DNA of 64,000 nucleotides. Origin: Undibacterium sp. KW1 (GTDB taxonomy: Bacteria > Pseudomonadota > Gammaproteobacteria > Burkholderiales > Burkholderiaceae_D). The stretch is taken from the NCBI RefSeq assembly GCF_009937955.1, contig NZ_AP018439.1, positions 5,146,001 to 5,210,000 on the forward strand. Reading direction: 5' to 3'. The position numbers and the translations under genes are program-made. Below the pieces are notes generated by a model. That model saw only the letters and a program-made list of their open reading frames with translations, had not been told where the DNA came from and did not search any database. Below, in pieces: positions 1 through 64,000 of the stretch. The first letter of the stretch is position 1; each line of letters opens with the position of its first letter.

Positions 1-751
1 GGCGAACAGGAACTGAGGAAAAGTATATCGCCTAGCCAAACTGCCCTGCCTCATTATGTGCCCTCTGTTTTTATTGAATTTCTTGGATCAAATTTTGTTC
101 AAGTATATGTTATACAGTCATCAAGAAATCACTGTTACCCCTGAGATTCGCAGAGTTTTTCACAGTTTGTAGGGAATTCGCTAAAAAGCGGCAAGTTTGG
201 CTAGACTTACTGACATCAGAGCCCTGTCCGGACGCAAGTGGAAACAAAAAACTATGCACGCAGATATCAAAAATACATATCTGCCTGGCAAACCGGATGA
301 GGAATTTTTTTAACGATAAAAATCTGTTCATGTCATACAGACATGGTTGCCGGAAAGATAAAGTCCGGCCCAACTTCCTGCATCTCTATCCAAAAATCCT
401 GTATCGCTACGGCAGTTTTCATTCTGCCGGAAAATCAGTTGTTCCGGCTGAAATTTTTGCTTGGTAATTTTGTTATGTCTTGTCTGCAAGATTATTCTTA
501 TCTAGATGCAGCTCAAGAAAAATTGTCGCAGCGGGGTTTATAATGGAAGCCATCAGACATCAGGATGGTTGGCATTGCGATGCCTTAAATTCAATAGGGC
601 AATACTTCGCAATACTTCTTTTAATAAGGACTACGCCATCCTGCTTCCCATCTAATACCCAGGCAAAACAGCCTGGCACCCTGCCTGTTTTATTGAACAG
701 GCAGGGCTTAGGATTCATCTCTGCAACAAGTAACAAAGAAAAACTATTGAT
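1..751. other. Intergenic region upstream of nrdJ
   Basis: No convincing gene is visible in this stretch. Short open frames exist on both strands, but none has a good ribosome-binding site or a recognisable protein. A TATAAT hexamer lies at 539-544 with no good -35 at standard spacing, so it is at best a weak promoter candidate for nrdJ. The last 100 bases carry two strong hairpins, listed separately. I looked for a cobalamin riboswitch because nrdJ needs B12 and saw no B12-box-like sequence. Confidence 0.5.
659..706 (+). promoter_or_regulatory. Two tandem hairpins in the nrdJ leader
   Basis: The first inverted repeat is CCAGGC/GCCTGG around a 6-nt loop (659-676). The second is a perfect 11-bp stem, CCCTGCCTGTT/AACAGGCAGGG, around a 6-nt loop (679-706). 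They sit 45 bases before the nrdJ start. No T-run follows the second stem, so it is not a typical intrinsic terminator. A role in attenuation, mRNA stability or protein binding is inference only. Confidence 0.45.
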
Positions 752-3241
752 ATGAACGCAAACGAAAAAATTTTAGGATTGACAGAAATGTCTCCCCAGG
801 AAATCTCCCTCGATGTCTTGCTCGAAAAATATGCCAAAGGCGATGAAGTCACCATCCATGATGTGCAGTCTCGTGTTGCCAAAGCACTCGCCAGTGTAGA
901 GCAGCCAGACTTTCAGGCTTACTACGAAGAAAAATTCTTGTGGGCGCAAAAGAATGGTTTTGTACCAGCAGGCCGCATCAATTCTGCCGCTGGCATGGAC
1001 TTGCACGCCACCCTGATCAACTGCTTCGTACAACCGGTAGGTGATTCTGTTTCCAGCGCCACCGATGGCAAGCCTGGCATTTATACCGCTTTGGCAGATG
1101 CCGCAGAAACCATGCGTCGCGGTGGTGGTGTTGGCTATGATTTCTCTACCATACGCCCCAAGGATGCATTGGTGCGCGGCACCCGTTCACGCGCCTCCGG
1201 CCCGGTTTCTTTCATGCAGGTCTTCAATGCATCCTGCTCGACAGTTGAATCTGCCGGTGCGCGTCGTGGTGCGCAGATGGGTGTCTTGCGTGGCGATCAT
1301 CCTGACATCCTGGAATTCATACGCTCCAAGGACCAGGGTGGTTTGACGAATTTCAATATCTCCATCGGTGTTACCGATGAATTCATGGAAGCAGTGGCAA
1401 AAGACACAGACTTTTGTCTGGTCCATAAAGCGGAACCTGGCGAAGACAAAAAAGAAGCCGGTGCCTACCAGCGTGAAGACGGTCTGTGGGTCTATCAAAC
1501 CGTACGCGCACGTGATCTGTGGGATGAGGTCATGAAATCGACCTACGATCATGCAGAACCAGGCATCCTGTTTTTGTCACGCATGAATGCGGAGAATAAT
1601 CTCTACTATTGCGAAAAAATCGAAGCCACCAATCCCTGCGCAGAACAACCGCTGCCTGACTATGGCTGCTGCTGCCTGGGTTCGATCAACCTGACGCGTT
1701 TCATCAAGGGTGCATTCACTGATGCTGCCGAATTTGATTTCACTGCCTTTGAGGCGGTAGTGACTGTAGCGACACGCATGCTCGACAATGTACTCGATGC
1801 CACTGCCTGGCCTTTGCCACAGCAAAAAGCTGAAGCCATGTCCAAGCGCCGTGTCGGCCTGGGCTTCCTTGGCCTGGGTAGCAGCCTGGTCATGCTGGGA
1901 CAGCGTTATGACTCCGATGCTGGCCGTGCTTTCGCACAAAAGGTATCTGAAGTCATGCGCGATGCAGCCTATCTGGCATCGGCAGAACTGGCCAAAGAAA
2001 AAGGCCAGTTCCCCTTATTTGACAGCACAAAATACCTGTCTGGCGCATTCGCCAAACGCCTGCCAAAAAATGTACGCAATGCGATTTCCAAACACGGTTT
2101 GCGCAATTCCCATTTGCTGTCCATCGCCCCTACCGGCACCATCACCCTGGCCTTTGCTGACAATGCATCAAATGGTATAGAACCGGCATTCTCCTGGGTG
2201 TATAACCGCAAGAAACGCATGGCTGCGGGTGACCCAAAAATCTATGAAGTGGCTGACCATGCATGGCGTTTGTACCGCCACCTGGGCAATGATGTATCTG
2301 ACGACAGCAAGCTGCCCAAGCAGTTTGTCACCGCTCTCAATATGTCCGCCAGCGACCACATGAAGATGTTGCAGGTAGTGCAGCCTTACATTGATTCTGC
2401 GATTTCCAAAACCGTCAACGTACCGGCAGATTATCCTTACGAAGACTTCCAGAACCTGTACATGGATGCCTGGCGCGCTGGCCTCAAGGGCCTGGCAACT
2501 TACCGCCCAAATAGCATCCTGGGCAGCGTCCTGTCGGTCTCTACTGAGCCAGCACCGGAAGTCAAACATATTCCTGATGATGACCTCTTGCGCAAACAAT
2601 TCGATGGCCGCCCATTTGGCGACCTCGAATCTGTCACTTCCAAAGTGCAGTACATGACGTATGAAGGCAAAAAGACAGTCTATCTGACAGTCAGCTTCAT
2701 CCACATAGATGGCATGGTCGGCGGCGAACGCGTGACGATAGAGCGCCCGTTTGAATTCTTCATGCCTGCGGGACAAAAGAACGATGGCCAGCAATGGATA
2801 TCAGCCAGCATGCGCTTGCTGTCGATGGCAGCTCGCTCAGGTGGCTCCATCGCCAAGGCACTGGCAGACATGCGTGAAGTGGTGTGGGACAAGGGCACAG
2901 TACGCTGTGGCATGATCACCAAGGACGATGGCTCACAGGCACCGCTGTTCCATGAATCCGAAGTCGCCGCCATAGGCTACTCGCTGCAACGCATACTGAT
3001 GAAGCGCGGTTTCCTCGACGCTGCAGGCAACCAGATCCCTATCACCGTATTGGCAGAAAAGTTCAAACAAAGAAGCCATCACTACGGCATGGATGACCTG
3101 GCCTATGAAGGTGAAAATGCAGCACCGATCAGCTATATCCCCACCGGCAAAAAATGCCCGGATTGCGGCGCACATGCCCTGCAAAAAATCGATGGTTGCA
3201 GCCGTTGTGTTTCTTGCGGCTATGTCGGGGCCTGCGGTTAA
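752..3241 (+). CDS. nrdJ: Adenosylcobalamin-dependent (class II) ribonucleotide reductase
   Basis: This 829-residue protein would reduce ribonucleotides to deoxyribonucleotides using adenosylcobalamin as radical source, so it works with or without oxygen. Visible motifs are the active-site block NPCAEQPL near residues 294-301, the following Cys-rich [10 protein letters not shown] segment, and the APTGTITL loop in the C-terminal half of the barrel. A Cys-rich tail at the extreme C-terminus (CPDCG ... CSRCVSCG ... ACG) fits the redox/zinc tail of this family. The ATG at 752 has only a weak A-rich ribosome-binding region, but the protein begins normally from it. The gene stands alone: no nrdAB or nrdDG genes are nearby. 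Length fits the long B12-dependent type. Confidence 0.95.
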
Positions 3242-3279
3242 CTTGCAGGCTAATTATTGGTAGTAACTGTGGGTGACAC

Positions 3280-3314
3280 CATAAGCTGCAAGTTTGACAG
3301 CATAAGCTGCAAGT
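3280..3314. repeat. Short direct repeat between nrdJ and the IS
   Basis: The 14-mer CATAAGCTGCAAGT occurs at 3280-3293 and again at 3301-3314. The reverse complement of its core (ACTTGCAG) lies at 3241-3248, right after the nrdJ stop. This may be a binding site or a relic of earlier insertions beside the IS200-type element. Function unknown. Confidence 0.5.
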
Positions 3315-3389
3315 AGTTTAAATAAATAAGGTAATCCCCCGGCTCTGCCGGGGGACTCCTCAAGGTTTGACCTATACGGCGGTCGGTTT

Positions 3390-3422
3390 GAAACTTCTAT
3401 CTCTACCAAAAGAAGGAGTTTC
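3390..3422 (+). promoter_or_regulatory. Hairpin sequestering the tnpA ribosome-binding site
   Basis: GAAACTTCT (3390-3398) can pair with AGAAGGAGTTTC (3411-3422), with a 2-3-nt bulge. The second arm contains the AAGGAG Shine-Dalgarno of tnpA, whose ATG is at 3426. Sequestration of the tnpA ribosome-binding site by a stem-loop is established for IS200, where it keeps transposase expression very low. The pairing here is read directly from the sequence. Confidence 0.6.
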
Positions 3423-3425
3423 AAG

Positions 3426-3856
3426 ATGAAAGAGTATCAAAATTTGAGTCATACGAGGTGGGATTGTAAATACCATATAGTGTTCATCCCGAAATACCGG
3501 AAGAAGTTGATCTACGGGGCATTGCGGAAGCATCTTGGAGAAATATTTCGGGAATTGGCGAGGCAAAGAGAATGCAGTGTTGTTGAAGGCCACTTGATGA
3601 TTGACCATGTTCATATGTGTTTGAGCGTTCCGCCAAAGTATTCAGTATCGAACGTTGTGGGATTCATGAAAGGCAAGAGTGCAATTTCGATAGCCAGACA
3701 CTTTGGTGGAAGGCAAAGAAATTTCACAGGAGAAGTATTTTGGGCAAGAGGTTACTTTGTCTCAACAGTGGGACTGGATGAAGAAATGGTTCGGCATACA
3801 TCCGAAATAAGGAGCAAGAAGATGAACGTTACGACCAAATGAAATTGGGACTGTAG
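3426..3856 (+). pseudogene. tnpA: IS200-type TnpA transposase, frameshifted before the catalytic tyrosine
   Basis: The open frame from 3426 gives 138 residues matching Y1 transposases: the N-terminal YHIVFIPKYRKK segment, the HUH motif DHVHM, then KGKSA and ARGYFVSTVG. After residue 122 (VGLDEEMVR) the frame reads nonsense and stops at 3842. The reading frame starting at 3794 instead continues with AYIRNKEQEDERYDQMKLGL and stops at 3856. That is the normal family C-terminus, and its Tyr in AYIRN is the expected nucleophile. One G appears to be missing at 3793-3794. The original protein would have been about 143 residues. The copy should be catalytically dead unless frameshifting restores it. 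Confidence 0.88.
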
Positions 3857-3956
3857 CCGCCTTTAGGCGGCTCAAGGGTTACCAGCGCCTTTGAGGCGCA
3901 CCAGCAATAAACCTCCGGCTTTGCCGGAGGCAATTTAAGCAATATTTGTTGGTACG

Positions 3957-3988
3957 CCATATCTTGAGTTGACACGCTCAAGATATGG
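3957..3988. repeat. Perfect 12-bp inverted repeat downstream of nagL
   Basis: CCATATCTTGAG (3957-3968) and CTCAAGATATGG (3977-3988) form a perfect stem with an 8-nt loop. It lies between the IS and the 3' end of the leftward nag operon (last stop at 4044). No T-run follows on either strand, so it is an atypical terminator. It could protect the operon's 3' end or bind a protein. Confidence 0.5.
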
Positions 3989-4043
3989 TGACCCAGGGAA
4001 AGGTGAAGCTAGTCCCTATACATCCGATAAACTCTGGCTGAAA

Positions 4044-4700
4044 TTACTCTGTGTCTGGTTGCATTCCAGGATGCGCCAATTCAAATGCTTTTAGCATCTC
4101 ACATTCATGCGCAATTGCTAGCAAGGTCGGGTATGGTGCGAGATCTACATCAAAGCGCCTGGCATTGAATAACTGAGGGACAAGGCAACAGTCTGCTATT
4201 GTTGGTGTGTTTCCACAAATAAATTGCCCTCTCTTGGGCGAATTCAAAATAGTCTTTTCAAGAGCCTGCAAGCCCAGTTCGTTCCAGTGACGAATCCAGC
4301 CTTTTTTCGCGTCATCAGTCAGTTTGAGTTCTTCAGTCAGATATTTCAGCACACGCAGGTTATTCACGGGATGCATCTCGCATGCAATTGCATTCGCTAT
4401 CTGCCTTACGTAGGCCCTGTCCTCGGGCGTTGATGGCAATAACGGATGCTCAGGATACATTTCTTCAAGATATTCAATGATGGCGAGTGACTGGCTAATA
4501 CTGTTTCCATTTTCAAACAGTAGTGGAACCAGTTGTTGTGGATTTAGCGTTCGAAAGTCATGCGAAAATTGCTCGCCTCCATGTCTATTCAAATGCACGG
4601 CGAGATACTCGAATGGAAGCGATTTCAGATTCAGTGCTATACGAACCCGATATGAAGAAGAGCTACGGAAATAATTGTAGAGAATACGTTCGCTGGACAT
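4044..4700 (-). CDS. nagL: Maleylpyruvate isomerase (zeta-class GST fold)
   Basis: This 218-residue protein would convert maleylpyruvate, the ring-cleavage product of gentisate, to fumarylpyruvate using glutathione. The N-terminal thioredoxin-like domain has the zeta-GST signature RSSSSYRVRIALN (residues 12-24), whose serines hold and activate glutathione. The SQSLAIIEYLEE segment follows, and a helical GST C-domain fills the rest. The family also contains maleylacetoacetate isomerases. The gentisate dioxygenase and fumarylpyruvate hydrolase in the same gene string decide for maleylpyruvate. It is the last gene of the leftward catabolic operon, 6 bases after the ABC ATPase gene, and is separated from the other enzymes by the transporter genes. 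Confidence 0.88.
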   Translation of the reverse strand: MSSERILYNYFRSSSSYRVRIALNLKSLPFEYLAVHLNRHGGEQFSHDFRTLNPQQLVPLLFENGNSISQSLAIIEYLEEMYPEHPLLPSTPEDRAYVRQIANAIACEMHPVNNLRVLKYLTEELKLTDDAKKGWIRHWNELGLQALEKTILNSPKRGQFICGNTPTIADCCLVPQLFNARRFDVDLAPYPTLLAIAHECEMLKAFELAHPGMQPDTE

Positions 4701-4706
4701 GATGAT

Positions 4707-5423
4707 TTAAACTCCAAGGTATCGATGAATGATGTCGGATTCATTTGAAAGATTTGCTGAAGTGCCGGTCCAGACTATCCTTCCTTTTTCCATGACAAAA
4801 TGACGATCAGCCAGGTTCAAAAGAGATTTGATGTTTTTATCAATCACGATTTGTGACAGACCTTCATTTTTCAATATCTTTAAAGCGGCCCATATCTCTT
4901 GCCTGATTAAGGGGGATAGCCCTTCCGTAGCCTCGTCCAAAACCAGAAGTCGTGGATTGGTCATCAAAGCTCTGCCAATTGCCAGCATTTGCTGTTCACC
5001 GCCAGATAGCTGCCACCCCTGATTACTGCGTCTCTCTTTTAATCTTGGAAAAAATTCGTAAACACGGTTTAGTGTCCAAGGCGAAGAGCGGGTGTTTTTT
5101 TTCGACGTCCTTGCTGTAGCGACTAAATTCTCTTCCACAGTCAGATTGGGAAATATCTGGCGCCCTTCTGGTACCAGCCCTAAGCCAAGACGAGCAATTA
5201 CATGTGATGCGCTTGATTGAAGGTCAGTCCCCGCAAAGCATATATTTCCTTTTTGTATCGGCAATAGTCCGAAAAGGCATTTGATTGTCGTCGATCTACC
5301 CATGCCGTTTCGCCCAAGCAGAGTGACTACTTCTCCTTCTCTGACATCCAGAGTAACGCCAAACAAGGCCTGGGCATGTCCATAAGACGCAACAACATTT
5401 TCAATGTTAAGCAATTGGTCCAT
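4707..5423 (-). CDS. LivF-type ABC transporter ATPase with a variant Walker A motif
   Basis: This is one of two cytoplasmic ATPases of a hydrophobic amino-acid/aromatic-acid-type importer (238 residues, normal for LivF). The signature LSGGEQQMLAIGRAL and Walker B LLVLDEATEGLSP, with the catalytic Glu, are intact. The Walker A reads GRNGMGRST (residues 37-45): the Lys that contacts ATP phosphates is Arg43 (codon AGA at 5295-5297, one base from AAA). The switch region reads IVIDKN. The gene lies in the salicylate operon between livG-type and nagL genes, so the cargo is probably salicylate or a related aromatic acid. That assignment rests on context. Confidence 0.88.
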   Translation of the reverse strand: MDQLLNIENVVASYGHAQALFGVTLDVREGEVVTLLGRNGMGRSTTIKCLFGLLPIQKGNICFAGTDLQSSASHVIARLGLGLVPEGRQIFPNLTVEENLVATARTSKKNTRSSPWTLNRVYEFFPRLKERRSNQGWQLSGGEQQMLAIGRALMTNPRLLVLDEATEGLSPLIRQEIWAALKILKNEGLSQIVIDKNIKSLLNLADRHFVMEKGRIVWTGTSANLSNESDIIHRYLGV

Positions 5424-5434
5424 CGGGTTAATCC

Positions 5435-6184
5435 TTATTCTTCTTCGCCAAGATAAATAGCTTTCACCTCTGGGTGATTGCGAATTTCATCTGGTGTCCC
5501 ACAAAACATGATGCGACCGTAAACAAGCACGCTTATACGATCCGCAAGTGCAAATACGGCGTCCATATCATGCTCGATAAGCAGGATTCCATATTTGCCT
5601 TTGAGTCGCCTGAGTAAGGCTATTACGACTGTAGACTCTTGAGAGCTCATTCCAGCCATCGGCTCATCCAATAACAGAAACTTGGGTTCCGCCGCTATAG
5701 CCATTGCGAGTTCGAGTTGTCGTCTCTCCCCGTAGGCCAATTCGCCTGCCGGAATGTTTTGGTTGGCTACCAGGCCAATATCTTCAATAACTCTGTCTGC
5801 TATATCGGTAAGGTTTTTATGCGCGAGCATCGGTTTTAGAAAAGAAAATGCATTTCTTTTAGCTCCGGCTGCAGATAACACAACATTCTCGCGAACAGTG
5901 AATGCCTCAAAGATCGAAGTTATCTGATACGACCGGAGCAAGCCAAGGCGAACCCGTTTTTCGATATCAAGACTTGTGACATCCTGACCTTGGAAATATA
6001 CTTGCCCGACATCAGGTGATAATTCTCCTGACAATTGATTGATGAGGGTAGTTTTACCCGCGCCATTTGGCCCAATGATTGCATGTAGTTCACCTGGCTG
6101 AATATCAACTGTGACATCATCAGTAACGAGCAATCCACCATATCGTTTTGTCATGGAGCGGGTACTTAGTAAGCTTGTCGTCAT
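5435..6184 (-). CDS. LivG-type ABC transporter ATPase
   Basis: This is the second ATPase of the importer (249 residues). It has a normal Walker A GPNGAGKTT near residues 37-45, a Q-loop region, and the LivG-type signature segment LAYGERRQLELAMAIAAEPK. Walker B is FLLLDEPMAGMSSQE and the H-loop is LLIEHDMDAVFALADR. The C-terminal tail EIRNHPEVKAIYLGEEE is typical of LivG. Its start ATG overlaps the stop of the upstream permease gene (4-base overlap), showing translational coupling. With the LivF partner carrying an altered Walker A, this subunit has the only fully canonical nucleotide-binding motif. Confidence 0.9.
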   Translation of the reverse strand: MTTSLLSTRSMTKRYGGLLVTDDVTVDIQPGELHAIIGPNGAGKTTLINQLSGELSPDVGQVYFQGQDVTSLDIEKRVRLGLLRSYQITSIFEAFTVRENVVLSAAGAKRNAFSFLKPMLAHKNLTDIADRVIEDIGLVANQNIPAGELAYGERRQLELAMAIAAEPKFLLLDEPMAGMSSQESTVVIALLRRLKGKYGILLIEHDMDAVFALADRISVLVYGRIMFCGTPDEIRNHPEVKAIYLGEEE

Positions 6185-7206
6185 ACTGATTTCTCCTCAG
6201 ACGGGATATTGCTCGTATTTTTCATTGTTTCATAATGATTGCGAAGACGTGTCAGCCTTTGATCAATGCCATTCAACCAGCCAATAATTCCTGACTTCCC
6301 GAGCAGGGCAATCAAAACAATAACAGGGCCAAAAACGACCATCCAATGCTCGAAGTATGCTTTCAGTATTTCTTCAAGTCCCAAGAATACAAATGCGCCA
6401 ATCAGCGGTCCGGCAACTGACCCCATCCCACCGAGTACGACCATCACAATTAAATCTCCAGACACGGACCAGGCCAGTGTGCTGGGTGATGCAAATGCAT
6501 TCAGGTTTGCCAAAAGAAATCCTGCAATGCCGCAAATAATCGCAGAAATAACATAGGCAACAAGCTGATATTTTTTTGCTGAAAACCCTGATGCATTAAT
6601 GCGACGCGTATTTTGTTTTGTGCCGCGCAGCACCATCCCAAACAACGAGGAATAGAGCCGCCACATAAACCAGAAAACAACGCACAGCAGAAAAAAAGCG
6701 ACATAATAAAGCGTGGTCAGATCACCTAAATTCATGCTGAAAAATTTGGATGGATTAGAGATGGTCATGCCGTCATCTCCACCGAAATTTTTTAAACTTA
6801 CAAACACGAAATACCCCATTTGAGCAAAGGCAAGCGTAATCATGATGAAAGCGATACCTGAAGTACGAAGGCTGATTAGGCCGGTGATGCAACCGAGTAC
6901 AGCACATGTTGCTATACAAATGCACAGTTGTATCCACCCGGAATCGATACCATAAAAGGCTGGTATCGCAACACAATAGGCGCCAACTCCAAAAAAAAGA
7001 GCATGGCCAAAACTGACCAACCCTGCATAACCCAGCGAAAGATTTAAGGCCATTGCAGCCAATGCGTAAATGACTATGCGGCCAAACAGTGATACATAAA
7101 ATGGCTGATCAAGCATTCCTGCCATTAATGGCACCAGACCGAGCAGGGCCAATATGAACATTGGCAGGAAAAAGGCTATTTTGTGAAGCATTACTTTTTT
7201 CAACAT
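6181..7206 (-). CDS. LivM-type ABC transporter permease
   Basis: This 341-residue inner-membrane protein is largely hydrophobic. It has the LivM-family segment LNLSLGYAGLVSFGHALFFGVGAYC in the first third and VVLGGMGSVAGPLIGAFVFLGLEE in the last third. The second segment contains the EAA-like loop that docks on the ATPases. A polar tail of about 35 residues follows the last membrane helix. The gene overlaps both neighbours, by one base with the LivH-type gene upstream and by four bases with the LivG-type gene downstream. The substrate cannot be told from the permease; operon context points to an aromatic acid. Confidence 0.9.
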   Translation of the reverse strand: MLKKVMLHKIAFFLPMFILALLGLVPLMAGMLDQPFYVSLFGRIVIYALAAMALNLSLGYAGLVSFGHALFFGVGAYCVAIPAFYGIDSGWIQLCICIATCAVLGCITGLISLRTSGIAFIMITLAFAQMGYFVFVSLKNFGGDDGMTISNPSKFFSMNLGDLTTLYYVAFFLLCVVFWFMWRLYSSLFGMVLRGTKQNTRRINASGFSAKKYQLVAYVISAIICGIAGFLLANLNAFASPSTLAWSVSGDLIVMVVLGGMGSVAGPLIGAFVFLGLEEILKAYFEHWMVVFGPVIVLIALLGKSGIIGWLNGIDQRLTRLRNHYETMKNTSNIPSEEKSV

Positions 7207-8129
7207 TACCGCCTCCCCGTTGGAAAAAGGCCTTGTGGTTTGACAGCCAACACAACTGCCATCAAGATATAGACCAGCATTGAAGCAACAGCTGGCCCGG
7301 CTGCTGTGGCCACTTCTCTATCCATTATCGAGCGGAACAGCAGGGGCAAAAAAGCACGCCCCAGCGTATCTGCTACACCAACGATGATTGATGCGTATAG
7401 GGCGCCCCGAATTGACCCAATTCCACCGATCACAATCACGACAAGTGTGGTTATCAATACAGATTCACCCATCCCCGATTGAATCGACAGTATTGGCCCA
7501 GCCATCACGCCCGCCAATCCTGCAAGTACAGCACCTATGCAGAACAAGAGCGTGTTGAGTAATTTAATATTGACCCCCAGTGCGCCAACCATGGCAGGGT
7601 TGCTCGCGCCTGCACGAATGAGCATCCCCAAACGTGTGCCTTGCATGAGCCATTGCGCTCCCACGGCGACCACGATACCGACAACGATGATAGAAAAGCG
7701 GTAAGCAGGGTAGGTGATGCCAAAAAGATTCACCGTTCCTTCAAGGAATGACGGAACTGGCAAAAAATAAGGCTGCGAACCAAACAGGATGCGTACCAGT
7801 TCATTAAAAAAAAGCACCAGTCCAAAAGTTGCTAACACGTGATCCAGATGGTCTCGGTTATATAGTTGGGTAATGACAATGCGCTCTAAAAGCAATCCAA
7901 CAGTAGCGCAACCGACGACTGCTGCCAGCAATGCCCATATGAACGATCCTCCATACTCGTAGCCAAGAGCGGAAAAATATGCGCCCAGCATGTACAGTGA
8001 ACCATGCGCCAAATTGACAAAGTTCATGATCCCGAACACCAATGTCAGGCCGGCTGCAAGCAAGAACAAGAGCACGCCATATTGGACGCCATTCAGGATC
8101 TGCGGAAATACCTGCATCAAGATGTCCAT
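7206..8129 (-). CDS. LivH-type ABC transporter permease
   Basis: This 307-residue integral membrane protein pairs with the LivM-type subunit to form the channel. Family hallmarks are the N-terminal LNGVQYGVLLFLLAAGLTLVFGIMNFVNLAHG stretch (positions about 12-43), the central MGESVLITTLVVIVIGGIGSIRGAL loop and the C-terminal LKPQGLF-like end (VKPQGLFPTGRR). Its start follows directly after the stop of the periplasmic binding protein gene. The family handles branched-chain amino acids, urea, amides and aromatic acids. The salicylate operon location favours the last. Confidence 0.9.
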   Translation of the reverse strand: MDILMQVFPQILNGVQYGVLLFLLAAGLTLVFGIMNFVNLAHGSLYMLGAYFSALGYEYGGSFIWALLAAVVGCATVGLLLERIVITQLYNRDHLDHVLATFGLVLFFNELVRILFGSQPYFLPVPSFLEGTVNLFGITYPAYRFSIIVVGIVVAVGAQWLMQGTRLGMLIRAGASNPAMVGALGVNIKLLNTLLFCIGAVLAGLAGVMAGPILSIQSGMGESVLITTLVVIVIGGIGSIRGALYASIIVGVADTLGRAFLPLLFRSIMDREVATAAGPAVASMLVYILMAVVLAVKPQGLFPTGRR

Positions 8130-9305
8130 TTACTTCCTCGGGCATTGATTGCTGTAGGCGTCAGAATGTTCTTTTAGCGCAACGCTACTTTGCTTTACTT
8201 CAATGTTGCCAGCATTTTTTATCACGTCAAATATGTAGTAATTTTGGATGGGGAGATTATTGTTATTGAACTGAAAAGGACCTCTTACCGATTTAAACTC
8301 TTTGCCAGCGGCTCTTACGGCTTCTGAGAAAGCTTTTTTGTCTGAGGTGTTGCCGCCGAGCTTTTCCACCGCCAAATTTAAAATGCGTGCAGCATCAAAC
8401 GCAGTTGCGGCATATTCACTTGGAACACGTTTGTACTTCGCCTGGAACGCTGCGACGAATTTCTTGTTTTCAGGGTTGTCCAGGGCAGCATCCCACATGG
8501 CACCAAAGGTACTGCCAACTGCAAAGTCTCGCAATGCTGGCATTGTTGTGCCGTCTACTGTGAATACCGAGAACATCGGCACTTTACCCAATAAGCCAGC
8601 CTGGCTGAATTGTTTTACAAAATTGACACCCATACCGCCTGGATAGAAGACAAACACAGCATCTGGCTTTGCAGACTGAATTTGGGCAATTTCGGCAGAG
8701 TAGTCAGTTTGACCGACTTGCGTGTAGAGTTCCTCCGCGACGCCGCCTTTATAGAATCGCTTGAACCCCGTCAGCATATCTTTGCCGGCCTGATAGTTGG
8801 GAGCCAGGATGAATACTTTTTTGTAGCCTTTGGATTTTACATATTGACCGACTGCTTCAGCAGAACTGTCATTTTGCCATGCCACTGAGAACACGTTTGC
8901 CGCGCATGAGATACCAGCGACTGGGGACGGGCCGGCGTTTGTTCCAATAGCTACCGTTCCCGAGTCTACGATAGTCTTGAATCCGGCCATGAAGACGTTA
9001 GAAAACCCCAGGCCGACAATTGCGTCAACCTTATCCTTTTCGATAAATTTACGAATGATCTGCGCACCTATCTCCGGTTTTAGTTGATCGTCTTCTTTAA
9101 ACAGGGTTACTGTGCGGCCGCCCAAACGACCAGTATATTGCTCGACTGCCAGGTTAAAACCATCCAATTGATCTTGCCCGACCATTGCCTGACTTCCTGA
9201 TAGTGGCGCTGAAAAGCCAATCTTTATTTCATTGGCGCTGTGGGCTGATGATGCGAAAGCTAGAGTGAAGGCTATTGTTGAGCTTATTTTTTTTAAGTTT
9301 TTCAT
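8130..9305 (-). CDS. Periplasmic substrate-binding protein of the LIV-type importer
   Basis: This type-I periplasmic binding protein has 391 residues from the chosen start. A Sec signal peptide (MKNLKKISSTIAFTLAFASSAHSA) precedes the family opening EIKIGFSAPLSGSQAMVGQD. The ATG at 9305 was chosen over an upstream in-frame start because CAGGAGA lies at good spacing before it and the signal peptide begins there. The protein ends with a small polar tail containing one Cys. It is the first transport gene after the ferredoxin gene (64-base gap) and would capture the pathway substrate in the periplasm. Several betaproteobacterial relatives sit in aromatic-degradation clusters, so an aromatic ligand is likely but not shown. 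Confidence 0.88.
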   Translation of the reverse strand: MKNLKKISSTIAFTLAFASSAHSANEIKIGFSAPLSGSQAMVGQDQLDGFNLAVEQYTGRLGGRTVTLFKEDDQLKPEIGAQIIRKFIEKDKVDAIVGLGFSNVFMAGFKTIVDSGTVAIGTNAGPSPVAGISCAANVFSVAWQNDSSAEAVGQYVKSKGYKKVFILAPNYQAGKDMLTGFKRFYKGGVAEELYTQVGQTDYSAEIAQIQSAKPDAVFVFYPGGMGVNFVKQFSQAGLLGKVPMFSVFTVDGTTMPALRDFAVGSTFGAMWDAALDNPENKKFVAAFQAKYKRVPSEYAATAFDAARILNLAVEKLGGNTSDKKAFSEAVRAAGKEFKSVRGPFQFNNNNLPIQNYYIFDVIKNAGNIEVKQSSVALKEHSDAYSNQCPRK

Positions 9306-9369
9306 TTTGTCTCCTGATGTTTTTTGGTGCCTGCTTTTGTTCAAACGCAAGCGTTAACTGGGGTGCTAT

Positions 9370-9681
9370 TTAAATTTCTATGAAAACCTTTCCTGCCTCA
9401 ATCTTCACAGGGTAGGTGCGAAGGTCCTGAGTGAGAGGGGCGCACATAGCCTTGCCATTGCGAATGTCGAATTTTCCCTGATGCAGTGGGCATTCGATTT
9501 CATGCCCTTCCAGGAAGCCATCACACAAGCGCGCATGTCCATGGGTGCAAATGTTGTCAGTTGCGTAGACGTTTCCGTCAAAGCTATAAATAGCTAAATC
9601 CTTGCCTTCCAAAGCGACGCCAATAACATCATCTTGTGGAAGATCATCGACTGCAATTGCCTGGATCCAGTGCTGATTCAT
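9370..9681 (-). CDS. nagAb: Rieske ferredoxin of salicylate 5-hydroxylase
   Basis: This small cytoplasmic [2Fe-2S] protein (103 residues) would pass electrons from the NagAa reductase to the oxygenase. The Rieske motifs are complete: C45-T-H47 and C64-P-L-H67, with the usual 16-residue spacing between them. The N-terminus ([19 protein letters not shown]) resembles ferredoxins of naphthalene-type dioxygenase systems. It sits 7 bases after the small oxygenase subunit gene. In Ralstonia sp. U2 the same ferredoxin serves both naphthalene dioxygenase and salicylate 5-hydroxylase. Here no naphthalene dioxygenase subunits are present, so the hydroxylase is the evident partner. Confidence 0.88.
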
Positions 9682-9688
9682 GAGTACC

Positions 9689-10162
9689 TCAAATTGGATA
9701 AATAAGTGAATTCGGAATCATTTCTGAGTCATAAATACATAGCTTTGACTCGAACTTCATTCCTTCAGGAGTAAGACGTACTTTATCCAGGTATTTGCCA
9801 GCGTTAAATACGGTGGTTTCCTGGTTAAGTTTGGTTCTGAATACGGCATAGTTCGTTTCGACAGTAATCAGACCGCCTTCGCAGTTCTTTACCAATGGAA
9901 TGCCGGTAATATTGCGTTGATAATAGGGATCATGAAATATGGTCTCTTCGATACCGTAGACACGATCCAGCAACATTTTCTTGCTGATGAACGATAGTGT
10001 GGCAAGAGGGAAGTTTCGCTCAAAATTCTCACGGGGCTGTATCATGTACGTACATGTATCAGTAAAAAAATCCGGCCATTTCTTCCATTCTGCATTGCTG
10101 ACCACGGAGGCGTAGTTCGCATGCAGTTGGCATAGGTCGAAGTATGTTTTTTGATCAATCAT
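9689..10162 (-). CDS. nagH: Salicylate 5-hydroxylase, small (beta) subunit
   Basis: This 157-residue subunit belongs to the cystatin-like/SnoaL-fold beta subunits of ring-hydroxylating oxygenases. These pack with the catalytic alpha subunits and carry no cofactor. The family pattern shows in the N-terminal [20 protein letters not shown] segment, the central [12 protein letters not shown] strand and the C-terminal [20 protein letters not shown]. Its start is one base after the stop of the large-subunit gene, so translation is surely coupled. The length is close to the 161 residues known for NagH of Ralstonia U2. The substrate call rests on the whole cluster rather than on this subunit. Confidence 0.85.
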
Positions 10163-10163
10163 G

Positions 10164-11441
10164 TTAACGCCCCATCACTTTCCGCCAATAGTTGTACATG
10201 CCGCGAATCAATGTCTCGGTCACCATATGCTCAGTGTCCTGGATGTGTATGCCATCCAATTCAGCAAGCGTATGATGGTTGGGTTTCTGTTCGAATCCGC
10301 ATTGTGAAAACTCGATTACTTCACCGTCATCTGCCGATACAAAGCCCGCTGGACCGAACAGATTTGCCTGTATCAAACGTCGCCCTGTCATTTCTTCGGT
10401 ATCATCTGCAAAGCCAAAATGAGTCCAGATAAAGTCAAATGAACCCGTGCCATTCGGCTGAATGTGGCGGGTGGATACGCTGTTGACCTGCTGTTGGAAA
10501 ATAACACTTGGAAACACCGTCATCATTACCGCCGTTGGGCCGTTCCACCAATCTTCCTTGACAATATCAAGAAGACGCTGGTCGTTGATTTGCATGTTCT
10601 CTTTAAAGCTGCTTACACCAGCAGTGACTTCGGTTTTGCTGCCACCGGTGCCACGGGTCGAGATCATCGCGGCATGACGGAATTGATCATCCATGCGCAA
10701 CTGCGATTTGTTGTCTGCGCGCCAGAGACCATAGGTGACAAACCAGGTATGAAGCAAACCAGGATGGTAGGGATCCTTGATATTTTCTTGCATCAGCTTC
10801 CAGTTGCCAGGTATGCGCTGACGGTTATAGCCCAGGATTTTGAGCTGGCGTCCATTGAACAGACGATCAAAATACGTCAGCATTTGCGGCCCCAGAAATT
10901 CTTCCAAGGGCTCTATGTCCAGATCGAAAGAGGCAAACACCACGCCTCCACGGGTAGCGACCTTCAACTTAGTCAAACCGTTATCCTCGGTTTTAAAGCT
11001 GGCTGGCATCCCGCCATTGATTTTTCCATCTTGTTTGACGCCGCGACGAAATGGAACTCCTTGCAGGTCACCGTTGAGTTTATAACTCCACTGGTGGTAA
11101 GGGCAAACCAGCTCTTTTTTATTGCCGTGACGCACTCGGCAAAATTGCATGCCCCGGTGGGCACAAACATTTTCAACAACGCTAATGGCACCGTCGGCAT
11201 CGCGTGTCATGACGACCGATCTTTCGCCAACAACTGTGCGTTTAAAATCGCCAAAATTGGGGATTTCAGCTTCAAGTCCGACGTAACACCAATGCTTGTT
11301 GTAGAAAAACCGTTCCAGCTCCTTCTTGTAGATGGATTCGTCGGTGTAGGCCCAGAATGGAATCCGGCTTGACCCGTCTCCTTCCCATTTAGGATCGCTT
11401 GGAAAAATAGTTTTTGAATCATCCGTTTTTGAATCATTCAT
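10164..11441 (-). CDS. nagG: Salicylate 5-hydroxylase, large (alpha) subunit
   Basis: This catalytic subunit would hydroxylate salicylate to gentisate with O2 and electrons from NagAa/NagAb. The Rieske centre ligands are visible at C93-x-H95 and C113-x2-H116. The mononuclear iron site is in QENIKDPYHPGLLH, with H226, H231 and the bridging D223; a further acidic ligand is expected near the C-terminus. At 425 residues it matches the 423 of Ralstonia U2 NagG. It starts 30 bases after the fumarylpyruvate hydrolase stop. Related enzymes act on anthranilate or other benzoates, but gentisate dioxygenase next door and the NahR-like regulator support salicylate. Confidence 0.87.
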   Translation of the reverse strand: MNDSKTDDSKTIFPSDPKWEGDGSSRIPFWAYTDESIYKKELERFFYNKHWCYVGLEAEIPNFGDFKRTVVGERSVVMTRDADGAISVVENVCAHRGMQFCRVRHGNKKELVCPYHQWSYKLNGDLQGVPFRRGVKQDGKINGGMPASFKTEDNGLTKLKVATRGGVVFASFDLDIEPLEEFLGPQMLTYFDRLFNGRQLKILGYNRQRIPGNWKLMQENIKDPYHPGLLHTWFVTYGLWRADNKSQLRMDDQFRHAAMISTRGTGGSKTEVTAGVSSFKENMQINDQRLLDIVKEDWWNGPTAVMMTVFPSVIFQQQVNSVSTRHIQPNGTGSFDFIWTHFGFADDTEEMTGRRLIQANLFGPAGFVSADDGEVIEFSQCGFEQKPNHHTLAELDGIHIQDTEHMVTETLIRGMYNYWRKVMGR

Positions 11442-11471
11442 ATCTCGCTCCCTTTTTTTGATTCATGGCTA

Positions 11472-12170
11472 TCAGGCTGCAACGCGAACTGTAATTGTGC
11501 CCAGGCCATCTATTGATCCGACCATCACATCGCCAGCTACGACCGCATTGACGCCTTCTGGCGTTCCAGTCATGATGATGTCGCCAGGTTCCAATTCTTC
11601 GAACTGCGAAAGATAGGCAATACTTTCCTCAACAGACCAAATCAATTCCTTTACGTCGGAGGATTGCTTGGTCACACCATTGACAGTTAAGCTGATTGCT
11701 CCGGTTGCGATGTGGCCCACTTCTTCTATCCGGTGGACAGGACCGATTGGTGCAGAGCCGGAAAAGGATTTTCCAAATTCCCAAGGCCGTCCTTTTTCTC
11801 TCGCATCCAATTGCAGGTCGCGGCGCGTCATGTCCAGCCCAACGGCATAACCGTATACATGTTGCAGCGCGTCTTCTTTTGAAATGTTTGATCCGCCACG
11901 TCCAATCGCGACCACCATCTCAATTTCATGATGAAAATTGTTGGTCATGCCTGGATAAGGAATGCTGGATTCTGTATTTTTCACTTTGACTGCAGCACAT
12001 GCTGGTTTCATGAAGAAAAATGGTGGATCACGTTCTGGGTCTTTCCCCATTTCTCTTGCGTGGGCAGCATAGTTTCTTCCGACGCAAAAAATGCGATTGA
12101 CGGGAAATTCATCTGTTGTGCCTGCCACTTCCAGACTGTATATGGGAGCTGTATTGACGACGTATTTCAT
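11472..12170 (-). CDS. nagK: Fumarylpyruvate hydrolase (FAH family)
   Basis: This enzyme would split fumarylpyruvate into fumarate and pyruvate, ending the gentisate pathway. The fumarylacetoacetate hydrolase fold shows in FCVGRNYAAHAREMG (near residue 28), the metal-binding region HHEIEMVVAIGRGG and the later GLDMTRRDLQ and MTGTPEGV segments. I place the start at the ATG at 12170 (232 residues). AGGA lies just upstream, and this start leaves a 13-base gap after the gentisate dioxygenase stop. An in-frame start further upstream would overlap that gene by about 170 bases and add sequence foreign to the family. Confidence 0.88.
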   Translation of the reverse strand: MKYVVNTAPIYSLEVAGTTDEFPVNRIFCVGRNYAAHAREMGKDPERDPPFFFMKPACAAVKVKNTESSIPYPGMTNNFHHEIEMVVAIGRGGSNISKEDALQHVYGYAVGLDMTRRDLQLDAREKGRPWEFGKSFSGSAPIGPVHRIEEVGHIATGAISLTVNGVTKQSSDVKELIWSVEESIAYLSQFEELEPGDIIMTGTPEGVNAVVAGDVMVGSIDGLGTITVRVAA

Positions 12171-12183
12171 CTTCTTTTTCCTA

Positions 12184-13251
12184 TTAGTTATTTTGGATTC
12201 GTTCTTCTCGCCAAATTCCCAGCGCTTGCTGAACAGGCCTGTCGGAATAACTGAACAGGATGCAGTTACTGGTAGCATGCAGACTGAGTTTGTTCCAAGA
12301 GGGAACGACGAATACGTCGTTTTGCGAGAAGTGAAATGGTTTGTTGTCAATCGTCACTGTTCCTTCACCTTCCAGGCAGACGTAGACAGTTGCATCCGTG
12401 CAGCGATACGGATGGCTCTTAAAATCTTGTGGTAGGTATTGTGCGAAAGCAGCAATCGTTGGCATTGGAGATGCACCTGTAGCTGGATTCACAAAACGCA
12501 GCTTGTGCCCGTGATGTTTATCAGTTTCTCCTTGAGACACTGTCAACAGCGACTGGCGTGTTTGGGTAAATGGATAAACAAAGACCTTGGTAGGCTGATT
12601 GCATGTCTGGTAAAAATCTACTGGCAGCATATTGCTACCGTAACGCGCCAATGCGTCTCCTTCTGGTCGGCTGACTTGCTGAGATCGTTCCTGACTATGT
12701 TCAGCAAAGCCTGCATCAAAGAATCTGACCAGGGGAATATCCAGCCCATCCAGCCAAATCACTGGGTCATTACCCAGATTGCCATGGTCATGCCAAGTCC
12801 AGGAAGGTGTAATGATGAAATCACCTCTCTGCATGGTAGTGCGTTCGCCATCAACTGCCGTGTAGGCACCTTCGCCGTCCAGCACCAGTCTGAGAGCAGA
12901 CTGGGTATGACGATGTGCCGGAGCTACTTCGCCGGGCATAATCAGCTGTAGGCCAGCATACAAGCTTTGTGTGATGGATGAATTCCCGCGAAGTGCCGGG
13001 TTTTCCAGAATAAGCACACGGCGTTCTGCCTCTTCTGCGGTAATAAGCTTGCCTGCTTTCAGTACATGATCACGTACTTCGCTGTATTTCCATAAAGTGG
13101 CAGCTACGACAGGTGCAGGTTCTTTGGGAACCAGGCGGCCTAATACTTCCCATAGGGGTGTCATGCTGTATTTGTTGATGTGCTGGTAGTATCTTTGACG
13201 TTCTTCGTGAACATCATTCGTTAGTTCTTTGTTCATAGGGTCGTTACTCAC
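12184..13251 (-). CDS. nagI: Gentisate 1,2-dioxygenase
   Basis: This ring-cleaving iron(II) enzyme converts gentisate to maleylpyruvate. It is a 355-residue bicupin. The first cupin shows the metal-binding pattern PAHRHTQSALRLVLDGEGAY followed by GDFIITPSWTWHDHGN, matching known gentisate dioxygenases. The second cupin lies in the C-terminal third (ATVYVCLEGEGTVTID ... NDVFVVPSWNKLSLHA). The frame opens with GTG at 13249-13251, directly after the NagAa stop; an ATG five codons later (13236) is the alternative start. It sits between the hydroxylase reductase and the downstream hydrolase, as in nag-type clusters. Confidence 0.92.
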   Translation of the reverse strand: MSNDPMNKELTNDVHEERQRYYQHINKYSMTPLWEVLGRLVPKEPAPVVAATLWKYSEVRDHVLKAGKLITAEEAERRVLILENPALRGNSSITQSLYAGLQLIMPGEVAPAHRHTQSALRLVLDGEGAYTAVDGERTTMQRGDFIITPSWTWHDHGNLGNDPVIWLDGLDIPLVRFFDAGFAEHSQERSQQVSRPEGDALARYGSNMLPVDFYQTCNQPTKVFVYPFTQTRQSLLTVSQGETDKHHGHKLRFVNPATGASPMPTIAAFAQYLPQDFKSHPYRCTDATVYVCLEGEGTVTIDNKPFHFSQNDVFVVPSWNKLSLHATSNCILFSYSDRPVQQALGIWREERIQNN

Positions 13252-14238
13252 TTAATTCGCACTGGCATAAAATGCATCTGCATAAACATGTTCATTCGCA
13301 ATACCTTTTCTCTTCACTATCAATTTCGCTGCATCAACCATAGGCGGAGCGCCGCAAAGATAAGCACGCCATCCTGTTAAATCTCTCCAATCCTGTTCAA
13401 CGGCATCCGTCACCAGTCCGATGCGATATTTGGAATCGGCTTCGTTGGTTGAGACGATGACGTGTATGTGTAAATTTGGATTCTGCAGTGCTATGGATTC
13501 GAGCCATGCCAGACCGTATATATCTGCTGATGAACGAGCACCAAAGTACAGATGAATTGGATTATTGAGTCCGGCGGAGGTGGCGCCGCGAACGATAGCC
13601 AGTACGGGCGCAAGCCCTGTGCCGCCGGCTATGCAAAGTATTGGACCGGTATGTTTTTTACGTAAATAGGCAGTCCCCATGGGGCCTGAGATGCGAATCG
13701 CATCGCCGACCTTGAGCTCGTTGAAGACGTAGCTGGTAACACGACCATGCGGCACTGCACGGATATGAAATTCGAGTATGTCATCGTCAGGCAGGCAGGC
13801 CATTGAGTAAGGGCGTATATGTTCTGCAGTGAACTGCAGCGTCGCATATTGACCAGGTGAAAATGAGAGCTGCTTGGGAGATTTCACGACGAGTCGTTTG
13901 ATGTCGTGAGTTAAATTTTCCAGGGAAACCACGGTCCCTTTAATTATTTTGGCAGGGTGATGAACGATCTCATCAGGTTCAGGGATTTCGATTACACAGT
14001 TTTCTGTCAGCACACTCATGCATGCCAATACATGATTATCGTCATCTGGATTGGTGATTTTTGCATCTCTTCCAGACTCGAGTACTTTGCCTTCCAATAT
14101 ACGGCACCGGCAAGTTCCGCATCTTCCTGATTTGCAACTATAAGAGATTGGAATACCGTTCGCTTCCAGCACCCCCAGCAGATTTTGTCCAGGCTGAACG
14201 CTAAGCGCGCGCCCCAGGGGTTGCACAACGAGTTCCAT
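13252..14238 (-). CDS. nagAa: Ferredoxin reductase of salicylate 5-hydroxylase
   Basis: This 328-residue reductase takes electrons from NAD(P)H through FAD and a plant-type [2Fe-2S] cluster to the Rieske ferredoxin. The N-terminal ferredoxin domain has C35, C40, C43 and the distal C73 as cluster ligands. The FAD-binding motif RPYSMA follows (SPGQYATLQF before it), then the NAD-binding GGTGLAPVLAIVRGA. The order ferredoxin-FAD-NAD is that of NagAa and NahAa (328 residues in known examples). It is the promoter-proximal gene of the leftward catabolic operon and faces the divergent LysR gene across a 117-base intergenic region. Confidence 0.92.
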   Translation of the reverse strand: MELVVQPLGRALSVQPGQNLLGVLEANGIPISYSCKSGRCGTCRCRILEGKVLESGRDAKITNPDDDNHVLACMSVLTENCVIEIPEPDEIVHHPAKIIKGTVVSLENLTHDIKRLVVKSPKQLSFSPGQYATLQFTAEHIRPYSMACLPDDDILEFHIRAVPHGRVTSYVFNELKVGDAIRISGPMGTAYLRKKHTGPILCIAGGTGLAPVLAIVRGATSAGLNNPIHLYFGARSSADIYGLAWLESIALQNPNLHIHVIVSTNEADSKYRIGLVTDAVEQDWRDLTGWRAYLCGAPPMVDAAKLIVKRKGIANEHVYADAFYASAN

Positions 14239-14355
14239 TTTTTCTCCCTTTAGCTATTGCAATTGACTGGCTGGGGGAATTATAGAAATCCATGCTTTAT
14301 TAATATATAGTATTCTGTGAATTTTAATAATCACTAAAAATGATATTACTTAACT
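14239..14355. promoter_or_regulatory. Divergent promoter region nagAa / LysR regulator
   Basis: This A+T-rich 117-base gap separates the catabolic operon from its likely regulator. A LysR-type dyad, ATTC-N3-GAAT, lies at 14312-14322. Leftward TATATT/TACTAT sequences next to it could serve as -10 elements for nagAa. The dyad overlaps what would be the promoter region of both genes, as is usual for NahR/NagR systems. It is only a partial match to the published NahR site, so this is a candidate operator. Confidence 0.5.
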
Positions 14356-15261
14356 ATGGAACTCAAGGACATTGACCTCAACCTGCTAGTCGTCTTTAAT
14401 CAATTGTTGATAGACAAGCGCGTTTCTATCGTTGCAGAAAAGCTTGGTCAGACACAGCCGGCAATCAGTAATGCGCTCAACCGGCTCAGGCGTCTATTGG
14501 GGGATGAGTTGTTCCTTCGAACTTCAAAGGGGATGGAGCCAACCTCGTTGTCGGTACAGTTGGCTGAACCTATTGCGTATGCATTGAGTGCTATTCACAG
14601 TACCTTGAACCAGCAAACACTATTTGATCCAAAAAGTAGCTCAAGAACTTTTAGGATAGGGATGACGGATATTGGCGAAATATATTTCCTACCTAAATTA
14701 ATGAATGCGCTATCCGGGATTGCACCTCATGTTTCAATCAGTACGGTTCGTAACACCGCGGTTAATCTTAGAGATGAAATGGAAGCAGGGAATGTTGATC
14801 TGGCTGTTGGCTTATTACCTCAGTTGAAGGCTGGCTTTTTTCAGCATCGCCTCTTCGAGCAAAAATACGTTTGTATGTTGCGCCGTGGCCATGCTCTGGA
14901 TAAGAAAAAAATTTCAATCGAGGAATTTTCCAATGCTGAGCATGTTGTTGTTATCTCGGCCGGAACCGGGCACGCAAAATTGGATGAATCTATAGAAAGA
15001 AAAGGCGTCAAGAGGAACATTAAATTAACTGTCCCTCATTTCGTCGCAGTCGGACATATTCTGTCTACAACCAATATGTTGGCAACTGTCCCCGAGCGCT
15101 ATGCCAGAGAATGCCTGGCACCGTTTAACCTTCGTTACATGGATCATCCAATACCACTTCCGGAGACAGGAATCAATTTATTCTGGCATGCCAAATTTCA
15201 TAAGGAGCCAGGCAATCAATGGATGCGACGGTTGATATTCGACATTTTTTCGGATTCGTAA
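14356..15261 (+). CDS. nagR: NahR/NagR-like LysR activator of salicylate catabolism
   Basis: This 301-residue LysR-type regulator has an N-terminal winged helix-turn-helix (residues 1-65) and a C-terminal effector domain. It shares many blocks with NahR of Pseudomonas as I know that protein: LNLLVVFNQLL, FLRTSKGMEPT, GMTDIGE-YF, VDLAVGLLPQL, RYVCMLRRGH-like, and the C-terminal INLFWHAKFHKEPGNQWMRRL. NahR and NagR activate their operons when salicylate binds. The divergent position next to nagAa supports the same job here. It is noticeably A+T-rich compared with the nar region. Confidence in function is high for the subfamily but the effector is inferred. Confidence 0.87.
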   Translation: MELKDIDLNLLVVFNQLLIDKRVSIVAEKLGQTQPAISNALNRLRRLLGDELFLRTSKGMEPTSLSVQLAEPIAYALSAIHSTLNQQTLFDPKSSSRTFRIGMTDIGEIYFLPKLMNALSGIAPHVSISTVRNTAVNLRDEMEAGNVDLAVGLLPQLKAGFFQHRLFEQKYVCMLRRGHALDKKKISIEEFSNAEHVVVISAGTGHAKLDESIERKGVKRNIKLTVPHFVAVGHILSTTNMLATVPERYARECLAPFNLRYMDHPIPLPETGINLFWHAKFHKEPGNQWMRRLIFDIFSDS

Positions 15262-15458
15262 CAATGCGTAGTAAATTGACAAAAGGAACCACACATTGAA
15301 GTGAATGTGCCGTTTGTTGGCTGATCATGGCGATTGACTTGATTGCCCACTATTGACAGTGTTGCTAAAAGAGGAGAACAATGAAGCGTTGCACTTGAAA
15401 GATCCTATAATCATTGTTGAATTCTTTAACCTGTTTAAATTTGCAAGGAGGTCATACC

Positions 15459-15923
15459 ATGTGCTTTTTTATAAAACATATGTTTGCCGTTGTTGCTTTT
15501 TTTGTGATGTTACCTGTTGCTTACGCTGCTGGCGAGTCTGGGACTAAAGAAGAGGCGATTGCCTTTGTAAAAAAAGCTGTTGCGTTTGCCCAGAAGAATG
15601 GGAAAGAAAAAGCGATTGCCGAGTTCAATAAACCACAAGGACAATTCATCGACAGGGACTTGTATATCGGTGCTCTTGATTTCAACGGCGTTATGCTGGC
15701 TAACGGAGCCAATACTAAGTTGGTAGGCAAGCCATTAATTGATATTAAGGATACGAACGGCAAATTTTTTGTTCGCGAAGAAATAGATGTGGCTAAAAAC
15801 AAGGGTAGTGGGTGGGTGGAATTTCAGTGGATAAACCCGTTAAGTAAATCCTTGGAGCGTCGGTCTGTTTACCTGGAACGTGTCGACGATTACATTATTT
15901 TGAGTGGGGTTTTTAGTAAATGA
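15459..15923 (+). CDS. Secreted single-Cache-domain protein
   Basis: This is a 154-residue protein with a Sec signal peptide (residues 1-20, cleavage expected near AYA-AG). The start at 15459 is fixed by a perfect AAGGAGG seven bases upstream; an in-frame start further upstream is less likely. The mature part, with ALDFNGVMLANG, GKPLIDIKDTNGKFFVREEID and the final GSGWVEFQWINP, looks like the small-molecule-binding Cache domain found in chemoreceptors and kinases. Here it stands alone with no membrane or signalling domain. It may bind a ligand in the periplasm. It follows the NagR-like gene by about 200 bases, and a link to aromatic sensing is speculative. Confidence 0.7.
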   Translation: MCFFIKHMFAVVAFFVMLPVAYAAGESGTKEEAIAFVKKAVAFAQKNGKEKAIAEFNKPQGQFIDRDLYIGALDFNGVMLANGANTKLVGKPLIDIKDTNGKFFVREEIDVAKNKGSGWVEFQWINPLSKSLERRSVYLERVDDYIILSGVFSK

Positions 15924-16130
15924 AAACGTATAATTGAAAGTGCTATCTGTTTATTAAGCCAGTAAGTATCAGTATCGGACTCTTAAACCTCACCATTTTT
16001 AAAACAGGGCTGTGCAATTGCAAGTTACTTGCTGGTTCGCGCGGGAAAGGTATCTGCACGGATAAATGCAATAACTCCCCCGCATCATCACTATGCTGCA
16101 GAGCAATGATGCGCTGAATGCTCCAGACAA

Positions 16131-16161
16131 CAAAATGGCTGCCGTACAGGCAGCCATTTTG
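16131..16161. terminator. Bidirectional terminator hairpin
   Basis: CAAAATGGCTGCC (16131-16143) and GGCAGCCATTTTG (16149-16161) form a perfect 13-bp stem with a 5-nt loop. It lies between the converging Cache-protein and multicopper-oxidase genes. The A-rich base on one side and T-rich base on the other fit termination in both directions. Confidence 0.75.
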
Positions 16162-16191
16162 AGAGTGCAAGATGTGCAATATTACAGTCTG

Positions 16192-18270
16192 TTAGTGATG
16201 CGCCCCATGCCCACCTGTGGATGCACCGCCATTACCATCCGGCAGCACCACCTTGACGTTTTGCATCATGCCCTGGTCTTCATGATCGAGGATATGGCAA
16301 TGCAATACATATTCGCCGATATAACGTTGATAGCGGGTGCGGGTTTTGACGGTATAGCCTGGTGTCGCCATGATGGTGTCTTTCCAGACTCCCTGCATAC
16401 CGGCATATTGGCCTATGGTCGGTGCTGTTGTATCTTTGAGTGCGCTGACATCAACACCGTTCTTATCGGTGATGCTGATAATCTGGTAGGGATTCACGTG
16501 GATGTGAAAAGGATGCTGTATCGGTGCTTCACCTGTGTCAGTTGGGTTGTAAGACTTGATATGCCATTCCTGCACCTGGCCCAAGATCAGGGTCTGATGA
16601 ACTTCTGACGGTACATAGGGTGCACCATTGACGTCAAAGGCAATTTTGCCGCCGCGCTGATCAATACCCAGTACCAGATCGACTGGTTTTTGTGGGTCGG
16701 TGAGTTCAGATTCAGGGATGGCTTTATGCGGCACGAATTTCGTCAGTTTCAAGCCATCTTTCAAATCCCTGATGATGGTATCGCGCACACTTCTTGACAA
16801 CAGACCGGCGGCACGTACCAGTTCTTTGGTGACGAATTGCGTTTGATCACCGCTGGTCTTATTGCCTGTCGCATGGATCACCGTGATCACCTTCGCATTA
16901 TTCGGCTTGGCAGAAACAAAGTCAGGCGCGCCGGAATCGCTATAGACGCAATAATCACCTTTTTCTGGAAGGCTGAACAGGATGTCGCTGCGATAGCCCG
17001 GTTGCAAGGTATTGGTCACCTTGGCGAAAGCGCTGGGGCGGGTCAGGCCATCGGTTGCGACTTCAAACTGCAATACGTCTATGCCGTTGCAGGCATTTTT
17101 TACCTCGGCTTGCAGTGCCTCTGGTGTATTGGCGGTGGGTGTCAGCTTGCTGATGTCGTTGATTTTGCGGATACGTAAAACGATGGACTCACGTACACCT
17201 GCATCTATCAAGCGCCAGCGATACAGTTTGCCTGCTTCCATCACCAAAGGTTTGGCAGGATTACGTGCGAAACCGTTGATCAGGGTATGACGGCCAGACT
17301 TGGTCCAGGCAGTGGGGGCGAATTGCGCCTTAAAGTCTTGCACTATGCCTATGTCTCCCTTTTTACATAGCCAGGTACCATCAGGGTTGGTCTGTATGAC
17401 GTCTATTTCTTTGCCAGGGTTCTTGGGGTCAGGTCCCTTGATGAAGCAGGCATAGGGAATCTGCTGCATGAGCATCACTTCGCCATAGCTGCCCGCAGCA
17501 GGCTTGAAGGGATTGAGCAAGGTGTCGAGATCACCATTGCTGAGTACGGTGGGCTGCCTGTCGCCCTTGACGATCAGCGCACCTGCCATGCCGCTACCTA
17601 CCTGTATAGCGGTTGAGCCATGCACATGCGGGTGATACCAGAAAGTGCCAGCCGGGTGATCCCCCGGCACGTTGTATTCGTATTCAAAATTGACCTTGGG
17701 CTTGATCGCCAGCAGCACATTGTCGCTATTGCCCGATGGTGAAATCCACAGGCCATGTGAATGCAGATTGGTGGTGTTGTAGCAATGCGGGGTATTTACA
17801 TTGTCTTTCGCGACCAGCTCGCAACCCGGTTCCTTGTCGAGGCGGTTACTGAGGTCAAAGCGCACGGTCTGCCCTGGTTTCATGACTACCGTAGGTGCAA
17901 CAAAGTCGGGGCGCAGCAGATTGGGTACACCAGAAACATTGCGGCCATACGAACGCAGGGACACCTGGTCATACTCGCCTGTAGAAGGATTGTAGATAAA
18001 CCCCGGTGTCATCTGTATGGGCAGGAAATAACGGATTTCACGGCCCGATCTTTCCACCATCTTGCGCTGCTCACCACTCAGCAGATTGGCTGCGGGCTTG
18101 ATCAGGTCCGCCGCTACATCGCGGTCATCGATCTGGCTGGCAAGCGGCGGTGCTGGTGGCGTCTCTTTGATTTTGGCCTCTTGTGCCAGAACCGCATGAC
18201 AGAACATGCTGGCCCCGGTCACGGTGGCGACACCAGCCAGGCGGCGCATTTGCTTTAATTGTGTGTGCAT
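16192..18270 (-). CDS. Periplasmic multicopper oxidase
   Basis: This 692-residue exported protein has a signal sequence ending near SMFCHAVLAQ. All four copper-ligand motifs are present: LHSHG, WYHPHVHG, HPFHIHVNPYQ and HCHILDHEDQGMM, so type 1, 2 and 3 copper sites should form. The protein is longer than CueO-type oxidases (about 520 residues) because of loops in the middle. A His-rich tail (GGHGAHH) ends it. The substrate cannot be told: metal ions or phenolics are possible. It stands alone, converging with the Cache-protein gene and divergent from narK1. Confidence 0.85.
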   Translation of the reverse strand: MHTQLKQMRRLAGVATVTGASMFCHAVLAQEAKIKETPPAPPLASQIDDRDVAADLIKPAANLLSGEQRKMVERSGREIRYFLPIQMTPGFIYNPSTGEYDQVSLRSYGRNVSGVPNLLRPDFVAPTVVMKPGQTVRFDLSNRLDKEPGCELVAKDNVNTPHCYNTTNLHSHGLWISPSGNSDNVLLAIKPKVNFEYEYNVPGDHPAGTFWYHPHVHGSTAIQVGSGMAGALIVKGDRQPTVLSNGDLDTLLNPFKPAAGSYGEVMLMQQIPYACFIKGPDPKNPGKEIDVIQTNPDGTWLCKKGDIGIVQDFKAQFAPTAWTKSGRHTLINGFARNPAKPLVMEAGKLYRWRLIDAGVRESIVLRIRKINDISKLTPTANTPEALQAEVKNACNGIDVLQFEVATDGLTRPSAFAKVTNTLQPGYRSDILFSLPEKGDYCVYSDSGAPDFVSAKPNNAKVITVIHATGNKTSGDQTQFVTKELVRAAGLLSRSVRDTIIRDLKDGLKLTKFVPHKAIPESELTDPQKPVDLVLGIDQRGGKIAFDVNGAPYVPSEVHQTLILGQVQEWHIKSYNPTDTGEAPIQHPFHIHVNPYQIISITDKNGVDVSALKDTTAPTIGQYAGMQGVWKDTIMATPGYTVKTRTRYQRYIGEYVLHCHILDHEDQGMMQNVKVVLPDGNGGASTGGHGAHH

Positions 18271-18620
18271 AAGATGATCTCAAATCGGAGTGAGGAGGAT
18301 GAGGAAGATATCAACGGTATTTACTTGCCATTTCAGTTTATAAAATTGACATGTATCTTGCAACAAAGTTAATCAATCGCTAGCACAATTTTGTTGTTTT
18401 TTCGATAAATCTTTCAATTACTTGCAATTGAAACACTCATCGTGAGCGCGCCGCCCTGCGCGGCCTGCATGGTTTGCTCCGGTCTGGCTATTCAAAAGAA
18501 CTAGTTCTTCCAGATATGCCTCCCCTCCTTTTGCATGGAAAACAGCAACCGTCAGACGAATTTCTTAATACCCCTACTCTTTGTAAGCTGATAGCACCTA
18601 TAAAAGTAAAAGGAGCTGTC
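18271..18620. other. Divergent intergenic region multicopper oxidase / narK1
   Basis: No gene is supported here, although the narK1 frame stays open upstream to 18474. A degenerate Fnr-like site TTGAC-ATGT-ATCTT lies at 18346-18359 (7 of 10 consensus bases), 76 bases upstream of the oxidase start and about 260 upstream of narK1. An 8-bp inverted repeat, TTTCAATT (18412-18419) and AATTGAAA (18426-18433), with a 6-nt spacer, is a second candidate operator. Which gene each serves is unknown. Confidence 0.4.
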
Positions 18621-19865
18621 ATGGCCAGTCAGGGCAAAGCGTATGCGGTGCTGGGTTCCAGCACGCTGGCGTTCACTGTATGTTTCACCATCTGGATGAT
18701 GTTTGGTGTGATCGGGATACCCATCAAGACCGCCCTGCATCTGAATGAAACCGAATTTGGTTTGCTGACAGCCATGCCGGTGCTGACCGGTTCGCTGATA
18801 CGCGTACCACTGGGCATCTGGACAGACCGTTTTGGCGGTCGCATCGTCCTGTTTCTGCTAATGCTATTCACAGTAATACCTATTTATCTGATCAGCTATG
18901 CCACGGCTTACTGGCATTTCCTGGTGCTGGGCTTGTTCGTTGGGCTGGCAGGTGGTTCTTTTTCTGTTGGCACACCTTACGTAGCGCGCTGGTTCAAGAA
19001 GGACAGGCAAGGCCTGGCCATGGGCATCTTTGGCGCTGGTAACTCGGGGGCGGCTGTGAATAAATTCATTGCTCCCGCCCTGATCGCTGCTGCGGGCTGG
19101 ACCCTGGTGCCCAAGGTGTATGCAGGCTTGATGCTGGCTGCAGCCCTGATCTTCTGGGTGTTCTCTGCCACTGATCCCAGCCATAACGTCAAATCCAATA
19201 TCAGCTTCCTGGCCCAGCTCAAGATGCTGAAAGACCCAAAAGTCTGGCGCTATTGCCAGTATTACTCAGTCGTGTTTGGTGGCTATGTGGGTCTGAGCCT
19301 GTGGATGGTCAAGTATTACGTGACTGAGTATGGTTTCGACATCAAGAGCGCCGCCCTGCTGGCCGCATGCTTCTCTTTGCCTGGCGGCGTCCTGCGCGCC
19401 TTTGGCGGCTGGCTGTCCGATAAATTTGGTGCCTATAAAGTGACCTGGTGGGTCATGTGGGTGTGCTGGGTCGCCTTCTTTTTGCTGTCTTATCCGCAAA
19501 CTGATTTTACGATCAAGACCATCAATGGCATGCAGACCTTCCATATCGGCCTGACACCAATGCTGTTCACGACCATCCTGTTTGTCGTGGGTATTGCGAT
19601 GGCTGTTGGCAAGGCATCTGTCTTCAAATTCATCTCGGATGACTACAGCAGCAATATCGGTGCCGTGTCCGGCGTGGTTGGCCTGGCTGGCGGTCTGGGC
19701 GGGTTCATCCTGCCTGTGCTGTTTGGTGCGATCGTCGATGTGACAGGAGTACGCAGCTCCTGCTTCATGCTCTTGTACGGCACGGTCTGTGTATCCCTGG
19801 TATGGATGCACTTCCAGTTCCGCAGAGAGGGCATGCTGGCGGCACAGGCAGCCATGCCAGCCTGA
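18621..19865 (+). CDS. narK1: NarK1-type nitrate transporter (MFS/NNP family)
   Basis: This 414-residue inner-membrane transporter of the nitrate/nitrite porter family has about 12 helices. It carries the family segments PVLTGSLIRVPLGIWTDRFGGR near residues 52-73 and GIFGAGNSGAAVNKF in the fifth helix. The NarK1 type is thought to bring nitrate in with protons and start nitrate respiration before nitrite is available for exchange. The ATG at 18621 was chosen because AAAAGGAG lies just upstream and homologues begin here. It heads the nar region, followed by narK2 in the order narK1-narK2-narGHJI. A palindromic repeat begins at the base after its stop codon. Confidence 0.9.
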   Translation: MASQGKAYAVLGSSTLAFTVCFTIWMMFGVIGIPIKTALHLNETEFGLLTAMPVLTGSLIRVPLGIWTDRFGGRIVLFLLMLFTVIPIYLISYATAYWHFLVLGLFVGLAGGSFSVGTPYVARWFKKDRQGLAMGIFGAGNSGAAVNKFIAPALIAAAGWTLVPKVYAGLMLAAALIFWVFSATDPSHNVKSNISFLAQLKMLKDPKVWRYCQYYSVVFGGYVGLSLWMVKYYVTEYGFDIKSAALLAACFSLPGGVLRAFGGWLSDKFGAYKVTWWVMWVCWVAFFLLSYPQTDFTIKTINGMQTFHIGLTPMLFTTILFVVGIAMAVGKASVFKFISDDYSSNIGAVSGVVGLAGGLGGFILPVLFGAIVDVTGVRSSCFMLLYGTVCVSLVWMHFQFRREGMLAAQAAMPA

Positions 19866-19967
19866 AGGACTTACGAAAAACCGCCCCAGCTGCGTTGCAA
19901 CTCCTAGCCGTACTAAAAGTACTGTCTTCGTCGCTGCGCCTTGCTGGGACAATTTTGCGTAAGTCCT
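19866..19967. repeat. Palindromic intergenic repeat, copy A
   Basis: This 102-base imperfect palindrome has perfect 10-bp ends AGGACTTACG/CGTAAGTCCT and a GTACT-aaa-AGTAC centre. Its reverse complement is nearly identical to copy B at 47756, apart from small indels near the centre. The first base follows the narK1 stop codon directly, and the repeat fills most of the narK1-narK2 gap. The core block with GACGAAGACAGTACT is shared with copies B and C. It may fold into a long hairpin in the mRNA and modulate narK2 expression. Confidence 0.85.
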
Positions 19968-20011
19968 AAACAGAAAATTGTAATTACAAGTGAGTTGAGA
20001 ACAAGGAGCGT

Positions 20012-21397
20012 ATGATGGGTCATGTATTAAACCGCTGGGAGCCAGAAAATATTGAATTCTGGCGCAAGGAAGGCAGCTCGATTGCCAACAGAAATTTATG
20101 GATATCCATCCCCAGCCTGATGCTGGCATTTGCGGTCTGGATGCTGTGGAGTGTGGTGGCAGCCAATCTCGACAAGGCGGGATTTCATTTCAGCAAAGAC
20201 CAGCTGTTTTTCCTGACAGCCTTGCCCGCGCTGTCTGGCGCGACCTTGCGGATATTCTATTCTTTCCTGGTGCCTGTATTTGGTGGCCGCAAATGGACAG
20301 CGATTTCCACCGCAAGTTTGCTGATCCCCGCCATTGGCATGGGCTTTGCCTTGCAAGACCCGACGACCAGTTATTCGACCTTGCTGATACTGGCCTTGCT
20401 GTGCGGCTTTGGTGGCGGCAATTTCAGTTCCAGCATGGCGAATATCAGTTTCTTTTTCCCTAAATCACGCAAGGGTTATGCGACTGGTATGAATGCGGGC
20501 ATAGGCAATCTGGGGGTCTCTGTCGTACAGTTTGTGACTCCGTTCGTAATTTCTTCTGCCATGTTTGGCGCAGCCGTCTCTGGCGAGGGCTTCCTCTTCC
20601 ATCATGCCAAGACGGGCGCAGACCATATGTACTGGCTGGCGAATGCCGGGTTTATCTGGGTACCGTTTATCGTCGTGGCAACCCTGATGGCCTGGTTTGG
20701 CATGAATGATATTGCCTCTGCCAAGGCGTCTTTCGCCGACCAGGCGGTGATCTTCAAACGCAAGCATAACTGGCTGATGTGCTGGCTGTACATTGGCACC
20801 TTTGGTTCTTTCATAGGTTTTTCGGCTGGCTTTGCTATGCTGATCAAGGCGCAGTTCCCGGAAATAGATGTGGCAAAATTTGCCTTCCTCGGCCCTTTGG
20901 CCGGTGCGCTGGCAAGACCGGTAGGTGGCATGATCTCGGACAAGATAGGTGGCGCAAGGTTGACCTTCTGGGTATTTGCTGCCATGACCATCACTATACT
21001 GGCGGGTATCTTGCCAGCTTTGCATGATCACCAGTTCATGATCTTCCTGGTATCTTTCATAGGCATGTTCATTTTGACAGGTCTGGGTAATGGCTCTACG
21101 TTTTGCATGATCCCCATCATCTTCCAGACTGAGCGTGAGCGTGCCGCCAAAGGCAAGGGCGAAGCTGCACTGAAGCAGGCCAGGCTGGATGCGGCCAAGG
21201 AATCTGCAGCTGTACTGGGTTTCTCTGGTGCGATAGGTGCTTATGGCGGTTTCTTCATTCCCCAAAGCTTTGGTACTTCCATCAAGATGACAGGCGCGCC
21301 TGACATGGCCTTGTATGTCTTCATCACCTTCTACATCTCTTGCATGGCTATCACCTGGTGGTATTACTCGCGCAAGGGCGCAGAGATGCCTTGCTAG
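20012..21397 (+). CDS. narK2: NarK2-type nitrate/nitrite antiporter (MFS)
   Basis: This 461-residue transporter would exchange incoming nitrate for outgoing nitrite during nitrate respiration. The NNP-family segments are GGGNFSSSMANISFFFPKSRKGYATGMNAGIGNLGVS in the first half and GSFIGFSAGFAMLIKAQFP plus GGMISDKIGG in the second. A longer N-terminus (RWEPENIEFWRKEGSSIANRNL) precedes the first helix and is typical of NarK2-like proteins. The start has an AAGGAGCG site; two ATGs in tandem are possible starts. An intrinsic terminator follows 25 bases after the stop, so read-through into narG may be limited. Confidence 0.92.
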   Translation: MMGHVLNRWEPENIEFWRKEGSSIANRNLWISIPSLMLAFAVWMLWSVVAANLDKAGFHFSKDQLFFLTALPALSGATLRIFYSFLVPVFGGRKWTAISTASLLIPAIGMGFALQDPTTSYSTLLILALLCGFGGGNFSSSMANISFFFPKSRKGYATGMNAGIGNLGVSVVQFVTPFVISSAMFGAAVSGEGFLFHHAKTGADHMYWLANAGFIWVPFIVVATLMAWFGMNDIASAKASFADQAVIFKRKHNWLMCWLYIGTFGSFIGFSAGFAMLIKAQFPEIDVAKFAFLGPLAGALARPVGGMISDKIGGARLTFWVFAAMTITILAGILPALHDHQFMIFLVSFIGMFILTGLGNGSTFCMIPIIFQTERERAAKGKGEAALKQARLDAAKESAAVLGFSGAIGAYGGFFIPQSFGTSIKMTGAPDMALYVFITFYISCMAITWWYYSRKGAEMPC

Positions 21398-21422
21398 TTT
21401 TTTAATAGACAGAAATATCCTG

Positions 21423-21455
21423 AAAACAGCCTGTAGATACACAGGCTGTTTTTTT
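21423..21455 (+). terminator. Rho-independent terminator after narK2
   Basis: AAAACAGCCTGT (21423-21434) pairs with ACAGGCTGTTTT (from 21441) around a 6-nt loop and is followed by further T residues to 21455. This is a textbook intrinsic terminator for the narK1K2 transcript and implies that narG has its own promoter. Confidence 0.88.
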
Positions 21456-21470
21456 GCAAGCCTGCTCTTA

Positions 21471-21603
21471 GGAATACCTGAGTAAGCGTAGCGAGCGGCG
21501 CTAGTTTGGGTTAAGACGCGCAGTCGTACAAAAGTACGACGACGTACTTGCAAAAACAGCAGGCCCAAAATAGCGTCGCGCAGTAGCTTAATCAGGGATT
21601 ACG
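21471..21603. repeat. Palindromic intergenic repeat, divergent copy D
   Basis: This ~130-base imperfect palindrome lies between the narK2 terminator and narG. Arms include CCTGAGTAAGC with GCTTAATCAGG, and GCGGCGCTAGTTTGGG with CCCAAAATAGCGTCGC. The centre is GTCGTAC-aaaa-GTACGAC. The architecture (long arms, GTAC-centred core) resembles copies A, B and C, but the sequence differs enough that it may be another family. Bases 21604-21749 between it and narG show no other clear signal. Confidence 0.65.
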
Positions 21604-21749
21604 TAGTTCTAAAGGACTAGACGACCTAGTGCGAATGCGCAACTTATTACACCGCACCGAAGAATGGGCGTAAGGCCTCTCCTTCCCTACACTTCCAGCA
21701 TGCATTAAAGAAAATGTGGGTACATCCCCCACCTGATAAGGAGTTTACG

Positions 21750-24700
21750 ATGAGTCATTTTCTGGATAGATTGAAGTTCATGTCGCGGGTGAAGTCTACC
21801 TTCTCCGATGGTCATGGTGCCGTGGTCGAAGAAGACCGTAAATGGGAAAATGCCTATCGCAGCCGCTGGCAGCATGACAAGATCGTGCGTTCTACCCATG
21901 GTGTCAATTGCACAGGTTCCTGCTCGTGGAAGGTATATGTCAAGAATGGCCTGATCACCTGGGAAACCCAGCAAACTGACTATCCACGTACCCGCCCCGA
22001 TCTGCCCAATCATGAACCACGTGGCTGCCCGCGTGGTGCGTCTTACAGCTGGTATGTGTATTCTGCCCAGCGCGTCAAATACCCGATGATACGTGGCCGC
22101 CTCATGGAAATGTGGCAAGAAGCCCGCAAGACCATGGGGCCGATAGAAGCCTGGGAGAGCATCAGCCAGAACCCTGAAAAAGCCAAACGCTACAAATCCA
22201 TACGTGGCCTTGGTGGTTTCGTGCGTGCAGACTGGGATACGGCACAGGAAATCATCGCTGCATCAAATGCCTACACCATCAAGAAATTTGGCCCTGACCG
22301 TGTGATCGGTTTCTCACCGATTCCAGCGATGTCCATGGTGTCTTATGCAGCAGGCGCACGTTACCTGAGCCTGATAGGTGGTGTACCGCTGTCCTTCTAT
22401 GACTGGTATTGCGATCTGCCACCAGCCAGCCCACAAATCTGGGGCGAGCAGACTGACGTGCCTGAATCTGCCGACTGGTATAACTCGACCTACCTCATGG
22501 TATGGGGTTCGAACGTACCGCAAACCCGCACGCCGGATGCCCACTTCTATACCGAGGTGCGCTACAAGGGTACCAAGACCGTCGCCGTGTCATCTGACTT
22601 TGGCGAGATGGTCAAGTTTGGTGATATCTGGATGGCACCGAAACAGGGTACCGACGCTGCCCTCGCCATGGCGATGGGCCACGTTATCCTCAAGGAATTC
22701 CATCTTGGTAACAAGTCAGACTACTTCCGCAGCTATGTCAAACAATATACCGACATGCCCATGCTGGTACGTCTGGTCGAGCGCAATGGCAGCTATGTAC
22801 CAGACCAGATGCTGCGCGCTTCGCAATTGCCTGGCAACCTGGATGAAGCCAATAATCCAGACTGGAAAACCCTGGCGATTGATGAAATCACAGGCGAAAT
22901 CGTATCACCCAATGGTTCCATAGGTTATCGCTGGGGCGAAGGTAAATTCGACGACGGTGCAAAAGTCGGCCGCTGGAACCTGGAAGCCAAGGACGGCAAT
23001 ACTGGTCGCGCCATAGACCCGCAACTGAGTCTGGTCGGCAAGCATGATGAAGTTGTCACGGTAGGCTTCAATTACTTTGGTGGTGCTGATGCGAATGACA
23101 TGTTGTTGCGCCACTTGCCAGCAAAACGTGTGACTCTGGCCGATGGCAGCACTGCGCTGGTGGCAACTGTGTATGACTTGTCGATGGCGAATTATGGTGT
23201 CGATCAGGGTCTGGGCGGTGCGGTGGCAAGTTCGTATGACGACGACGTCCCCTACACACCTGCCTGGCAAGAAAAACATACCAGCGTCAAGCGTGAGCTG
23301 GTCATACAGGTCGCCCGCGAATTTGCGCAAAATGCCCATGATACCCAAGGCAAGAGCATGGTCATCGTCGGTGCCGCGTTAAATCACTGGTACCACAACG
23401 ACATGATTTATCGCGGCATCATCAATATGCTGATGATGTGTGGCTGCATAGGCAAATCCGGTGGTGGCTGGGCGCATTATGTAGGACAGGAAAAACTGCG
23501 TCCACAGTTTGGCTGGGCGCCGCTGGCCTTTGCCAGTGACTGGGTACGCCCTGCCCGTCAGATGAATGGCACCAGCTTCTTCTATGCCCACACCAGCCAG
23601 TGGCGTCACGAAAAACTGGCGATGGATGAGATACTCGCACCGACTGCCGACAAGTCAAAAATCAGCCACATGAGCATGATAGACATGAATGCCAAGTCTG
23701 AACGTCTGGGCTGGCTGCCATCGGCGCCGCAACTGGAAACCAATCCTCTCGACGTCTGCGATGCAGCAGAAAAAGCAGGCCTGACACCGCAAGACTATCT
23801 GAAGAACAGCCTGAAGTCTGGCACGGTCAACATGAGTTGTGATGACCCGGATAATCCTAGAAACTTTCCGCGCAATATGTTTGTCTGGCGCTCGAATATC
23901 CTCGGCAGCTCAGGCAAGGGCCATGAATACTTCCTCAAGTATTTGCTGGGTACACAAAATGCCTTGTTTGATGATCCTGACGAAGCAGTCAAACCGTCTG
24001 AAGTCAAATACCGCCCTGTGGCGGCTGAAGGCAAGCTGGACTTGCTGGTCGTGCTCGACTTCCGCATGAGTACCACTTGCCTGTATGGCGACATCGTCTT
24101 GCCGACTGCGACCTGGTATGAAAAGGATGACCTCAATACCTCTGACATGCATCCCTTCATCCACCCATTGAGTGAAGCAGTACAACCGCTGTGGGAAAGC
24201 AAGACAGACTGGGAAATCTATAAAGGTATCGCCAAGAAGTTTACTGAAATTGGCGGTGACTATCTGGGTACCCGCAAGGACATCGTCCTGCAACCTTTGA
24301 TGCACGACACACCGGGTGAACTTGGCCAGGCTTTTGAGCCCAAGGACTGGAAAAAAGGTGAATGTGACCTGATACCTGGCAAGACTGCACCTAACTTCTT
24401 TGTCGTCGAACGCAACTACAAGGATATCTACAAGAAGTTTACTTCGATAGGACCTTTGCTCGACAAACTGGGCAATGGTGGCAAGGGCATCAACTGGAAT
24501 ACCGAGCATGAAGTCAAGGAAATCGGTGGCATTACCAAGGTCGTGACTGAAGAAGGTGTCAGCAAAGGTCGCCCACGCCTGGAAAGTGCTATCGATGCCT
24601 GCGAGATGATACTGACCTTCGCACCGGAAACCAATGGCCATGTCTCCGTCAAGGCATGGGAAGCACTGGGCAAGATCACTGGCCGTGACCATACCCATCT

Positions 24701-25478
24701 GGCAGTAGGCCGTGAACATGACAAGATACGCTTCCGCGATGTGCAGGCACAGCCACGCAAGATCATTTCTGCACCGACCTGGTCTGGCCTGGAATCTGAA
24801 GAAGTCAGCTACAACGCCGGTTATACCAATGTGCATGAATACATACCATGGCGCACGCTGACTGGTCGCCAGCAGTTCTACCAGGATCACCGCTGGATGC
24901 TGGATTTTGGTGAGGGCCTGTGTGTGTATAAACCGGCGATCGATACCAAGACCGTGGCACCGATGCTGAATAAATCACCCAATGGTGAGAAAGAGATCGT
25001 CCTTAATTTCATCACTCCGCATCAGAAATGGGGCATCCATTCCACCTATTCAGATAATCTGCGCATGTTGACCCTGAGCCGTGGCGGCCCGCATGTATGG
25101 GTATCTGAAGTCGAGGCGAAAGAAGCAGGTCTGGTCGATAACGACTGGGTTGAAGTCTTTAACAGTAACGGCACTTTGACAGCCCGTGTCGTGGTCAGCC
25201 AGCGTGTGCCCAAGGGCATGTGCCTGATGTATCACGCCCAGGAAAAAATCATCAATACCCCTGGGGCGGAACTCAGCGGCAAACGCGGTGGCATCCATAA
25301 CTCGGTCACCCGAGCAGTCCTGAAGCCTACCCACATGATAGGTGGCTATGCACAACTTGCTTATGGTTTCAATTATTACGGCACCGTTGGCAGTAACAGG
25401 GATGAGTTCATCGTCTTGAGAAAAATGAAGAAAGTAGATTGGCTGGAAGGCAAACTGGAAGAGGAGTCAGCATCATGA
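21750..25478 (+). CDS. narG: Respiratory nitrate reductase, alpha (molybdenum) subunit
   Basis: This 1242-residue catalytic subunit reduces nitrate to nitrite at a molybdenum bis-MGD site on the cytoplasmic face of the membrane. The N-terminal FS0 [4Fe-4S] ligands are visible as H50, C54, C58 and C93, one residue offset from those of E. coli NarG. The expected Asp ligand of molybdenum lies in the region around residue 225 (ADWYNSTYLMVWGSN). The N-terminus has no twin-arginine leader, as usual for NarG. The start is fixed by TAAGGAG seven bases before the ATG at 21750; a longer frame upstream is not needed. Length is normal (E. coli 1247). Confidence 0.97.
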   Translation: MSHFLDRLKFMSRVKSTFSDGHGAVVEEDRKWENAYRSRWQHDKIVRSTHGVNCTGSCSWKVYVKNGLITWETQQTDYPRTRPDLPNHEPRGCPRGASYSWYVYSAQRVKYPMIRGRLMEMWQEARKTMGPIEAWESISQNPEKAKRYKSIRGLGGFVRADWDTAQEIIAASNAYTIKKFGPDRVIGFSPIPAMSMVSYAAGARYLSLIGGVPLSFYDWYCDLPPASPQIWGEQTDVPESADWYNSTYLMVWGSNVPQTRTPDAHFYTEVRYKGTKTVAVSSDFGEMVKFGDIWMAPKQGTDAALAMAMGHVILKEFHLGNKSDYFRSYVKQYTDMPMLVRLVERNGSYVPDQMLRASQLPGNLDEANNPDWKTLAIDEITGEIVSPNGSIGYRWGEGKFDDGAKVGRWNLEAKDGNTGRAIDPQLSLVGKHDEVVTVGFNYFGGADANDMLLRHLPAKRVTLADGSTALVATVYDLSMANYGVDQGLGGAVASSYDDDVPYTPAWQEKHTSVKRELVIQVAREFAQNAHDTQGKSMVIVGAALNHWYHNDMIYRGIINMLMMCGCIGKSGGGWAHYVGQEKLRPQFGWAPLAFASDWVRPARQMNGTSFFYAHTSQWRHEKLAMDEILAPTADKSKISHMSMIDMNAKSERLGWLPSAPQLETNPLDVCDAAEKAGLTPQDYLKNSLKSGTVNMSCDDPDNPRNFPRNMFVWRSNILGSSGKGHEYFLKYLLGTQNALFDDPDEAVKPSEVKYRPVAAEGKLDLLVVLDFRMSTTCLYGDIVLPTATWYEKDDLNTSDMHPFIHPLSEAVQPLWESKTDWEIYKGIAKKFTEIGGDYLGTRKDIVLQPLMHDTPGELGQAFEPKDWKKGECDLIPGKTAPNFFVVERNYKDIYKKFTSIGPLLDKLGNGGKGINWNTEHEVKEIGGITKVVTEEGVSKGRPRLESAIDACEMILTFAPETNGHVSVKAWEALGKITGRDHTHLAVGREHDKIRFRDVQAQPRKIISAPTWSGLESEEVSYNAGYTNVHEYIPWRTLTGRQQFYQDHRWMLDFGEGLCVYKPAIDTKTVAPMLNKSPNGEKEIVLNFITPHQKWGIHSTYSDNLRMLTLSRGGPHVWVSEVEAKEAGLVDNDWVEVFNSNGTLTARVVVSQRVPKGMCLMYHAQEKIINTPGAELSGKRGGIHNSVTRAVLKPTHMIGGYAQLAYGFNYYGTVGSNRDEFIVLRKMKKVDWLEGKLEEESAS

Positions 25479-27028
25479 GAATACGCGCACAAGTCGGCAT
25501 GGTGCTGAACCTGGATAAATGCATAGGCTGCCATACCTGCTCGGTCACTTGCAAGAACGTCTGGACCAGCCGTGATGGTGTTGAGTATGCCTGGTTCAAT
25601 AACGTGGAAACCAAGCCTGGCATAGGTTATCCGAAAGAATGGGAAAACCAGCAGAAATGGAAAGGCGGCTGGCACCGCACTGAAGCTGGCAAGCTGGAAC
25701 CCAGACAGGGTGGCAAGCTGCGCATACTCGCCAATATCTTCGCCAACCCCAACCTGCCTGCGATTGATGACTATTACGAGCCATTCACGTTTGATTATGA
25801 GCACCTGAAAAATGCGCCATTGATGCAGACACCTCCAACTGCACGCCCTATCTCGGTGTTGACTGGCAAGAAGATGGACAAGATAGTCTGGGGCCCGAAC
25901 TGGGAGGATGATCTTGGTGGTGAATTCAGTGCACGCAGCAAGGATGCCTTGTTTGAAGGTGTGCAAAAAGAGATGTACAGCACCTTTGAATCCACCTTCA
26001 TGATGTATTTGCCACGCCTGTGTGAACATTGCCTGAATCCGGCCTGCGTCGCATCCTGCCCTTCTGGCTCGATTTACAAGCGTGAAGACGATGGCATCGT
26101 GCTGGTCGATCAGGATAAATGCCGTGGCTGGCGCATGTGTATTTCTGGCTGCCCCTACAAAAAGATTTATTACAACTGGAGTTCGGGCAAGGCTGAGAAA
26201 TGTACTTTCTGCTATCCACGCATAGAGGCTGGTCAGCCTACTGTCTGCTCGGAAACTTGTGTAGGCCGCATACGCTATCTCGGTGTCTTGCTGTATGACG
26301 CCGACAAGATAGAAGCCGCAGCATCGGTACCGGATGAAAAGGATTTGTATGAGGCGCAACTAGGTTGTTTCCTCGACCCACATGATCCGGCAGTGATCGC
26401 CGAAGCGCGCAAGCATGGCATACCCGAGAGCTGGATAGAGTCTGCACAAAAATCGCCTGTCTACAAAATGGCGATGGAATGGAAGATAGCCTTCCCCCTG
26501 CACCCTGAATACCGCACCCTGCCCATGGTCTGGTATGTGCCGCCACTGTCACCGATACAAAAGGCAGCAGAGGCAGGCCATATGGGCATGAATGGCATTA
26601 TTCCTGACGTCAAGTCCCTGCGCATACCTGTGCGCTACCTGGCTAACCTGCTGACCGCAGGCAAGGAAGAACCCATCACCAGCGCACTCGAACGCATGCT
26701 GGCCATGCGCGCCTACAAACGTTCTGAAACCGTGTATGGCGAGCTTGATCACGCAGTATTGAAACAGGTTGGCCTGAATGCAGCGCAAGTCGAAGATATG
26801 TACCAGACGCTGGCGATCGCCAATTATGAAGACCGTTTCGTGATCCCGTCATCACACAAGGAAATGGTGGAAGACAGCTTCAATGAAAAAGGCAGTTGCG
26901 GTTTCACCTTTGGCAATGGTTGCTCAGGCGGCACTTCGGACGGTGCCTTGTTTGGCAAGAAGCCACAAGGCAGTGTGATCTTTGTCGATATGCCCAAGTC
27001 ACGCAAGAAAATATCGACTGTTGAGTAA
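25475..27028 (+). CDS. narH: Respiratory nitrate reductase, beta (iron-sulfur) subunit
   Basis: This 517-residue subunit carries four Fe-S clusters that wire NarI to NarG. The first cluster motif is C16-IG-C19-HT-C22-SVT-C26. Further groups are CEHCLNPACVASCPSGS, CRGWRMCISGCPYKK (the Trp in place of a Cys marks the [3Fe-4S] cluster) and CTFCYPRIEAGQPTVCSETC. The ATG at 25475 overlaps the narG stop by four bases, which shows translational coupling and decides the start against an upstream in-frame candidate. The C-terminus carries a Cys/Gly-rich segment KGSCGFTFGNGCSGG typical of betaproteobacterial forms. Confidence 0.97.
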   Translation: MRIRAQVGMVLNLDKCIGCHTCSVTCKNVWTSRDGVEYAWFNNVETKPGIGYPKEWENQQKWKGGWHRTEAGKLEPRQGGKLRILANIFANPNLPAIDDYYEPFTFDYEHLKNAPLMQTPPTARPISVLTGKKMDKIVWGPNWEDDLGGEFSARSKDALFEGVQKEMYSTFESTFMMYLPRLCEHCLNPACVASCPSGSIYKREDDGIVLVDQDKCRGWRMCISGCPYKKIYYNWSSGKAEKCTFCYPRIEAGQPTVCSETCVGRIRYLGVLLYDADKIEAAASVPDEKDLYEAQLGCFLDPHDPAVIAEARKHGIPESWIESAQKSPVYKMAMEWKIAFPLHPEYRTLPMVWYVPPLSPIQKAAEAGHMGMNGIIPDVKSLRIPVRYLANLLTAGKEEPITSALERMLAMRAYKRSETVYGELDHAVLKQVGLNAAQVEDMYQTLAIANYEDRFVIPSSHKEMVEDSFNEKGSCGFTFGNGCSGGTSDGALFGKKPQGSVIFVDMPKSRKKISTVE

Positions 27029-27090
27029 CAACAGGTGCGCGTGTTATGCGCACCTGTAAAAAACAATAAAGACACCATAAAGGAAATCGT

Positions 27091-27768
27091 ATGCAAATTT
27101 ATCGCATCCTGTCGGCACTGATGAGCTATCCACAAGCTGATCTGATCGCCGCCCTGCCTGAGATTGAGCAGGCGCTGCAAGACGAGCCTGTGTTTCTCGA
27201 TGCCTTGCAAGCCACCCTGGACTATCTGCGTTCTGACAGCCTGATCGCTCTGCAAGAAAACTATGTGGCAACGTTTGACCGCACCCATTCTTTATCACTG
27301 CACCTGTTTGAACACATCCATGGCGAAAGCCGTGACCGTGGGCAGGCCATGGTCGATTTGCTGGAAGAATACCGTACCCATGGCTTTGAGCCAGAGGCCA
27401 GTGAATTGCCTGACTTTGTTCCCTTGTTCCTGGAATTCCTGAGTCTGATGGATGAGAGTACGTCAGAAAAATTGCTCGGAGAAGCCATCCATGTACTGGC
27501 AGCCATAGGTATGCGCCTGCAACGCAAGGACAGCCCTTATGCCAACCTGTTCCTGATACTGACGACCCTGACCGATGTCGTACCGCATGAACAGGGGGAG
27601 CCGCCAGTGCGTGACATGGACGATGCAATGGAAACCTTTGGCCCGGGTGCCGACGGTGTAGAACCACTGCTCAAACCCAATCTGTCGGGTACGCACCCCC
27701 TCAATTTTTATCCCAGACAGCCCGGGCACGGTGCTGCTGCCGCCCAATCAACAGGGAGACCATCATGA
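27091..27768 (+). CDS. narJ: Nitrate reductase assembly chaperone NarJ
   Basis: This 225-residue cytoplasmic chaperone binds apo-NarG and is needed for insertion of the molybdenum cofactor and Fe-S centres before membrane attachment. It is not part of the final enzyme. The all-helical TorD/NarJ family pattern is visible, with YRILSALMSYPQADL at the start and LSLHLFEHIHGESRDRGQAMVDLL near residues 70-93. Its stop overlaps the narI start by four bases. It lies 62 bases after narH, within the narGHJI order. Confidence 0.94.
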   Translation: MQIYRILSALMSYPQADLIAALPEIEQALQDEPVFLDALQATLDYLRSDSLIALQENYVATFDRTHSLSLHLFEHIHGESRDRGQAMVDLLEEYRTHGFEPEASELPDFVPLFLEFLSLMDESTSEKLLGEAIHVLAAIGMRLQRKDSPYANLFLILTTLTDVVPHEQGEPPVRDMDDAMETFGPGADGVEPLLKPNLSGTHPLNFYPRQPGHGAAAAQSTGRPS

Positions 27769-28448
27769 CTTATCTGCACCAATTCATTTACGGGATTTAT
27801 CCCTATATCGCACTGGCGATTTTCCTGTTCGGCAGCCTCGCGCGTTTCGAGCGTGAGCAATATACCTGGAAGAGCGATTCTTCACAGATGCTGCATGCCG
27901 GTAATCTGCGGCTAGGCAATATCCTGTTCCACGTAGGGATACTGGGCCTGTTCTTTGGTCATCTGGTGGGTTTGCTGACGCCTGTCATCGTCTGGGATAC
28001 CTTGGGTATCAGCCACAGCTTCAAGCAAATGATCGCCATGGTCGCCGGTGGCGTCTTTGGCAGCCTGTGCATGCTGGGCTTGCTGATTTTGTTGCACCGT
28101 CGTTTTACTGACGCACGTATTTCTGCCGTCACCAAGGCGGGCGACAAGGTCTTGCTGTTATGGATCTTCGTCACACTGGGTCTGGGCTTGTCGACGATAT
28201 TTGAATCTGCCCATCACAGCGATGGCCACATGATGGTCTTGCTGATGACCTGGGCCCAGCACATCGTCACTTTCAAGGGAGATGCTGCAGAATTTATCAT
28301 CGCTGCGCCCTTGCTGTTCAAGCTGCATCTGTTCATGGGGCTGAGCCTGTTCGTAATCTTCCCATTCACCCGTCTGGTACATGTCTGGAGTGGTTTTGCT
28401 TCAGTAACTTATATCAGCCGTGCATGGCAGCTGGTCAGGCCACGCTGA
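27765..28448 (+). CDS. narI: Respiratory nitrate reductase, gamma (cytochrome b) subunit
   Basis: This 227-residue membrane anchor has five helices and oxidises quinol at the periplasmic side, passing electrons to NarH. The b-heme ligands are in place: H56 and H66 (same numbers as E. coli) in NILFHVGILGLFFGHLVG, and H188 and H206 in the last helices. Four-base overlap with narJ shows coupled translation. It closes the structural nar genes; the PpiC gene follows after 40 bases. Confidence 0.95.
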   Translation: MTYLHQFIYGIYPYIALAIFLFGSLARFEREQYTWKSDSSQMLHAGNLRLGNILFHVGILGLFFGHLVGLLTPVIVWDTLGISHSFKQMIAMVAGGVFGSLCMLGLLILLHRRFTDARISAVTKAGDKVLLLWIFVTLGLGLSTIFESAHHSDGHMMVLLMTWAQHIVTFKGDAAEFIIAAPLLFKLHLFMGLSLFVIFPFTRLVHVWSGFASVTYISRAWQLVRPR

Positions 28449-28488
28449 TCGCCCCTGATCATTCATGATTTGAAAGAAGGAGAACAAG

Positions 28489-29235
28489 ATGCCCGTCATA
28501 GTCAATGATTACGAACTGACAGACGCTGACATGGAAAAGGAATTGCCTGCCCACGAGGGCACGGCAGATGCCATGAAAAGCGCCATGACTGCCCTGGTAT
28601 TGCGCCGCGTGCTGCTGGATGAAGCGCAGCAACAGGGTATGCAACAGGCAGATGAGGATGAACGCATTGATGCGCTGTTGCGGCAGGAAGTCATCGTCCC
28701 CATACCGGCGCGTGAAGAATGCCTGCGCCAGTACCAGGCCAATCCTGCCCGCTTCAAGGTCGGTGAACTGGCGGAGGTCAGCCATATCCTGCTCCAGGTA
28801 ACGCCAGGTGTGGATCTCGATGCCCTGCGCAAGCATGCACAATTGCTGCTCGATGAGCTGCTGGAAAACCCGGCGCAGTTTGCCGCATGCGCCAAGGTAA
28901 ATTCGAATTGCCCCTCCAGCGAAGTGGCTGGCAGCCTGGGGCAGGTGACACGTGGCATGACGGTGCCTGAGTTTGAGCAAGCCGTATTTGCAGCAGAACC
29001 CGGGCACATCATCCCCAGGCTGGTGGAAACTCGCTTTGGCCTGCACATCATACTGCTGGGCCGCAAACTTGATGGCCAGTTGCTGCCTTTCGAAGAGACC
29101 GAAAGCAAGATCGCCCTGGCCATGCAAAAGGCCAGCCATGACCGTGCCCTGCACCAGTACCTGCAATTGCTGGTAGGGCGCGCAAGGATATCCGGCATCG
29201 ATATCCAGGGTGCAGCTACTCCTTTAGTTCAATAA
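28489..29235 (+). CDS. PpiC-type peptidyl-prolyl isomerase of the nar operon
   Basis: This 248-residue parvulin-family protein has an N-terminal helical region (residues 1-95) and a parvulin domain at about 95-200. The domain starts at AEVSHILLQV and ends at TRFGLHIILLGRK. No signal peptide is visible, so it should act in the cytoplasm, unlike SurA or PpiD. Similar genes follow narI in other proteobacterial nar operons, such as that of Pseudomonas aeruginosa. A chaperone role in nitrate reductase maturation is plausible, like NifM for nitrogenase. GAAGGAGAACAAG gives a good ribosome-binding site. Confidence 0.82.
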   Translation: MPVIVNDYELTDADMEKELPAHEGTADAMKSAMTALVLRRVLLDEAQQQGMQQADEDERIDALLRQEVIVPIPAREECLRQYQANPARFKVGELAEVSHILLQVTPGVDLDALRKHAQLLLDELLENPAQFAACAKVNSNCPSSEVAGSLGQVTRGMTVPEFEQAVFAAEPGHIIPRLVETRFGLHIILLGRKLDGQLLPFEETESKIALAMQKASHDRALHQYLQLLVGRARISGIDIQGAATPLVQ

Positions 29236-29251
29236 ACCCGAAAGTAAAATC

Positions 29252-29710
29252 ATGTCGCAGGCAATGAAAAAACTCGTGCTTCAACACCTGGAGTGCGATG
29301 AACAACTGAACCGCTGCGAAGCAGCTTTGCACAAGGGCGATATGGCGGCTGCGGCCAGGAATTTTGCCCTGTTCAGCCAGCAACTTGATGCTCATTTCGC
29401 ATTGGAAGAAGAGCGACTTTTCCCGGCGCTGGAAAAAGCCACTGGCATGCTGCATGGCCCTACCGTGGTCATGCGCGCCGAGCACGCAGAAATCCGCAAC
29501 CTGCGTGATGAAGCCAGGGCTGCCATCAGTGAAGAAGCGGCAGGACAGGCACTGGCCATACTTGATACCCTGAATGTCCTGATACAGCAACACAATATCA
29601 AGGAAGAGAATATTCTCTATCCCATGTGCGGCGGCAGCATCCCCGACCTGGAAACAGTGCTGGGCATGAGCACCGGCAGTACCTGCTGCGGTGCCTGTTC
29701 CTGCTCCTGA
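29252..29710 (+). CDS. Hemerythrin-like protein with a Cys-rich C-terminal tail
   Basis: This 152-residue protein has the HHE hemerythrin fold. Candidate di-iron ligands are H27-less first helix residues, H51-ALEEE, the MRAEHAEIRNL helix and the QHNIKEENILYP helix. Members bind O2 or NO, or help repair Fe-S centres (YtfE/RIC type). The last residues, MSTGSTCCGACSCS, add four cysteines in a CCxxCxC arrangement that could bind iron or zinc; this tail is not part of the basic fold. Position after narGHJI suggests handling of NO or iron during nitrate respiration. The function is inferred. Confidence 0.75.
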   Translation: MSQAMKKLVLQHLECDEQLNRCEAALHKGDMAAAARNFALFSQQLDAHFALEEERLFPALEKATGMLHGPTVVMRAEHAEIRNLRDEARAAISEEAAGQALAILDTLNVLIQQHNIKEENILYPMCGGSIPDLETVLGMSTGSTCCGACSCS

Positions 29711-29814
29711 TCATTTCAGGAAAAAAGATGTGCTTCAATGGCCAGCCTGAAAGTTCTTAACTACGAACTGTCCCCCGCACCAGCCACCATCTTTGGCTGC
29801 TTGTTACCCGCCCC

Positions 29815-31032
29815 ATGGATGGGGTGGTAACGGGACTGCTGCTGGCCTTTGGGCCACAACAGGGCTTGCCTGAGCGTTTTTCCCCACTGGTACTGGCGCT
29901 GACGCATTGCCTGGTACTGGGCATGCTGGCACCCATCATGCTGGGCGCCTTGTTCCAGCTCATGCCCGTGGTGGCAGGACAGGCGGTGACAGGTGCCCGC
30001 AGGATAGCGCCGTTTGTAGCCCTGGGTTCTGCCCTGATTGCGGCGGCACTGACCCTGGGCTTCTTGCGCGGTCAGAGCTCAGGCTTTGTCTTTGCAGCCG
30101 TGCTGGCGGCGATCTTGTACGGTTCAATCATTGTCGCCTTGCTGGTGGCGGCCTGCATGGTCGTGGTGGTCGATGCCACCACCCGCAGCCTGCGCTGGAT
30201 AGCCTGGCCCCTGCTGCTGGTCGTCGCCCTGGGTATCAGCCTGGCCGGTAATTTTGCGGGCTGGTGGCAGCTTGATGTCATGTATGTACTGGACTTGCAC
30301 GTGGGTTGGGGTCTGGCAGGCTGGATAGCGGCGCTGGTACTCGGTGTCGCTTCCACCACGGTACCGATGTTCTGGCAAACCAGACGGCCATCAGCGCATT
30401 GGCAAAAAGCTTTGCCGGGCGTCTTGTGGCTGGCCTTGTTACCGGCCTTCCTGCCATCCTTGCAGCCTTATGCCCTGCTGTTTGCCTGTTTGCTCATTTT
30501 TATCATCGCCAGCTTGTCCTTGAAGGCTATTTCACAGGCCAGGCGGCGCTTTGATCCGGCCTGGGGTTTATGGCTGGTGTGCGCTGGCAGTTATATGACC
30601 GCAGCCCTGCTGGCAGCCCTGCCCACTTTGCAAAGCCTGAGTGGCGGCTTTGTCTTACCGGATTTTATGTCTAAGGCAATACCCTGGTGGACAGGTATCC
30701 TGGTGCTGGTCGGTGGCGCCGTCTTGCCTGTCAATGCGATGCTGGGCAAGATCATTCCCTTCCTGGTCTTCCTGCATTTGCGCAGGCAGACGCCGATGGG
30801 GCAGCGGGTACCGACGATGCAGGTAGTATTACCGCCGCAGCGCCTGCTATGGCAGGCACGCATGGTATTACTGGCATTTGCCCTGCTGTTGCTATTACCG
30901 CTGGCACCTGCCTGGCTGACGACTGCAGCAGGTCTGGTATTTTCGCTATCACAAGGCTATCTGGGCAGCCTGCTGATCATCTGCCTGTTGCGTTACCGGC
31001 ATGAATTGAAGGCCGTGTTGCTTGCTCAATAA
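29815..31032 (+). CDS. Polytopic membrane protein of the nar region, N-terminus frameshifted
   Basis: The intact frame encodes 405 mostly hydrophobic residues with about 12 predicted helices. An internal HVGWGLAGWIAALVLGVASTTVPMFW block is notable. I do not know an assigned function; it resembles uncharacterised membrane proteins beside denitrification genes, distantly like NnrS. The upstream frame starting at ATG 29738 encodes a YELSPAPATIFGCLLPAPWMG peptide, which looks like the real N-terminus, but stops at 29828. Adding one G to the GGGG run at 29821-29824 would join the two parts into APWMGVVTGLLLAFG. So the true gene probably spans 29738-31032 with a one-base deletion, real or artefactual. 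Confidence 0.65.
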   Translation: MDGVVTGLLLAFGPQQGLPERFSPLVLALTHCLVLGMLAPIMLGALFQLMPVVAGQAVTGARRIAPFVALGSALIAAALTLGFLRGQSSGFVFAAVLAAILYGSIIVALLVAACMVVVVDATTRSLRWIAWPLLLVVALGISLAGNFAGWWQLDVMYVLDLHVGWGLAGWIAALVLGVASTTVPMFWQTRRPSAHWQKALPGVLWLALLPAFLPSLQPYALLFACLLIFIIASLSLKAISQARRRFDPAWGLWLVCAGSYMTAALLAALPTLQSLSGGFVLPDFMSKAIPWWTGILVLVGGAVLPVNAMLGKIIPFLVFLHLRRQTPMGQRVPTMQVVLPPQRLLWQARMVLLAFALLLLLPLAPAWLTTAAGLVFSLSQGYLGSLLIICLLRYRHELKAVLLAQ

Positions 31033-31083
31033 ACTATTCATATAGGTCAAAAGAACTATCCTGCTTTAGCTTGGCGGCGAATT

Positions 31084-32123
31084 GTGTCATTGCCGGTCAC
31101 AGACCACAATGCAGACATGGAAACTCCTGCCCCTCCCTCAAGCACAGCCGCACTGACAGACCGCTTTGGCCGTCGCGTCAGCTACTTGCGCCTGTCTGTC
31201 ACTGACCGTTGTGATCTGCGTTGCAGTTATTGCATGCCTAAAGGATTTTCTGGTTTTGAAGAACCCGAGAACTGGCTGCGCTTTGATGAGATCACCCGAG
31301 TGGTAGCGGCATTTTCCCGCATGGGTGTGGCGCGGGTACGCCTGACCGGCGGCGAGCCCTTGCTGCGCCGTGGCTTGCCACAACTGGTGACACAATTATC
31401 GGGCTTGCCTGGATTGCAAGATATTTCGCTTTCCACCAATGCCACCCAGTTACACAAGCATGCCCAGGTCTTGCATGATGCAGGCGTGCGCCGCATCAAT
31501 GTCAGCCTGGACAGCCTGGACCGTGCCTGCACAGAAAAAATCACCGGGCGCGACAGTTTCGCCAGCATCATGGCCGGGCTGCAGGCAGGCAAGCAGGCAG
31601 GCTTTGATCCCATCAAGCTCAACATGGTGGTCATGCGCGGCATCAACGACCATGAAATCATGCGCATGGCACAATTCTGCTTTGAAGAAGGCTTCATCCT
31701 GCGCCTGATCGAAGCCATGCCCATGGGCGAAACCGGGCGCAATAGCCAGTACATGGACATAGGCCCGGTACGTGAGCAACTGGTCAGCAAATTCAATTTG
31801 ATCCCAGCTGCAGCCGAACTGGGGGCGGGCCTGCCCGCTACTGGACCACAGCCGACAGCAAGGGCACGATAGGCTTCATCTCGCCCATCAGCCAGCATTT
31901 CTGCGCTACTTGCAACCGGGTGCGTCTGTCGGTAGATGGTACCTTGTATATGTGCCTGGGCCAGGAAGAAAAATTTGAATTGCGTCCCCTGCTGCGTGCC
32001 GGCATCAGCGACCAGGAGCTGGAAGCTGCAATCAGAACGGCGATAGAATTGAAGCCTGAGCGCCATGAATTCAAGGAACAACCGCATAAAATCATCCGTT
32101 TCATGTCGCAAACCGGTGGCTAG
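31084..32123 (+). pseudogene. moaA: GTP 3',8-cyclase MoaA, apparent one-base frameshift
   Basis: MoaA makes the first molybdopterin intermediate and would supply cofactor for NarG. The first frame (from GTG 31084, possible ATG 31117) has the radical-SAM cluster CDLRCSYC, the TGGEP motif and normal sequence to ...LIPAAAELG, then ends early at 31872. The next frame continues with GGPARYWTTADSKG, the second cluster CATCNRVRLS ... MCLG and ends FMSQTGG at 32123. Adding one G to the GGGGG run at 31821-31825 restores ELGGGPARYW and a normal protein of about 346 residues. The rest of both halves looks undamaged, so a sequencing or assembly error is a strong possibility. Confidence 0.88.
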
Positions 32124-32164
32124 CCATGATGGAAAAAAGGATGAAAAAAAGGGTGGAGTAAAGT

Positions 32165-32860
32165 ATGGAAGTCAGAAATATTCAACAGTTCATCGAGGGA
32201 TTCCAGCGTTTCCAGAGCAAGTATTTTGCCGGTGAAGACAAGTTGTTTGAAAAACTCAATCATGGCCAGAATCCTACGACCCTGTTGATAGGTTGCTGTG
32301 ATTCCAGGGTAGACCCGGCGCTGTTGCTTGACTGTGATCCTGGCGATATCTTCGTGGTACGCAATGTGGCGAATCTGGTACCACCCTGCAATGAATCGGC
32401 ACAGCAGCATGGTGTCAGTGCAGCGATACAGTTTGCTGTAGAAGCATTGAATGTCAAGCGCATCATCGTCATGGGGCATGAAAAATGTGGCGGCATACGG
32501 GCGCTGATGCAGGGTTACCAGCCTGGCCGCAAAATAGATTTCATAGGCCGCTGGATGAAAATCGCAGAGCCGGTAAAACTGCAAGTCAAGCAGCAACTCG
32601 CCCATTGTTCAGAGGCAGAACAACTGCGTGCCTGCGAGTTAGGTGCGGTGATCAATTCACTCAATAATCTGCGCAGCTTTCCCTGGGTATCCGAGCGGGA
32701 AGCCACAGGTGAACTGGCACTGCACGGCTGGTACTTTGATATGAGCAATGGCGCCTTGCTGGCCTATTCAGAACGCTCGGATACTTTCTTGCCCATGGTC
32801 TGTCCCCTGAATATTTCCAGTAAAACCCTTATTCCCGAAGTTTCGTACAGCGAACCATAA
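32165..32860 (+). CDS. can: Beta-class carbonic anhydrase
   Basis: This 231-residue cytoplasmic enzyme interconverts CO2 and bicarbonate. The zinc ligands are in GCCDSRVD (Cys-x-Asp-x-Arg signature near residue 44) and MGHEKCGG (His and Cys about 58 residues later). GGAG sits upstream of the ATG at 32165. The gene lies 41 bases after moaA and before narX, in the same direction. A carbonic anhydrase in a nitrate-respiration string may help bicarbonate supply under low-CO2 or high-pH conditions, but no direct link is visible. Confidence 0.92.
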   Translation: MEVRNIQQFIEGFQRFQSKYFAGEDKLFEKLNHGQNPTTLLIGCCDSRVDPALLLDCDPGDIFVVRNVANLVPPCNESAQQHGVSAAIQFAVEALNVKRIIVMGHEKCGGIRALMQGYQPGRKIDFIGRWMKIAEPVKLQVKQQLAHCSEAEQLRACELGAVINSLNNLRSFPWVSEREATGELALHGWYFDMSNGALLAYSERSDTFLPMVCPLNISSKTLIPEVSYSEP

Positions 32861-32928
32861 AAAAACTTCCTTATGCGCCTATACTACGGCTAATCACCAA
32901 GACTAATCAAACAGCACTGACCACTACC

Positions 32929-34866
32929 ATGAATCCTATCTCAGGTCCCCCATATACCTTACCAGCAGGCAAGCGCCTGACTTTCAGGATCCTGCTGACG
33001 ACACTGATAGGTTTAAGTCTGACGCTGGCAGCAGTCGGCTATACCTTATTGCTGTCATGGCAACTTGAGGGCGGTGGCGCAGCGATCAATGAGGCAGGCA
33101 GTTTGCGCATGCGCTCTTACCGGCTGGCCATGGAACTCGAACACCAGCAGGTCGCCACAGAGATAAAGCAAGAACTCGATGACTTCAACCGTATCCTGAA
33201 CGACTTGCAAACAGGCGACGCCAAGCGCCCGCTATTCCTGCCAGCATCACAAGCGATACGCGAACAAATGCTGCTGGTACAAAAAGAATGGCAGCAGCAT
33301 GTAGAGGTCAATGCAAGAAAAGTCCTGGCTGAAACCGACCTGCAAAACAAGCAGGCCATGCTGACCCTGTATGCAAAAGAACTGCCGGTTTTTGTAGAGA
33401 GCATCAACAAGCTGGTGTCGCTGGTTGAAGTAGAGCTGGCAGAAAAAACAACCTGGCTGCGCCTGTGCCAGACCGCCCTGATTTTCATGTCACTGGCCGC
33501 CAGCATTGCCTTGCTCTATCTGCTCTACCTGTGGATAGTTGGCCCGGTAACGCGCATGCAGGCCGGTATTGCGCGCATGTCCAGGGATGATCTCAGCGTG
33601 CGCCTGCCAATTGAGACTGAAGATGAATTCGGAGTCCTGGCACATGCCTTCAACCAGATGGCTGACCATGTGCAAAGCGTGCACCGCACGCTGGAAGAAC
33701 GAGTGGCTGAAAAAACCGCCAGGCTGCAAAACCAGAACCATGAAATCAGTACCCTGTATGAAATTGCCGGTTTCCTGGCTGGCCCACATGCGATAGAGGA
33801 TTTATGCCGGGGTTTCCTGAAAAGAATCATGCAGAGGATGGAGGCTGATGGCGGTACCGTGCGCATACTCGACAACCAGAGCGATAACCTGCATATCACG
33901 GTGCATGAAGGCATCTCGGAACAAATGATAGAAGAGGAGCATTGCATCAAGACAGATGACTGCCTCTGCGGTGCAGCTACCCATCAGGGCATTATCATCG
34001 TCAGGGATTTTCGCAAGATGGACCAGCAGCGTAGTTATCGCTGCCAGGAAGAAGGGTTTTTCTCGCTGGCGGTGTTCCAGATAATGGCGCGTGAACAGGT
34101 CATAGGCAGTTTCTCCCTGCATTTTTCCAAAGAGCGCAATATCATCAGCGAAGAACGCAGGCTGCTGGAAACCCTGGGTAAGAACCTCGGCGTGGCAATT
34201 GAAAACCAGCGCCTTATCGCCAGGGAAAAAGAATTTGCTGTGTCCAGTGAACGCAACCTGCTGGCGCAAGGCCTGCACGACAGTATTGCGCAAGGCTTGA
34301 ATTTCCTGAACCTGCAGGTACAGATGCTGGAAGATTCATTAAGCCGCAATGATGTAGCAGAAATCAAGGACATCGCGCCGCTGCTGCGTGCCGGTGTGCA
34401 AGAGAGTTATGAAGATGTGCGCGAACTGTTATTGAATTTCCGTACCCGCCTGCAAGACAGTAATCTGGAATCCGAGATGCGCAATGTCGTCGCCAAATTC
34501 CAGCGCCAGACCGGCATCCATGGCGAGATAGAATTTGTCGGTAATGGCGCACCACTTGCGCCAGAACAGCAATTGCAGGTGCTATTCATTTTGCAGGAAG
34601 CCTTGTCGAATGTGCGCAAGCACGCGCAGGCTGGAGAAGTCAGGATCAGGGTGAAGAATGAACGTGATTTTTCCCTGACTGTGACGGATAATGGCGAAGG
34701 TTTCAACATGGACGAAGTCCATGAAAAAGGCGAAGCCCATGTGGGACTGCGCATCATGCAGGAAAGAGCAGACCGGCTGGCTGCCAAATTCCATATCGCA
34801 AGCCAGTCTGGCGAAGGTACCACGATAGCACTGGAGTTATTGCGGCAGGAACGCCTGGTAGCATAA
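32929..34866 (+). CDS. narX: Nitrate/nitrite sensor histidine kinase NarX
   Basis: This 645-residue membrane kinase senses nitrate. TM1 is at about residues 20-44. The P-box-like ligand site INEAGSLRMRSYRLA (53-67) follows in the periplasmic helical domain, then TM2 at about 182-204, HAMP to about 255 and a GAF-like region with several cysteines (C339, C345, C347). A HisKA_3 dimerisation domain has the phospho-acceptor H450 (GLHDSIAQGLN). The ATPase domain has DNGEGFNMDE and GLRIMQERAD. The kinase type matches NarL-class partners, and narL follows after 36 bases. Confidence 0.93.
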   Translation: MNPISGPPYTLPAGKRLTFRILLTTLIGLSLTLAAVGYTLLLSWQLEGGGAAINEAGSLRMRSYRLAMELEHQQVATEIKQELDDFNRILNDLQTGDAKRPLFLPASQAIREQMLLVQKEWQQHVEVNARKVLAETDLQNKQAMLTLYAKELPVFVESINKLVSLVEVELAEKTTWLRLCQTALIFMSLAASIALLYLLYLWIVGPVTRMQAGIARMSRDDLSVRLPIETEDEFGVLAHAFNQMADHVQSVHRTLEERVAEKTARLQNQNHEISTLYEIAGFLAGPHAIEDLCRGFLKRIMQRMEADGGTVRILDNQSDNLHITVHEGISEQMIEEEHCIKTDDCLCGAATHQGIIIVRDFRKMDQQRSYRCQEEGFFSLAVFQIMAREQVIGSFSLHFSKERNIISEERRLLETLGKNLGVAIENQRLIAREKEFAVSSERNLLAQGLHDSIAQGLNFLNLQVQMLEDSLSRNDVAEIKDIAPLLRAGVQESYEDVRELLLNFRTRLQDSNLESEMRNVVAKFQRQTGIHGEIEFVGNGAPLAPEQQLQVLFILQEALSNVRKHAQAGEVRIRVKNERDFSLTVTDNGEGFNMDEVHEKGEAHVGLRIMQERADRLAAKFHIASQSGEGTTIALELLRQERLVA

Positions 34867-34902
34867 GCATCATTTATAAAAAACTGGGGACACGGAATAG
34901 CC

Positions 34903-35550
34903 ATGCCTATCAAGATTTTGCTGGTGGATGACCACACACTTTTCCGTAGCGGCATACGCTTGCTGCTACAGCGTAATCCTGAATTTGAGGTGGTCGGCGA
35001 AGCCGTCGATGGTCTTGACGGCGTCAAGCGGGCCAAGCAATTGCGCCCTGATGTCGTGCTGATGGATTTGAACATGCCCGGCCTGTCTGGCCTGGAAGCC
35101 ATGCAACTCATCGTTGAGGATTTGCCCGACACGGCAGTGCTCATGCTGACCGTATCTGAAGAAGCCGAGGATTTAACGACCGCCTTGAAAAATGGCGCAC
35201 GCGGTTATTTATTGAAGAATATAGAAGCAGATTACCTGACCCAGGCCATCAAGCGTGCCGCCGCTGGTGAGCCTGTGATCGCCGAATCCATGACCGCCAA
35301 GCTGGTATCGCAATTTCGCTCCGGGTTGAATCAGAATAATGTTCCCAAAAAAGAAAAACTGACACCGAGAGAAAGAGAAACCATGGTCTGCCTGGCTCGC
35401 GGCGAGAGCAATAAGGAAATTGCCCGCAATCTCGACGTGGCAGAAAGCACCGTCAAGATCCATGTGCAAAACATATTGAAGAAACTGAACCTGACCAGCC
35501 GTGTGCAGATTGCCGTGTATGCAGTCGAGCATGGCATGGATAAAAATTAA
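34903..35550 (+). CDS. narL: Nitrate/nitrite response regulator NarL
   Basis: This 215-residue LuxR-type response regulator pairs with NarX. The receiver domain has DD (9-10), the phosphorylatable D55 in LMDLNMPGLSG and the switch region VLMLTVSEEAEDL. The C-terminal helix-turn-helix domain contains LTPRERETMVCLARGESNKE and VAESTVKIHVQNILKKL. It would activate narK/narG promoters when nitrate is present and adjust other anaerobic genes. The gene follows narX closely in one transcript. Confidence 0.94.
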   Translation: MPIKILLVDDHTLFRSGIRLLLQRNPEFEVVGEAVDGLDGVKRAKQLRPDVVLMDLNMPGLSGLEAMQLIVEDLPDTAVLMLTVSEEAEDLTTALKNGARGYLLKNIEADYLTQAIKRAAAGEPVIAESMTAKLVSQFRSGLNQNNVPKKEKLTPRERETMVCLARGESNKEIARNLDVAESTVKIHVQNILKKLNLTSRVQIAVYAVEHGMDKN

Positions 35551-35673
35551 TTTTTAAACAAAGCCATCCCTTTCCCCTCATCCGACCACATCTCGCCTCA
35601 TCCTCCCTTATCCATTTGCAGCAGCGGCCTAGTCCTCCCGGCGTATAGGCATAGCCACATCAGACTTCTACAC

Positions 35674-35687
35674 TTGATCTCAGTCAG
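35674..35687 (+). promoter_or_regulatory. Dnr/Fnr-type site upstream of the Crp/Fnr gene
   Basis: TTGAT-CTCA-GTCAG matches the Dnr/Anr/Fnr pattern TTGAT-N4-GTCAA at nine of ten positions. It ends only 17 bases before the ATG at 35705 and 7 bases before the GGAG. That is too close for usual activation of this gene, so repression or autoregulation is the more likely reading. No computation of background frequency was possible. Confidence 0.55.
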
Positions 35688-35704
35688 TTTGCCGGAGATC
35701 TGTG

Positions 35705-36397
35705 ATGACGAAAATAAATTTATTGGGCCTGCTGCAAAACCATGCCTTGTTCCGCCATATTTCGCAGGAAGATGTCAGGGAACTGCAAAAAGAAGTCCTC
35801 AAGCTGGAGCTGGATAAAGGCGCCATGCTGTTCCGCAAGGGCGACATGGCAGAAGCCACCTATATTGTGGTCTTTGGCCTGGTCAAGCTCTGCCTGCCCT
35901 CATCACAGGGCAATGATAAAGTCCTGGAGCTGATACGCGGCGGGCAAAGCCTCGGTGAAGCCATGATGTTTCTCGATGAGCCCTACCCCTTTTATGCAGA
36001 AGCGCTGGAGAATACGCTGCTGCTGAAAATCCCGCGCCACGCGCTGTTGCAATTGCTGGACCGCTCCCCCCTGATTTCGCGGCAGATGCTTGCTGGCCTG
36101 TCATACCGCCTGCTGGGTTTCATCCGCAATGTAGAACGCTATTCCCTGCAAAATGCGACGCAGAGAGTGATCGATTATTTGCTGCAATTGTCTGCCTCGC
36201 AGCACAGCAATGATATACGGCTGGAACTTAAAAAACACCTGGTCGCGTCCCTGCTGAATCTCTCGCCTGAAACCTTGTCACGTGTCTTGCACCAGTTAAT
36301 GGATGAGCAATTGATCAGGGTATGTGGATCAAATATACATATCGCTTCTGAAGAAGCACTGAAATCATATCAGACGCAAATTCCCGCCATGAACTGA
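35705..36397 (+). CDS. dnr: Crp/Fnr-family regulator, Dnr-like
   Basis: This 230-residue regulator has an N-terminal cyclic-nucleotide-like sensor fold (FRKGDMAEATYIVVFGLVKL, GEAMMFLDEPYPFYAEAL) and a C-terminal helix-turn-helix. The recognition helix region is LVASLLNLSPETLSRVLHQL. The N-terminus lacks the Cys cluster of Fnr and Anr, so it cannot hold an oxygen-labile [4Fe-4S]. The pattern resembles Dnr/NnrR regulators that respond to NO through heme. The E-T-x-S-R recognition motif fits binding of TTGAT-type boxes. GGAG is at proper distance for the ATG at 35705. It probably controls genes for nitrogen-oxide respiration here. Confidence 0.82.
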   Translation: MTKINLLGLLQNHALFRHISQEDVRELQKEVLKLELDKGAMLFRKGDMAEATYIVVFGLVKLCLPSSQGNDKVLELIRGGQSLGEAMMFLDEPYPFYAEALENTLLLKIPRHALLQLLDRSPLISRQMLAGLSYRLLGFIRNVERYSLQNATQRVIDYLLQLSASQHSNDIRLELKKHLVASLLNLSPETLSRVLHQLMDEQLIRVCGSNIHIASEEALKSYQTQIPAMN

Positions 36398-36468
36398 AAC
36401 TGAAGCAGAGCCCATTTTATTGACCCAGCACAATGACTGTGCGAATAATTTTCATTACCATTTGAGGC

Positions 36469-37473
36469 ATGAAACCTATAGATCTGGTGGCTCCTGCCGG
36501 TAGTCTGCTTGCCTTGAAGGCAGCGGTAGATAAAGGGGCAAATGCGGTTTACCTTGGCTTGCGCAATGCGACCAATGCGCGCAATTTTGGTGGATTGAAT
36601 TTTGCCGACCACGATATACGGCAAGGAGTTGCCTATGCCCATGAACGTGGCCGGCAAATCCTGTTTGCCATCAACACCTATCCGCAGGCACGCGCTGTTG
36701 GTGAATGGCGGGCGGCAATTGACACTGCCGTGCAGATGGGTGCAGATGCGGTGATACTGGCCGACCCTGGCCTGATGGCGTATGCGCGTGACCGCCACCC
36801 TGAGCTGCGCCTGCATTTGTCGGTGCAGGGCTCGGCCAGTACGCTCGATGCGATAGAACTCATGCGTGAGCAATTTGCCATCCGGCGCGCCGTACTGCCG
36901 CGCGTGCTGACCCTGCCCGAGATAGAAAAGATCATACGCCAGACCAGCGTGGAAATAGAAGTGTTTGGCTTTGGCAGCCTGTGCGTTATGGCGGAAGGCC
37001 GTTGCCTGCTCTCAAGCTATGTCACCGGCGACTCACCAAATAATAAAGGCGTATGTTCGCCAGCGCATGCGGTGAGCTGGGAAGAACAAGACCAGACCAT
37101 GTATGCGCGTTTGGGCGGTACCCTGATAGACCGCTATGCACCCGGTGAAGCCGCCGGTTATCCAACCTTGTGCAAAGGGCGTTTCGAAGTCGAAGGTGAA
37201 ATCGACTATGCACTGGAAGAACCAACCAGCCTGAATGCCATTGGCCTCTTGCCCAAGCTGATCAATATGGGTGTTGCCGCCATCAAGATAGAAGGCCGCC
37301 AGCGCAGTCCGAATTACGTCAGCCAGGTCGTGGCTACCCTGCGTGCGGCACTCGATGCCGCGCAACGCGACCCGGAACGCTATTCACCGCGCACAGACTG
37401 GCAAGCCAGCCTGGCCCGCCATGCCGAAGGCGCGCAAGTGACCCAGGGTGCTTTTGAACGTCCGTGGAAATGA
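36469..37473 (+). CDS. ubiU: UbiU, O2-independent ubiquinone hydroxylation protein
   Basis: This 334-residue U32-family (peptidase-like) protein works with UbiV and UbiT to hydroxylate ubiquinone precursors without oxygen. The [4Fe-4S] ligands fit the UbiU pattern: C172, C179, C196 and C235, in SLCVMAEGRCL, GVCSPAH and PTLCKGR. The N-terminal VAPAGSLLALKAAVDKGANAVYLG is the family hallmark. A degenerate Fnr-like sequence TTGAC-CCAG-CACAA lies at 36420-36433. UbiV starts two bases after its stop. The setting beside nitrate respiration genes agrees with anaerobic ubiquinone supply. Confidence 0.93.
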   Translation: MKPIDLVAPAGSLLALKAAVDKGANAVYLGLRNATNARNFGGLNFADHDIRQGVAYAHERGRQILFAINTYPQARAVGEWRAAIDTAVQMGADAVILADPGLMAYARDRHPELRLHLSVQGSASTLDAIELMREQFAIRRAVLPRVLTLPEIEKIIRQTSVEIEVFGFGSLCVMAEGRCLLSSYVTGDSPNNKGVCSPAHAVSWEEQDQTMYARLGGTLIDRYAPGEAAGYPTLCKGRFEVEGEIDYALEEPTSLNAIGLLPKLINMGVAAIKIEGRQRSPNYVSQVVATLRAALDAAQRDPERYSPRTDWQASLARHAEGAQVTQGAFERPWK

Positions 37474-37474
37474 T

Positions 37475-38398
37475 ATGACTGACAGCTTACCTGCTACCAC
37501 CGCTCTGCTTTCCCTCGCGCCCCTGGCCTACTACTGGTCCAGACAGGACACTTTGAATTTTTACGTCGATGCCATGCAATGGCCGATCGATATCGTCTAT
37601 CTCGGTGAAGTCACTTGCTCGCGCCGCCATCTGATGAAACTGGATGACTGGCTGGCACTGGGCAAGGAATTACGGGATGCAGGCAAGCAGGTTGTGCTAT
37701 CCAGCCTGACCCTGATAGACAGCGAGGCCGACCGGCGCAATATGCACAGGATGATAGAACGCGCCTGCGCAGAAAACTTCCTGGTCGAGGCGAATGACTA
37801 CAGCGCCGTGCGCGCCATGCAGGGCAAGCCCTTTGTTGCCGGGCCGCATCTGAATATCTATCATGCAGACAGCCTGGCATGGCTGGCCAGCCTCGGTGCC
37901 TGCCGCTTTTTACCGCCGCTGGAAATGGGGCGCGATGCGCTGGCAGCCTTGCAACAGCAACGCGGTGTACAGATGCAGACTGAAGTACAGATCTGGGGGC
38001 GCATGGCCCTGGCTTTTTCATCACGCTGCTTCACCGCCAGGCATCATCGCCTGCGCAAGGATAGTTGTGAATTCCGCTGTGAGCTATACCCGGACGGGCT
38101 GCCCCTGGCCACCCGTGACGGCAAGGATTTTTTGACCATCAATGGCATACAGACCCAGAGTGCCAGTTGCGTCGATCTGGGTGCGCAATTACCTGAACTG
38201 GCCGCCATGCAGGTGGATATCTTGCGCCTGCAGCCACAGTCACAAGGCATGGCAGAAGTGATTGCGGCATTTGACCGTGCCAGAACGGCAAAGCTGGCTG
38301 CCGAAGTCAGCGAGACCCTGCTGCCACCCCATGCACAGCGCAGCAATGGCTACTGGATGGATAAGCCCGGCATGCAATGGCTGGCCGGAGAGAGATAA
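37475..38398 (+). CDS. ubiV: UbiV, O2-independent ubiquinone hydroxylation protein
   Basis: This 307-residue partner of UbiU is also a U32-family iron-sulfur protein. Cys residues C48, C185, C198 and C202 are arranged as in known UbiV (one early, three in FSSRCFTARHHRLRKDSCEFRC-like context). The family segments YYWSRQDTLNFY and VYLGEVTCSRRH begin the protein. The start at 37475 follows the ubiU stop directly; a longer in-frame start would overlap ubiU. It forms a heterodimer with UbiU in the model from E. coli. Confidence 0.92.
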   Translation: MTDSLPATTALLSLAPLAYYWSRQDTLNFYVDAMQWPIDIVYLGEVTCSRRHLMKLDDWLALGKELRDAGKQVVLSSLTLIDSEADRRNMHRMIERACAENFLVEANDYSAVRAMQGKPFVAGPHLNIYHADSLAWLASLGACRFLPPLEMGRDALAALQQQRGVQMQTEVQIWGRMALAFSSRCFTARHHRLRKDSCEFRCELYPDGLPLATRDGKDFLTINGIQTQSASCVDLGAQLPELAAMQVDILRLQPQSQGMAEVIAAFDRARTAKLAAEVSETLLPPHAQRSNGYWMDKPGMQWLAGER

Positions 38399-38404
38399 AT
38401 CAAC

Positions 38405-38857
38405 ATGGACCTGAGTAATTTCCGTTTTCCCAAGAACATACAAAAACTGGGCAGCTATGTGCCAGCACCACTGGCGAATGCCCCTTTGATGCTGCTGCTT
38501 GAACTGGCCAGGCAGCGGGCACTGCTGGTCGCACCTGAGAGTCTGTACGGCAAGAGTTTTCGTATCAGGGTAGAAGACCTCGGTTTGTCACTGTGTTTTT
38601 ACTGCGAGGCTGGCAAATTCAAGCCACTATCATCTCTGCCCCAGCCGGATGTCAGCCTGTCTGCCAGCGCCATGGATTTTTTAAAACTGGCAACTGGTCA
38701 AGAAGATGCCGACACCCTGTTCTTCCGCCGTCGTTTGAAGATGGAAGGTGACACTGAACTGGGCATCGCCGTCAAATACTGGCTTGATGCCAGCGAACGC
38801 CCTGCCTGGCTCGCCCGCTTTGGTCAGCGCTTCATGCATGCAGGTGAAGGTGTGTGA
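38405..38857 (+). CDS. ubiT: UbiT, SCP2-domain lipid carrier for anaerobic ubiquinone synthesis
   Basis: This 150-residue protein has an SCP2 sterol-carrier-like fold. It is thought to bind the polyprenylated ubiquinone intermediates and present them to UbiU/UbiV under anaerobic conditions. Visible features are the short N-terminal helix, the hydrophobic APLMLLLELARQRAL segment and the final strand-helix DTELGIAVKYWLDASERPAW, which is typical of UbiT/YhbT. It starts six bases after ubiV, and its stop overlaps the start of the DGC gene (TGATG). The three ubi genes and the DGC gene are clearly one transcript. Confidence 0.88.
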   Translation: MDLSNFRFPKNIQKLGSYVPAPLANAPLMLLLELARQRALLVAPESLYGKSFRIRVEDLGLSLCFYCEAGKFKPLSSLPQPDVSLSASAMDFLKLATGQEDADTLFFRRRLKMEGDTELGIAVKYWLDASERPAWLARFGQRFMHAGEGV

Positions 38858-39231
38858 TGAAAACCGTGCCACTGCCCCTGGTGTATTCCTGCTCTGGCTG
38901 TTCCAGTGTCGCGCAACTGGCCAATGATTGTGCGCTCAGGCTGGACCGCGAACAAAAGGCGCAGATGTCCTGCATCAGTGGCGTTGGTGGCGGCGTTGCC
39001 AGTCTGGTTAAACTGGCGCAATCTGGCAGGCCTGTACTCGCACTGGATGGCTGTGCACTGGCCTGTGTCAAAGCCTGCCTGCAACAGGCCGGTGTCGTCC
39101 CTGATGTTCATCTGGTGCTGAACCAGCAAGGCGCACGCAAGCGCTTCCATGCTGATGCCACTGAAGATGAGAGGAAACATATCTGGCAACAGGTCGAAGA
39201 TGCCGTGCAGGCCCTGGAGCCGCAAGCATGA
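38857..39231 (+). CDS. DGC-domain putative zinc/metal-binding protein
   Basis: This 124-residue protein belongs to the DGC-motif family of putative zinc-binding proteins. It contains the DGC motif (D64-G65-C66) and other conserved cysteines: C12, C15, C25, C39, C70 and C74, in YSCSGCSSVAQLANDCA, MSCISGVGGG and LDGCALACVKAC. No enzyme activity is known to me. Members often lie near nitrogen-oxide respiration or molybdenum genes. The ATG at 38857 overlaps the ubiT stop. Eight-plus cysteines in a small soluble protein suggest a metal or Fe-S carrier, perhaps serving UbiU/UbiV. Confidence 0.75.
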   Translation: MKTVPLPLVYSCSGCSSVAQLANDCALRLDREQKAQMSCISGVGGGVASLVKLAQSGRPVLALDGCALACVKACLQQAGVVPDVHLVLNQQGARKRFHADATEDERKHIWQQVEDAVQALEPQA

Positions 39232-39246
39232 AGCCAGGTTTATATT

Positions 39247-40431
39247 TTGCGGGGCCTCGCTGGCCCCACCCAAGGGATACATGATCATGAAACGTCTTGC
39301 CACCGCCCCCACAGACTGTATTTCTTTCTCGGTGCTGTGTCTGTCTTTATCCTGTTCTTCTGGTGGTGGTTGCAGCTACAGCATCCGCAGACCATGGCCA
39401 TACCCTTGCATGCCTTGCTGATGCCGCTAGGTGTCTTCCCCTTGTTCATTTTGGGTTTTACTTTCACTGCCGGGCCTAAATGGCTGGCCGTCAGCGCTGA
39501 CGATGACTACTTCCTACTGCATGGTGCCACCTATTTTTGCGGCCTGCTGTTGGCCATGCTGGCAGCCAGTCTGGGCTTGTCGCCTTTGCGCAGCTCGGGT
39601 TTTGCACTGATGCTATGCGCCTGGCTGGCAGTGATCTGGCGCTGGGCCGGTTTGATCAAACGCAGCACAGTGCCGGATAAAAAACATGCGATTGCCATCT
39701 TGCTTGCCATGTGCGGTGGCGCATGTGCACTGGCCGCGACCCTGATGTGGAGTTGTGGCTGGACAGATGCATGGATCATCGCCCGCCAATGCGCCTTCTT
39801 TGGCTTTTTACTGCCGGTGTTCCTGACCGTCTGCCATCGCATGCTGCCATTTTTTAGCGGCAATATCATCAAACCCTACGTGGTCTGGCGTCCTTACTGG
39901 TTGCTGCTTGCCTGGTTAAGCGGCTGTGGTTTGCTGGTGATCAGCGGCAGCCTGCAATGGCGCTGGCTGGAAGCTGGTGCGGCCACAGCGATGAGCCTGA
40001 GTTTCATGTATACCTCCTGGCGCTGGGGTCTGTTGCGCAGCATGGCAAACCGGCTGCTGGCCATGCTGCATCTGTCGTTTGCCTGGCTTGCCATCGTCTT
40101 TGCACTGCAGGCTGCGGGCGCGTATGGCGTATCAGTCGGATCAGCGCCTGTGCATGCGCTGGCCCTGGGTTTCATGGGTACCATGCTGGTGGCATTTGTC
40201 AGCCGGGTTACTTATGGTCACAGTGGCCGCCCGCTGCAGGCCTCCGGCCTGTTATGGGGTATTTACCTGGGCTTGCATATTGCCGCCCTGTTGCGCATTT
40301 TGGGAAGCCTGTTGTCATACAGCTTTCTCATCACGGTCTCTGCAACAGCCTGGCTGGCCCTGCTGGCATGCTGGATCGCGATGATGCTGCCTATCTACCT
40401 CAAAGCGCGGGCAGATGGGCAGGCTGGTTAA
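39247..40431 (+). CDS. nnrS: NnrS-family heme/copper membrane protein, start region frameshifted
   Basis: This 394-residue polytopic protein has about 12 helices and the NnrS signature HALALGFMGTMLVAFVSRVTYGHSGRPL near the C-terminus. NnrS proteins protect against NO and iron-complex damage and often sit with denitrification genes. The intact frame opens with TTG at 39247, which is unlikely. An ATG at 39287 in another frame encodes MKRLATAP, and adding one C to the CCCCC run at 39306-39310 would continue as HRLYFFLGAVSV. That joined N-terminus looks like the family, so the true gene is probably 39287-40431 with a one-base deletion. Confidence 0.78.
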   Translation: MRGLAGPTQGIHDHETSCHRPHRLYFFLGAVSVFILFFWWWLQLQHPQTMAIPLHALLMPLGVFPLFILGFTFTAGPKWLAVSADDDYFLLHGATYFCGLLLAMLAASLGLSPLRSSGFALMLCAWLAVIWRWAGLIKRSTVPDKKHAIAILLAMCGGACALAATLMWSCGWTDAWIIARQCAFFGFLLPVFLTVCHRMLPFFSGNIIKPYVVWRPYWLLLAWLSGCGLLVISGSLQWRWLEAGAATAMSLSFMYTSWRWGLLRSMANRLLAMLHLSFAWLAIVFALQAAGAYGVSVGSAPVHALALGFMGTMLVAFVSRVTYGHSGRPLQASGLLWGIYLGLHIAALLRILGSLLSYSFLITVSATAWLALLACWIAMMLPIYLKARADGQAG

Positions 40432-40548
40432 TTGTGAAGTCCATGCAAAACAAAAGAAATCAGGCGCGTATATACACCCAGGCTCGCCTGCCATATTTTA
40501 ACAATATGAATTGATGATGCAAGTCGATAAGGCATGCAGATTTTATTT

Positions 40549-41991
40549 TCAACCTATGAGCTTCAATAACTTCAGCATGCGTGCGAAAGTTTTTCCATAA
40601 GGTGGATAAAGCAGGTGCATGCCATTCAGGCTGCTTTGATAGAACACAGGCTTCTCCTTGCTGAGCGCACGGAAACCCCATTCGCCATGGTAGGCACCCA
40701 TGCCACTGGCACCAACGCCACCAAAAGGCTGTGACTCCTGACTCAGATGCCACAGACAATCATTGATGGTCACACCGCCAGACACGGTTTGCTGCAGCAC
40801 CAGGTCGTGGTTGCCATTGTCGGTGCCGTACCAGTACAGGGCCAGTGGGCGCTCCCGGTTGTTAATGAATTCTATCGCCTCTTTGACGTTGCCTTGATAG
40901 GTAACGATGGGCAGCAAGGGGCCAAAAATTTCTTCCTGCATGATGCGCATGTCTGGCGTGGGATTCAAGACCAGCACCGGGGCCTGTTTGCGTGCGGCTG
41001 TCATGCCTGCTGACTGGGCGGTGCTGGTGAGTGGCAGCAATTGCGCACCCTGCTCTATGGCGTCATTCAATAAGCCTTGCAAGCGCTGGTAATGATGGTC
41101 GTTGATGATGGCAGTGTAGTCTGGATTGTCTTCCAGCACCGGGTACATCTTGCCAGTGGCAGCTACCAGCGCGGCCACCAGTTCATCGCGCTTGTCTGCC
41201 GGCACCAGTACATAATCCGGTGCCACGCAGGTCTGGCCGGCATTGAGCAATTTGCCAAAAGCCAGGCTGGCTGCGGCGGTTTTGATGTTGGCGCTGACAT
41301 CCACAATTGCCGGGGATTTGCCACCCAGTTCCAGCGTTACTGGCGTCAGGTTCTTGGCTGCGGCAACTGCCACATGCCTGCCGACTGCGGTTGAACCTGT
41401 GAACACCAGGTGGTCGAAACGCAGTTCAGAAAATGCCTTGGCCACGTCTGCACCGCCAGTGATGACCACCATTTCATCTTCAGAGAAATAATCAGCAACC
41501 AGCTTGGCCAGCAGTGCTGAATAATGTGGAGTCAGCTCTGAGGGTTTGAGCATGACCCGGTTGCCTGCGGCAAAGGCAGCAATGGCTGGCCCCAGCGCAA
41601 GTTGATGCGGATAATTCCATGGCGAGATGATGCCGACCACACCCAGCGGCTGGCTCAGCAACCTGTTCTTTGCAGGCAGGTATTGCAGGGCAGTGGCAGC
41701 ACGACGCGGCTTCATCCAGCCAGCAAGGTGGCGTCTGGTGTGCTTGATGGAAGAAGCGATGAGCGATAAATCGGCCAGTTCAGTTTCGTGCGCTGAGCGA
41801 TGTCCAAAATCCTTGCTGATCGCCTGGTTGATTTCTGCACCATGTTGCACGGTTATTTTTTCGAGACGGCTGAGCCAGTCCAGTCGCTGCTGCAGATCAG
41901 GGTGAGGCTGGGTACGACAGGCAGCTCGCAAACGCTTGAGCGTGGCTTCCAGGGTTTGCGCAATGACTTCGGGTGCCAGATTCATTTCCAT
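40549..41991 (-). CDS. calB: Coniferyl-aldehyde dehydrogenase
   Basis: This 480-residue aldehyde dehydrogenase would oxidise coniferyl or similar aromatic or long-chain aldehydes to acids with NAD(P)+. Catalytic residues are Glu221 (TLELGGKSP) and Cys255 (NAGQTCVAPDY). The PWNYP segment (124-128) and FTGSTAVGRHV nucleotide-binding region are intact. The C-terminal SKEKPVFYQ and LYPPYGK are characteristic of the CalB-like branch. The ATG at 41991 was chosen because GAGGAG lies six bases upstream. It converges with nnrS and stands alone, so its substrate is inferred from the subfamily. Confidence 0.82.
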   Translation of the reverse strand: MEMNLAPEVIAQTLEATLKRLRAACRTQPHPDLQQRLDWLSRLEKITVQHGAEINQAISKDFGHRSAHETELADLSLIASSIKHTRRHLAGWMKPRRAATALQYLPAKNRLLSQPLGVVGIISPWNYPHQLALGPAIAAFAAGNRVMLKPSELTPHYSALLAKLVADYFSEDEMVVITGGADVAKAFSELRFDHLVFTGSTAVGRHVAVAAAKNLTPVTLELGGKSPAIVDVSANIKTAAASLAFGKLLNAGQTCVAPDYVLVPADKRDELVAALVAATGKMYPVLEDNPDYTAIINDHHYQRLQGLLNDAIEQGAQLLPLTSTAQSAGMTAARKQAPVLVLNPTPDMRIMQEEIFGPLLPIVTYQGNVKEAIEFINNRERPLALYWYGTDNGNHDLVLQQTVSGGVTINDCLWHLSQESQPFGGVGASGMGAYHGEWGFRALSKEKPVFYQSSLNGMHLLYPPYGKTFARMLKLLKLIG

Positions 41992-42103
41992 ACCAGTCTC
42001 CTCAACATAATGATCATTTATGTAATTTTTGCCATTATGCGTCAAATTTCAAGGGGATCAAGGTATAAATGTATGAGGAACCTTTGATATCAACAATAGA
42101 CAT

Positions 42104-42149
42104 GAAAACCGGCCAGTATCAGTTGACCAATACCTGACCGGTTTTTTTT
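42104..42149. terminator. Terminator hairpin between calB and msrA
   Basis: AAAACCGG (from 42105) pairs with CCGGTTTT, and the inner arms around CAGTAT/ATACCTG extend the stem. The right side ends in an eight-T run, strong for rightward transcripts and weaker for the leftward msrA transcript that ends at 42162. It may act for msrA despite the weaker U-tract on that strand. Confidence 0.65.
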
Positions 42150-42161
42150 AATACTAGCTAC

Positions 42162-42869
42162 TCAAATGCCTTTACGCACCAGCACTGGATCTGGCCGGTA
42201 TACCGCAGGCATGACACGCTTGAGGTTTTCAACCTTGGGCAAGTCGTTGATGGCGATGTATGGCTCATTAGGATGCAGGGTCAGGTAATTCTGGTGATAG
42301 GCCTCTGCTGCGAAGAAACCTGTGTCTGCTTCCAGGGTGGTCGCCAGTTTGCCACGGAAAGCGCGCGAGGCATTTAGTTGGGTGATGTATTTTTCAGCCA
42401 CGTCGTGTTGTACTGGCGTAGCTGGGAAAATCGCAGAACGGTATTGTGTACCACTATCCGGCCCCTGGCGGTTCAACTGGGTTGGGTCATGCGCGACAGA
42501 GAAAAATATCTGCAGCAGCTTGCCATAACTGATCTGGCTAGGATCATAGGTCACCTGCACTGCTTCTGCATGGCCGGTTGCGCCTGAGCCCACCAATTCA
42601 TAATGCGCAGTTGCTGCCTTGCCACCGGCATAGCCCGAGACTGCATTGGTGACACCGCGCACATGTTGGAAAACGCCCTGCACACCCCAGAAGCAGCCAC
42701 CGGCAAACACTGCAGTCTCAGTCTTGGCACTGCCTGCCGGTACATCCACCACTGGCGCGGCAATGATGACTGCTGCCTCATCGGCCCTTACCTGGCCATT
42801 GAAAACCAGTGCTGCTGCGACACAGCCTATGCCCAGCAACAGGGCTGTAAAACTGTTTGCTATTTTCAT
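42162..42869 (-). CDS. msrA: Periplasmic peptide-methionine (S)-S-oxide reductase, single catalytic Cys
   Basis: This 235-residue MsrA has a Sec-type signal (residues 1-29, cleavage near VRAD), so it repairs oxidised methionine in the periplasm. The catalytic motif is GGCFWG with C59. After the signal peptide I see no other cysteine, so it lacks the usual resolving Cys and needs an external thiol donor. The family segments VSGYAGG, GHAEAVQVTYDP and GTQYRSAIF are intact. It is the last gene of the leftward cassette msrB-dipZ-msrA, with a palindromic repeat in the gap before it. The DipZ-type gene upstream is the obvious donor. Confidence 0.92.
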   Translation of the reverse strand: MKIANSFTALLLGIGCVAAALVFNGQVRADEAAVIIAAPVVDVPAGSAKTETAVFAGGCFWGVQGVFQHVRGVTNAVSGYAGGKAATAHYELVGSGATGHAEAVQVTYDPSQISYGKLLQIFFSVAHDPTQLNRQGPDSGTQYRSAIFPATPVQHDVAEKYITQLNASRAFRGKLATTLEADTGFFAAEAYHQNYLTLHPNEPYIAINDLPKVENLKRVMPAVYRPDPVLVRKGI

Positions 42870-42892
42870 GTCGTACTCCTTGTAATTAATGT

Positions 42893-42996
42893 AGAGGCTG
42901 TTGCAAAATTAAGCTGGCTAGGCGTCGCCGACGAAGACAGTACTTTAGTACGGCTAGGAGGCGCAACAACGCCAGGTTAATTTTGCGGCAGCCTCT
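42893..42996. repeat. Palindromic intergenic repeat, copy C
   Basis: This 104-base imperfect palindrome has ends AGAGGCTGTTGCAAAATTAA and TTAATTTTGCGGCAGCCTCT, which match with two differences. The centre contains GACGAAGACAGTACTTTAGT followed by ACGGCTAGGAG, shared with copies A and B, but the outer arms differ. Its last base overlaps the dipZ stop codon (leftward TAA at 42996-42998). It fills the dipZ-msrA gap and could influence msrA expression through a large RNA hairpin. Confidence 0.82.
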
Positions 42997-44864
42997 TAAC
43001 CAAAAGTGAAGGCGTAAGTTTCAACGCCAGGATCAAGAAACTCTATGCTGAAAGTGTGCCCGGCAACTTTGCCGGATTGTCGCACCAGTTGGTACAAACG
43101 CTGGCCAGTCACCGTGCCCGTACCGTCGGCGGCGATGTCACTGCCATGTGCGGCACCAGGCGCAGCACCGTCGATAGTGACGCGGAAACGCACAGGCTTG
43201 CCGTCTTTGCCGGGCCCCAGCACCAGATGCAGGTCACGGGCCTGGAAGCGGTAAGTGATGCGCCCGCCCTTTTGCGTCAGGGCGGCATGTTCTTCCTGCA
43301 CCTTCCAGTTACCTGCCAGACCCCATTGATTCAGCGCGAGTTGCGCTGGCAGGCTGTAATCAGCATTGCGGTTTTGCTGTACACCGCCAGCTGAAGCAAA
43401 GTTTTGCACGCGGCTATAACCAAGATAGGTTTCTGGTGATTTGACCTGGCTATCGTCCGCCGCCATTTGTGCACCGGCCGCCCCCGTCTCAATGACGACA
43501 TCATTGGCGACATTTTTCTGGCCTGCTTCTTCCAGCAATTGCTGTATCACCTGCTCAGATTGCACATACTCGCCTTCACCAAAATGATGGTGGCGTATGC
43601 GGCCAGTGGCATCGATGAAATAATGCGCAGGCCAGTACTTGTTGCCAAAAGCACGCCAGATTGCATAGTTGTTGTCGATGGCAACCGGGTAGCTGATACC
43701 CAGGTCGCGCACGGCCTTGCTGACATTGGCAGGGTCACGCTCAAACGCAAATTCAGGCGCATGCACACCAATCACAACCAGGCCCTGGTCACGGTATTTC
43801 TTGGCCCATGCCTGCACATACGGCAGGCTACGCAGGCAATTGATGCAAGAGTAGGTCCAGAAATCGATGAGCACGACCTTGCCTTTGAGCTCCTGCGCAG
43901 TCAGTGGTTTGGAATTGAGCCATTGTGTTGCACCATCCAGTGACGGCATGCTGCCCTCTTCGGGCAAAGAACCCGTTGCTGCATTATTGCCATGCGCAGA
44001 CATCGTGGCATTCGATGGTGCCATGGTGTTGGATGTCATTTGCTTGTTCGATGCCATCATGGCATTGGAAGCCATCGTTGCATTCGAGGCCATCATCGCC
44101 CCCTGCTGCGTTGCGATCTGTGCTGGTGCCGGATTGGCTTGTACATCTGGTGAAAAACGGTCTATCAATTGCTGTTCCAGACCTGAGGTGGCAACAGTAG
44201 ATAAGCGTGTCAGCAGGCCAGTATCCAGACCCAGCGCAATCGCAGCAACACCGGCTATCATCGCAGCACCCAAAATGCGGCGTACCCATTCACCAGCACC
44301 CAGTGAGCGTTTCATCGCGGCAAATACCTTGCCACCTATCAGCAAGGCCACGGCCAGTGAAGTCGCGGCACCAGCAGCATACGCCAGCAGCAGGAAAGTT
44401 GTCTGTGCACTCGCACCATTGAGTGCTGCGCCAGTGAGCAGCAGACCAAGTACCGGCCCGGCACAGGGTGCCCACAACAGGCCCGTCGCCACGCCAAGCA
44501 ATAACGATGAACCTATGCCACCGCCATCTGCCTGTGCCGTACTTGATAAACGGTCACCAGCAGCCACCAGTGGCTTGGTGAGCTTGTCAGCCAGGTGCGG
44601 GAACAATAGCGTCAGGCCAAAGAACGCCAGCAAGGCCATTGCAAGCCAGCGGCCATATTGATTGGTCTGCAACACCCAGTTACCACCAACCGCAGCCAGC
44701 GTGGCAACCGCGGCGAAAGTCAGCGCCATGCCCACCAGCAATGGCAAGCCACTGCGGCGGAAAGGCTGACCAGTGCGGGCGAAGACAAACGGCAGCACCG
44801 GCAGGATGCAGGGGCTGAGTATGGTCAGCACGCCACCAAGATAAGAAATAAGTATCAACAACAT
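42996..44864 (-). CDS. dipZ: DipZ-type CcdA-thioredoxin fusion with a Met-rich linker
   Basis: This 622-residue membrane protein carries reducing power across the inner membrane. Residues 1-220 form a CcdA-like domain with redox Cys C19 (ILSPCILP) and C134 (WAPCAGP). A linker at 256-290 is built from repeated MASNA/MTSN units and has eight Met residues. A thioredoxin-like domain follows (325-460) with the active site C340-I-N-C343 in WTYSCINCLRSLP. The last part (about 480-622) is the beta-rich C-terminal domain seen in DipZ proteins. It sits between msrB and msrA, so it probably recycles both reductases in the periplasm. The Met-rich linker is not a normal DipZ feature that I know of. Confidence 0.88.
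   Translation of the reverse strand: MLLILISYLGGVLTILSPCILPVLPFVFARTGQPFRRSGLPLLVGMALTFAAVATLAAVGGNWVLQTNQYGRWLAMALLAFFGLTLLFPHLADKLTKPLVAAGDRLSSTAQADGGGIGSSLLLGVATGLLWAPCAGPVLGLLLTGAALNGASAQTTFLLLAYAAGAATSLAVALLIGGKVFAAMKRSLGAGEWVRRILGAAMIAGVAAIALGLDTGLLTRLSTVATSGLEQQLIDRFSPDVQANPAPAQIATQQGAMMASNATMASNAMMASNKQMTSNTMAPSNATMSAHGNNAATGSLPEEGSMPSLDGATQWLNSKPLTAQELKGKVVLIDFWTYSCINCLRSLPYVQAWAKKYRDQGLVVIGVHAPEFAFERDPANVSKAVRDLGISYPVAIDNNYAIWRAFGNKYWPAHYFIDATGRIRHHHFGEGEYVQSEQVIQQLLEEAGQKNVANDVVIETGAAGAQMAADDSQVKSPETYLGYSRVQNFASAGGVQQNRNADYSLPAQLALNQWGLAGNWKVQEEHAALTQKGGRITYRFQARDLHLVLGPGKDGKPVRFRVTIDGAAPGAAHGSDIAADGTGTVTGQRLYQLVRQSGKVAGHTFSIEFLDPGVETYAFTFG
43995..44100 (-). repeat. In-frame tandem repeat coding the Met-rich DipZ linker
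   Basis: Degenerate tandem units of roughly 18-21 bases, related to ATGGCTTCCAATGCC, run through this part of dipZ. They encode repeated MxSN/MASN motifs at residues 256-290. The units vary in sequence but keep the reading frame. Expansion and contraction of such repeats can change linker length between strains. Confidence 0.75.
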
Positions 44865-44904
44865 GTTTGCTTTCTGTATGCCGCTCAGGCTTAATCAGGC
44901 TTAA

Positions 44905-45381
44905 TTAGGCTTTACCCGGTGTGAATGTCATTGCCACGCCATTCATGCAATAACGCAAACCGGTAGGGCGCGGGCCGTCATCAAATACATGGCCGAGGTG
45001 ACCACCGCAGCGGCGGCACAGCACTTCTGTGCGCAGCATGCCAAAGGTAGTGTCGGTCACATTGACAACAGCGCGCTCCAGTGGCGCATAAAAGCTGGGC
45101 CAGCCAGTGCCGCTGTCAAACTTGGTTTTTGATGAAAACAGTGGCAACTGACAGCCAGCGCAACTGAACTGACCGCTGCGGTGTTCATCATTGAGCGGGC
45201 TGCTGAAGGCACGCTCGGTCGCGCCACGGCGCAAGACCTCGTATTGCATGCCGGTCAGCAGACGACGCCATTCGGCATCGGTGCGTTGAACTTCAAACAC
45301 ATTCCCCACAGGGGCGGCTGACAACATGCGGCTCATGGCGAGCATGCTGCCAGCCAGTAGAAATTGACGTCGGTTTTGCAT
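44905..45381 (-). CDS. msrB: Exported peptide-methionine (R)-S-oxide reductase
   Basis: This 158-residue MsrB has a twin-arginine-like signal (NRRQFLLAG at residues 3-11), so export through Tat is likely. Zinc is bound by C74, C77 (CAGC), C122 and C125 (CRRC). The catalytic Cys is C145 in LRYCMNGVAM. GTGWPSFYAP and HVFDDGPRP are family marks. No separate resolving Cys is seen, so reduction by a thiol partner such as DipZ is expected. The ATG at 45381 follows AAGGAGG; an upstream in-frame start is unnecessary. It is the first gene of the leftward cassette and is divergent from a two-component system. Three copies of a 10-base AGGCTTAATC-like unit overlap its 3' end (44887-44916). Confidence 0.92.
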   Translation of the reverse strand: MQNRRQFLLAGSMLAMSRMLSAAPVGNVFEVQRTDAEWRRLLTGMQYEVLRRGATERAFSSPLNDEHRSGQFSCAGCQLPLFSSKTKFDSGTGWPSFYAPLERAVVNVTDTTFGMLRTEVLCRRCGGHLGHVFDDGPRPTGLRYCMNGVAMTFTPGKA

Positions 45382-45518
45382 ATATCCTCCTTGGTGTATG
45401 TGCAGCATCTGTGCCACTGTTCTTATTGTGCGCCTCAATCGCTGTCCAAGTCTTCACGTAAAGTTAAACGATTTGTGATACTTTTTATCTGCAAATCCTG
45501 CACAATGACAACATTCGG

Positions 45519-46250
45519 ATGGCGGGGAAAAGCGTGGATACAGCAAAAAATATTCTGATCGTGGAAGATGACATGCCCATCGCCGACCTGCTACGCCTGC
45601 ACATGAAGGACGAGGGTTATCAGGTCACGCATTGCGCTGACGGCAGACAGGGCCTCGCACAATTGCGCACTGGTAACTGGGATGCCCTGATCCTCGACAT
45701 CATGCTGCCTGGTGTGGATGGTCTGGAGATTTGCCGCCAGGCACGTGCCATGGAAAACTATGTGCCGATTATCATCATCAGTGCCCGTTCCAGCGAAGTG
45801 CACCGCATCCTGGGTCTTGAACTTGGCGCTGACGATTACCTGGCCAAACCTTTCTCGGTACTGGAGCTGGTGGCCCGCGTCAAGGCCATGCTGCGCCGTG
45901 CCGATGCGACGGACAAGAGCCGCCGCACTGAAGCCGGAGACGTGGCCGTAGATGGCGTGGCCTTGTCGCCAGTGACACGGGTCGCCACTGCCGATGGCAA
46001 GCTACTGGACCTGACCCCGCGTGAATTTGACTTGTTGTACTTCTTTGTACGCCACCCTGGTCAGGTCTATTCACGCCTGGATTTGCTCAACAAGGTCTGG
46101 GGTTATGAGCATGAGGGGTATGAACATACCGTCAATACCCACATCAACCGCCTGCGTGCCAAGATAGAGAGCAACCCGGCGGAACCGCAGCGCATCCTGA
46201 CTGTGTGGGGCAAAGGTTACCGTTACGCGCTGCCGGGAGAGGTGACGTGA
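45519..46250 (+). CDS. OmpR-family response regulator
   Basis: This 243-residue regulator has an N-terminal receiver domain with acidic pocket E16-D17-D18 and phosphorylatable D60 in LILDIMLPGVDG. The C-terminal winged helix has LTPREFDLLYFFVRHPGQVYS and the final GKGYRYAL. The ATG at 45519 is used here; a GTG at 45534 with GGGGAAAA before it is an alternative start. The gene is coupled to the kinase gene by a GTGA overlap. It is divergent from msrB across 137 bases, so it may control the methionine-sulfoxide-repair cassette, as HprRS does for msrPQ in E. coli. That link is inference. Confidence 0.88.
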   Translation: MAGKSVDTAKNILIVEDDMPIADLLRLHMKDEGYQVTHCADGRQGLAQLRTGNWDALILDIMLPGVDGLEICRQARAMENYVPIIIISARSSEVHRILGLELGADDYLAKPFSVLELVARVKAMLRRADATDKSRRTEAGDVAVDGVALSPVTRVATADGKLLDLTPREFDLLYFFVRHPGQVYSRLDLLNKVWGYEHEGYEHTVNTHINRLRAKIESNPAEPQRILTVWGKGYRYALPGEVT

Positions 46251-47758
46251 AGCTGACGCTGTCCCAGCGCCTGTCGCTGGTATTTTCTGTGTTGTTGCTG
46301 GCCAGTTGTGGTGTCTCTGCCTGGTTGCAGATACGCGCCAATGACATGCGTGAGATGGAAGTGGTGCAGGGCCTATCGCGCGGACTGGCAGCCAGCATCG
46401 CCGTCAATGCGCAATTGACAGGCACAGAAGAAATGGGGCCGGATTCTGTACGCCGCCTGTTTGACCAGTTAATGAGCGTCAACCCCAGTGTGGAAGTTTA
46501 TCTGCTCGATGAAACCGGCAAGATCATCGGCAATGCGGCACCACCTGGCCGTATGAAACGCCAGCAGGTTGATCTGACACCTATACGCAAATTCCTTGAT
46601 GGCCGTATGTTGCCCATACTCGGTGACGACCCCCGCAGTATCACCGGACGCAAAGTATTCAGCGCGGCGGCATTGCGCAGTAACAAGCCTGAATCACATT
46701 ACATCTACGTTATTTTGCAAGGCGAAGAACATGATCGCTATGCTGCGCATGCGGGTATCAATGCGGTATTGCGTGTCACCCTGTTATCGATGGCACTGGT
46801 AGCATTGCTGACACTGGTGGCTGGCTGGGCTGCACTGCGCTGGGTCACCCGACCTTTGCACAAGCTGGCAGACACCATGCGCCGTTTTGATACCCAGGCT
46901 GAACAGCCCGTCGTACCACCACCGTTAGCACAGGCTACCAACCAGCGTGATGAAATCGCGGTACTGGAAACCAGTTTCGGGCAAATGGCGGCGCGCATCA
47001 ATGAGCAATGGCATACATTGAAGCAGATGGATCATGACCGGCGCGAAGTGGTCGCCAATATCTCGCACGACCTGCGCACGCCGTTGACATCCATCCACGG
47101 TTACCTGGAAACCCTGGCTGCCAGAGATGCGACGCTGGATGCGGCTGAGCGCCAGCGCTATCTGGCGATTGCGCTGGGCCAAAGCCGCAAAGTTGGCCGT
47201 CTGGCGCAGGCGCTGTTTGACCTCGCGCGTCTCGAACATGGCGGCGTAGCGCCAGAGCCTGAAGCCTTCATGCTGAATGACCTGATACAGGATGTGTTCC
47301 AGAAGTTTGAGCTACAGGCGCAAAACGGCCAGGTCAGGCTGGAAGCAGAGCTGGATGGCAATGCCATGGTCATGGCAGACCTCGGCATGATAGAGCGGGT
47401 GCTGACCAACCTCATCGACAATGCCATACGCCATACACCAGCAGGCGGCGCGGTGGCTGTGGCGGTAGCAAAACGCTCGCAGGCAGTGGAAATCTGCATA
47501 CGTGATACTGGCCCGGGCATACCCGCTGAATTACTGGACAAGCTGTTCAAGCGGCCATTTGCACTCAGCGGTGCAGGCCACGGTGGCGGCCTGGGTTTGC
47601 TGATCGTGCACCGCATCCTGCAATTACACCATAGCAGTATAGAATTACGTACAAACCCTGCTGCAAACAGCACGGGAGCCTGCTTCTGCTTTGCCCTGCC
47701 ACTGGCAACTGACGCTGCGGGTAACATTAACTCATCGATAAATAAACAGATTAAGTAG
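46247..47758 (+). CDS. Sensor histidine kinase partner of the OmpR-type regulator
   Basis: This 503-residue membrane kinase has TM1 at about residues 10-28 and a periplasmic sensor region at about 29-170. The periplasmic part contains four methionines within residues 34-105 but no known sensor motif. TM2 is at about 175-200, followed by HAMP to about 255. HisKA has the phospho-acceptor H274 (NISHDLRTPLTSIHGYL). The HATPase domain has LIDNAIRHTP and DTGPGIP. The GTG at 46247 overlaps the regulator stop. The stop codon TAG lies inside palindromic repeat copy B. The signal is unknown; oxidative or chlorine stress would fit the msr genes next door. Confidence 0.87.
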   Translation: MKLTLSQRLSLVFSVLLLASCGVSAWLQIRANDMREMEVVQGLSRGLAASIAVNAQLTGTEEMGPDSVRRLFDQLMSVNPSVEVYLLDETGKIIGNAAPPGRMKRQQVDLTPIRKFLDGRMLPILGDDPRSITGRKVFSAAALRSNKPESHYIYVILQGEEHDRYAAHAGINAVLRVTLLSMALVALLTLVAGWAALRWVTRPLHKLADTMRRFDTQAEQPVVPPPLAQATNQRDEIAVLETSFGQMAARINEQWHTLKQMDHDRREVVANISHDLRTPLTSIHGYLETLAARDATLDAAERQRYLAIALGQSRKVGRLAQALFDLARLEHGGVAPEPEAFMLNDLIQDVFQKFELQAQNGQVRLEAELDGNAMVMADLGMIERVLTNLIDNAIRHTPAGGAVAVAVAKRSQAVEICIRDTGPGIPAELLDKLFKRPFALSGAGHGGGLGLLIVHRILQLHHSSIELRTNPAANSTGACFCFALPLATDAAGNINSSINKQIK

Positions 47759-47868
47759 GACTTACGCAAAATTGTCCCAACCAGGCGTAGCGACGAAGAC
47801 AGTACTTCAGTACGCGGCTCCTAGGAGAGGAGCTGCAACGCAGTTGGGGCGGTTTTGCGTAAGTCCTA
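47756..47868. repeat. Palindromic intergenic repeat, copy B
   Basis: This 113-base imperfect palindrome has perfect 11-bp ends TAGGACTTACG/CGTAAGTCCTA. The first three bases are the TAG stop codon of the sensor kinase gene. It matches the reverse complement of copy A closely along its whole length and shares the GACGAAGACAGTACT core with copy C. A Shine-Dalgarno for the HD-domain gene (AAGGAAA) begins just past its right end. Confidence 0.87.
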
Positions 47869-47884
47869 TTAAGGAAAAGCACCA

Positions 47885-48496
47885 TTGAAAACTAGAGCAT
47901 GGATCAGGCTGCCGTCGGGCAAACACCTTGACCTGATCAACCCCGATCCCCAGGCCTGGCTGGATAGCGACCTGGCAGACAGACTGTCGAGAACTTACCG
48001 CTGGGGTGGCGAATCCTGTTGGCCACGTCCACTGTCAGTAGCCCAGCATAGCCTGAACGTACTTGCCCTGCGCAGTACCATGACAGAAACACCCATGAGC
48101 GCAGGAGCCGCCTTGCGCGAACTCTTGCATGATGGTGAAGAAGGCCTGCTGGCCTTCGACTGTATTTCACCGCTGAAAGCCGTATTAGGCGCGCCGTTCA
48201 AGGAAGTCAGCGACAGGCTCACAGATGCGATCGTCAGACGCTATCAGCTACCCGCCTGGGATGAGATGGATTACCGCCTGCATAAACTGGCAGATGAACT
48301 GATCGCCGCCTCAGAAGCCGTGCATTGCGCCGGCTGGCCGCGCAATGAAGTACTGGATGTGCTGGAAATCAAACTCCCCATCCTCGAAGACGACCCGCTG
48401 GCAGAAATCTATGATAGTCAGCCGTGGGAGCCTTGGCCTCCAGAACTTGCAAGTCAGCGATTTCTGGATAGGATGATAGAGTTGAGCAAGACATAA
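47885..48496 (+). CDS. HD-domain phosphohydrolase-like protein
   Basis: This 203-residue cytoplasmic protein has an HD-superfamily metal site: H55 in SVAQHSLNV, H82-D83 in LHDGEEG and a later Asp in KLADELIAASE. The layout resembles YfbR-like 5'-nucleotidases and related phosphohydrolases; the exact substrate is unknown. The start codon is TTG at 47885 with AAGGAAA about nine bases upstream; homologues that I recall begin at the same place (MKTRAWIRLPSGKHLDL). The gene follows the kinase gene across repeat copy B, and no functional link is evident. Confidence 0.72.
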   Translation: MKTRAWIRLPSGKHLDLINPDPQAWLDSDLADRLSRTYRWGGESCWPRPLSVAQHSLNVLALRSTMTETPMSAGAALRELLHDGEEGLLAFDCISPLKAVLGAPFKEVSDRLTDAIVRRYQLPAWDEMDYRLHKLADELIAASEAVHCAGWPRNEVLDVLEIKLPILEDDPLAEIYDSQPWEPWPPELASQRFLDRMIELSKT

Positions 48497-48548
48497 GGAC
48501 AGAAAAGTCTGTACCTGCTCATTCTCCTGCCTGATAGAAATTTCTGTG

Positions 48549-49967
48549 CTAAAAATCAGGCGACAAGGTTTTTTTCCAACTCAAATAAGTCAGCTCTATC
48601 ATTATCAGCAGCAACATGCTTATACCCAGTGCAGGCAAAGCTATTCCCAGGGCGATCATGAGCAGCCATACCCACCAGGAGATTGCCTGTGCATGCCTGC
48701 GCTCCAGCTTAGGTGCAGACAATGTACCTGCTTTGCGGCGTTGCAGCCACATGACATAGCCAGATACCACTGAAAAAATCACGCTTACACCCACCAGCAC
48801 CAGCAGTGCCTGGTTCCACCAGCCAAATTCACCACGATGAAATGGAATGCCAACAGCAGTAGCGCGGGACAGGACTGGCATCTGCTCCCAGCCAGACTGG
48901 AACATGGTATTGCCGCTGTAAGCATCCAAAATCAACTGAAAGCGTTTGCCAGGCTGGCTGCGATCATAATTATCTATCTTCCATACTCCGCTTTCAGATT
49001 TTGGTGGTGTCAATTGCATCTGTACATCAGGTGCCTGATTTTTTGCCTGTTGATATACCGCTTGCATGCTCAGTGCCAAGTTGCCATTGATAGCAACAAC
49101 TGACTTTAAGTCTTTCGGTGCTCTTGGTGTATTTTGTGCAGCCGCATTCTGCGCCATGCGGAAGTTTTCCCCTGCATATTTAGCCCAGGTCAGGCCTGTC
49201 AGCAAAATAGTCAGAGTGACTAAGCCCAGGACGATACTTAACATGCTATGCAGGTAGCGCCAGGTAGCACGGCGATTATTGCCACTGTATTGCAACACGC
49301 TGCGCCAGCTTGCTTTGCCCCGTGGCCACCAGAGATAAATGCCAGTGATCATCATCATGAGCATCCAGCTGGCTCCCAGTTCTATGATCCAGCGCCAGCC
49401 ATCCCCTTGCAGCATATTGGAATGCAGTTTGCGGGCCCAATTGCGGAATCGCCCTGACTCCAGAATACTTCCCTGTATTTTGGCTGTACCAGGATCAACA
49501 TAGACAATCAGGTTTTCTGCCCGGGCGCTATGATCATTAGCTTCGACCTTGGCAGCCTTTGACGCTGCTGGCATCTGATGTCCCTGGTGCTCTTCATGCC
49601 CATTCGGCTTACTGGTCTCTGTATTGTCAGTTTTTTTGCCGCGCTGTCTTTGTTCACCAAAGATCACTTGCGTGGTTTCTCCCACTGTATAAGCCGGGAT
49701 TATGGACTTGATTTGCTTACCCGGAAAGGCTGCCATCGCCGCATCAACTTGACGATCAAGTGGCAACGCAGGCCTGATTTGCTCAACCTTATCCAGCTCG
49801 CCATGTTTCCATGCTTCGATCTGCGGTGTAAAAATGTACAGTATGCCTGTCAGTGCAGCAAACAAGACGATAGGTGCAGTCAGCAAGCCTGACCAAAAAT
49901 GCAAGCGCCAAAAGACCCTGTGCAATAAAGCGCTTTTATTGACATGCTGTATATCCAGGTCACTCAT
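48549..49967 (-). CDS. PepSY-associated inner-membrane protein with a His-rich segment
   Basis: This 472-residue protein has four or five membrane helices and two PepSY-type periplasmic regions. It opens with LHRVFWRLHFWSGLLTAPIVLF, typical of the iron-regulated PiuB/PepSY_TM family, several of which are ferric reductases. A polar stretch near residues 108-150 contains His124, His127, His130 and a Met (EEHQGHQM), which could bind metal. It lies 67 bases downstream of a TonB receptor gene and is in the same operon. Likely role: metal reduction or transfer linked to uptake. Copper or iron is possible. Confidence 0.8.
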   Translation of the reverse strand: MSDLDIQHVNKSALLHRVFWRLHFWSGLLTAPIVLFAALTGILYIFTPQIEAWKHGELDKVEQIRPALPLDRQVDAAMAAFPGKQIKSIIPAYTVGETTQVIFGEQRQRGKKTDNTETSKPNGHEEHQGHQMPAASKAAKVEANDHSARAENLIVYVDPGTAKIQGSILESGRFRNWARKLHSNMLQGDGWRWIIELGASWMLMMMITGIYLWWPRGKASWRSVLQYSGNNRRATWRYLHSMLSIVLGLVTLTILLTGLTWAKYAGENFRMAQNAAAQNTPRAPKDLKSVVAINGNLALSMQAVYQQAKNQAPDVQMQLTPPKSESGVWKIDNYDRSQPGKRFQLILDAYSGNTMFQSGWEQMPVLSRATAVGIPFHRGEFGWWNQALLVLVGVSVIFSVVSGYVMWLQRRKAGTLSAPKLERRHAQAISWWVWLLMIALGIALPALGISMLLLIMIELTYLSWKKTLSPDF

Positions 49968-50034
49968 TTTCTTACTCCAGAATTCTTAGGGAAGCAGGCG
50001 GACGCCAGTGCTCCGCCTGTTTGTTGATCGCTAC

Positions 50035-52359
50035 TTAGTATTGGTAGCGCACTTCGACAAACAGATTTCGTCCTGGCGAAGGATGAGATTGATATGCCCG
50101 GTAATCCGTGACGTTGTCTATTCCCGCTGCCAGCTCCAGACCTTTGACTGGCTTGAACAAGACACGCAGATCAAGCTGCTTGACACGCGACAAACCTCCA
50201 TAGGTATCTGGATTGGTATCCAGATTCAGCATGTCATTGTATTGACGCCCTGCGTAACGGTAACTGCCCGCCACACTCCAGCGACCGCTTGGTGCGTAAC
50301 TCAGGGTGACTGATCCACGGATGCGGGGTATGCGTACCCAGGTCTTGCCTACTGAGGCGATAAAATTATCGTTCTCGATGATCTTGGAATCATTCAATGC
50401 CAGATTACCATCCAGATTCAGGCCGTTAATGAACAGATTGTCGATGTCGCCAGCCAGTTCAATACCCCGTGTACGTACCAGCCCCACGTTTTGTACATTG
50501 GTGATACTTGGGAAAACAGCCGTATTGGTCTGACTCCAGATGGTATCGCGTATATTGTCTTGAAATAGTGAGACTCGCAGACTGGCATTGCGGTAGCGTT
50601 TCTCCAGCATCAATTCAATGGCATCGGATTTTTCCGGGCGCAAATTAGGATCATTCAACACAATGCTACTGCCGGATTGCGTGCCCTGGAATAACTCGGC
50701 AACCGTGGCAAAGCGCGTACCTCGTCCAGCAGAAAGGCGGGCAGTAATATCATCTGCCGCTTCCCAGGTAACAGCCAGTTTGGGTGACATCGCAGTGATA
50801 CTGCGCTCCGGGTAAGCTTGTGATGCGCCAGGAATAAAACGCTGACTACCGTTGTAAGCCTTCCATGATTCCCAGCGGGTACCTATAGTCGCCTTCCAGT
50901 CCTGGGCAAAACGCCATGCATCTTGCGCATATAAAGCAAACAAGCGTGTATCACCGCCTACAAACTGGCTTTCAGCTCCAGCGCCGCGACGCCAATCCGT
51001 TGTCAAGGTCTGTGTGCTTTGTGCCAGATGATAGTCATTGGCATGCAAACCAAAAGTCAGGTAGTGCACGCCACCGGTCCAGTCACCTTGTATCGGGCTA
51101 TAGGTAGATTGCAGCTCGAATGTCCGAAATCCTGTGCCGTCACGCAAGGTAGAAGTTCCCGCGCCACCATTTGCGGCCACAGGGTCTGGATTGTTTGCAG
51201 TGCGTTGAATGTCTTCAATAATCCGATATTGACTTGCAACTACAGACATATTCCAGCCTGACTGATGACGTGTCTTGACGGTCAGTCCTGCCTGCACATG
51301 GCTCTCCTGGCGATTGAAGGGGGCAAAGGCTGAAGCAGGTATATCAAAAACATTGCCGTTATTGCTGACTCGACCCGACCAGATGGTTTGACCGTTGGCA
51401 TCGCGCAGGAAGCTATTATTGCGATTGTCGCTATCATTTTTCCACCAGGCCAGCATCCCTTCTGCACTCAGGGTCGGTGAGAAATCATAGCCAAATGCAG
51501 CTTTCCCTGTGGTTTGTATGGTGTGATCAATAGCACCGGCGTTGGCACCAAAGACTGCACGTTTTTGGCCGGTAGGAGCTATATCGTACTGAACTCCGGT
51601 AACAGTGGTCGTCGGCCTGGTTCCTGTTGGTGCGGTGAATACGCCTGCATTATTTGCATTCACCGTGTAGTACTGCATGGGGTGACCAGTAGAGTCCTGA
51701 CGATTGAGCATAAGGCGATACCATGCTCCATTCGCGAGTTTGTCACCAATCTGGGCAGACGCCTGTGCGTTGGTGTAGGTTTCACTCAAGCCATAGCCGT
51801 CAAATTTTTCTGATTGCACCGCCAGACGGGCTGATGCTTCAAACTGCTTTGGTTTTCTGGTGCTGATAACCACAGTTGTTCCTATGGAGTTGCCCGGATA
51901 AATAGCCGAATAAGGACCATACAACAAATCCACCCGTTCGATTTCTTCCGGTGCAATCATATTCCAGCGTGGGGCATCGAATCTTCCAAGGAAGTTTGAA
52001 ATCAGATAGCCATCCATCAGCACCAAGCCACGCGGAGCCTGGGTCGTGCCGAAGCTACGGCCACCAATGAGAGCATTGCGATCACCGCTGTAACGCTTGC
52101 GTATCGTGGTATTCGGCATATTGCGCAAGACATCTTCCGGATTGAATATATTTTGCTGCTCGCGGAGTTCTGCCGCTGTCAGGCTGGCAGTTGTAGATGG
52201 CAAATTTGCCGCCAGTGGCAAGCGGGTGCCGTCCACGGCAACTGTTTGCAATTGTTGTTCTGTGGCGACTCCCTGAGCAAAAACAACAGTAGAAAACGTA
52301 CTGGCGATCAGTACGGAAAGTGGTTTCAACAAGGGTGAAACGCGAAAGTTTGTAGTCAT
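50035..52359 (-). CDS. TonB-dependent outer-membrane receptor
   Basis: This 774-residue receptor has an expected signal peptide (MTTNFRVSPLLKPLSVLIASTFSTVVFAQ) and a plug domain with RNMPNTTIRKRYSGDRN and RGLVLMDGYL. A long beta-barrel ends in FVEVRYQY, with the aromatic terminus needed for assembly. The start at 52359 was chosen because the signal peptide begins there; a longer frame upstream has no good signal. No Shine-Dalgarno is obvious. The ligand is unknown. Neighbouring PepSY and DUF2946 genes hint at copper or a metal chelate rather than a classic siderophore. Confidence 0.88.
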   Translation of the reverse strand: MTTNFRVSPLLKPLSVLIASTFSTVVFAQGVATEQQLQTVAVDGTRLPLAANLPSTTASLTAAELREQQNIFNPEDVLRNMPNTTIRKRYSGDRNALIGGRSFGTTQAPRGLVLMDGYLISNFLGRFDAPRWNMIAPEEIERVDLLYGPYSAIYPGNSIGTTVVISTRKPKQFEASARLAVQSEKFDGYGLSETYTNAQASAQIGDKLANGAWYRLMLNRQDSTGHPMQYYTVNANNAGVFTAPTGTRPTTTVTGVQYDIAPTGQKRAVFGANAGAIDHTIQTTGKAAFGYDFSPTLSAEGMLAWWKNDSDNRNNSFLRDANGQTIWSGRVSNNGNVFDIPASAFAPFNRQESHVQAGLTVKTRHQSGWNMSVVASQYRIIEDIQRTANNPDPVAANGGAGTSTLRDGTGFRTFELQSTYSPIQGDWTGGVHYLTFGLHANDYHLAQSTQTLTTDWRRGAGAESQFVGGDTRLFALYAQDAWRFAQDWKATIGTRWESWKAYNGSQRFIPGASQAYPERSITAMSPKLAVTWEAADDITARLSAGRGTRFATVAELFQGTQSGSSIVLNDPNLRPEKSDAIELMLEKRYRNASLRVSLFQDNIRDTIWSQTNTAVFPSITNVQNVGLVRTRGIELAGDIDNLFINGLNLDGNLALNDSKIIENDNFIASVGKTWVRIPRIRGSVTLSYAPSGRWSVAGSYRYAGRQYNDMLNLDTNPDTYGGLSRVKQLDLRVLFKPVKGLELAAGIDNVTDYRAYQSHPSPGRNLFVEVRYQY

Positions 52360-52591
52360 TTGAAATGAAATTACATCTTGAGATTTTTGGACTGCCAGGC
52401 TGATGTTTTCAAGAAATTCGGAATAAGCTACTTTGACGCACACGATCCTTTGGCATGACCTGAAGCCAAATGCCAATCGCTACGCAATTGAATGCGACAG
52501 AAGCTTAAAACCGGACTAAGTAGAATTTCCCTGAGTGCAATCAGACATACCCAGAGCCACATTGCGATGTGCTCAGGGAACTAGTTGATGA

Positions 52592-52996
52592 TCAGGATTG
52601 TGCTGGCGGAGCTCGCGGCTGTGCGCTTGCCCATGAGAAGAGTGCTTGTGGAGAGTGATAAAACAGCGAAGGGAAAGATTCACTCAACGCCATGTCGGGA
52701 GAATCTGCAGCATGTGTTGGCAACAGAAAATGGTGATCTGCGTGCGGCAGGCAATTGGCACAATGCGCTTTGGCATGTTTTGATTGTTGCGGATCAGCAT
52801 CTGGACTGTCTTTGACAAACTTGCCGGTAGTAATGTCGAATAATTTATTACCGTCAACACTACAAATTTCGATAAAGCCTGCTTTGACTTTCGTCGGAGT
52901 CATTGCGCTTGCCATAGACGGCACGATGCCATTGAACAGCAATGCAAAGCATGCCAGCCAAATGGTGAGGTGTCGGAGACTAAGGGAAATTCGCAT
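52592..52996 (-). CDS. DUF2946-like exported protein
   Basis: This 134-residue protein has a signal sequence (residues 1-31, ending near SMASA) and then a small region with C47 and a conserved C-x2-C-like motif, AHCANCLPHADHH, at about residues 78-90. The Cys/His set resembles DUF2946 proteins, which in other proteobacteria lie beside TonB-dependent copper receptors. It is upstream of the TonB receptor gene in the same direction, separated by about 230 bases. A periplasmic copper-binding role is inferred. There is no similarity to a known enzyme. Confidence 0.65.
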   Translation of the reverse strand: MRISLSLRHLTIWLACFALLFNGIVPSMASAMTPTKVKAGFIEICSVDGNKLFDITTGKFVKDSPDADPQQSKHAKAHCANCLPHADHHFLLPTHAADSPDMALSESFPSLFYHSPQALFSWASAQPRAPPAQS

Positions 52997-53115
52997 GGCC
53001 GGATTATAACCAAACTGCGCGCTATTGAAAAACTTGTTTTGAATTTAGATGAAATTATATTTTTAATATGGCGATGCTAATACCGTTCAGACCTTCAGAA
53101 TAAAATGACACATAG

Positions 53116-53152
53116 AAGAGCAGTGTTGCATCAGAAATGCAACACTGCTCTT
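53116..53152. terminator. 16-bp perfect hairpin downstream of the fasciclin gene
   Basis: AAGAGCAGTGTTGCAT (53116-53131) pairs perfectly with ATGCAACACTGCTCTT (53137-53152) around a 5-nt loop. It lies between the DUF2946 and fasciclin genes, downstream of the leftward fasciclin gene. There is no clear T-run, so it may act as a terminator or 3' stabiliser. Confidence 0.6.
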
Positions 53153-53199
53153 CCAGGGGGACATAGCCTGATATGGATGAATCTATATCAAGTGGTTAT

Positions 53200-53751
53200 T
53201 TATTTCGGCATCAAAACCGTATCAATCACATTGATGACACCATTGGATTGATAAACATCATAAGTACTGATACTGGCGACATTACCGCTCTCATCCTTGA
53301 CGCTGATGTTGTGAGGGCCATTCATCATGAACGATAATTTGCCACCACTGGCTGTCGCCAGTTCTATGGGGCCGCCCTGCTTTTTGATCTGGGTAGAAAT
53401 ACTCATGAAATCATGTTTGCCTGGTACTACGTGGTAAGTCAATATCTTGGTCAACGTGGTTTTGTTTTCTGGTTTGACCAGGGTTTCCACGGTACCTGCA
53501 GGCAGCTTGGCAAATGCGGCATTGGTTGGCGCAAACACGGTGAACGGGCCTTTGCTTTTCAGCGTATCGACCAGGCCTGCTGCTTTGACTGCGGCAACCA
53601 GCGTGGTGTGGTCAGCAGAATTGACGGCGTTATCAACGATGTCTTTGGATGGCATCATACTCTGGCCACCGACCATGACATCAGCAGCACTGGCGATGGA
53701 TGTTGCAGCCATGGCGGCAGCGAAGACAAGAGCGTAGCTAAATTTGCGCAT
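53200..53751 (-). CDS. Secreted fasciclin (FAS1) domain protein
   Basis: This 183-residue protein has a Sec signal (MRKFSYALVFAAAMAATSIASA) and a single FAS1 domain. The domain includes the H1-like GPFTVFAPTNAAFAKLPAG and the H2-like VDVYQSNGVINVIDTVLMPK-type end. FAS1 proteins mediate cell or surface adhesion and some bind small ligands. The ATG at 53751 is preferred over the one two codons earlier because AGGAA then has proper spacing. It stands alone, and no metabolic link can be read from the neighbours. Confidence 0.85.
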   Translation of the reverse strand: MRKFSYALVFAAAMAATSIASAADVMVGGQSMMPSKDIVDNAVNSADHTTLVAAVKAAGLVDTLKSKGPFTVFAPTNAAFAKLPAGTVETLVKPENKTTLTKILTYHVVPGKHDFMSISTQIKKQGGPIELATASGGKLSFMMNGPHNISVKDESGNVASISTYDVYQSNGVINVIDTVLMPK

Positions 53752-53883
53752 GATCATTTCCTTTTAAGATAAGTGCGAGTTCGCATCAAGTTCTACGGAG
53801 GAAAAATCATATCGGTTTCAATTATTTTTAAAAAATGTGAATTTACATTTATCGCGGGCCATGCGTGAAGTAACCACCAGTCT

Positions 53884-54072
53884 TCAAACGCCAGGTTTGC
53901 AAACGGCTCTTTTCAATTTGCCGTGCACCTGCCAGTTGCATGGATATCTCGCAGGCCAGTCCTGCCCTGGCTCTTTCATCCCGAACTGGAAATAGTCATG
54001 CCCTAGCGCTCTGCCAATTTCAACAATGTCGGGCTCGTCCATAGAAGTCATGATCAATGTGGTGTCTGACAC
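53884..54072 (-). CDS. Small hypothetical protein (62 aa)
   Basis: A 62-residue open frame of normal composition (EPDIVEIGRALGHDYFQFGM near the middle) without recognised domain, signal peptide or clear ribosome-binding site. It could be a genuine small protein, a gene remnant or a chance frame. The region between the fasciclin gene and the second TonB receptor has no other candidate gene. Confidence 0.25.
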   Translation of the reverse strand: MSDTTLIMTSMDEPDIVEIGRALGHDYFQFGMKEPGQDWPARYPCNWQVHGKLKRAVCKPGV

Positions 54073-54416
54073 TGGGAAAATTTAGCTCAAGTATGAAGAT
54101 TATCAGAATCTTCATACTGACGGGCAGAAGCCTGGTGCGATATAAGGGTGAGATATAAGGGTGCAAAAAATTTTAAAAATGTGAATCCGCTTGTTTGTTT
54201 TCAACGTAATAAGTAAGAGCAGCAATAAAGCAGGTTCAGAAATCGACTTTTCTCTCTGAAGCAAGCATGTGCGGTAACTGGATATTGAATGGAAAGACTA
54301 CAGGCCTGGTTTTTGCTCATTCAAATGTTAAGTATGAATAATTTTATTTTCCTCATACAAATGAACGAGCAAGAATTGAAATGAAACTACATAAAAAGAA
54401 TATATACGGAGCAATA
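54073..54416. other. Intergenic region upstream of the second TonB receptor
   Basis: No gene is visible here. A perfect 11-bp inverted repeat, GTATGAAGATT (54091-54101) and AATCTTCATAC (54107-54117), flanks 5 bases. A 12-bp direct repeat GATATAAGGGTG occurs at 54139-54150 and 54152-54163. The inverted repeat is a candidate operator or hairpin for the TonB receptor gene. I found no clear Fur box. Confidence 0.5.
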
Positions 54417-56510
54417 ATGCAAAAGACGACCATGAACCGCACTGAACTTGTACTGCTGCTGGCAAGCCTTGGTGTGATGTTGATGCATGTCGCTCCGGCT
54501 GCGCAGGCACAACAATCCAGTGAAACAGCACAGTCAGAAAAAATCGCCACCGTACAAGTGCTGGGCAATTACGATAATGCCGTTGGCACCAGCAATGCTG
54601 CCAGCCAGGGCTCGGTGACATCCAATCTCGTCAGTAACCGCCCTGCCCTGCGTACTGGTGAATTGCTTGAATTTGTACCAGGCATGATCGTCACCCAGCA
54701 TAGTGGTGATGGCAAGGCCAACCAGTATTTTTTGCGAGGCTTCAATCTTGACCATGGCACTGACTTTGCCACTTTTGTTGATGGGATGCCAGTCAATATG
54801 CGTACCCATGCGCATGGCCAGGGTTATTCGGATTTGAATTTCCTGATTCCTGAGCTGGTACAGCGCATTGATTACAAGAAGGGGACGTATTTTGCCGATG
54901 AAGGTGATTTTGCCTCTGCCGGTGCGGCTCATCTTCGTATGACAGACAAGCTGGGTGCCGGCATTGCCAGCTTGTCTTTGGGGCGGTATGGCTATCAGCG
55001 GGCTGTGCTAGCTGATACTGCGGCTGTAGCGAATGGCAATCTGCTGTATGGGATAGAAGTCAACCGCAATGACGGCCCCTGGGTCACACCTGAAAATGTG
55101 CGCAAGTACAGTGCCGTGCTGCGCTATAGCCAGGGCGGCCATGACGATGGTTACAGCGTGACAGCCATGGCTTACAAGAATAACTGGAATTCCACAGACC
55201 AGATACCCTTGCGTGCTGTGCAGTCTGGCCAGATCAGCCGCTTTGGTGCGCTTGACCCTACGGATGGTGGACAAAGTTCGCGTTACAGCCTGTCTTATGC
55301 CATGAAGAAGCGCAGCCAAGATGGCGTGTTTGAAATCGATGCTTACGCCGTGCAATCCAGTCTTGACCTGTTCAGCAACTTTACGTATTTCCTGGTAAAC
55401 CCTGATACGGGTGACCAGTTCAGCCAAAGTGAGAAGCGCCAGATGCTGGGGATGAATATCAGCCAAACCTGGCCGCTGACTGTGGCTGATCTTGAAATGC
55501 ATAACAAGATAGGTGTGCAGTTGCGTTACGATAAACTTTCACCCGTCGGCATTTATAACACCATCGCACAGCAACGCATATCAACAATACGCGAAGACAG
55601 CGTGAAGGAAGCCAGCGCTGGTTTTTATGCAGAAAACTCCATACAGTGGCACCCCAAATTTCGCAGCATTGCCGGGCTGCGCTACGATGCCTACCGCTTT
55701 GATGTCAACAGCAGCATAGACGGCAATTCAGGCAAAGTCAGTGACCATATTGTCTCGCCCAAGTTGTCATTGATCTTTGGCCCATGGAACAAGACCGAAT
55801 ATTTCATCAACTATGGCAGCGGCTTTCACAGCAATGACGCGCGCGGCACCACGCAAACACGCTTGCCTGATGGCGGCATCTCCACGCCGGTACCACCACT
55901 GGTTAAAACCAGGGGCGCAGAATTGGGTGTGCGCACAGAAATCATCCCCGGTCTGCAAAGCTCGCTGGCACTGTGGCGGCTGGATATTGCCTCTGAACTC
56001 TTGTTTGTCGGTGATGCTGGTGAAACCGAACCCAGCCGCGCCAGCCGCCGTACCGGCATAGAATGGAACAACCATTACATCGCCAGACCATGGCTGTTGT
56101 TTGATCTTGACCTGGCAGCATCCCAGGCGCGCTATACACAAAATGATGTGGCGGGTAATTACATCCCCGGCTCCATTGACAAGGTGGCCTCTTTTGGCGT
56201 GACAGTGACCGACCTGGGCCGCTGGCATGGTGGTTTTGAGCTGCGTTATTTTGGCCCACGTCCTTTGATTGAAGACAATAGCGTGCGCTCTTCATCGACG
56301 ACACTGGCCTATGCCCGCATGGGTTACAGGATCAATGCCAGGACCAGGCTGACGATGGATGTGTTCAACCTGTTCAACAAGCAGGCCAGCGACATTGATT
56401 ATTATTACCAGTCACGCCTGCCGCGCGAAAGCATGGAAGGTGCCAATGACATACATTTTCACCCAGTAGAACCACGCTCTGTGAGACTGACATTGACACA
56501 TAATTTTTAA
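54417..56510 (+). CDS. TonB-dependent outer-membrane receptor, second copy
   Basis: This 697-residue receptor has a signal peptide ending at APAAQAQ. The plug domain includes LLEFVPGMIVTQHSGDGKAN and FLRGFNLDHGTDFATFVDGM, and the barrel ends in VRLTLTHNF. The ATG at 54417 is preferred because GGAG lies at proper distance; an ATG 12 codons earlier is an alternative. The plug segment HGTDFATFVDG with MRTHAHGQGYSDL is typical of a receptor subfamily of unassigned ligand. It has no transport partner nearby and ends in convergence with the efflux operon. Confidence 0.87.
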   Translation: MQKTTMNRTELVLLLASLGVMLMHVAPAAQAQQSSETAQSEKIATVQVLGNYDNAVGTSNAASQGSVTSNLVSNRPALRTGELLEFVPGMIVTQHSGDGKANQYFLRGFNLDHGTDFATFVDGMPVNMRTHAHGQGYSDLNFLIPELVQRIDYKKGTYFADEGDFASAGAAHLRMTDKLGAGIASLSLGRYGYQRAVLADTAAVANGNLLYGIEVNRNDGPWVTPENVRKYSAVLRYSQGGHDDGYSVTAMAYKNNWNSTDQIPLRAVQSGQISRFGALDPTDGGQSSRYSLSYAMKKRSQDGVFEIDAYAVQSSLDLFSNFTYFLVNPDTGDQFSQSEKRQMLGMNISQTWPLTVADLEMHNKIGVQLRYDKLSPVGIYNTIAQQRISTIREDSVKEASAGFYAENSIQWHPKFRSIAGLRYDAYRFDVNSSIDGNSGKVSDHIVSPKLSLIFGPWNKTEYFINYGSGFHSNDARGTTQTRLPDGGISTPVPPLVKTRGAELGVRTEIIPGLQSSLALWRLDIASELLFVGDAGETEPSRASRRTGIEWNNHYIARPWLLFDLDLAASQARYTQNDVAGNYIPGSIDKVASFGVTVTDLGRWHGGFELRYFGPRPLIEDNSVRSSSTTLAYARMGYRINARTRLTMDVFNLFNKQASDIDYYYQSRLPRESMEGANDIHFHPVEPRSVRLTLTHNF

Positions 56511-56532
56511 TGCATACAGATGCCATTGGCGC

Positions 56533-56568
56533 AAAAAAAAAGCGTACTCCTTGACGGAATACGCTTTG
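56533..56568 (-). terminator. Terminator of the RND efflux operon
   Basis: AAAGCGTACTCC (from 56539) and GGAATACGCTTT form a 12-bp stem with one G-T pair around TTGAC. On the minus strand a run of nine T residues follows it (from 56541 leftwards). It lies between the convergent TonB receptor and outer-membrane factor genes and should end the leftward efflux transcript. Confidence 0.85.
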
Positions 56569-56664
56569 GAAACCAGAACTCGTTCTGGGAGGGTGGAAAT
56601 CTTAGCCGGCTTTTGCCGCGATAATTTTCAGAGCAGTTTCAGTGTTTACTACAGGTAGACGATC

Positions 56665-58113
56665 TCAGCCGCCACTCCAGCCACCACCGATGGCACGTAT
56701 CAGGCTGACCGCAGACCTGGCGCGTGCACCATCGAGTTGTGCGGCGATGCGCTGTTGCTGTAATACCGTACGGTCAGCATCGATGACGTTCAGGTAACTG
56801 ACTGAGCCTTCACGATATTGCACATGCGAGAGTTTCGCTGCCCGTTCTGCCGCCTGCACCGCATTGTCTTGCGCCTGGGTCTGGTCGCGCAGCAACCGCA
56901 AATCCGCCAGATTGTCTTCGACTTCCCTGAAGGCGTTCAGCACAGTCTGGCGGTAGTTGGCCACATCTTCTTCATAGACGGCGCCCGCTCTTTCCACATT
57001 CGCCTGGCGGCGGCCACCATCAAACAGCGGTATGGACAATAAAGGCCCCAGCAAGAAGGTACGGCTGCTCCAGTTCAGCAAATCACCGAGGCTGGCTGAT
57101 GCATAACCGGCAGAGCCTGTGATATCCAGCCTGGGGAAGAAGGCTGAGCGTGCCACGCCGATGCGTGCATTGGCGGCAGCCATGCTGCGTTCTGCTGCGG
57201 CAATATCAGGGCGGCGTTCCAGCAAGTCTGATGGCAAACCGGCCGGGATATTGACCGCAATGCGTGACAAGGGACGCGGCAGAAAATTGAATTCTGCCGG
57301 TGTCGTGCCCAACAAGACGGCCAGCGCATGTTCTGCCACCGCCCGGCTGCGTGCAAGGCCCAGTGATTCTGATTGTGCCGTTGCCAGTTCTGCCTTGGCG
57401 CGTGCCAGATCCAGTTCGCTGATATCACCCTCATTAAACCGGGTTTGCACCAGCTTCAGGGTTTTTGAGCGCAACTCTACCGTAGCGGCATATAAAGCCT
57501 GTTCTGCATCCAGCTCGCGCAGTAGAAAGTAGGCTTGTGCGACATCGGCTTGCAAGGCCAGTTGCACAGACTGGAACAGGGCCTCGTTCTTTTGCGTATC
57601 TGCCGTTGCGGCATCAACGCTGGAAGCCACGCGGCCAAACAAATCCAGCTCATACGATGCACCAAGCTGGGCATTGTAGGTTGTGGAAGTAGGCATCCTG
57701 GTATTGTCAGGCTGCCCCTGGGACGCCGGTGCAGCACGCCCACGGTTGGCACCCAGACCCGCATTCACTTGCGGGAACAGGCCAGCACGCGCATCCTGCC
57801 GCAAGGCGCGGGATTGCTTCAGGCGGGCAGCAGCGGCTTTGAGATTCTGGTTGGCAGTCATGGCCTGAACCTCCATCTCGTTGAGGCTATCGTCCGCAAA
57901 GATTTTCCACCAGTCGCCACGGGCGACTTCTTCTGAGGGCTGGGCTTCTTTCCAGTTGCTCGAGTTACTGCTTGCCTGCACTTCTTTATAGGCAGCGGGT
58001 GTTGTCACTTCCGCTTTCTGATAAACCGGTGCGACTGAACAGCCAGCCAGCACCAGCAATAACATCAGCAGGGATGAAGCAGATTTCAGGGGTTTGATTG
58101 TATTCATCATCAT
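56665..58113 (-). CDS. Outer-membrane factor of the RND pump (NodT/OprM family lipoprotein)
   Basis: This 482-residue outer-membrane channel has a lipoprotein signal (LLLVLAGC, lipid-anchor Cys at residue 25). The two repeated OEP domains show the pattern QAYFLLRELDAEQALYAATVELRS and VNIPAGLPSDLLERRPDIAAAE. It docks on the membrane-fusion protein and RND transporter encoded upstream. The stop is followed by the operon terminator. The cognate family in Burkholderia is OprC/OpcM of the BpeEF and CeoAB pumps. Confidence 0.92.
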   Translation of the reverse strand: MMMNTIKPLKSASSLLMLLLVLAGCSVAPVYQKAEVTTPAAYKEVQASSNSSNWKEAQPSEEVARGDWWKIFADDSLNEMEVQAMTANQNLKAAAARLKQSRALRQDARAGLFPQVNAGLGANRGRAAPASQGQPDNTRMPTSTTYNAQLGASYELDLFGRVASSVDAATADTQKNEALFQSVQLALQADVAQAYFLLRELDAEQALYAATVELRSKTLKLVQTRFNEGDISELDLARAKAELATAQSESLGLARSRAVAEHALAVLLGTTPAEFNFLPRPLSRIAVNIPAGLPSDLLERRPDIAAAERSMAAANARIGVARSAFFPRLDITGSAGYASASLGDLLNWSSRTFLLGPLLSIPLFDGGRRQANVERAGAVYEEDVANYRQTVLNAFREVEDNLADLRLLRDQTQAQDNAVQAAERAAKLSHVQYREGSVSYLNVIDADRTVLQQQRIAAQLDGARARSAVSLIRAIGGGWSGG

Positions 58114-58119
58114 GCTCTC

Positions 58120-61100
58120 TCAAACTTTAACTACGCTGTGTGCGTGCTCATGATCGTGACCATGGGCAAGGTCGTGTGCAAGAGCGGGCGCTTCATGCAC
58201 GACAGCAGAATGCAGCTTGCGGCCACCTGCAAGAGTACGCAGCAATACATAAAATACCGGCGTCAGGAACAGGCCAAACAGGGTCACACCCAGCATGCCA
58301 AAGAACACCGCCACACCCATCGCATGACGCATCTCGGAACCTGGGCCGCTGGAAATCACCAGTGGCACCACACCCATGATGAAGGCGATGGAAGTCATCA
58401 GGATAGGACGCAGACGCAAGCGGCTGGCATCTATCGCTGCCTGCAGTGGAGTGCTGCCCTGCAGTTCAAGCTCCCGCGCAAATTCCACGATCAGAATCGC
58501 ATTCTTGGCCGATAACCCCACCAGCACCATCAAACCTATCTGGGTGAAGATGTTATTGTCACCACCTGTCAGCCAGACACCAGTCAGGGCCGCCAGCAAA
58601 CTCATGGGGACTATCATGATGACAGCCAGTGGCAAGGTCAGGCTTTCATACTGCGCCGCCAATACCAGGAAGACCAGCAAGACACTGATAGGGAATACCC
58701 AGACACCGGCATTGCCCGCCAGGATTTGCTGGTAAGTCAGGTCCGTCCATTCAAACTTGATACCGGCTGGCAGGGTCTTGGCAGCAATACGTTCTGCCGC
58801 AGCCTGCGCCTGATTCGATGAATAACCGGGGGCAGGGCCACCATTGATATCCGCCGCGGTATAGCCGTTGTAACGCACTACCATTTCCGGGCCAAAGCTC
58901 GGCGTGACTTTGACGAGGGAAGACAGCGGCACCATTTCACCAGCCGTATTACGGGTTTTCAGTTGCAGGATATCTTCCGGTTTGGCACGGTAAGGCGCAT
59001 CTGCCTGGGCACGCACCTGATACACGCGGCCAAAGCGGTTGAAGTCATTTACGTATAAAGAGCCAAGATAGATCTGCATGGTGTCAAACACATCGGTCAC
59101 AGGCACACCGAGTTGCTTGGCCTTGACGCGGTCGAGATTGACATCCAGTTGCGGCACATTGATCTGGTAGCTGGAAAACATGGGCCCCAGTTCTGGCGCT
59201 GTTTTGGCGGCAGCGATAAAGGCCTGTGTTGCGGCATCCAGTTCAGCATAGCCGAGCGCACCCTTGTCTTCTATCTGCATCTTGAAACCACCCACCGTGC
59301 CCAGGCCCATGACAGGCGGTGGCGGGAAGACAGCGATGAAAGCATCCTTGATGCCGAAATACTTCTGGTTCAGCTTGCCTGCAATCGCGTTGGCAGAAAG
59401 CTCGGCACTGCGGCGTTCTTCAAACGGCTTCAGCGTCACAAAAACAATACCAGCGCTGGAGCTATTGGTAAAACCATTGATGGACAAACCAGGGAAGGCA
59501 ACTGCGCTTTCCACACCCGGTTCTTTCAAGGCGATGGCAGACATGTCACGGATGACTTTTTCAGTCCTGTCCAGTGTTGCGCCATTCGGCAACTGCGTGA
59601 AGCTGATCAGGTATTGCTTGTCTTGCCCCGGCACAAAGCCGCCCGGCACGATATACGAAACACCCACGGCTGCCGCCAGCAACACCACATACACCACCAT
59701 GCTGGAAGCCTTGCGGGAAATAACACCGGCCACACCCTTGGAATACTTTTCAGAACCGCGATTGAACATGCGGTTAAAGGCATTGAAGAAGCGGCCAAAC
59801 AGACGGTTCATGACCTTGGTCAGCCAGTCCGGTTTTTCATCATGGCCTTTGAGCAAAATCGCAGCCAGTGCTGGTGAAAGGGTCAGCGAATTGAAAGCAG
59901 AAATCACGGTCGATATCGCAATCGTCATCGCAAACTGTTTGTAGAACTGCCCGGTCAGACCTGTCATGAAGGCCAGCGGCACGAATACCGCAACCAGTGT
60001 CAGGGCGATAGCGATAATAGGGCCGCTGACTTCACGCATGGCTCTGTAAGTCGCTTCTTTCGGTGACAGGCCAGCCGAAATATTTCTCTCGACATTCTCT
60101 ACCACCACAATCGCATCATCGACGACGATACCGATGGCCAGCACCATGCCAAACAGTGACAGGGCATTGATGGAATAGCCAAAGCCCAGCATCAGCGAAA
60201 AAGTACCGACGATGGATACCGGCACGGCCAGCAAAGGGATCAGTGAAGCACGCCAGGTTTGCAAAAACACGATGACCACCAGCACCACCAGCGCAATCGC
60301 TTCCAGCAAGGTCTCGACTACCGCATGGATACTGGAGCGCACGAATTGTGTAGGGTCATACACGATCTTGTATTGGACTGAGCTGGGGAAGTCTGTCGCC
60401 AATTCTTTCATTGCCGCACGCACCTGATCAGACACGTCCAGCGCATTCGCACCAGGTGCCTGGAAGATAGGTATGGCGACGGCCGGTTTATTGTCGAGCA
60501 GGGAACGCAAGCCATATTCAGCGGCATCCAGTTCTATACGCGCCACGTCCGCCAGGCGGGTAACGGCACCATCGGCAGAAGTCTTCAAGATGATTTCGGC
60601 AAATTCTGCTTCTGATTTCAAACGGCCTTGCGCATTCACATTGAATTGCAAAGGTGTGCCTGGCACATTCGGTGATGCACCAATGACACCCGCCGCCACC
60701 TGCACGTTTTGCTCACGCACGGCGTTCACGACATCAGAGGCAGTCAGGCCACGCTGTGCGACTTTTTGTGGATCCAGCCAGACGCGCATGGCGTAATTAC
60801 CAGAACCAAACAAGCCCACTTCACCGACGCCCTTGATGCGTGCGAGGCGGTCTTTGACATTCAACACTGCATAGTTGCGCAGGTAAGTCATGTCATAGCG
60901 GTTATCTGGTGAAATCAAATGCACGACCATGGTCAGCGCAGGTGAACTCTTGATCGTCGTCACACCCAGGCGTTGCACATCAGCAGGCAGGCGTGGCAAG
61001 GCTTGCGAGACACGGTTTTGCACCAGTTGTTGTGCCTTGTCAGGATCAACGCCGAGCTTGAAGTTGACGGTCACCGTCAGATTGCCGTCACTGTTTGCCT

Positions 61101-61347
61101 GTGACTGCATGTACAACATGTTTTCCACGCCATTGATGGATTCTTCCAGAGGAGAAGCCACCGTTTCTGCAATCACCTTGGGATTGGCACCCGGATATTG
61201 CGCCCGCACGACAACCGAAGGCGGCACCACCTCGGGATATTCCGAGATGGGCAACTGGAACATGGCCAGGGCACCGGCCAGCAAGATGATTACCGATAAC
61301 ACCCCGGCGAAGATGGGGCGGTCGATAAAGAATTTTGAGATATTCAT
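58120..61347 (-). CDS. RND multidrug efflux transporter (HAE1 family)
   Basis: This 1075-residue inner-membrane proton antiporter captures drugs from the periplasm and membrane. It is of the AcrB/MexF type: 12 helices, two large periplasmic loops and the proton-relay GIVVDDAIVVVENVER in TM4. The C-terminus has a His-rich tail (AHDLAHGHDHEHAH) that could bind metal but is often just a tag-like end. The gene starts 40 bases after the membrane-fusion protein gene. By gene order (LysR / hydrolase / MFP / RND / OMF) it matches bpeEF-oprC and ceoAB-opcM, which export chloramphenicol, trimethoprim and quinolones. Confidence 0.94.
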   Translation of the reverse strand: MNISKFFIDRPIFAGVLSVIILLAGALAMFQLPISEYPEVVPPSVVVRAQYPGANPKVIAETVASPLEESINGVENMLYMQSQANSDGNLTVTVNFKLGVDPDKAQQLVQNRVSQALPRLPADVQRLGVTTIKSSPALTMVVHLISPDNRYDMTYLRNYAVLNVKDRLARIKGVGEVGLFGSGNYAMRVWLDPQKVAQRGLTASDVVNAVREQNVQVAAGVIGASPNVPGTPLQFNVNAQGRLKSEAEFAEIILKTSADGAVTRLADVARIELDAAEYGLRSLLDNKPAVAIPIFQAPGANALDVSDQVRAAMKELATDFPSSVQYKIVYDPTQFVRSSIHAVVETLLEAIALVVLVVIVFLQTWRASLIPLLAVPVSIVGTFSLMLGFGYSINALSLFGMVLAIGIVVDDAIVVVENVERNISAGLSPKEATYRAMREVSGPIIAIALTLVAVFVPLAFMTGLTGQFYKQFAMTIAISTVISAFNSLTLSPALAAILLKGHDEKPDWLTKVMNRLFGRFFNAFNRMFNRGSEKYSKGVAGVISRKASSMVVYVVLLAAAVGVSYIVPGGFVPGQDKQYLISFTQLPNGATLDRTEKVIRDMSAIALKEPGVESAVAFPGLSINGFTNSSSAGIVFVTLKPFEERRSAELSANAIAGKLNQKYFGIKDAFIAVFPPPPVMGLGTVGGFKMQIEDKGALGYAELDAATQAFIAAAKTAPELGPMFSSYQINVPQLDVNLDRVKAKQLGVPVTDVFDTMQIYLGSLYVNDFNRFGRVYQVRAQADAPYRAKPEDILQLKTRNTAGEMVPLSSLVKVTPSFGPEMVVRYNGYTAADINGGPAPGYSSNQAQAAAERIAAKTLPAGIKFEWTDLTYQQILAGNAGVWVFPISVLLVFLVLAAQYESLTLPLAVIMIVPMSLLAALTGVWLTGGDNNIFTQIGLMVLVGLSAKNAILIVEFARELELQGSTPLQAAIDASRLRLRPILMTSIAFIMGVVPLVISSGPGSEMRHAMGVAVFFGMLGVTLFGLFLTPVFYVLLRTLAGGRKLHSAVVHEAPALAHDLAHGHDHEHAHSVVKV

Positions 61348-61387
61348 GATGTTTTTCTATCTGCGTTTATATTTGTGTACGCAATGA

Positions 61388-62623
61388 TCAGGACTTGTTG
61401 GCCGCAGCAGTTTTTCCTGCTTCGGCAGTCGTGTCCGGTTTCGCTGCTGCAGCAGCCACTTTGCTCATGGGCACCATATTCGGTGTGATGGCGTCACCAG
61501 GTCGTGTACGTTGCAGGCCATTGACGACGATGCGTTCACCGGCCTTGAGGCCTGCTTCGACGATGAGCAAATCTTCCTGCCTGTTACCGAGGCGTACTTC
61601 GCGGTAAGCAGTGTGATTGTCCTTATCAACTGCCAGCACAAAGCGTTTGCTCTGGTCTGTACCCACGGCTTTTTCATCTATCATCAGGGCTGCATGTGGC
61701 GCACCACCACCCAGGCGTACACGGGCATACAGGCCGGGCAAGAGCAAGCCATCCTGGTTTTCAAACACGGCGCGTACACGTACGGTTCCTGAAGAAGTAT
61801 CCACACGGTTGTCGATGGAAACCACCTTGCCCTGGCGCGAATAGCCTTCTTCATTCGCCAGGCCCAGGAAGACTGGTACCTGGGTATTTTTGGCCTGCGC
61901 CGGGTTCACGTATTTCAAAAAGCTTTGTTCATCCACATCAAAGGATGCATATACCTGCGAGACAGAAACCAGGGTGCTCAGCGGCGGGGCATTGCCGCCG
62001 ACAGCGATGACGTTACCGACAGTAACCTCGGCACGGGAAATGCGGCCAGCAACCGGTGCGGTGATCTGGGTATATTCAAGATTGAGTTTTGCTGCTTTCA
62101 ATGCCGCCTGCGCTGCCAGTACATTGGCGGCTGCTTCACGCGATGCATTTTGTTTTTCTTCAAAGTCACGGCGGGCGATAGCGTTTTCACCGAGCAGTCT
62201 TTCACCGCGGGCCACGTCAGAACTGGTATAGGCTGCACGTGCCTCAGCGGCCGCCAGTTGTGCCTGTACTCTGGCAACTTCAGCCGCATAAGGGCGCGGG
62301 TCTATGGTGAACAGCAAATCACCTTTCTTGACCAGGCTGCCATCCTTGAAATGCACGGCAGTCAGTGTGCCGCCTACCAGCGGGCGTATCTCTACGCGGT
62401 CTACCGCTTCGAGCTTGCCAGAATAATTTTGCCAATCGACGATATTGCGGCTGACGACTTCAGCGACATCAACCATCGTTGCAGGTGGTGCAGCCTTGGG
62501 GGCGTCATTGGCTTCAACATTGATGGCGCCTATGGTGCCAGCAGCAGCAATCAACAGGACGATGGCGGCGCTGATGGCGATGGATTTACGGCTAGGTACA
62601 GTGGAGCTGGTAGATTCGGACAT
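61388..62623 (-). CDS. RND pump membrane-fusion protein (MexE/AcrA family)
   Basis: This 411-residue periplasmic adaptor has an N-terminal membrane anchor (IAISAAIVLLIAAAGTIGAI). A lipoyl/barrel-sandwich domain and alpha-hairpin follow (VQAQLAAAEARAAYTSSDVARGERL), then the beta-barrel and membrane-proximal domain. The ATG at 62623 has GAGGAA at proper distance; an in-frame start 22 codons upstream is less likely. It begins 58 bases after the hydrolase gene. It links the RND transporter to the outer-membrane channel. The C-terminal Ala/Lys-rich tail is low complexity. Confidence 0.92.
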   Translation of the reverse strand: MSESTSSTVPSRKSIAISAAIVLLIAAAGTIGAINVEANDAPKAAPPATMVDVAEVVSRNIVDWQNYSGKLEAVDRVEIRPLVGGTLTAVHFKDGSLVKKGDLLFTIDPRPYAAEVARVQAQLAAAEARAAYTSSDVARGERLLGENAIARRDFEEKQNASREAAANVLAAQAALKAAKLNLEYTQITAPVAGRISRAEVTVGNVIAVGGNAPPLSTLVSVSQVYASFDVDEQSFLKYVNPAQAKNTQVPVFLGLANEEGYSRQGKVVSIDNRVDTSSGTVRVRAVFENQDGLLLPGLYARVRLGGGAPHAALMIDEKAVGTDQSKRFVLAVDKDNHTAYREVRLGNRQEDLLIVEAGLKAGERIVVNGLQRTRPGDAITPNMVPMSKVAAAAAKPDTTAEAGKTAAANKS

Positions 62624-62681
62624 GATATTCCTCGTGGATGTAGTATGTAAGTTACTGAGTTCTTGAGAGTTTTTTGTTTTG

Positions 62682-63611
62682 TCAGACATTTTGTTTTTCC
62701 TCCAGGGATACGAAAGCAGATGTATTCAAATCATTGGGAACTGCAAGGCGGCGGCGCAAAAAATCCGCCACTTCCACCAGCACAGGCTGGTGCTCAGGCA
62801 ATGAGGCATGCTTGATCCCGGCAAAGCGGGCAACCTGCACAGGCACACCAACGGTGATCAGGGCTGCTGCATATTTTTCGGCTTCCACGTGCAGGACATC
62901 ATGTTCAGCAGTAGCGATAAAGGCGGGGGACAAACCACCGAGGCGGCTGGATTCCAGCGGTGCGGCATAGGGGTGCAGGCGTTGCAAAGAACGCGGCAAA
63001 TATTGGCCATAGCAATGCGCGCATTCTTGCGGAGTCAGGTCAGATTCCAGTTTTTTGGCGTCGCCCAGGCGTGTCATGCTGGGGTCCAGCATCGGGCCTA
63101 TCAGCGCCTGCGCCAAAATCGGCGGAGCATTGCGGTCACGTGCTATCAGGGTCAGGCAAGTCGCCAAGTTGCCACCGGCATCGTCCCCAGCTACTGCCAG
63201 GCGGCTGGCGTCAGCCCTGATGCTGGCAGCGTTCTTGATGGCCCATAGCATGGCGGTGTAAGCATCTTCCGGCGCGGCCGGAAAAGGTTTGGCCGGGGCC
63301 AGCGAATAACCTACGGACAGGACGATCACGTTACTGTTACGTGCAATGAAGCGAGCCGGTACATCGGCATCATTCAGGGAACCGCTGATGAAACCGCCAC
63401 CGTGGAAATACAGCACCACTGGCAAAACCGCGTTGCCCTTTGGGCGATACAGGCGCACAGGAATGACCCCAAGCTGGCCAGGGATAAGGAAATTGTCTAT
63501 CTGCAAAGATGGCTCAGCCGTCTTTGTGGTCTTTTTTCTTTTCTTGACGGCGTTGCCGGGATTGCCAATAGCGCCGGAAATACCAAGAATTGTTACTGTT
63601 TCGTCCATCAT
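62682..63611 (-). CDS. LlpE-like alpha/beta hydrolase lacking the catalytic Ser
   Basis: This 309-residue protein is of the hormone-sensitive-lipase-like alpha/beta hydrolase group. It has the oxyanion HGGGF motif (H70-G73). The nucleophile motif normally GDSAG reads GDDAG (142-146), with Asp144 in place of Ser. The codon is GAT at 63180-63182. The Asp and His of the triad (AEHDVLH and IKHASL) are still visible. The gene comes first in the efflux operon, as llpE does in bpeT-llpE-bpeEF-oprC of Burkholderia. If the Asp is real, it is probably not an esterase but a binding or regulatory protein. The N-terminus has a basic patch, KKRKKTTK. Confidence 0.85.
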   Translation of the reverse strand: MMDETVTILGISGAIGNPGNAVKKRKKTTKTAEPSLQIDNFLIPGQLGVIPVRLYRPKGNAVLPVVLYFHGGGFISGSLNDADVPARFIARNSNVIVLSVGYSLAPAKPFPAAPEDAYTAMLWAIKNAASIRADASRLAVAGDDAGGNLATCLTLIARDRNAPPILAQALIGPMLDPSMTRLGDAKKLESDLTPQECAHCYGQYLPRSLQRLHPYAAPLESSRLGGLSPAFIATAEHDVLHVEAEKYAAALITVGVPVQVARFAGIKHASLPEHQPVLVEVADFLRRRLAVPNDLNTSAFVSLEEKQNV

Positions 63612-63644
63612 ATTGTCGCCAATCGCGCCAGAGCTTAGTGAATG

Positions 63645-63761
63645 GACCGAATAGTAGGCGCGATGCGCTTGCGGATAAACGCCTATAATCGAACATGACT
63701 ATTCGGTCAGGTCGACTAATCAAGCTTCAAATTAGGTTTATACTTCGTTCAGACGAATAGT
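63645..63761. promoter_or_regulatory. Operator-like repeats between the efflux operon and LysR gene
   Basis: GACCGAATAGT (63645-63655) and its inverse ACTATTCGGTC (63698-63708) form a perfect 11-bp pair 42 bases apart. A third copy of the core, CGAATAGT, is at 63754-63761. TATAAT lies at 63684-63689 between the first two. The placement between divergent genes suggests binding sites of the LysR-type regulator. The inverted arms straddle the promoter region of both genes. Confidence 0.55.
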
Positions 63762-63798
63762 CCTTAACTATGCCAACCAGTTATTCAGGAGTACCGCG

Positions 63799-64000
63799 AT
63801 GGACCGCTTCCAGGCAATGCAAGTCTTTACCCGTGTGGTGGACAGCAATAGCTTTACCCGCGCCGCCGACAATCTCGGCTTGCCGCGTACTACTGTCACG
63901 ACCATCATCCAAAACCTGGAAAGCCTGTTGCAGGTACGCTTACTGAACCGCACCACCCGCCGCCTGAGCCTTACTCCAGACGGCGCAGCCTACTATGAGC
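63799..64000 (+). CDS. LysR-type regulator of the RND efflux operon (partial)
   Basis: The window ends inside this gene. The visible 67 residues, MDRFQAMQVFTRVVDSNSFT and onward, form the N-terminal winged helix-turn-helix of a LysR-type regulator, with TRAADNLGLPRTTVTTIIQN as recognition helix region. GGAG at 63788-63791 gives the ribosome-binding site. By position, it matches the BpeT/CeoR/MexT-type activators that control such pumps. The effector domain lies outside, so the effector class cannot be judged. Confidence 0.85.
   Translation, partial: MDRFQAMQVFTRVVDSNSFTRAADNLGLPRTTVTTIIQNLESLLQVRLLNRTTRRLSLTPDGAAYYE

Follow-up and report, generated by a model that had tools for sequence, protein, structure and literature searches.

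The 64,000-nucleotide stretch of Undibacterium sp. KW1 DNA analysed here (the window) probably harbours a dedicated periplasmic methionine sulfoxide repair unit under its own sensor-regulator pair, as suggested by the predicted proteins and their conservation. The five-gene unit at 42162-47758, assigned by sequence and Pfam domains, comprises msrA, dipZ and msrB on the minus strand and a divergent two-component system (TCS) of response regulator and kinase genes on the plus strand (Table 1). We infer that electrons would pass from cytoplasmic thioredoxin to the CcdA domain of DipZ (Cys19/Cys134) and from there to its thioredoxin-like domain (Cys340/Cys343), which would re-reduce the sulfenic acid formed on the lone catalytic cysteine of the exported MsrA and MsrB. 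A methionine-rich disordered linker would tether the thioredoxin domain to the membrane. The kinase and regulator would control msrB-dipZ-msrA via one box, presumably by activation rather than repression, and, given the divergent layout, also their own genes.

Table 1. Features of the predicted repair unit (positions within the window).
Feature	Position	Strand	Basis
msrA, exported single-Cys methionine-S-sulfoxide reductase, 235 aa	42162..42869	-	PF01625 (PMSR) 187.6 bits
palindromic MITE-like repeat, 104 bp	42893..42996	.	26-nt arms, 88% complementary
dipZ, 622 aa: CcdA membrane domain, thioredoxin (CINC) and C-terminal beta domain	42996..44864	-	Pfam
Met-rich disordered linker of DipZ, aa 235-298	43971..44162	-	8 Met per 64 residues
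msrB, zinc-type single-Cys methionine-R-sulfoxide reductase, Tat-type signal	44905..45381	-	PF01641 (SelR) 159.3 bits
conserved regulator box between msrB and the response regulator gene	45452..45482	+	matrix, 76 loci
OmpR/PhoB-type response regulator	45519..46250	+	Response_reg and Trans_reg_C (Pfam)
membrane sensor histidine kinase	46247..47758	+	HAMP, HisKA and HATPase_c (Pfam)

Gene coordinates and Pfam domains bear out the arrangement described in an earlier note on this DNA, namely leftward msrB, dipZ and msrA with a divergent OmpR-type regulator and kinase. The three leftward genes are adjacent as claimed there, with the correction that the palindromic repeat separates dipZ from msrA. 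The final base of this repeat is also that of the dipZ stop codon, its core pattern has 19 matches in the genome versus none for the reversed control, and it is missing at the same place in a 93%-identical relative (L023). The msrB open reading frame as listed extends to 45438 (first TTG), while the likely ATG at 45381 yields the numbering in which the catalytic cysteine is C145. The Pfam scan covered ten proteins at 39.2-52.5 kb, among which the product of 47885-48496 gave no match, and a search for RNA families at 42800-48000 gave no match at E 0.1.

Among the 80 nearest DipZ loci, 51 show the same gene order (<HK <RR MsrB DipZ MsrA), whose conservation the earlier note had proposed to check, as do 7 of 55 genome-sampled DipZ with a CcdA domain; one identical sequence (L061/L152) is present in both sets. 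The search for the nearest 80 used six peptide words, including one (MMASNKQM) taken from the linker, so that this set possibly leans towards Met-rich linkers. Before counting, 16 of 144 DipZ rows with a contig end within 2.5 kb were removed, and linkage was defined as lying within 3.5 kb. The unit occurs in Burkholderiales, Pseudomonas and further genomes of the same class. Rough clustering of open reading frames in 70 TCS loci, muddied by non-coding frames, gave five clusters, each in 30-66 loci, which we take to be the genes of the unit and their antisense frames, judged by place and strand without naming each; no other cluster occurred in more than 10 of the 70.

Single-cysteine reductases and the putative DipZ donor

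As the earlier note had read it, MsrA contains only C59 after its signal peptide, its one other cysteine (C16) lying in the signal segment. MsrB equally agrees with that reading: it carries the zinc cysteine set (CxxC...CxxC) and the catalytic cysteine in RYCMN, and a threonine occupies the position of the resolving cysteine of 2-Cys MsrB, whose motif is GCGWP (PMC8945050). The catalytic cysteine is present in all 93 DipZ-linked MsrA, which share no second cysteine column, stray additional cysteines being found in two rows (L089, L098). None of 103 DipZ-linked MsrB has a resolving cysteine and 102 have threonine at this site, the remaining row being unread. A hidden resolving cysteine, named beforehand as a finding that would speak against the proposed recycling, was thus seen in none of the 93 MsrA and 103 MsrB over the columns from about residue 40 (MsrA) and 48 (MsrB) onwards. 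Judged from the alignments, the single-cysteine pattern of the linked reductases is not due to chance. Nine hand-picked, unlinked MsrA of the exported type are likewise single-Cys, so that in MsrA the pattern would mark the exported class rather than linkage to DipZ. Threonine also occupies the MsrB site at 10 of 30 loci with high-scoring MsrB in DipZ genomes; L269, among these ten, is DipZ-linked.

Both reductases are presumably exported, as expected of an extracytoplasmic relay of CcdA, thioredoxin and Msr. By sequence reading only, the N-terminus of MsrA forms a hydrophobic export segment and that of MsrB (NRRQFLLAG) a twin-arginine signal; a loose pattern of twin arginine followed by a hydrophobic stretch was matched by 65/65 TCS-linked and 32/38 other DipZ-linked MsrB. 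A candidate docking motif in the MsrA N-terminus was rejected as non-specific, as it occurs in unlinked exported MsrA as well.

DipZ combines a CcdA domain with two membrane cysteines, an external thioredoxin domain with a CxxC motif and a Thioredoxin_10 C-terminal domain (Pfam: DsbD_TM 2-204, Redoxin 316-430, Thioredoxin_10 476-622), and its predicted structure has a mean pLDDT of 81.6. C19, C134, C340 and C343 are invariant across 32 aligned DipZ (32 of 43 listed rows, that of the window included). The thioredoxin domain matched 2hyx (E 6.6e-68) and also 5cyy, which we take to be structures of M. tuberculosis DipZ, a protein with the same family of thioredoxin and C-terminal domains. It furthermore matched Etrx structures (4hqs, 4e-9; 2yp6, 4.1e-8; 4hqz, 1.3e-7) and the N-terminal domain of PilB (2jzr, 2e-5). 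Etrx1/2 (PMC3914529) and the PilB N-terminal domain (PMC6210582) have been demonstrated to be Msr donors.

Together with msr genes linked to 34 of the 55 sampled DipZ, the invariant transfer cysteines and the similarity to Etrx and PilB support DipZ as the likely donor for both MsrA and MsrB, as proposed in the earlier note. DipZ might instead be a general periplasmic thiol reductase that is merely co-transcribed with msr, the single-Cys reductases being recycled by another donor. The 20 of 55 sampled DipZ without a linked msr or TCS, which indicate that DipZ has other clients, and the nine picked unlinked single-Cys MsrA would fit such a role, but the linkage in 34 loci and the absence of a resolving cysteine from every linked Msr read argue against it, and we regard it as improbable. 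Among the open-access papers searched, DipZ and methionine sulfoxide occurred together only in a Salmonella CpxR paper, each mentioned once.

The methionine-rich linker of DipZ

Methionine makes up 10.6% of the DipZ linker versus 1.3% of the rest (56 loci), is often paired (Met-Met) and occurs in motifs such as GAMM, PAMM or GSMM. The linker of the window's DipZ is predicted to be disordered (pLDDT <50 at 238-295), and part of it is encoded by tandem copies of an 18-nt unit (44047-44096). Beyond tethering, the linker would most likely trap oxidants locally and be renewed as a substrate of Msr, a reading that we put forward tentatively.

It is somewhat unlikely that the methionines are a neutral by-product of repeat expansion, associated with msr through shared ancestry. 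Consistent with such an origin are the 18-nt array, the concentration of most Met-rich rows in one clade, the linker-derived search word behind the 80 nearest loci and the weak regression of methionine against msr number in the 56-row genome sample (t = 1.70), in which N, Q and T also exceed |t| 2 for the TCS term. Against this, the methionine count tracks the linked msr genes in 128 loci (sign-flip p 5e-5; a second sign-flip test, 1e-4), and with linker length as covariate methionine alone exceeds |t| 2 for msr number (3.94 in the 128 loci; the regression gave 3.35 in the 82-row main clade). Among 11 independent pairs on supported branches, the presence of at least four linker methionines changed in the same direction in 6.3 and in the opposite direction in 0.0 (median p 0.031), and Met-rich linkers of other sequence arise separately in L104 and in L162/L163/L167/L168. 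The trees omit L180, L214 and rows that lack the CcdA domain, with fewer than 200 residues ahead of the linker.

The partnership with Msr does not depend on the linker, since outside the TCS clade the linker of most msr-linked DipZ is short and free of methionine; of the 14 sampled loci that have both msr genes but no TCS, 12 have no linker methionine.

It is conceivable, if rather doubtful, that the Met-Met tether is oxidised first and repaired in cis by the Msr pair docked on the thioredoxin domain, as a fuse or gauge of the periplasmic oxidant load that is possibly read by the kinase. If the tether were a working bait, this would explain the retention of methionine in a low-complexity linker and would provide a rare example of donor/substrate co-evolution within one protein; were the bait or fuse reading true, redox buffer, substrate and donor would be combined in one polypeptide. 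Judged by title, none of 12 open-access papers listed in a search on this subject deals with a Met-rich linker of DipZ or DsbD.

The regulator box and the sensor kinase

A 31-base box precedes the regulator gene in all 76 divergent TCS loci; the matrix was derived from these same loci, the window included (score 45.8), so that 68 non-TCS loci and L175 form its only independent test. The exact site is single in this genome (45451-45478), and the predicted regulon is a single operon. In L153, L095, L093, L076, L101 and L102 (36.3-48.3) and in L159 (27.0) the box is kept before msrB or dipZ with the TCS located elsewhere. In L175, with a co-directional upstream TCS, the box (27.6) precedes msrB and not the regulator gene. 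One genome (G487) has a box both at dipZ (27.0) and at the moved TCS (43.4); in another (G465) the moved TCS retains half a box (8.8). Past nine clear boxes, 13 of the 68 non-TCS loci score between -4.2, the highest value among 40 shuffled loci, and 11.8, which indicates that the shuffles understate the background.

Among 14 genomes picked for their known box state, an unlinked kinase orthologue is present in 7/7 with the box but no TCS in reach and in 0/7 without the box. The box distribution is indirect evidence for TCS control of the unit; together with the co-occurring kinase orthologue it favours the control assumed in the earlier note. TCS and dipZ occur without any linked msr in 5 of the 80 nearest loci, divergent TCS loci that still carry the box, so that dipZ may be the core target of the regulator.

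The kinase has no periplasmic cysteine in any of 76 kinases, that of the window included, and Cys-based sensing by its periplasmic domain was therefore rejected. Its cysteine lies in the first membrane helix, and a periplasmic methionine (Met76) is invariant across the 76. The kinase model has a mean pLDDT of 70.8, with values of 48-72 for blocks within its sensor region, and matches to the kinase core lead among the 50 fold-search matches listed.

The signal sensed by the kinase may be oxidative stress, as the earlier note proposed. That the unit answers copper instead, with the linker Met-Met pairs binding Cu(I), the kinase sensing copper and Msr repairing copper-driven methionine oxidation, seems unlikely to us. 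Met-rich periplasmic segments are able to bind Cu(I). His35 and His162, each present in 70/76 kinases, and Met76 could be ligands, and the third NCBIfam match of the kinase is a heavy-metal sensor subfamily, at 162.7 bits and below the cut-off of 292.55. In E. coli, repair of oxidised periplasmic proteins under copper stress has been reported (PMC9302797), which would also fit. However, the kinase of the window has Arg at position 35, 91 distinct linkers with at least two methionines are poor in histidine (mean 0.45) and contain one cysteine overall, and beyond the five unit-type clusters nothing recurs in more than 10 of 70 TCS loci.

Comparison with known systems

The unit resembles MsrPQ/HprRS of E. 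coli in placing periplasmic repair under a TCS, but employs a thiol relay instead of a molybdenum enzyme and a haem membrane protein. The distinction drawn in the earlier note holds: with 143.4 bits against the HprR model (NF008567; cut-off 353) membership in HprRS was rejected, the regulator falls below the cut-off in each of the 25 NCBIfam models listed of 101, HprR included, and Pfam domains of MsrP or MsrQ were absent from the ten proteins scanned at this locus. By residue pattern the kinase resembles HprS, which has been reported to sense via two periplasmic methionines and a membrane cysteine (PMC10151825).

The donor role and TCS control proposed in the earlier reading are supported. 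That reading missed closer precedents and overlooked the Met-rich linker, the Tat signal and the box. In F. nucleatum, TCS, CcdA, a thioredoxin-like protein and Msr share one locus (msrAB2-ccdA-eTrx-modRS), all five genes being up under H2O2 (PMC12288474). There, however, MsrAB is fused and said to be likely cytosolic, CcdA and thioredoxin are separate proteins, and ModRS is called a global regulator, in contrast to the single box found here; a Met-rich linker is not mentioned in the available text. The pneumococcal CcdA-Etrx-MsrAB2 (PMC3914529) and H. influenzae msrAB-Trxe-CcdA (PMC9404787) systems share the electron path from CcdA via an external thioredoxin to an external Msr, but have a fused MsrAB and an unfused donor, and the accessible parts of both papers do not mention a linked TCS. 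An intramolecular disulfide was seen in pneumococcal MsrAB2 (PMC3914529). The Etrx, PilB and H. influenzae systems have a fused MsrAB with a resolving cysteine; in its place the present unit has separate single-Cys MsrA and MsrB, which together with the fused DipZ donor would suit the study of direct sulfenic acid reduction by a membrane-tethered thioredoxin.

MrpX/BcrX, a Met-rich peptide co-encoded with MsrPQ homologues, has been proposed to be a sacrificial oxidant sink renewed by Msr (PMC8315932). For the Met-rich DipZ linker, the association with Msr is strong in the 128 loci and the main clade and weak in the sampled set; MrpX/BcrX is a separate peptide of MXKDX repeats, whereas here Met-Met motifs lie in the donor's own tether. 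Relays of CcdA, thioredoxin and Msr, one of them beside a TCS, are already known elsewhere, and the unit described here is a variant of these. It suggests that, alongside MsrPQ/HprRS, a second design exists for periplasmic methionine repair under regulation.

Gene order, distribution and neighbourhood

The arrangement described in the earlier note, msrB, dipZ and msrA with a divergent two-component system, was confirmed (Table). Neighbouring the unit are a peptidase-U32/SCP2-like pair, which we take to resemble ubiV/ubiT (anaerobic ubiquinone genes) in sequence, a small protein rich in Cys, and NnrS (PF05940, family match), and this region looks like a nitric-oxide/anaerobic respiration neighbourhood. 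On the other side a PepSY_TM membrane protein adjoins a TonB-dependent receptor, perhaps as an iron-uptake pair.

Table. Coordinates of the unit, its regulatory element and neighbouring features
Feature	Position	Strand or direction	Remark
msrA, dipZ, msrB; response regulator, kinase	42162-47758	leftward; rightward	full unit
Regulator box	45451-45478		zero mismatches, one site in the genome
MITE-like palindromic repeat	42893-42996		about 100-113 bp
MITE-like palindromic repeat	47756-47868		about 100-113 bp
Repeat core	19918-19933	-	
Peptidase-U32/SCP2-like pair, Cys-rich protein, NnrS	37448-40431		
PepSY_TM protein, TonB-dependent receptor	48549-52476		

Across the genome 19 copies of the repeat core were counted, against none for the reversed control, and 12 of the 19 have clear long arms. 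Since some copies (L297, L296, L302) differ at their ends yet keep complementary arms, it seems as if the hairpin itself is kept. L023, a close relative, lacks the copy between dipZ and msrA.

Conservation in other genomes was examined in the 80 nearest DipZ loci, read on contigs of one genome per species, and in 55 CcdA-bearing DipZ with sufficient flank from a linker-blind search with Pfam Thioredoxin_10, which matched in overlapping sets of genomes sampled at family (16/145), phylum (29/398), order (38/399) and class (13/370) level. The full unit was present in 51/80 nearest loci, in exactly the order of the window, and in 7/55 linker-blind loci. The other nearest loci combine the two-component system with dipZ-msrA (7), with msrB-dipZ (3) or with dipZ and no msr (5), or have no such system in reach, namely msrB-dipZ-msrA (6, including L072, which is cut by a contig end), msrB-dipZ (6) and a lone dipZ (L042); at the contig-end locus L098 the regulator alone of the two-component system was recognised. 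The other linker-blind loci comprise 20 DipZ alone, 25 with one or both msr and no two-component system, one with the kinase only, one with the system between dipZ and msrA (L181, linker Met-rich) and one with a co-directional system ahead of msrB (L175, linker without Met). The unit is patchy, since Thioredoxin_10 matched in none of six other sampled genomes of the genus. DipZ relatives were found in 160 of 72,556 plasmid records at E 1e-100; the two annotated places read carry msrB-dipZ-msrA (Burkholderia) and msrB-dipZ (Rhizobium).

Exported reductases and DipZ as candidate donor

The N-terminus of MsrB contains a twin-arginine signal (NRRQFLLAG), and the zinc MsrB therefore probably folds in the cytoplasm before Tat export. 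By a permissive pattern match rather than a signal predictor, twin-arginine-type N-termini were counted in 65/65 MsrB linked to the two-component system and in 32/38 other DipZ-linked MsrB. The single-Cys forms noted earlier held up when a hidden resolving Cys was sought: it is absent from all 103 DipZ-linked MsrB (Thr at the site in 102, one unread), and the 93 linked MsrA, all with the catalytic Cys, share no further domain Cys. The rest of the 6.7 Mb genome encodes one more MsrA (L003; Cys at 0, +3, +35 and +143 from the catalytic Cys) and one more MsrB (L001; GCGWPS), both of the usual resolving-Cys form.

Among 30 high-scoring control MsrA loci from DipZ genomes, 29 have a C-terminal Cys (24 script-counted, 5 read from printed sequences), and the exception (L237) is DipZ-linked and single-Cys. 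Ten further MsrA encoded away from the DipZ locus were hand-picked in DipZ genomes: nine (L273-L281) have a hydrophobic N-terminus and a single Cys, and L282, the last of the ten, lacks such an N-terminus and has three Cys. Because these nine are single-Cys as well, this trait marks the exported class; it is compatible with an external donor but does not prove that donor to be DipZ. The pattern in MsrB is less clear-cut with respect to linkage, the site residue of 30 high-scoring loci of DipZ genomes being Cys in 17, Thr in 10 (one of them, L269, DipZ-linked) and Ser in 3.

In an alignment of 32 diverse DipZ (of 43 listed, the window's included) CcdA Cys19 and Cys134 and thioredoxin-motif Cys340 and Cys343 are invariant. 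The structural model shows a helical membrane part (2-237), an unstructured stretch (238-295, pLDDT <50) and confident thioredoxin and beta domains. The thioredoxin domain is sequence kin of the solved M. tuberculosis DipZ, of pneumococcal Etrx1/2 and of the PilB N-terminal domain. In the portions consulted of PMC3914529 (Etrx1/2) and PMC6210582 (PilB), the latter two are demonstrated donors of external Msr.

Seven short proteins that resemble DipZ but lack the CcdA domain (L106, L107, L108, L113, L114, L174, L184) have Trp in place of the second thioredoxin-motif Cys (TCINW or SCINW) and are perhaps a single-Cys or non-redox branch; msrB and msrA adjoin L184.

Methionine-rich linker of DipZ

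The tether between CcdA and thioredoxin contains 8 Met in 64 residues in the window. Across 128 DipZ loci, mean linker Met was 5.54 with both msr and the two-component system (n=56), 2.11 with both msr without it (n=19), 3.0 and 3.25 with the system plus MsrA (n=7) or MsrB (n=4), 2.0 with the system alone (n=5), 1.0 with MsrB alone (n=13), 0.33 with MsrA alone (n=3) and 0.24 where both msr and the system are missing (n=21). A Met-Met pair occurs in 80/128 linkers (77 with linked msr, 67 with the two-component system, 0 with neither); among the other 48 linkers, 25 belong to loci with linked msr and 5 to loci with the system. In the 56 complete loci the share of Met is 10.6% in the linker versus 1.3% in the rest of the protein, and in 20 loci that lack msr and the system it is 1.3% versus 1.2%. 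In 91 distinct linkers 164 Met-Met pairs were observed versus 38.8 +/- 5.6 after shuffling; these were chosen for at least 2 Met and are related, hence no probability is claimed.

The tree for independent contrasts left the linker out, and linker length served as a covariate. Met was the sole residue past |t| 2 for msr number over all loci (3.94; sign-flip p 5e-5) and in the main clade of 82 rows (3.35; 1e-4). Over all loci it also tracked the two-component system (2.64), the main clade giving 1.89 for that term. In 11 independent pairs on supported branches that differ in whether both msr are present, Met >= 4 changed the same way in 6.3 and oppositely in 0.0 (median p 0.031, range 0.008-0.25; 0.031 and 0.0625 at cut-offs 3 and 5); the two-component system alone gave just five pairs, too few for a test. 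However, Met-msr t was only 1.70 in 56 linker-blind rows, where the two-component term was 2.74 for Met but exceeded |t| 2 for N, Q and T too, and of 14 sampled loci that have both msr but lack the two-component system, 12 have a short Met-free linker. In our reading the enrichment belongs to DipZ of the two-component type and two other lines (L104; L162/L163/L167/L168), and fades where msr linkage is lost. Since a peptide rich in Met, encoded together with MsrPQ homologues in Azospira and Brucella, is proposed as a sacrificial sink (PMC8315932, part consulted), the tether may plausibly be a fused Met sink.

Regulator box, kinase and known systems

The gap before the regulator gene was aligned for 76 divergent loci, the window's included, and yielded the box A.TCCTCaCg.Aaa.TTAAAttA..tGTGAtaa.T, with many positions at ~2 bits. 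Since the exact box is single in this genome and other sites with <=3 mismatches (3) are about as frequent as in the reversed control (2), the regulator probably serves the divergon in the window alone.

The best test of the box is provided by loci outside the matrix. It precedes msrB-dipZ-msrA in five Burkholderia loci (L076, L093, L095, L101, L102) and in L153 of the same DipZ clade (scores 36.3-48.3), precedes dipZ in L159 (27.0) and was found in the contig-end-cut L098 (55.3) and L072 (42.5). The next best of 68 non-TCS (two-component system) loci, L209 (11.8) and L178 (10.5), reach these scores at positions other than a DipZ promoter; the maximum over 40 shuffled loci was -4.2, and real DNA clearly runs higher. 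A kinase orthologue is encoded elsewhere in the genome for 7/7 uncut boxed loci without the system in reach, with identities of 59-61% (five Burkholderia), 60% (G465, the genome of L153) and 44% with one stop codon inside the matched stretch (G487, that of L159). The moved system has its own box in G487 (43.4) and half a box in G465 (8.8). None of the seven box-less genomes examined has the orthologue: the best kinase matches in G392 and G107 (115 and 85 bits) cover the kinase core, and those of L039, L045, L046, L060 (Caballeronia) and L038 (Burkholderia sp. Leaf177) gave no match at E 1e-60; the loci of these seven score -18.2 to -3.5. In L175 the box (27.6) is immediately ahead of msrB and at a distance from the regulator gene. 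Together these observations are as near to evidence of regulation as sequence allows. L038, L039, L045, L046, L060 and L151 (G392) all belong to a single DipZ clade, and the Burkholderia with the box to a second one, so the 14 genomes represent far fewer independent events.

No Cys lies in the periplasmic domain of any of the 76 kinases, among them that of the window. All of them have Met76, and 70 each retain His35 and His162; a Cys at position 20 or 21, in the first membrane helix, is likewise common to all 76 (66 have both). Two periplasmic Met of E. coli HprS are reported to sense hypochlorite, with a membrane Cys needed (PMC10151825, a review, in the section consulted), and the window-type kinase is alike in residue pattern only. 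By this analogy a methionine-oxidation sensor is the leading guess, with copper as the rival signal.

The earlier interpretation, that DipZ recycles both periplasmic reductases under a kinase sensing oxidative stress, in a system distinct from MsrPQ/HprRS, was right in outline; its chemistry and signal would stay as proposals. The unit is not the first of its kind, as a locus with a two-component system, CcdA, thioredoxin and Msr is already in print, F. nucleatum msrAB2-ccdA-eTrx-modRS (PMC12288474, part consulted). As far as our searches of open-access papers show, three features are new beside it: a design in which a Tat-type MsrB and an MsrA, each with a single Cys, flank a fused DipZ donor; a box with one target and a natural test of it in trans; and the richness of the DipZ tether in Met.
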